Shown: positions 1 through 17,839, counted from the stretch's first letter. The stretch is DNA of 17,839 nt from Deltaproteobacteria bacterium RIFCSPHIGHO2_02_FULL_40_28 (GCA_001798135.1 MGRJ01000025.1:1-17839), one strand, 5' to 3'. Numbers and translations are program-made. The notes: generated by a model from the sequence alone, not told the origin.

Positions 1-1
1 T

Positions 2-58
2 AAAACCCCGGTGGAGTATGAAAGTTCTCATCAACAATTAACGGCTCTCGCCGCTTAA
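2..58 (+). CDS. IS3-family transposase, C-terminal end only (partial at window edge)
   Basis: The plus frame entering the window reads KTPVEYESSHQQLTALAA and stops at 56-58. The K-T-P-V-E-Y segment is the usual tail of the rve integrase domain of IS3-family OrfB transposases, where it follows the 'HSSLGY' motif that would lie outside this window. The stop is 31 bp from the inferred right terminus of the element, a normal distance for this family. Only 18 residues are visible, so the subgroup cannot be named. The terminal inverted repeat that follows supports the call. Confidence 0.75.
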   Translation, partial: KTPVEYESSHQQLTALAA

Positions 59-89
59 TTTTGGTGTCCACTTTTTCGGGGGAAGATCA
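58..89 (+). mobile_element. right terminal inverted repeat of an IS3-family element
   Basis: The sequence after the transposase stop contains TGTCCACTTTTTCGGGGG and ends GATCA at 89. Read outward on the minus strand it begins TGATCTTCCCCCGA and continues through TGGACAC to TTAAG. The same landmarks, in the same order, occur at 17756-17790. IS3-family termini end in TG...CA, which fits. The exact terminus at 89 is inferred from that rule and from this match. Confidence 0.7.
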
Positions 90-221
90 AACGGAGATTA
101 CTTTTTCTGTGCGGATTTCACAGAGGGGAAAGACCGACTCGATCTTGATTTTACCGTTTCGGGCGATGACCTCAAGGTGAAGAAAGTAGTCATTGACAAA
201 GTCAACGGTGTTGCGCGCTGA
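90..221 (+). pseudogene. 3' remnant of a gene cut by the IS
   Basis: Immediately after the IS terminus an open frame runs NGDYFFCADFTEGKDRL... to ...VIDKVNGVAR with a stop at 219-221. It has no plausible start codon of its own, so it looks like the last 43 or so codons of a gene whose 5' part was removed or displaced by the insertion. The composition (alternating acidic and aromatic residues, one Cys) resembles the C-terminal half of small secreted bacterial proteins of unknown function; I do not recognise a named family. The next gene starts 10 bp downstream, so both were probably in one operon before the insertion. Confidence 0.5.
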
Positions 222-230
222 AAGGCCCAG

Positions 231-554
231 ATGGTCATGGAGATCGAATCTCCCTCAACGGATGAAGTCAGGGCCTACCTTTCAAAGCTGGATTTTCCGT
301 TAATCGAATCCGAACGGTTCCCATCCGCCGATTGGGAGCTCGTTGGAGGGCGGTATTGCTCTCTCAAAGGCCACATCGCGGCCCAGTTGCGTTTACGTGA
401 AAGGTCAACAGGTAAGACGGCCACCTTCTATCAGTTGTTGATGCCAAATGAGATTGCCAATTTTGAAGGAACTTTTGAGGAATTTGACCAGGGCGTAAAA
501 GTCAAACTCTGGCAAGAGCGTGGGCTCTTGCTTGGTATTGTTGGAGATGAATAA
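231..554 (+). CDS. anti-sigma-factor-like C-terminal domain protein, standalone (107 aa)
   Basis: The 107-aa product has the pattern 'DEVRAYLSKLDFPL ... W-E-L-V-G-G-R-Y-C-S-L-K-G-H-I-A-A-Q-L-R ... G-V-K-V-K-L-W-Q-E-R-G-L-L-L'. This resembles the C-terminal domain that follows the zinc-finger and membrane segment in many anti-sigma factors. Here the zf-HC2 zinc finger and any transmembrane helix are missing, so it is either a free-standing domain or the surviving half of a split gene. The start ATG has a usable ribosome-binding site (AAAGG, 5 nt upstream). It lies 9 bp after the truncated gene tail and 2 bp before a small membrane ORF, which suggests one operon. Function as a sigma regulator is inferred from resemblance only. 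Confidence 0.5.
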   Translation: MVMEIESPSTDEVRAYLSKLDFPLIESERFPSADWELVGGRYCSLKGHIAAQLRLRERSTGKTATFYQLLMPNEIANFEGTFEEFDQGVKVKLWQERGLLLGIVGDE

Positions 555-556
555 AG

Positions 557-682
557 ATGTGGAAAATAATTGCAATCGTCGGCGGTGTCATACTGATCGT
601 GATTGCCTTTTGGAAAGGGGATCATTCCCCATTAAGAAATACAGGCCAAGCTAAAAAAGATATAAACCCACACCAAAATTGA
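557..682 (+). CDS. 41-aa single-span membrane peptide
   Basis: An ATG at 557 begins a 41-residue ORF: short basic start (MWK), a hydrophobic stretch of about 17 residues (residues 4-19: IIAIVGGVILIVIAFW), then a polar lysine-rich tail. A GGAG lies about 10 nt upstream inside the preceding gene. The stop at 680-682 falls inside the left arm and loop of the downstream terminator, which supports this being the last gene of the truncated operon. It could be a membrane anchor or small regulator; no family is recognised. Confidence 0.5.
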   Translation: MWKIIAIVGGVILIVIAFWKGDHSPLRNTGQAKKDINPHQN

Positions 683-707
683 ATTTATTGATTTGGTGTG
701 GATTTTT
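668..707 (+). terminator. Rho-independent terminator
   Basis: A perfect 10-bp inverted repeat (CCACACCAAA at 668-677, TTTGGTGTGG at 692-701) with a 14-nt loop is followed by A and a run of five T (703-707). It closes the small operon at 90-682 and isolates it from the fic gene downstream. Confidence 0.85.
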
Positions 708-763
708 ATGCCGACTTCCCCACGCTTCTGGATACTTAGGTTGTGTATTCTTCCTTGTTCTCA

Positions 764-804
764 ATTCTGTCTTGATTCTGTCTTGATTCTGTCTTGATTA
801 TAAT
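764..804 (+). promoter_or_regulatory. three 11-bp tandem repeats abutting a consensus -10 box
   Basis: ATTCTGTCTTG is repeated three times without mismatch (764-774, 775-785, 786-796) and runs directly into TATAAT at 799-804. The fic start codon is at 820, leaving 15 nt after the -10 box and no Shine-Dalgarno. The -35 region must fall inside the repeats; no hexamer at 16-18 bp is close to TTGACA. Repeats of 11 bp place identical sequence on one face of the helix, as expected for an array of regulator sites, possibly for the winged-helix end of the Fic protein itself (inference). Confidence 0.6.
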
Positions 805-819
805 GTAAGCTTCTAACCT

Positions 820-1848
820 ATGTTTCAGCCGAAATACGCCATTTCTGATTTCACAACAACCTGTCTCACGAGCATAGAACGTCTCACCGTTCAGCTGGAA
901 CAGTCCATTATTCCAGAAGAGGTTTTGGCCCATATTAAACAACAGTGTTTGGTGGCTCTCACCCATTTTTCCACTCAAATTGAGGGAAACAAACTGTCGA
1001 TGGAGCAGGTTTCTGGCGTTGTTGAAAAACACAGGACATTTGGTTTGGTGAGAGACGAAAAGGAAGTAAAAAATTATTTTATCTTACTTGGCAAAACAAC
1101 AAAACTCATCAGCCAATATAAAAAAAGCCTCACTCATGACCTGATATTACACTGTCACTCAAATCTGTTGAATGGGATAGCAGAAAAAAATGTCAGGGGG
1201 ACATTTAGAAACGTACAAAATGCCATTTATGAGGCCCAATCAGGAAATCTTATTTATTTACCGCCGGAACCAAAGGATGTGACAGGCCTCGTGAGTGACT
1301 TATGCCATTGGATGCGTGGGACAAGCGCCCACCCACTGGTGATGGCCGCCATTTTTCATAATCAATTTGTGACGATTCATCCTTTTGTTGATGGTAACGG
1401 CCGCTCCGCGCGATTTTTAAGTCTGTATCTGTTGGAGGCCAAAAGCTACGACTGGAAAAAAATCGTACCCATTGATCGCTACTATGCTGATGACAGGGGT
1501 CTTTATTACCAGATGTTGCAACAACACTATTCCCCCAATTATTACCATGGCCGCCACGACACAGATTTTACACCATGGGTTGAGTATTACATTACTGGAA
1601 TCAGGATAATTCTTGAGGGCACACTCAATCAGGTGGCCCTTTACAGGGCTAAGAACATTTTAATGAACAATAGGCAGATGAGGATCTTAAAATATCTTGC
1701 ACATCATAAATATATTGTGGTGTCTCAATATGCCAAACGCTTCAGTATCTCCACACGGATGGCGACCAGAGATTTAAGACAACTGGTTGACTGGGGTTAT
1801 CTTGCGGTTTTTGGGCAAGCCAGGGCCACGAAATATTTTTTGAAATAG
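820..1848 (+). CDS. Fic-domain protein with N-terminal inhibitory motif and C-terminal winged helix
   Basis: This 342-aa protein carries the complete Fic active-site motif HPFVDGNGRSAR (residues 187-198), including the catalytic His and the nucleotide-phosphate-binding GNGR loop. Fic proteins usually transfer AMP, or another nucleotide group, to hydroxyl side chains of target proteins. An S-x-x-x-E-G inhibitory helix (S51-TQI-E55-G56) lies N-terminal to the core, so it is a self-inhibited class II Fic. The ATP-flap strand is near LIYLPPE (144-150). Residues about 285-342 look like a winged-helix DNA-binding domain (ISTRMATRDLRQLVDWGYL), which suggests transcriptional autoregulation. It is a single gene with its own promoter and repeat array. 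Its target is unknown. The start fits the -10 position and the usual N-terminus. Confidence 0.9.
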   Translation: MFQPKYAISDFTTTCLTSIERLTVQLEQSIIPEEVLAHIKQQCLVALTHFSTQIEGNKLSMEQVSGVVEKHRTFGLVRDEKEVKNYFILLGKTTKLISQYKKSLTHDLILHCHSNLLNGIAEKNVRGTFRNVQNAIYEAQSGNLIYLPPEPKDVTGLVSDLCHWMRGTSAHPLVMAAIFHNQFVTIHPFVDGNGRSARFLSLYLLEAKSYDWKKIVPIDRYYADDRGLYYQMLQQHYSPNYYHGRHDTDFTPWVEYYITGIRIILEGTLNQVALYRAKNILMNNRQMRILKYLAHHKYIVVSQYAKRFSISTRMATRDLRQLVDWGYLAVFGQARATKYFLK

Positions 1849-1878
1849 TCAATGGGTCCGTTGAAAAACTCCATGTTC

Positions 1879-1901
1879 TGGGCGCTGTTGAAAAACGCCC
1901 A
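1879..1901. other. hairpin between convergent genes
   Basis: TGGGCG (1879-1884) and CGCCCA (1896-1901) form a 6-bp stem around an 11-nt loop, between the fic stop on the plus strand and the HMA gene stop on the minus strand. On the minus strand the next run, TTTTTC, lies about 12 nt away, so it is at best a weak bidirectional terminator. The loop contains the second copy of a GTTGAAAAAC direct repeat (1860-1869, 1887-1896). Confidence 0.35.
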
Positions 1902-1902
1902 T

Positions 1903-2175
1903 CTACTTGATCTCAACCACCTTATAGCCAGCATCGGTAACTGCCTGTACAATGGCGTCCTGGTTGGTTTTGCCTGTTTCATAGGTACATTGACTTTCAC
2001 CACTCTGATGATCGATCGAAACTGCCTGACAGAGGGGTGTCAGCTTTTTTGTGATCATGGCGGAGCACATGGAGCAGGTTATCCCTTCGATTTTCATGTG
2101 CACGGTTTTGGTTTCTTTTGGCGTCGCTATGCCTAGCAAGAATATCCCCAATAGGGCTAGAAGCAGACTTTTCAT
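1903..2175 (-). CDS. periplasmic heavy-metal-associated (HMA) domain protein, MerP-like
   Basis: The 90-aa product starts with a hydrophobic signal peptide (MKSLLLALLGIFLLGIA) and continues into one HMA fold. The metal-binding loop is G-I-T-C-S-M-C (residues 31-37), with both cysteines of the C-x-x-C motif present, followed by the usual helix and the end strand GYKVVEI. MerP and related periplasmic carriers have this length and layout; they bind Hg(II), Cu(I) or similar soft metals and pass them to a membrane transporter. No recognisable transporter gene is adjacent, so the metal and partner are open. A strong AGGAGG lies 7 nt before the ATG. A 39-codon ORF sits just upstream on the same strand. 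Confidence 0.85.
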   Translation of the reverse strand: MKSLLLALLGIFLLGIATPKETKTVHMKIEGITCSMCSAMITKKLTPLCQAVSIDHQSGESQCTYETGKTNQDAIVQAVTDAGYKVVEIK

Positions 2176-2191
2176 AATAGTTCCTCCTTTT

Positions 2192-2311
2192 TTAAGATTG
2201 TTTTGACAACGGCACTAACATTCTCCAGACAGCACTTTTTTTGGCGACACGTACCTTTCTTTTATGGGATCCCCCGTCGGTTGATCCAGTGTTGTCGCAA
2301 ACCCTACTCAT
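2192..2311 (-). CDS. 39-aa small ORF upstream of the HMA gene
   Basis: An ATG at 2311 opens a 39-codon frame beginning MSRVCDNTGSTDGG and ending VPLSKQS, with stop 2192-2194. It is preceded by a good Shine-Dalgarno (AGGGAG, about 6 nt) and its stop lies just before the HMA gene's AGGAGG, so the two could be translated as a pair. The protein is basic with a single Cys and no recognised domain. It may be a leader peptide, a small metal-related protein or chance; the well-placed ribosome-binding site is the main support. Confidence 0.4.
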   Translation of the reverse strand: MSRVCDNTGSTDGGSHKRKVRVAKKSAVWRMLVPLSKQS

Positions 2312-2329
2312 ATTTTTCTCCCTTCCGAT

Positions 2330-2443
2330 TTACATGAGTAGACCGACGACCGCTCCGGTCATCAGGGCGGCGGTTGCCCCTACGAATGCTTTTTGATATA
2401 AGCCTGTAAGGCTTCGCAAGTCACCATCCAGTTGCGCTTCAAT
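2330..2443 (-). pseudogene. possible tail of a membrane-protein gene overlapping the fic 3' end
   Basis: In a minus frame different from fic, an open stretch ends ...YQKAFVGATAALMTGAVVGLLM with stop TAA at 2330-2332. The last 19 residues are small and hydrophobic, like the final transmembrane helix of a transporter. The stop lies 18 nt before the next small ORF's start, as in an operon. A stop codon at 2444-2446 closes the frame upstream, so at most 37 codons exist. It could be the remnant of a transporter once paired with the MerP-like gene and displaced when the fic gene arrived, or a chance reading frame. Confidence 0.2.
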
Positions 2444-3297
2444 TTAAATGCAGGGATCGCCCCGCGTCGGGCCAGAATATTGAGATAGTCTTGCGAGTAA
2501 GGAAATATTTTTGAGGCTTCCGTCAATGAAATAAAATGGGATTTGATCTGCGGAATAACCTCAAAGTAAAGATTGAGGGTCCGCTCTACGGCCCTGCCGA
2601 CAACAAAAATAAAATCATCCGTTTTGCCACGATGTCCCTTTTCCAAGGCATCGTAATATTTTTTTCTATCGTTTTTCAGAATCACAGCCGGAGGGAAACC
2701 ATTCTTCAATAAAACGAGGTTCATCAACAGGCGTGCTGTTCTTCCATTACCATCAACAAAGGGATGAATTGAAACAAAATCAAAATGAGCCAAGGCCGCT
2801 TGTTCCACAGGGTGGCCTTCAACATAAAACAATCTCTTCTTTGCAAACTGCTCCATGAGTTGTGGCAGTTGGATGGCTTCGGGAGGTGTGTGACTGGAAC
2901 CGCTAATACGCACTTGAATATCCCGATACCGTCCCGCATATTGAGAATCAATCTGCTTCAAAACAAGAGAATGAATCTCTTTGATGTTTCGTTCCGTAAT
3001 TTTGGTGTCGTGGAACGCCAGCTCTTCCACGAAAACGATGGCGTCTCTGTGATTGATGGCCTCCAAATGATCCTTCATTGATTTCTTTCCAATGGTGAGT
3101 CCATGTTGCAAAACCATCTGGGTTTCTTTAAGAGTCAGGGAATTTCCCTCAATGGCATTGGAATTATAGGTCCATTCCAAAACGAGTTGTTCCCTCAATC
3201 GTGACACGATAGCGGGAGACAGGGGTCTGTATTGATTGATTAATCGTTTACCCTCATCAATGCGATTAAGGAGATTCTGGAGACGATCGAATATCAT
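2380..3297 (-). CDS. Fic-domain protein with C-terminal excisionase-type helix-turn-helix
   Basis: The 305-aa product has an intact Fic motif HPFVDGNGRTAR (residues 178-189) and an N-terminal inhibitory helix S-N-A-I-E-G (46-51), so it is again a class II, self-inhibited nucleotidyltransferase-type Fic protein. The flap region is near SSHTPPE (134-140). The C-terminus (about 256-303: SLTEASKIF...LNILARRGAIPAFKL...W-M-V) matches the short MerR/excisionase-like HTH often fused to Fic domains; this likely binds the repeats in its own promoter. It is only distantly similar to the Fic protein at 820-1848 and is not a recent duplicate. The start ATG is 7 nt after a consensus -10 box, with no Shine-Dalgarno. 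Confidence 0.9.
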   Translation of the reverse strand: MIFDRLQNLLNRIDEGKRLINQYRPLSPAIVSRLREQLVLEWTYNSNAIEGNSLTLKETQMVLQHGLTIGKKSMKDHLEAINHRDAIVFVEELAFHDTKITERNIKEIHSLVLKQIDSQYAGRYRDIQVRISGSSHTPPEAIQLPQLMEQFAKKRLFYVEGHPVEQAALAHFDFVSIHPFVDGNGRTARLLMNLVLLKNGFPPAVILKNDRKKYYDALEKGHRGKTDDFIFVVGRAVERTLNLYFEVIPQIKSHFISLTEASKIFPYSQDYLNILARRGAIPAFKLKRNWMVTCEALQAYIKKHS

Positions 3298-3304
3298 GCA
3301 TATT

Positions 3305-3332
3305 ATTGTATCCGATCATATCAGGCTGTCAA
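3305..3332 (-). promoter_or_regulatory. sigma70-type promoter of the minus-strand fic gene
   Basis: On the minus strand TTGACA (3327-3332) and TACAAT (3305-3310) are separated by 16 bp. Seven nucleotides later comes the start codon (3295-3297), so transcription should begin at or next to the A of ATG, giving a leaderless mRNA. One of the TGATCGGATA operator-like repeats overlaps the -10 box. Confidence 0.75.
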
Positions 3333-3376
3333 ACCTTATATTGATCGGATAGCATTTATATAACTATATCCGATCA
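3309..3376. repeat. three perfect 10-bp TATCCGATCA sites (operator array)
   Basis: TATCCGATCA occurs at 3309-3318 and 3367-3376, and its reverse complement TGATCGGATA at 3342-3351, all exact. Weaker copies are at 3391-3400 (7 of 10) and inside the first fic codons at 3284-3293 (8 of 10). One perfect copy overlaps the fic -10 box and another lies just upstream of the -35, the usual positions for repressor sites. The HTH at the end of the Fic protein is the likely binder (inference). Confidence 0.65.
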
Positions 3377-3417
3377 AAACATCCAATTGTTGTCCGATTT
3401 CTCACTAACGAATTTTG

Positions 3418-3447
3418 TTGACGTATCATAAATATTCGGCGAATATT
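3418..3447 (+). promoter_or_regulatory. palindrome and probable promoter of the plus-strand ATPase
   Basis: AATATTC-GGC-GAATATT (3431-3447) is a perfect 7-bp inverted repeat with a 3-bp centre, 8 bp before the ATPase start. TTGACG at 3418-3423 could serve as -35 with an 18-bp spacer to AATATT (3442-3447) as -10, placing the palindrome across the spacer and -10 as an operator would be. The start codon follows without a clear Shine-Dalgarno. Confidence 0.45.
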
Positions 3448-3455
3448 GATGGTAT

Positions 3456-4628
3456 ATGGAATACATGAAAAGAATCCTGGAAAAACCCTTGCATCACCAC
3501 CTCAAAAGGGGAAAAAGCATTCTTCTTTTAGGACCTCGGCAAACCGGAAAAACGACACTGCTTTCCCAGTTGTCTGTAGACAAAACCATTACTTTCATGG
3601 AGCCAAAAATAAGACAACGGTACGAAAAGGATCCATCCCTGTTTACCGGTGAGGTTAAAGCCTTGGAACAAAAGCTAAAGAAAATTCCGATTGTGATTGT
3701 TGATGAAGTACAAAAAGTACCCGCAATTTTTGATTGCGCACAGGGGTTAATCGATCAAAAAAACGCTCAATTTATTTTCACCGGTTCTTCAGCCAGAAAA
3801 TTAAAGCGTCACGATGTCAACTTACTACCTGGCCGTGTTGTCAGCATGCGACTGGATCCATTTACTGATAAAGAATATAAAATGACTCTTAAAGAACAAT
3901 TATTGGATGGTTCTTTGCCGGGCATTGCTCAAATTCAATCTCAAGAGGATCGGGAAATCGATTTGCGATCCTACGTTGAAACATACTTGGAAGAAGAAAT
4001 TCGGGCTGAGGCCCTTGTTAGAAATATCGGAAGTTTTTTGAGGTTTTTGGAATTCGCCGGACTTGAGTCGGGCAATATTATCAACTTTCATGGATTATCA
4101 CGGGAGGTCGGTGTGAATCACACAACCATCACCTCTTATTTTGAAATTTTGGAAGATACCCTGATTGCTCATCGCATTGACCCAATCATAAAAAGTTCTA
4201 CGCGCAAGAAATTGACAAAATCAAGTCGGTACTTGATTTTTGATCTGGGGGTGCGAAGACTATGTGCTGCAGAAGGAAGGATGTTGGGAAGAGAGCGACT
4301 CGGTTATCTATTTGAACAATATATCGGTTTGGAACTCATTCGCTATTCCCATCTTTCTTCCGGAAAAACGAAAATTCGTTTTTGGAGAGATCCAGACGGG
4401 CCGGAGGTCGATTGGGTTATAGAAAAAGACCGAAAGTATATTCCCATCGAAGTCAAATGGACCGATACCCCCTCCATGAGGGATGCCAAACACCTCAAGG
4501 TTTTTCTCGAAGAATACAAAGAAGCGACGAAGGGCTACATCGTTTGTCAAACGCCGTTTCCCGTACAAATTGACAAAAATATTCAGGCTATCTCATGGAA
4601 AGAGGTTCATCAATTGATTGAAGGGTAG
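3456..4628 (+). CDS. AAA ATPase with DUF4143 and PD-(D/E)xK-like C-terminal domain
   Basis: The 390-aa protein has Walker A G-P-R-Q-T-G-K-T-T (residues 26-34), Walker B IPIVIVDE (77-84) and the sensor-like stretch FIFTGSSARKLKR (107-118). A winged-helix and DUF4143 region follow (about 165-390). The end carries the nuclease-fold signature E-V-D-W-V (317-321) and I-E-V-K-W (331-335). This family is common as single, mobile-looking genes; its biological role is not established. ATP binding is confident; nuclease activity is only suggested by the E-V-D...E-V-K residues. A second ATG at 3465 (MKRILEKPL) has a GGA just upstream and is a plausible alternative start. The gene ends 2 bp from the convergent arsenic operon. 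Confidence 0.88.
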   Translation: MEYMKRILEKPLHHHLKRGKSILLLGPRQTGKTTLLSQLSVDKTITFMEPKIRQRYEKDPSLFTGEVKALEQKLKKIPIVIVDEVQKVPAIFDCAQGLIDQKNAQFIFTGSSARKLKRHDVNLLPGRVVSMRLDPFTDKEYKMTLKEQLLDGSLPGIAQIQSQEDREIDLRSYVETYLEEEIRAEALVRNIGSFLRFLEFAGLESGNIINFHGLSREVGVNHTTITSYFEILEDTLIAHRIDPIIKSSTRKKLTKSSRYLIFDLGVRRLCAAEGRMLGRERLGYLFEQYIGLELIRYSHLSSGKTKIRFWRDPDGPEVDWVIEKDRKYIPIEVKWTDTPSMRDAKHLKVFLEEYKEATKGYIVCQTPFPVQIDKNIQAISWKEVHQLIEG

Positions 4629-4630
4629 AG

Positions 4631-5290
4631 TTAAGTCCTCTTCTTAAAAATCTTGGGCAGTAATGATAAAAGAATGACGAGCAGAAAGGGCCCCCATACT
4701 TGAACTTGCAGCCAAGTCGAGGGATCTGCAAAACTCAAATGCCGTCCGGCGGAACCCAAAGAGGTGTAAACAAATGTTCCGGGAAGCATTCCCAGAAGGG
4801 TTGCAAGCAGGTAATCCCGAAAAGAGACTTTTGTCAGGCCCAGGCCGAAATTCAAACCGTTGAACGGAAATAAAGGAACCAACCGTAAAATGAGGACGGA
4901 ATAAAATCCGTTGTTGCCGATTTTTTCGTCCAGTCCATGAAGAGTTCCTTTGCCCTTGAGAATCTTTGTTACGGCATCCCGCCCCAAATAACGGGCAAGG
5001 AGAAAACTGATTATGGCTCCAATGCTGGCAGAGAGCCAGTTGATCAGTGTGCCCCACCAGGCACCAAATAAGAGACCACCACCAATCGTTAAAACCGATC
5101 CCGGAAGAGCAAAGACCGTGGCGGCAATGTAGATGAGTCCAAAGACAAGAGGAGCCAAAACACCTTGGGACCGAATCCATGCCTCCAAGGTAACAAAACC
5201 CTCTTTGGACAAATAATCCCGAACCGGCGTAAAAAAATAGAGCCCAAGAACACCGGAAATAAAAAGAATGAGGAGAAATCCTTTCTTCAT
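4631..5290 (-). CDS. TVP38/TMEM64 (DedA-superfamily) membrane protein
   Basis: The roughly 219-aa protein has about six hydrophobic segments and the hallmarks of the SNARE-associated/VTT domain: F-A-L-P-G-S-V-L-T-I-G-G-G-L-L-F-G (about 60-76) and the re-entrant region LVPLFPFNGLNFGLGLT (about 137-153), then GTFVYTSLGSA. Relatives act in the inner membrane, some in lipid scrambling, others near metal-handling genes with no proven substrate. I chose the ATG at 5288-5290 over an upstream in-frame TTG because GGAGG lies 8 nt before the ATG and only 1 nt before the TTG. It follows the flavoprotein stop by 1 nt, so it is the last gene of the arsenic operon. Confidence 0.88.
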   Translation of the reverse strand: MKKGFLLILFISGVLGLYFFTPVRDYLSKEGFVTLEAWIRSQGVLAPLVFGLIYIAATVFALPGSVLTIGGGLLFGAWWGTLINWLSASIGAIISFLLARYLGRDAVTKILKGKGTLHGLDEKIGNNGFYSVLILRLVPLFPFNGLNFGLGLTKVSFRDYLLATLLGMLPGTFVYTSLGSAGRHLSFADPSTWLQVQVWGPFLLVILLSLLPKIFKKRT

Positions 5291-5291
5291 A

Positions 5292-6710
5292 TTATCCAAA
5301 CCTCCATTGAAAATAACGCTTCAACCACTTTTTTGAACCATCGGTTAGTCGAGTGCGCTGATACGTATCGGCAATGCGTTTGCTTAACTCCGCCAGCGTT
5401 GGATACACATGAATCATCGAAGCTACTTTCTTTAATCCAATCTTTTGATGCATGGCCAGAGCCAACTCATGCAATAAATCCCCGGCATGTAATCCAACAA
5501 GTGTGACTCCTAAAATTTGATCTGCCCCCATTGAAGTGAGAACTTTGATAAAGCCTTCATCCTCCCTATCGCACACTGCCCTATCGAGATCTGTCATAGC
5601 GTAGGTGAAAACATCGACGGGAATATTTTTTTGTTTGGCCTCCGATTCGTTGATTCCCACGCGGGCCACTTCGGGTTCGGTAAACGTGCACCACGGCACA
5701 ACACGATAATCGATTTTTGATTTTCCAGGAAATAAGGCGTTGCGAAGGATGAGCCTGGCCTGAAAATCGGCGGTATGGGTGAATTGATAAGGGCCAACAA
5801 TATCGCCACAGGCATAAATGTGTTTGGCTGTCGTTTGGAGTGTTGCGTCTACTTTGATTCCCTTTTTGTCGTACTGAACCCCCGCTTTTTCCAAGCCGAG
5901 ATCATTCACATTGGGGGCTCGTCCCACGGCCACAAGAATCTGGTCGAATGCGATTTTTCTTTTCTGTCCGTTCGGATCAGAAACAATCAAGCCACCATCG
6001 ATTTGTTCAGCCTTGGTTTTAAGCAAAACGGTAAGCCCTTCCGCCTCAAATCTCTTTTTGACCAACTCGGACACTTCGGGGTCTTCACGAATCAACAGCC
6101 TATCGGCCATTTCAACAAGGGTGACTTTACTGCCAAGTCTCGCAAAGGTTTGCGCCAGTTCTGCCCCGATTGGGCCACCTCCCAAAACGATGAGGTTTTT
6201 CGGCAGCTCTTTTAACTGCCACACATTGTCGCTCGTCAGAGAGGGAATTTTGTCTAAACCGGGAATGGGAGGCACAAAGGGGGCGGCACCCGTAGCAATA
6301 CAAAAACGTTTTGCCTCCAGGGTTTCCTTGCCGTTTGAAATTTGATTCGGAGAAATAAATTGGTATTCACCCAGATGGACGTCAACTCCGAGCGACGTGA
6401 ATCTTTCGACGGAATCATGGTGAGCAAGTTTGGTTTGAACCTCGCGGACGGAGGCCAGAATTGAATCGAGTTTGATGTCAAACCGGTGCGGTTTCAATCC
6501 GAACCGCTCGGCGGTTTGCGCATCATGAATAATTTTTGCCGAGCGGATGATGGCCTTCGACGGCACACAGCCGGTGTTGAGGCAATCACCACCCATCTTG
6601 TGTTTTTCAATCAGCGCTACTTTGGCCCCCAAGCCCGCCGCACCAGCTGCGGCGACCAAACCGCCGGATCCAGCTCCAATTACAATCAGATGGTATTTCT
6701 TGGTTTGCAT
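5292..6710 (-). CDS. FAD/NAD(P)-dependent disulfide oxidoreductase, MerA/Lpd-like
   Basis: The roughly 472-aa flavoprotein has the FAD GxGxxG loop G-A-G-S-G-G (residues 12-17), the redox-active C-L-N-T-G-C (Cys43 and Cys48), the NAD(P) loop GGGPIG (about 177-182) and the second FAD motif ACGDIVG. At the C-terminal active site the usual HPT of glutathione and lipoamide reductases reads V-Y-P-T-L-A-E, so Tyr takes the place of the catalytic His. The paired Cys tail and HMA domain of true mercuric reductase are absent, so mercury reduction should not be assumed. Genes of this type often sit next to TVP38 proteins, as here. The ATG at 6708-6710 has AGGAG 5 nt upstream; an in-frame TTG precedes it. 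It starts 10 nt after the methyltransferase stop. Confidence 0.9.
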   Translation of the reverse strand: MQTKKYHLIVIGAGSGGLVAAAGAAGLGAKVALIEKHKMGGDCLNTGCVPSKAIIRSAKIIHDAQTAERFGLKPHRFDIKLDSILASVREVQTKLAHHDSVERFTSLGVDVHLGEYQFISPNQISNGKETLEAKRFCIATGAAPFVPPIPGLDKIPSLTSDNVWQLKELPKNLIVLGGGPIGAELAQTFARLGSKVTLVEMADRLLIREDPEVSELVKKRFEAEGLTVLLKTKAEQIDGGLIVSDPNGQKRKIAFDQILVAVGRAPNVNDLGLEKAGVQYDKKGIKVDATLQTTAKHIYACGDIVGPYQFTHTADFQARLILRNALFPGKSKIDYRVVPWCTFTEPEVARVGINESEAKQKNIPVDVFTYAMTDLDRAVCDREDEGFIKVLTSMGADQILGVTLVGLHAGDLLHELALAMHQKIGLKKVASMIHVYPTLAELSKRIADTYQRTRLTDGSKKWLKRYFQWRFG

Positions 6711-6720
6711 CAACGCTCCT

Positions 6721-7323
6721 TTAAATTTGTGCCACGATCAATTTCAAAACATCGCCCGTAATGTTTTTTTCCTGGATAATTTGAAACCCTTCCTTTTGCA
6801 GGGTGGCAAGCGTGTCTTGGGTAAAATCAACCCCAAACATGAAACGGGTGTAGGGAGTAACCATCTTTTGAATAAATCGCCGGACCGGTTTTTTCGACAA
6901 CACATATTCAAGGAAATAAATTTTTCCGTCTTTTTTACAAATACGTTTTAATTCGCGTGCAGCTAGGACCGGTTGGTCCACCACACAACAGAGAAAGGTT
7001 GCTACAACAGCATCAAAGGTTCCGTCAGAAAAAGGGGTGTGATAAACACTCATCTTTTGGAGGTCGACATTTTTCCCGAGCGAGGAGGCCTTTGCCTTGG
7101 CGCGTTCCAACATTCCCGCACTTAAATCGATGCCGAAGACTTGCTGATTCTCCGGGTAAAAGGGAATGTTGGAGCCGGTGCCCACACCGGCATCCAAAAT
7201 CTTGCCTGATAGGCCCTTCCAAATCCGTTGCCTGATCTTTCGATAGCGGAATCGCTCGAAGGGCCAATCGATCCAGTCATAGAATCTAGAAGTGCGGTCA
7301 AATTTTTTCTCTAAGTTTTCCAT
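6721..7323 (-). CDS. class I SAM-dependent methyltransferase (UbiE/Methyltransf_11 type)
   Basis: The 200-aa protein shows methyltransferase motif I I-L-D-A-G-V-G-T-G (about 42-50), the acidic strand-2 end GIDLS (about 64-68), and VVATFLCCVVDQP with a late ELKRICKKDGKIYFLE motif. The SAM fold is clear; the substrate is not. Its N-terminus (FDRTSRFYDWID) resembles methyltransferases of phospholipids and quinones as much as small-molecule enzymes, and the conserved arsenite-binding cysteine set of ArsM is absent. Two in-frame ATGs exist, at 7329 and 7323; the second has GGAG at 7 nt and is preferred. Either way it overlaps the end of the glycosyltransferase gene, so translation is probably coupled. 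Confidence 0.85.
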   Translation of the reverse strand: MENLEKKFDRTSRFYDWIDWPFERFRYRKIRQRIWKGLSGKILDAGVGTGSNIPFYPENQQVFGIDLSAGMLERAKAKASSLGKNVDLQKMSVYHTPFSDGTFDAVVATFLCCVVDQPVLAARELKRICKKDGKIYFLEYVLSKKPVRRFIQKMVTPYTRFMFGVDFTQDTLATLQKEGFQIIQEKNITGDVLKLIVAQI

Positions 7324-8627
7324 ATACATTCTCCTGTCAAGGTCGTTTCAATCCAATTCATCATTTCCATCTGAGTTGGCATTTGCGAGTTTTGAAGTTC
7401 ACTTTTTAGATTTGGAAGGTCCTCATAAACATCGACGTCTGTAAGCGTGGGCAGATAGGCCACTTCGCCATAGCTTTTGATTTTGGTCACCAATTCGTCA
7501 CAGGTTGATGGCTGACTGTACGCAACGGAATTCCACACGTGTTGTGGCAAGGCTTTAGCCCCCCCAAAGAGATAAAAACCGCCATCACGCGCGGGACCGA
7601 TGACAAATTTATTTTTGTCTTTCAAAAGATGATGCGTTTCTAAAAGCGCATCTTGAGACAATTGCGGCGCATCGGCACCAATCAGAATGACTCGACCGTG
7701 AACAAAATATAAAGTTGAATAAACATGGTGAAGCCTTTCTCCTAGATCACCATTACCTTGCCAGACGCGGTTAAAATCATTCCAGCGATGATCGCTAAGC
7801 CCCTGTTTTTCCGCCACGGCCCAATAGGGATACACCAAGGCCGGTGTTGATTGCCTGAAGGGAGACAATGTTTTTTGAATCGCTTCCAAACACAAATCAT
7901 AAAATGCGAGTGCGGATTCTTTTCCAATCGTATCCGCCAACCGTGTTTTTAACGGAGTGATACCCGGCGTTTTGACGAACACGGCGATAGCGGTGGTCTG
8001 GTAGCGAAGTATGCGTTTCAGTGTTTCCCTTTCAAGGCGGGCTTGCCGGGTCCATAGCTTGTAATAGAGCCCTGTGGTATGAAACCAACCCTGTTCCTGA
8101 TATTTGCGAGCGCTGGTTTTCAGGGTGGCCCCTGTTGATTTGAGAGGCACGCCGTGCTGATGCGCACGCCAAACAAACAAATGATCTTCGCCATAAGGGG
8201 CCTCTTCAGGAAAACCACCGATGCGTTCAAAATTAATTCTTGAAAGACAAAAGCCCTGATCGCCAAAAGGCAGCCCCATAAGCCGCGAGCGAATCCAACA
8301 ACCGATTTCGTTGATCCACATTTGTGGTGGGCCATCGGGCAAAAAGCGCAGATTGAAATAATGAAGGGCGTGAGGGTTGTTGCTCAGAGACCTGAGCAAC
8401 GCCTCCAGAGTGTTGTGAGAAAATCTCGAATCGGCATGCAGAAACCAGAGAAAATCACGCGTCGCTTTTTGCGCACCAATGTTGAGTTGCTTGGCGCGTG
8501 ATGAACCCCGAACAACGATCAATTCCGCCTCTTTTTCAATCGGTCGAAGATCTTCCCAAAGTGCTTCCAGTTCATTTTCTTCTGGACCGACAGGAATGAT
8601 GATCGAGATGTCTTTAAAAGTAATCAT
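7311..8627 (-). CDS. fused two-domain glycosyltransferase of the arsenosugar type (TIGR04283 + TIGR04282/DUF2064)
   Basis: Residues about 5-205 form a GT2-type transferase: SIIIPVG start, L-H-A-D-S-R acidic motif (about 64-68), GDQGF, and E-D motif GEDHLFVW. This is the pattern of TIGR04283 arsenosugar glycosyltransferases. Residues about 211-410 form a DUF2064/TIGR04282 domain: VKTPGITPLKTRLA, I-G-A-D-A-P-Q-L and GPARDGGFYLFG, a nucleotidyl/glycosyl-transferase-like fold. The two are often separate neighbouring genes; here they are one 438-aa chain. The ATG at 8625-8627 follows an AGG and lies 10 nt after the arsM stop; an upstream in-frame TTG would overlap arsM by 65 bp and is less likely. 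The sugar donor is unknown. The link to arsenic comes from the family names and the neighbours. Confidence 0.85.
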   Translation of the reverse strand: MITFKDISIIIPVGPEENELEALWEDLRPIEKEAELIVVRGSSRAKQLNIGAQKATRDFLWFLHADSRFSHNTLEALLRSLSNNPHALHYFNLRFLPDGPPQMWINEIGCWIRSRLMGLPFGDQGFCLSRINFERIGGFPEEAPYGEDHLFVWRAHQHGVPLKSTGATLKTSARKYQEQGWFHTTGLYYKLWTRQARLERETLKRILRYQTTAIAVFVKTPGITPLKTRLADTIGKESALAFYDLCLEAIQKTLSPFRQSTPALVYPYWAVAEKQGLSDHRWNDFNRVWQGNGDLGERLHHVYSTLYFVHGRVILIGADAPQLSQDALLETHHLLKDKNKFVIGPARDGGFYLFGGAKALPQHVWNSVAYSQPSTCDELVTKIKSYGEVAYLPTLTDVDVYEDLPNLKSELQNSQMPTQMEMMNWIETTLTGECIWKT

Positions 8628-8637
8628 ATTGCAACCT

Positions 8638-9693
8638 TTAACAGCACCCTTGGTTCGATGGCGGCTCAATGGAACCAACTGATCCTTTCGGGCCACAATC
8701 AAATAAGCCGTAGTGCGTTGATAAATCCCCTTCGACTCGGAAGTGCGGCGCGTATCGGGTCTGCGTCAGCATCGCCGCCGTGTTACTGCACACAAGCACG
8801 GGCCTTCCTTTTTCAAAAAGGTGATGATCATCCAGCGGGAAGGCCTGCGGACATTGGGGGATGGTCCCCAGGTAATAGGCTACCTGACCATAGTCCTCAC
8901 AGCGATCCTCCAACTTTAGCTTGAAGGCCCGAACGGTCACCGAATAAAATGAAATGGCCCCCAGTTGATGTTCCAGTTCAGGATTTTCGATGGTGAGCTT
9001 TCTTTGTGTTACCACACGGTGGTCAAGGCACCCCACATCCATCATGAGCCTTCGAAAATCTTCGGTATACAAGGCTCCGCCAAGGCACTCGCCAACCAAT
9101 GTCGGATCTTTTGCCAGATGTTGTGGTATTCTCCGGTCGGAAAAGATATCCGCGAAATAGAGTTCCCCGCCGGATTTCAGAACACGGAAGATTTCGGAAA
9201 AAACCTTCCGCTTTTCCGGTGAGAGATTGATGACACAATTGGAGACCACAACATCGATGGACCCTGTCTTGATTCCCAATCCCTCAAGGTCTTCGATATA
9301 TCCATTTAAGAATTCTACATTGCTCTTGCAGTAATCGAAGGTTTGGGCGTGATAGTTGATGTGTTTTTTTGCGACCGCTAATTGTTCCGTCGTCATATCA
9401 ACACCGATCACCTTGCCTTCCGGCCCCACGAGTTTGGAAAGGAGGAAGGTGTCTCGTCCCGTTCCGCAACCGAGATCCAAAACCGTTTTGCCCTCCAATA
9501 CGGCAGGGATTGGCGAGCCGCATCCGTAAAATTTCTCCAATACCTCCGGATGAATCTGACTGAGGATCGGCTTCAGATGCGCGGGCATAGCATCTAGCGT
9601 ACAACAGGCGTTGGTTTTTAAGTCCACATTGGTTTTGAGCGTCTTCCCATAATATTGTTTTACCGTTTCCAGGGCATGATGATTGTCTGTCAT
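8638..9693 (-). CDS. arsM: arsenite S-adenosylmethionine methyltransferase ArsM
   Basis: The 351-aa enzyme methylates As(III) using SAM. Motif I is D-L-G-C-G-T-G-R-D (about 73-81). The family's four conserved cysteines are present as C30, C58 (in Y-G-C-G-S-P-I-P), C153 (in SNCVINLSP) and C203 (in GECLGGALY). Their spacing (28 and 50 residues between outer pairs) matches C44/C72 and C174/C224 of the well-studied algal ArsM. A C-terminal extension holds further cysteines and ends in a Cys-Cys pair. The ATG overlaps the ArsS stop (ATGA at 9690-9693), has GGAGG 9 nt upstream, and is preferred to an in-frame TTG six codons earlier. No arsR regulator is visible in the window. Confidence 0.93.
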   Translation of the reverse strand: MTDNHHALETVKQYYGKTLKTNVDLKTNACCTLDAMPAHLKPILSQIHPEVLEKFYGCGSPIPAVLEGKTVLDLGCGTGRDTFLLSKLVGPEGKVIGVDMTTEQLAVAKKHINYHAQTFDYCKSNVEFLNGYIEDLEGLGIKTGSIDVVVSNCVINLSPEKRKVFSEIFRVLKSGGELYFADIFSDRRIPQHLAKDPTLVGECLGGALYTEDFRRLMMDVGCLDHRVVTQRKLTIENPELEHQLGAISFYSVTVRAFKLKLEDRCEDYGQVAYYLGTIPQCPQAFPLDDHHLFEKGRPVLVCSNTAAMLTQTRYAPHFRVEGDLSTHYGLFDCGPKGSVGSIEPPSNQGCC

Positions 9694-10655
9694 ATCAGTT
9701 TTCCTCCACAAGATGATCCGGCCCCTGCCGTACAGCCAAAACAGTGATTGGCAAAGGCGATGGGGGTCTCAAAGATTTGATCGAAGGTTTCAATATCCCA
9801 AATGCTTGTTTGTGTCTTCCCCATAGGAATATCCAACATCTGATTAAAATCGCAATCGTAGATTTGTCCATCCCACCCGATGGAAATCAGGTTTCGGCAC
9901 ATGACGCTCGAAGCCGCAGTGACATTGAAAGTGTTCACGAGCAATGTCATGTATTCTTCATATTTATTTTCTCTGACCAATTGATCCAAAAATCGCTTGA
10001 TCGGCATATTGGTAATCGTGAAGAGATGGTTGAATTCGATGCCGAAGAGTGCGCGCAGTTCTTTTTTGTAATCAAGTTCGAGCTTCTCTTGTGAGGGAGG
10101 CAAAAAAGCTCCCAGCGGATTGTACACCAGATCAAGTGTGAGTGCCAAAGCGTTCTTCCCGTAACCGAGCTTATTCAACAATTTCAAAGCGCGGATACTT
10201 TTATCAAAGACACCACTGCCTCGTTGTGCATCCACATTTTTCTTGGAATAACATGGGAGAGAGGCCACTACTTTCACCTGATGTTCTTTCAGAAAATAAG
10301 CGGTTTCCTCCTGACCCTTCTCGAAGAAGACCGTCAGATTACACCGGTCGATCACTTCCTTATTCCGTTGCCTGGTTGCTACAACCAGTGTGCGGAAATG
10401 AGGATTGAGTTCGGGCGCGCCGCCGGTGATATCAACCGTGTGAATGGTGGGCGATTGATCCAAGAGTTCGATCAGGCGATCAACCGTTTTCTTTTCCATG
10501 ATTTCGGTCCGTTTGGGACCCGCCTCTACATGACAATGATGGCAGGCCTGGTTGCAGAGCTTGCCGACATTGATTTGCAAGATCTCCAACGGTTTGCGTG
10601 TAATGTCGATCCGATGTTTGACCAGCTTGTTTCCAAATGAAAATTGTGGATTCAT
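9690..10655 (-). CDS. arsS: arsenosugar-biosynthesis radical SAM protein ArsS
   Basis: The 321-aa protein opens the operon. The radical-SAM cluster motif is C34-x3-C38-x2-C41 (CNQACHHC), followed by G-G-A-P-E-L (78-83). The C-terminal DUF3641 region holds C253, C268, and C-F-G-C-T-A-G-A-G-S-S-C (305-316), cysteines that probably bind an auxiliary cluster. ArsS-type enzymes are understood to attach a 5'-deoxyadenosyl group to dimethylarsenic, the committed step to arsenosugars. Some relatives carry selenocysteine; here the positions are ordinary Cys codons and no internal TGA is seen. The start ATG has AAGGA 5 nt upstream. No convincing promoter is visible in the 150 bp before it. Confidence 0.92.
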   Translation of the reverse strand: MNPQFSFGNKLVKHRIDITRKPLEILQINVGKLCNQACHHCHVEAGPKRTEIMEKKTVDRLIELLDQSPTIHTVDITGGAPELNPHFRTLVVATRQRNKEVIDRCNLTVFFEKGQEETAYFLKEHQVKVVASLPCYSKKNVDAQRGSGVFDKSIRALKLLNKLGYGKNALALTLDLVYNPLGAFLPPSQEKLELDYKKELRALFGIEFNHLFTITNMPIKRFLDQLVRENKYEEYMTLLVNTFNVTAASSVMCRNLISIGWDGQIYDCDFNQMLDIPMGKTQTSIWDIETFDQIFETPIAFANHCFGCTAGAGSSCGGKLI

Positions 10656-10700
10656 TTGATTCCTTCTTACCCGAAGAACGAATTACGTGAGCGAAAAACG

Positions 10701-10754
10701 AAATTTGGCGCAGACAAATTTTTTGTGCGCCCAACTGGACGCTTTTAGAACCGC
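10701..10754 (-). other. degenerate tRNA-3'-end-like sequence with tRNA-terminator-like flank
   Basis: On the minus strand GGTTC (10748-10752) is followed, about 15 nt later, by GGGCGC (10727-10732), then a CAAA-rich flank with the inverted repeat AAATTTG / CAAATTT (10715-10721, 10701-10707), then TCGTTTTTCG. The sequence after the tRNA-Arg(TCT) at 17671-17735 has the same order: GGGCGC, CAAA, an AAATTTTG / CAAAATTT repeat, then TCGTTTATCG. It looks like a decayed tRNA-Arg 3' end with its original downstream flank. This also makes up most of the 150 bp between the BRO-N gene and arsS. Confidence 0.35.
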
Positions 10755-10779
10755 GTGCGCCGAGTTGGCGATTGTTGTT

Positions 10780-10808
10780 TAATTCGCTACCCGTTGGGTA
10801 GCGAATTA
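10780..10808. other. perfect 13-bp hairpin at the 3' end of the BRO-N/DinD gene
   Basis: TAATTCGCTACCC and its exact complement flank a 3-bp centre (GTT). The right arm ends at the gene's own TAA stop (10806-10808). On the minus strand there is no T run after the stem, so it is not a textbook Rho-independent terminator; on the plus strand it is followed by TTTCCCC. It may still stop transcription or protect the mRNA 3' end. Confidence 0.5.
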
Positions 10809-11630
10809 TTTCCCCTTTAAAGCTTTGTGAATCTTCTTATTCGGTAAAAAATTTGATTTGGACACAACCGATCGTCCAAGTCTCTTTTCCAATTCACGCC
10901 TTGCTCCCCCTGCAATCTCACCACCTGCTTTAGCATCGTTTTTGAGTTTGGGCATTCCTTTTGAATCTTCATTTTTGTGAATTTCCGTTGTAGAACGTTC
11001 GCCCAACATTGTAAAAATGAGTTCAAAATCGTCCATGTGGTCACGCAGGTTCTCTCGTTTGAGGCCTTTGAGGTTTTTATACTCAGAGGGAGTGACACCA
11101 AAGGTGGCTTTTGAAACTTCTGCTGTCAGAATTTCGTAGTCTTTTTGTTCTTGTGCTCCGCGTTTTTGCCACTCGTCTGTGAGTTCCTCTCGAATGGCGA
11201 TGCCACGCATACGTTTCTCGATCCAATCTTCGGGATAACCTTTGAGCTTGTAAAGCATTCGAGTACGCTTGGTAGCTAATTCAGGATTTTCAATTTCTTG
11301 CACATGCTCGTAACCGATTTTGGCCAGCCATCGTTTGAATGGCTCTGCTTTCGATGAAGGAATGGATTGGATAATGCGAAAAATACCTTCAGTATTGGCG
11401 CAATTGATCTTTTGCTTACCTCCACCTGTTTCCACAGAAAGGGGGGTGGCAATTTGCCCCCACCCTTTGGAAAGTTCAGGGTCGCGACGACGCATGTCTT
11501 TAATATAGCCCGTCGGCTGAACAGAGTCAGTCAGCACAGCCACAACATCTTCAATAACGAACCACCATTCGTCGTTATAAAGTGTTTTACGGATTTGTTT
11601 TCCTTTAAAAATTGCGATTTTTGTTTCCAT
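10806..11630 (-). CDS. BRO-N / DinD-like DNA-damage-inducible protein
   Basis: The product (274 aa from the METKIAIFKG start) begins with a Bro-N fold: IAIFKGKQIRKTLYNDEWWF, a DVV-A-V-L-T-D segment and NTEGIFRIIQSIPSSKAEPF. It then has the second half typical of DinD-type proteins (L-A-T-K-R-T-R-M-L-Y-K-L-K-G-Y, then EWQKRGAQEQKDYEILTAEVSKATFG). E. coli DinD binds RecA and limits strand exchange; whether this relative does so is unknown. Bro-N genes are typical phage and mobile cargo. The family N-terminus favours the ATG at 11630 over one nine codons upstream inside the tRNA flank. It lies about 40 bp downstream of tRNA-Arg on the same strand, so it could be read from the tRNA promoter. No Shine-Dalgarno is seen. 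Confidence 0.8.
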   Translation of the reverse strand: METKIAIFKGKQIRKTLYNDEWWFVIEDVVAVLTDSVQPTGYIKDMRRRDPELSKGWGQIATPLSVETGGGKQKINCANTEGIFRIIQSIPSSKAEPFKRWLAKIGYEHVQEIENPELATKRTRMLYKLKGYPEDWIEKRMRGIAIREELTDEWQKRGAQEQKDYEILTAEVSKATFGVTPSEYKNLKGLKRENLRDHMDDFELIFTMLGERSTTEIHKNEDSKGMPKLKNDAKAGGEIAGGARRELEKRLGRSVVSKSNFLPNKKIHKALKGK

Positions 11631-11670
11631 TTTAATTTGGAAAGTCAACGACCTCATGGTTTAAAATTTG

Positions 11671-11744
11671 CGCGCCCGGACGGATTCGAACCGCCGACCC
11701 TCTGGTTCGAAGCCAGATGCTCTATCCAGCTGAGCTACGGGCGC
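11671..11744 (-). tRNA. tRNA-Arg (anticodon TCG)
   Basis: The minus strand folds as a complete cloverleaf: acceptor GCGCCCG/CGGGCGC, D arm GCTC...GAGC with the G18-G19 pair, anticodon arm TCTGG-CTTCGAA-CCAGA, T arm GGCGG-TTCGAAT-CCGTC, discriminator G. CCA is not encoded. It reads CGA and related arginine codons. Its own promoter lies 24 bp upstream. Confidence 0.95.
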
Positions 11745-11767
11745 TTTTAAAAATATAAAACTTTACC

Positions 11768-11796
11768 TTCATAAATCCTTGGAAGGGTGATGGCAA
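11768..11796 (-). promoter_or_regulatory. promoter of tRNA-Arg(TCG)
   Basis: On the minus strand TTGCCA (11791-11796), 17 bp, TATGAA (11768-11773). The box continues TTGCCATCACC, as it does upstream of tRNA-Arg(TCT). The expected start leaves a 5' leader of about 17 nt for RNase P to remove. The remaining bases 11797-11862 show nothing else I can support. Confidence 0.65.
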
Positions 11797-11862
11797 GTTT
11801 TTTAAAGTTAAAGTGCTGTTGCGGGAAGGCCTTTGGTGGAGATGCCGGTGATGATTAAGTTT

Positions 11863-13056
11863 TTACACTAGATGACCAAGCGGCACAATCCGCATTTCTT
11901 TGCCAAGTAAACGATCGGTTTTACCCTGATGTATAAACAAACAGCGGGCACTGCTATAATTTGCAATAAAGCTTTGGGCACTTGCCAACTCATGTCTACC
12001 AGGCACTTCATCCAACATGGGAATAAAACCCAAAATGCCCTGTTTCGTGCGCAGTGCAAGAGGGACAAAAGCCCCCCCACGGTTACGAAACTGGAATAAT
12101 GTTCCCTGCAATTCGGGCCGATACACCCATTGTTGTCTTATAAATGAAAACAAGAATCTGGTCATATTTTTCAGCGGCTCTCGATTCTCACCGGTAAGGT
12201 GACTCGCCTCGCCCTGATCCTCAAAAAATAATACAGGACGCTGACGTGTACCTTCTGTTGCCACAATTCTAATGACAAACATGGATTCCAAAGCCGAGAT
12301 CAGCCGACGCAATGCTGGTACTGAAATATGGGTTGCACGCGACACCTCTGTTAGTTCGATTGGTTCTGCCTGCCGTGCTGCAAAAACCGATAAAAGATTT
12401 CTGAGCACGCGAAAATCAAGACTGGTTTGAATGAGGAGTCGAAGATCCCGCTCGAGTAAAGTCTCGATTTGAGTTTCGAAGCGCTGACGTCTTACGGCAG
12501 TATCTCTCACTGCAAAAATGCCGGGTAATCCACCCTGATTCAAAGCCAGCAAAAAAGTTTTTTCAGAGAAATAAGAAGCCATTGAGAGCTGGCAACTCAT
12601 ATCCTTTGAGGATAAAAGACGTGGCACAGCATTGGGGAGAGGGGCCGAATGAGACTCGCTTAAATCCATTGGCAAAAGTTCCCAGTTAACAATACGCCCC
12701 GTAAGTGATTCACGTATCGCCTTTCGGCTGGAAAATCGTACCGATCCTGTGAGCAAAAATTGACCCGGTTTTTTATGGGTTCTAACCCATTCTTTGAGTG
12801 CCGGAAATATTGGTGGTGCAAGCTGACATTCATCAATCACGAGTGGCTGCCCTGCGTTGGAACGAATTAAGGCCTCGGGCGAGTACAAGCCCTGATCCAA
12901 TATTTCTTTGCGATCGAAAGTTAAATAATTCTGCGCAAGGCCTTCACAAAGCGTTGTTTTACCCACCTGACGATGGCCAAAAAGACCAACGATGGAACTA
13001 AAACGAAGTGACTTAACGAGCAATCCCTGCAAGTTGCGTTTTCGTATATGTGGCAT
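11863..13056 (-). CDS. AAA ATPase of the DUF4143-related type, degenerate C-terminus
   Basis: The 397-aa protein has Walker A G-H-R-Q-V-G-K-T-T (residues 27-35), Walker B PLVIDE (71-76) and sensor-like FLLTGS (100-105), then GGLPGIF and an E-R-D-L helix as in DUF4143 ATPases, and a probable winged helix (about 235-275). The C-terminal nuclease-like signature seen in the ATPase at 3456-4628 is not recognisable (no E-V-D or I-E-V-K). It is only distantly similar to that ATPase. The start at 13056 (MPHIRKRN) matches the family; an ATG 16 codons upstream would lie upstream of the -10 box. The -10 TATACT is 6 nt before the ATG, so the mRNA is probably leaderless. Confidence 0.82.
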   Translation of the reverse strand: MPHIRKRNLQGLLVKSLRFSSIVGLFGHRQVGKTTLCEGLAQNYLTFDRKEILDQGLYSPEALIRSNAGQPLVIDECQLAPPIFPALKEWVRTHKKPGQFLLTGSVRFSSRKAIRESLTGRIVNWELLPMDLSESHSAPLPNAVPRLLSSKDMSCQLSMASYFSEKTFLLALNQGGLPGIFAVRDTAVRRQRFETQIETLLERDLRLLIQTSLDFRVLRNLLSVFAARQAEPIELTEVSRATHISVPALRRLISALESMFVIRIVATEGTRQRPVLFFEDQGEASHLTGENREPLKNMTRFLFSFIRQQWVYRPELQGTLFQFRNRGGAFVPLALRTKQGILGFIPMLDEVPGRHELASAQSFIANYSSARCLFIHQGKTDRLLGKEMRIVPLGHLV

Positions 13057-13062
13057 AAACTC

Positions 13063-13071
13063 AGTATAGCA
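13063..13071 (-). promoter_or_regulatory. extended -10 promoter of the minus-strand AAA ATPase
   Basis: On the minus strand TGCTATACT (TG-n-TATACT, an extended -10) ends 6 nt before the start codon. No close -35 match sits at 17 bp (TTGCGT at 16 bp is weak), which an extended -10 can tolerate. Confidence 0.5.
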
Positions 13072-13166
13072 GACACCTGTCAAAACGCAATACCTATATT
13101 CCATATTGACAGATATAAAAAGAGTAGCTCTTCAATTTCCAACCGTAAAAAAAGTAATTATTTATC

Positions 13167-13667
13167 TTAATGGGGAAAAAGTAGATTTATAGCCTGAGCT
13201 GAATACTCATCCTCAAGAAATTTATATCGGACGTTCAAAACCAAAAGCCAGTTTAATAATCTCCTCAAGAATATCTTCTTCCATGATTGTCTCATAGATT
13301 CCATGTACTTTTCCCCTATTGGATAAAGAACATGCCCATCCCCTAATGATATTCCTCCGTCAGCCTGTGGCTCAATTTTAACCGAATACCCGTGCTTCCA
13401 ATCTTCCAGAGTTTTCGTTTCTTTCAAGATCAAATTACCTTGTTGATAAATTCGTTGTACTGGAACGGGTATATTTTCACGAGGTTTTACTGGATCATTT
13501 AAAATTTGTGTCCTGACGAAACGGCACAGTCGGAATAAAGCTAAAGGCCCTCCATAGTGGCGCCAATCAAACTCCTTGCCGTGTAAATCTGCTGTATCCA
13601 GAGTAATAGTTTTATCAACGGAAAAGACTTTGTTTCGACAGTTTCCAAGAGTTTTCCTATACCGCAT
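13167..13667 (-). CDS. unrecognised 166-aa protein, third gene of the toxin-antitoxin operon
   Basis: The ATG at 13667 overlaps the end of the HTH antitoxin gene by 11 bp and has GAAGAA a few nt upstream; an in-frame TTG four codons earlier is possible. The protein starts MRYRKTLGNCRNKVFSV, has mixed beta-like segments (DKTITLDTADLHGKEFDW, NLILKETKTLEDW, YSVKIEPQADGGISL) and ends in a basic amphipathic and hydrophobic helix (WKKIFLRRLLNWLLVL) before LLFPH. There is no signal peptide. I recognise no family. The overlap implies it is co-expressed with the toxin and antitoxin. It may be a third component (chaperone, second toxin or immunity-type protein) or unrelated cargo. Confidence 0.65.
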   Translation of the reverse strand: MRYRKTLGNCRNKVFSVDKTITLDTADLHGKEFDWRHYGGPLALFRLCRFVRTQILNDPVKPRENIPVPVQRIYQQGNLILKETKTLEDWKHGYSVKIEPQADGGISLGDGHVLYPIGEKYMESMRQSWKKIFLRRLLNWLLVLNVRYKFLEDEYSAQAINLLFPH

Positions 13668-13956
13668 GATTTTCTTCAAAATCCAGCACTAAAGATTTTT
13701 TTAAGGCTCTGGCAATTTTTTGCAACATGCTGAGTGAGTGCCCGTCATAATCCGCATCCTCCAAACGAGAAATAACAGACTGCTTGGTGCCAATCAGTGA
13801 TGCCAATTGAGATTGTGTCAACCCTGCCGCTTCACGTGTTTCACGAATTAGACAAGCAATTTGAAAGTTCAGTTTTTCTTCTTCATAGGCTTTTTTAAGA
13901 GATGGTTTTTTTTCGGCACGCCGCTTTAGAATCTGAATTGCATTTTTAGTTTTCAT
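13657..13956 (-). CDS. XRE-family HTH antitoxin (HigA-like)
   Basis: The 99-aa protein has a lysine-rich N-terminal helix, then a Cro/C1-type HTH at about residues 34-90 (LIRETREAAGLTQSQLASLIGTKQSVISRLE...LSMLQKIARAL). This is the usual HigA architecture: it would neutralise the toxin encoded just upstream and repress the operon. The ATG at 13954-13956 follows the toxin TGA by 1 nt, and its Shine-Dalgarno (AAGGAG) lies inside the last toxin codons, so translation is coupled. An in-frame ATG 14 codons further up lies inside the toxin gene and lacks such a site. Confidence 0.88.
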   Translation of the reverse strand: MKTKNAIQILKRRAEKKPSLKKAYEEEKLNFQIACLIRETREAAGLTQSQLASLIGTKQSVISRLEDADYDGHSLSMLQKIARALKKSLVLDFEENHAV

Positions 13957-13957
13957 G

Positions 13958-14326
13958 TCATTCTCCTTCGTAAATATGAACTTTTGGTTTCGTCTCACAC
14001 AAAACTTTATTTTTTATGGCCTGCTCAATTTCTTTTGGAGGCACGATATCTTCCTTGGTAAATCCATGCGACAAAACAACGGCGGCTCGACCCTGAAAAA
14101 AATACAAAATCCGATAATTTACCGACTGATGACGCCAACGTAGTTCGTAAATTCCGTCACATAAATAATCTGCATGAGGTCTGCGCATTTCATGGCCACA
14201 TAATGCCAGCTCTTCAATGCGTACCAAAGCTTTGGCTTCGATTTTGTCGGGCAATTTATCGAGCCATTCCAGCACAGGAACTTTTCCCTTTTCGTCTTTA
14301 AAGAAAACAACACTAATCTTCGGCAT
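13958..14326 (-). CDS. RelE/HigB-type toxin, phage Gp49-like family (PF05973)
   Basis: The 122-aa protein shows the Gp49/HigB layout: VLEWLDKLPDKIEAKAL helix pair, D-G-I-Y-E-L-R-W-R (57-65), Y-R-I-L-Y-F-F (71-77) and the HGFTKE strand (87-92). Relatives are ribosome-dependent mRNA interferases. Toxin-before-antitoxin order, as here, is the HigBA arrangement. The C-terminus (CETKPKVHIYEGE) extends slightly past the usual fold. The -10 TATAAT is 5 nt before the ATG and there is no Shine-Dalgarno, so the toxin is probably translated from a leaderless mRNA while the antitoxin has a strong internal ribosome-binding site. That would favour antitoxin excess. Confidence 0.88.
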   Translation of the reverse strand: MPKISVVFFKDEKGKVPVLEWLDKLPDKIEAKALVRIEELALCGHEMRRPHADYLCDGIYELRWRHQSVNYRILYFFQGRAAVVLSHGFTKEDIVPPKEIEQAIKNKVLCETKPKVHIYEGE

Positions 14327-14331
14327 ATTCT

Positions 14332-14359
14332 ATTATACCAAAATTGTGATAATTTGCAA
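14332..14359 (-). promoter_or_regulatory. promoter of the HigBA-like operon
   Basis: On the minus strand TTGCAA (14354-14359), 16 bp, TATAAT (14332-14337), then 5 nt to the toxin ATG. The predicted start site is at the start codon. Confidence 0.7.
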
Positions 14360-14457
14360 ATTCTTTTTTGGCAGCATTTGCTTTAGGCAGAAATCAATTG
14401 AACAATTGATTCTGAAAAACGTCACCAACAACAGGCAACCATCACCGATAGTAACTG

Positions 14458-14531
14458 TGCGCCCGGACGGATTCGAACCGCCGACCCTCTGGTTCGAAGC
14501 CAGATGCTCTATTCAGTTGAACTACGGGCGC
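14458..14531 (-). tRNA. second tRNA-Arg (anticodon TCG), D arm altered, possible pseudo-tRNA
   Basis: The cloverleaf is recognisable and the 3' 54 bases are identical to the tRNA at 11671-11744. Three changes all fall in the D arm: position 11 C to T (wobble with G24), G15 to A (breaks the 15-48 Levitt pair, since 48 is C) and G19 to A (breaks the conserved G19-C56 contact). The discriminator is A instead of G. It lies directly after tRNA-His and would be processed from the same transcript. It may be poorly functional. Confidence 0.85.
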
Positions 14532-14536
14532 AATGG

Positions 14537-14609
14537 GGTGGATGATGGGACTCGAACCCACAACGCCTGGAATCACAATCCAGTACTCTACCATTGAGCT
14601 ACATCCACC
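14537..14609 (-). tRNA. tRNA-His (anticodon GTG)
   Basis: The minus strand folds as acceptor GTGGATG/CATCCAC with the diagnostic extra G(-1) opposite C73, anticodon arm CTGGA-TTGTGAT-TCCAG, and T arm GTGGG-TTCGAGT-CCCAT. A CCA end is encoded (14534-14536). It is the first gene of a two-tRNA transcript with the altered tRNA-Arg. Confidence 0.95.
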
Positions 14610-14653
14610 ATGAGAAAATGAGGAAGATTTAAACAACCCGCTGCCTTTTGTAA

Positions 14654-14682
14654 AGTTTAAAGCATGAGTGGTGTGATAGCAA
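14654..14682 (-). promoter_or_regulatory. promoter of the tRNA-His/tRNA-Arg pair
   Basis: On the minus strand TTGCTA (14677-14682), 17 bp, TAAACT (14654-14659). The box reads TTGCTATCAC, matching TTGCCATCAC at the two other tRNA promoters. It is divergent from the large ORF starting at 14727. Confidence 0.6.
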
Positions 14683-14726
14683 CTTTTAAGGCTTATTTCC
14701 GATAAAAAAACACTTTTTGGTAAAAT

Positions 14727-17417
14727 ATGGATTTAAGAATACAATACAGACAATTTCTGGAACTTTTAGAAGAAGCCAGGATTATTCCAACCGGAGCCAA
14801 TCCAGCAACGATTATCCTTCCAGAAAATGAAGTTCTTTTGCGAAGGTTGGGAGCATTTGGAATTCCTCCCTTAACCTTCACACATCTTATTGAACAAGCC
14901 GAAGCTTTTCGTCGGGACCAAGCAACGCTACGCAAAGTTCTCCAAGAACGCACCGTACTCATGCCCCCAGGAATGGAGGCGCTGCTAGCCGCAAAACCAA
15001 CAACACCGGAAATTCTGCAAGCAGTCAGCCAGCACTTAGAGCCCTGGGAAGCCATGGTAAATCAAGCTAGCACGATCAACTGGAACAAGCTCGATCGTAT
15101 TCCTTTGGCCCTGTTGGGAATGCGCGTTCTGGCATACCGACGTTTTGCCGACGAAAGTAAAAGAACCGATTTAAGTCTTACTGCCCGCATGGTTCATTTA
15201 ACCTTTGTGCGTCACTCTGAACCTTTCACCAGGGATGAACCGGGGCAAAAAATTGTGGAAATAAGTAAACCCTTTTTCCGAACACAAATTATTCGTTTGG
15301 CCGAGGCTTTAAAAAGGCCTGTTCCAGACTTAACCGATGCGCACTTGGATGCACAAATTTTTCCACTGCAGGTGGCTGGTCTTGCCTTAGAAGGCCTAGC
15401 AGAAGATCGCGCCTTTTTGGCCAAGGCCCGCGTTTCAGCACCTGCCAAAGCCCTGCCCTTGCTACAAAGATTAGCCACCGATGCCCTACAAGTGGGTAAA
15501 ATTATCAATGCTCCCTTTCCACACCGCACAGATCACACCGGAGAAATTGGGGATTTACACCAAAGGCTACAAATTTTGCAACGCGCCATTGCTACTGAAG
15601 TAGGGGCCGCTACAAGAGCTGCTCCTGCAGCGCCACCACCTCCTCCTACACCACCACCTTCAGCCCCTGCAGTTCCGGCCATGAATCTCACTCAAATGGC
15701 ACGGGAGGCACAATTACTCTTAGATGTGGTTAATCATTTTCCACCTCCTATCAATCAACCCATAGCTAACGATTTGGAAATTTTTAATGAACCTTTAAAT
15801 GATTATTATGAACACCATCGGGATCATGGCCTTCCTCAGCTAGCCTTGGCTAGCCTTGAGCCAAGACGGCTTGGTATTTATGCGGAATATCGTCTTTCAA
15901 GAACTGCATACACTCCAACAATAGAGGACAGATTTCATCAAGCAGCCATTCGCATCACCAAAAGAACAGGCCTACCCTACACCTGGCGTGAACTCGATGA
16001 GTTTGCCACCATAGGCCTTATGCCCATCACTTTTGAACTCGTTCTTATGGATATCACAACTCACTTAGATCTTTTTCCACCTGTTACAGATCAAAACCGC
16101 GCTCAAGCTACGGCTGTTTTAAGAAAAATGGAAACTGTTTTAGATGTACTTGATCGGTACGACCAAGCTATTAGGGCCGCAGGGGGTATTCGTTTAGACC
16201 GAGGGTCTCGTTTAATGCAAACAACTGCTGAAATAAGAGCCCGCATTAAAGCATTAACCAAGCCTCCACAACAAGCCCCGGTAAGACAAGCTCCATCTGC
16301 TCAAGCCTCAGCAGCACGAACACGAGTAACCAGACACCTGAATACACTTGTGCCCCTTATACGAGAGGGAACTAGATTATTTCAAAATCCCAGCTTTGTA
16401 GCAGGAATGGCTACCTTTATGGAGCCTACAACAAACTATGTTGATGTGATAACTGAGCAACAACGTGGTGAAGCCTGTATTTTACATGGGCGTTTGATGC
16501 TGGCTTTAATTACTCAGTTTCAAGATACACTTTCTGCTCCTGATGCAACCCTACAAGATACTCTTCACAGAACAACAATGGGCACAACAATGGTAGCCCG
16601 TGGATTAGAAATACCGTTTACTCCTCCTACTTCTGCTGAATCAAGAGCCGCAGGCGTTCCCCTCATAATTGCGGAGCTTGCTCTCTTAGGATTAAGAGAA
16701 GATTTACAAACTCTTGAAGCTGTGCCTCCCGCAACACATCCTGCCAATTTACCACAAACTTTAATCGTATTAACTCGCCTTACAGAAACAGCAGGTGCAA
16801 TCAACGCCCTTCTTGAAGTTAATTTTCCTAACCGGGCACGGCATACCAAACGCATCAGAGACCTGGCTCTTGAAGTCACACAATTTCGAGCACAAGTGAT
16901 GAGAGTGTATGCACAAACCGAAGCAAATGATACAGCAGGGTCAGAAGCCAGTAAAGCAGCGCCAGCTACTCTCAAAGATTTAGTTGAGGCAGCAAAAAGC
17001 ATACCCGGACTTTTAAAACCAGCAGCACCCCGTAGAACTGTTGTGCCAGCTTTTCCTCCCAGCCCTCCACTACAAATGCCCATCATCACGCTTGCCCAAC
17101 TTTTACGAAAGGCTGGTAACAACGAAGATTTAGGTTGGTGGATTGATTTGACCGGGGATTTAGATGCCACTGAAACTTTTGCCATAAACCAATGGTTGAT
17201 TGAACACCCAGATTTTATAGCAAATGTGCGTAGTGCCTTAGCTGAACATGATGAGATTGATTGGGCGCCGATAGAAGACGCTTTAGTGGAACATGTTGCA
17301 GGTTATGAAAGAATAGATGCCTCTGAGGATCGCACTGCTCATCGAAGAGCCATGTCTGCAAAATTTAAGGAAGCAAAAAAAACTGCAAGAGTAGCACGTA
17401 CGATTTTTGAAGCTTAA
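14727..17417 (+). CDS. 896-aa helical protein of unknown function with three degenerate repeats of one module
   Basis: No known domain is recognised. The chain is almost wholly alpha-helical in character, rich in Ala, Leu, Arg and Pro, with no signal peptide or membrane segment. Three related modules of about 190 residues can be aligned by eye, at about 100-290, 320-512 and 530-732. Each ends in a similar element: LALEGLAEDRAFL...HRLQIL-like, LVLMDITTHLDLF...AEIRARI, and LALLGLREDLQTL...IRDLALEV. They are joined by Pro/Ala-rich linkers (298-318 contains a run of six prolines; 511-530). An N-terminal part (1-95) and an acidic C-terminal part (785-896) lie outside the repeats. No Shine-Dalgarno is visible. 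The frame is unbroken and ends 6 bp before a tRNA promoter. It may be a scaffold or effector; the function is not inferable. Confidence 0.85.
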   Translation: MDLRIQYRQFLELLEEARIIPTGANPATIILPENEVLLRRLGAFGIPPLTFTHLIEQAEAFRRDQATLRKVLQERTVLMPPGMEALLAAKPTTPEILQAVSQHLEPWEAMVNQASTINWNKLDRIPLALLGMRVLAYRRFADESKRTDLSLTARMVHLTFVRHSEPFTRDEPGQKIVEISKPFFRTQIIRLAEALKRPVPDLTDAHLDAQIFPLQVAGLALEGLAEDRAFLAKARVSAPAKALPLLQRLATDALQVGKIINAPFPHRTDHTGEIGDLHQRLQILQRAIATEVGAATRAAPAAPPPPPTPPPSAPAVPAMNLTQMAREAQLLLDVVNHFPPPINQPIANDLEIFNEPLNDYYEHHRDHGLPQLALASLEPRRLGIYAEYRLSRTAYTPTIEDRFHQAAIRITKRTGLPYTWRELDEFATIGLMPITFELVLMDITTHLDLFPPVTDQNRAQATAVLRKMETVLDVLDRYDQAIRAAGGIRLDRGSRLMQTTAEIRARIKALTKPPQQAPVRQAPSAQASAARTRVTRHLNTLVPLIREGTRLFQNPSFVAGMATFMEPTTNYVDVITEQQRGEACILHGRLMLALITQFQDTLSAPDATLQDTLHRTTMGTTMVARGLEIPFTPPTSAESRAAGVPLIIAELALLGLREDLQTLEAVPPATHPANLPQTLIVLTRLTETAGAINALLEVNFPNRARHTKRIRDLALEVTQFRAQVMRVYAQTEANDTAGSEASKAAPATLKDLVEAAKSIPGLLKPAAPRRTVVPAFPPSPPLQMPIITLAQLLRKAGNNEDLGWWIDLTGDLDATETFAINQWLIEHPDFIANVRSALAEHDEIDWAPIEDALVEHVAGYERIDASEDRTAHRRAMSAKFKEAKKTARVARTIFEA

Positions 17418-17423
17418 AAAAAC

Positions 17424-17452
17424 TTGCCATCACCTTCTAAGGGATTTATTAA
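17424..17452 (+). promoter_or_regulatory. promoter of tRNA-Arg(TCT)
   Basis: TTGCCA (17424-17429), 17 bp, TATTAA (17447-17452). The box and spacer (TTGCCATCACC...AAGG..ATTTAT) closely match the tRNA-Arg(TCG) promoter at 11768-11796. The predicted start is about 140 nt upstream of the tRNA because the foldback element lies between. Confidence 0.6.
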
Positions 17453-17471
17453 GGAAGCTCCTGGTTTTCAT

Positions 17472-17598
17472 AAGGCTGCCGAAAATGCTTTAGATGCAAG
17501 GCGCCCATGAGGGGCCGAGTGAGACGTACTTATGATGGTACGTCGCAGCGAGTGACCCGAAATGGGCAACGCAGCAGATAAGCATTTACGACAGCCTT
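17472..17598. repeat. 127-bp foldback (palindromic) element between promoter and tRNA
   Basis: The ends AAGGCTG and CAGCCTT are exact complements, and inward the two halves pair imperfectly for most of their length (AAATGCTT against AAGCATTT, CGCCCAT against ATGGGC, CGAGTGAG against a GCGAGTGAC arm). The centre is GACGTAC (17523-17529) facing GTACGTC (17538-17544). No ORF is present. It resembles dispersed palindromic repeats or MITE-like elements; as RNA it would form one long stem-loop. Confidence 0.75.
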
Positions 17599-17602
17599 TA
17601 AA

Positions 17603-17676
17603 GCGCCCGTAGCTCATCTGGATAGAGCACAAGCCTTCTAAGCTTGGGGTAGCAGGTTCGAGTCCTGCCGGGCGCG
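17603..17676 (+). tRNA. tRNA-Arg (anticodon TCT)
   Basis: Cloverleaf with acceptor GCGCCCG/CGGGCGC, D arm GCTC...GAGC with G18-G19, anticodon arm CAAGC-CTTCTAA-GCTTG, T arm GCAGG-TTCGAGT-CCTGC, discriminator G; CCA not encoded. It reads AGA and AGG. Position 15 is T and position 48 is A, an inverted Levitt pair. Confidence 0.95.
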
Positions 17677-17677
17677 C

Positions 17678-17704
17678 AAATTTTGTCCCGTTGGTCCAAA
17701 ATTT
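17678..17704 (+). terminator. AT-rich inverted repeat after tRNA-Arg(TCT), possible terminator
   Basis: AAATTTTG (17678-17685) and CAAAATTT (17697-17704) form an 8-bp stem two bases after the tRNA, followed by CGTTTATCG. The stem is weak, so terminator function is tentative. A period-7 TATCG repeat (17709, 17716, 17723, 17730) follows. Confidence 0.4.
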
Positions 17705-17755
17705 CGTTTATCGTGTATCGAGTATCGTATATCGGGAAGGCAAAAATCTTCGTTT

Positions 17756-17839
17756 TGAACCTCCCCCGATTTGATGGACACTTTGTTAAGCGATATAGTG
17801 CTTACAAAGGAGTAGAGTATGGAAAGAAAGAAACGCATA
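17756..17839 (+). mobile_element. left end of an IS3-family element (partial at window edge)
   Basis: The left inverted repeat begins TGAACCTCCCCCGA and continues to TGGACAC and TTAAG, matching the inverted right end at 58-89 (12 of the first 14 bases, then TGGACAC exactly). The OrfA start lies 63 bp inside, the normal spacing for this family. Confidence 0.7.
17819..17839 (+). CDS. start of IS3-family transposase OrfA (partial)
   Basis: The frame ATG GAA AGA AAG AAA CGC ATA (MERKKRI) runs off the window. AAAGGAG lies 6 nt upstream. Basic starts of this kind are typical of the HTH subunit OrfA; the identification rests on the terminal repeat beside it. Confidence 0.6.

Follow-up and report, generated by a model that had tools for sequence, protein, structure and literature searches.

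An arsenosugar-type operon with a probable redox/membrane module in a deltaproteobacterial genome

The genome of Deltaproteobacteria bacterium RIFCSPHIGHO2_02_FULL_40_28 (2.16 Mb, estimated completeness 100 %) contains a six-gene cluster which is read here, with a probability of roughly 0.6, as an arsenosugar-biosynthesis operon carrying an attached redox/membrane module; its last three genes would contribute redox, membrane and product-tailoring steps. The cluster locates on the 17.8-kb contig MGRJ01000025.1 (17,839 nucleotides), the whole of which was analysed and is referred to as the window. The operon is largely of a known kind, and the attachment of its flavoprotein and TVP38 genes is recurrent and not, as had first been thought, unusual.

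The operon extends from position 10655 to 4631 on the minus strand and comprises six intact ORFs without internal stops. These encode the radical SAM protein ArsS (9690–10655), with a CxxxCxxC motif (CNQACHHC) and the C-terminal cysteine motifs of DUF3641; the full-length As(III) S-adenosylmethionine methyltransferase ArsM (8638–9693); a GT2-type glycosyltransferase fused to a DUF2064 nucleotide-sugar transferase domain (GT, 7311–8627); a small class I SAM methyltransferase (Methyltransf_11) which is PmtA-like according to a fold model (MT, 6721–7323); an FAD pyridine-nucleotide disulfide oxidoreductase with the redox site GGDCLNTGCVPSK and an HxYPT base (PNDO, 5292–6710); and a TVP38/VTT membrane protein of the DedA superfamily (VTT, 4631–5290). 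The corrected starts are at 10655, 9693, 8627, 7323, 6710 and 5290, respectively. Overlaps exist between arsS and arsM (4 nt, ATGA) and between GT and MT (13 nt), while the remaining junctions are gaps of 10 nt (arsM-GT), 10 nt (MT-PNDO) and 1 nt (PNDO-VTT). An earlier note on this DNA had placed six genes here, overlapping or separated by 1–10 nt; all proved intact, and the strand is now fixed as minus. The same note had credited each gene with a good ribosome-binding site, which holds for five (AAGGA, GGAGGA, AGGAG, AAAGGAG and GGAGG, 6–10 nt spacing) but not for GT with its weaker AAGG, and had listed a glycosyltransferase, which is correct as to family but not as to a single domain, since TIGR04283 and TIGR04282 domains are fused. 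The GC content is uniform within the operon (0.45–0.50; whole window, 0.38–0.50). Upstream of arsS, the intergenic leader (10656–10805, minus strand) adjoins no regulator gene, the next gene being Bro-N (10806–11657), and contains no promoter-like site; promoter and terminator scans yielded nothing above shuffled sequence. The arrangement is not due to chance, because six genes on the same strand are joined by tight junctions and are jointly retained in relatives.

In a profile search, ArsS scored 453 bits against TIGR04167 (cut-off 300); DUF3641 (PF12345) is present, and the cysteines of the cluster motif and the C-terminus are invariant across nine homologues. The first gene product is accordingly classed by sequence as a member of the ArsS family, for which adenosylation of dimethylarsenite is predicted from the family. 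ArsM matched the solved ArsM 5evj with 367 bits (residues 8–348) and 4fr0/4kw7 with 320 bits across nearly the full length (phmmer), and its four catalytic-type cysteines (positions 30/31, 58, 153 and 203) align with those of solved ArsMs. This long ArsM is nearer to the solved full-length enzymes than to the NCBIfam model AsSugarArsM (NF038099; 111.7 bits, cut-off 400), of which it is not a member. Both parts of GT are relatives and not members of their families, one part scoring 159.2 bits against TIGR04283 (cut-off 182) and the other 133.7 bits against TIGR04282, 0.3 below the cut-off of 134; a sibling GT fusion clears TIGR04282 at 145.3 bits. Both families are termed 'arsenosugar biosynthesis glycosyltransferase' by NCBI, and their domains recur in other arsS loci, either fused or adjacent. 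ArsM, ArsS and the two GT domains can thus be assigned as members or close relatives of known pathway families. The arsenosugar-type character proposed earlier is upheld by an ArsS above its curated cut-off, an ArsM with retained cysteines and GT families recurrent in arsS loci. In the literature surveyed, no paper connected TVP38, DUF2064 or DUF3641 to arsenosugars.

PNDO is of the PRK06370 type (NF004991; 606 bits, cut-off 620) and contains Pyr_redox_2 and dimerisation domains. Its CxxxxC pair (C43 and C48) and H434 are invariant among homologues, and with FAD/NAD domains and a C-terminal histidine base it has the features of a disulfide reductase. VTT scored 104.6 bits against PF09335 (gathering score 33.9) and possesses several hydrophobic segments. 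Equivalent parts make up the 'bifunctional TVP38/TMEM64 family protein/FAD-dependent oxidoreductase' of NCBI, which is a fused protein, whereas VTT and PNDO of the window are encoded by separate adjacent genes.

The phylum is poorly sampled, with only 46 genomes, and ArsS was found in ten of them. PNDO homologues above 380 bits occur in exactly these ten genomes, each at the arsS locus; all remaining PNDO matches stay below 275 bits and branch separately in the PNDO tree. Since the genomes are related, the ten-out-of-ten match does not represent ten independent events. Both GT families, PNDO and VTT are present in 10/10 of these arsS loci, and ArsM is nearby in 9/10. The exact order arsS-arsM-GT-MT-PNDO-VTT (S-M-G-T-P-V), whose conservation the earlier note had suggested checking, was found solely in the window and in the relative L093, G2-S-M-G1-T-P-V (L095) being a near-variant; other loci show S-M-G-x-x-P-V (L092) or P-G2-S-M-G1-V (L097–L100), and PNDO and VTT also lie near arsS in unrelated taxa. 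Retention of the gene set through rearrangement supports a functional unit, and this co-conservation in the phylum bears out that the extra genes truly belong to the operon. In the sibling operon L092, a PHO4 phosphate transporter is encoded directly upstream of arsS.

Beyond the phylum, 80 named arsS loci were inspected, the 80 top-ranking of at least 592 matched stretches and hence biased toward window-like ArsS; many of them end at contig edges. PNDO and VTT both lie within 7 kb of arsS in ten of the 80 (PNDO in 14, VTT in 15), and loci with both belong to Burkholderiales, Rhodospirillales, Thiotrichaceae, several Deltaproteobacteria and others. Most of the 38 loci whose flanks extend over 7 kb on each side lack PNDO or VTT in the vicinity, and ArsS function therefore requires neither. 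Of 299 sampled Pseudomonadota genomes, 78 possess PNDO and ArsS, 52 PNDO alone, 37 ArsS alone and 132 neither (odds ratio 5.4, p 2e-11, without correction for relatedness). In 16 of the 78 genomes with both, PNDO and arsS are no more than 5.2 kb apart, and no genome shows a distance between 5.2 and 45 kb; by simple arithmetic, random positions in a 3-Mb genome predict well below one such close pair for 78 genomes. Plasmids likewise carry arsS with TVP38-PNDO. On the PNDO tree, the arsS-linked state requires 17 changes, 15 of them forced by well-supported branches, and the association must therefore have been gained or lost repeatedly. Many PNDOs of Pseudomonadota form one protein with VTT, some adjoining arsS. 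Such fusions, judged by open-frame length, were found in 47 genomes, 22 of which lack ArsS; many of the ArsS-free loci have DUF547, ABC transporter or CDP-alcohol phosphatidyltransferase neighbours instead (the latter two names were taken from annotated relatives). These findings led to rejection of the proposition that PNDO-TVP38 is always part of an arsS cluster; in general, the pair is not reserved for arsS. Its occurrence without ArsS marks it as an auxiliary module repeatedly joined to arsS clusters and not as a pathway-specific invention; PNDO and VTT form a pair that recurs beside arsS, either as joined genes or as a fusion. Among the three final genes, all regarded in the earlier note as non-standard members, only MT retains this status, whereas PNDO and TVP38 are found in many unrelated arsS loci and plasmids. 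The further possibility considered there, that these genes occur together equally often without arsS, finds agreement in the ArsS-free fusions, but not in the enrichment and co-localisation of PNDO with ArsS or its exclusiveness in the phylum.

The ArsS-free fusions also lend themselves to another explanation, which makes PNDO-TVP38 a membrane redox unit of general use in metal or thiol homeostasis and merely a co-expressed passenger in this operon, MT being equally incidental. As the pair occurs in arsS-free genomes and at other loci, often with the neighbours named above, it need not act on arsenic here; yet its exclusive linkage to arsS in the phylum, the 16 tight co-localisations in Pseudomonadota and the repeated gain or loss argue for a connection, and some arsS-free copies stand beside another radical SAM protein, once together with ArsM and both GT domains. 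A passenger role is considered somewhat unlikely.

This radical SAM protein, which is not ArsS, neighbours VTT-PNDO fusions at four loci (L237, L238, L239 and L241), its best NCBIfam match being Rv1681-like and far under the cut-off. The locus with ArsM and both arsenosugar GT families is L241 (4915–10643), and its radical SAM protein is possibly an alternative arsenic enzyme. A further arsS cluster (L058), whose ArsS is 55 % identical to that of the window, lies on a contig labelled as a Halobacteria archaeon MAG; this contig is possibly misassigned.

The fourth gene represents the truly non-standard part of the operon. Strong relatives of MT (>110 bits) were detected in five of the ten ArsS genomes of the phylum and in none of its other genomes (46 genomes in total); three lie within the operon and two 2–3 kb off on the opposite strand. 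MT is absent from all 80 other named arsS loci examined; apparent matches at some arsS loci of Nitrospira proved to be ArsM proteins picked up by a loose profile and were not counted. It therewith seems to be a lineage-specific, local addition. A second ArsM was considered for this gene and rejected, the ArsM cysteine set being absent and the best fold match being PmtA. The AlphaFold model (mean pLDDT 86) is closest to the phosphatidylethanolamine N-methyltransferase 8ys9 (PmtA; TM 0.85/0.82, 24 % identity), with the next matches mostly at 0.6–0.75, and predicts a long N-terminal helix with many basic and aromatic residues. MT scored 81.8 bits against the PmtA model NF045882 (cut-off 390) and is not a member; likeness to PmtA in action is suggested by the fold only, which indicates a substrate at the membrane surface.

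The fold of MT, the VTT protein and a phospholipase in a sibling operon make an arsenolipid branch conceivable, in which an arsenosugar lipid is formed, MT methylates its head group or ribose and VTT moves the lipid across the membrane. Pointing in this direction are the clear proximity of MT to 8ys9, its basic and aromatic helix, the MT slot of L092 (4100–11733), which is occupied by a CMD-family protein and a patatin-like phospholipase, and FA_hydroxylase/sterol-desaturase genes near other arsS loci; moreover, both arsenosugar phospholipids and a phytyl 2-O-methyl arsenosugar are known from nature (PMC7345539). However, class I methyltransferases form a varied group, and the operon contains no lipid synthase gene; because fold resemblance does not fix the substrate, this branch receives low weight and is judged unlikely. 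Still more doubtful is a new arsenolipid route, with MT methylating the arsenosugar or its lipid and TVP38-PNDO serving as a membrane redox/translocation unit for pentavalent organoarsenicals; an example product of MT would then be, with the same strong reservation, a 2-O-methyl riboside as known from algae and saline lakes.

Identification of PNDO as MerA was rejected, since it scored 398.4 bits against TIGR02053 (cut-off 454) and its C-terminus reads KRYFQWRFG, without the cysteine pair; no HMA domain is present in its sequence. A mainly mercury-type or selenium system, with PNDO as MerA-like metal reductase and TVP38 as metalloid transporter, is very improbable: the MerA score, MerT-like genes some kb from sibling arsS loci and papers mentioning DedA proteins with selenite, as well as one that connects a DedA protein with indium extrusion, are outweighed by these missing features and by the partners ArsS, ArsM and arsenosugar GT families. 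The MerT-like membrane proteins are encoded at L098:4668–5030 and L092:17126–17506, and a small HMA-like protein just below the Pfam gathering score is encoded in the window at 1903–2175 (minus strand).

Within the favoured arsenosugar reading, ArsM would methylate As(III) to dimethylarsenite and ArsS would add the 5'-deoxyadenosyl group of SAM to the arsenical, both steps being proposed because they are established family functions; the ArsS reaction has been described experimentally (Cheng 2021, as cited in PMC12159101). Cleavage of the resulting nucleoside may be performed by a phosphorylase encoded elsewhere, for which the MTAP-type gene on contig 15 of the genome is a plausible candidate; MTAP-related genes also occur in other arsS neighbourhoods and plasmids. 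The fused GT/DUF2064 protein would then transfer arsenoribose to its aglycone, a step assigned on account of the NCBI family naming. PNDO, which VTT may anchor or accompany at the membrane, could keep arsenic or the thiols involved in a reduced state, and VTT could serve the hydrophobic or membrane-facing side through export or translocation of lipids, neither Acr3 nor ArsP having been detected in the genome. The PmtA-like MT may tailor the product, most likely acting on a membrane-facing substrate. No enzymes are assigned to arsenosugar or arsenolipid steps after ArsS in the literature surveyed. Together with its relatives, the operon ties a specific flavin reductase and a VTT protein to ArsS across unrelated bacteria, and it supplies one concrete candidate tailoring methyltransferase, which could make an unexplained arsenic compound testable.

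The Synechocystis ArsM-ArsS pathway (PMC8552651) has in common with the window an ArsS above the TIGR04167 cut-off, the ArsM cysteines and relatives of both GT families; in the window, by contrast, the GT domains are fused and MT, PNDO and VTT are added in one apparent transcription unit. The Acinetobacter plasmid NZ_CP096121 carries arsS and, in consecutive order, genes for a TVP38/FAD-oxidoreductase fusion, DUF547, GTs, a methyltransferase and a phosphate transporter, with mtnP last. It shares the core of ArsS, both GT families, a methyltransferase and TVP38 plus PNDO, but differs by the fusion of TVP38 and PNDO, the presence of DUF547, phosphate transporter and mtnP, and no annotated PmtA-like MT. 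This cluster locates at 132832–146181 (L290), and the plasmid name includes NDM-1. The arsQML arsinothricin operon (PMC8552651) resembles the present one in its combination of radical SAM protein, ArsM and membrane protein; there, however, ArsL transfers a 3-amino-3-carboxypropyl group, a GntP-type permease performs the export and arsR is located upstream.

The genome-wide search for arsenic genes covered ArsR, Acr3, ArsP and LMW-type ArsC. No ArsR-type (HTH_5) protein was detected near the operon or in the whole genome, nor was any Acr3, ArsP or LMW-phosphatase-type ArsC found genome-wide; all searches were positive in control genomes. The absence of a visible arsR before the operon, recorded in the earlier note, is thereby extended to the entire genome, and the operon does not classify as an ArsR-controlled ars operon. 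With Acr3, ArsP, LMW-type ArsC and ArsR undetected, arsenosugar formation may be the principal arsenic defence. A few kb from several arsS clusters of the phylum lie genes for an ECF-type sigma factor and/or for its anti-sigma-like and MgtC-family neighbours (L097:13494–15658, L098:5607–6535, L092:14289–15869 and L100:1683–2327); given the absence of ArsR, this sigma factor is a candidate regulator.

The operon is flanked in the window (820–4628 and 10806–14326) by genes for Fic proteins, AAA_14/DUF4143 ATPases, Bro-N and a Gp49/HTH pair resembling a toxin-antitoxin system, which gives the region an island-like character. Three tRNA-Arg genes (two of them 95 % alike) and a tRNA-His gene locate at 11670–11744, 14457–14608 and 17603–17677. 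The arms of a 42-nt inverted repeat (11766–11807 and 17413–17454) lie near tRNA genes, and an ORF for an 896-aa proline/alanine-rich protein without Pfam match (14727–17417, plus strand) is positioned between tRNA genes. Upstream of the Fic gene at 2380–3297, two 39-nt direct repeats (3285–3381) with GATCGGAT-like palindromic arms were observed, which possibly constitute an autoregulatory operator.
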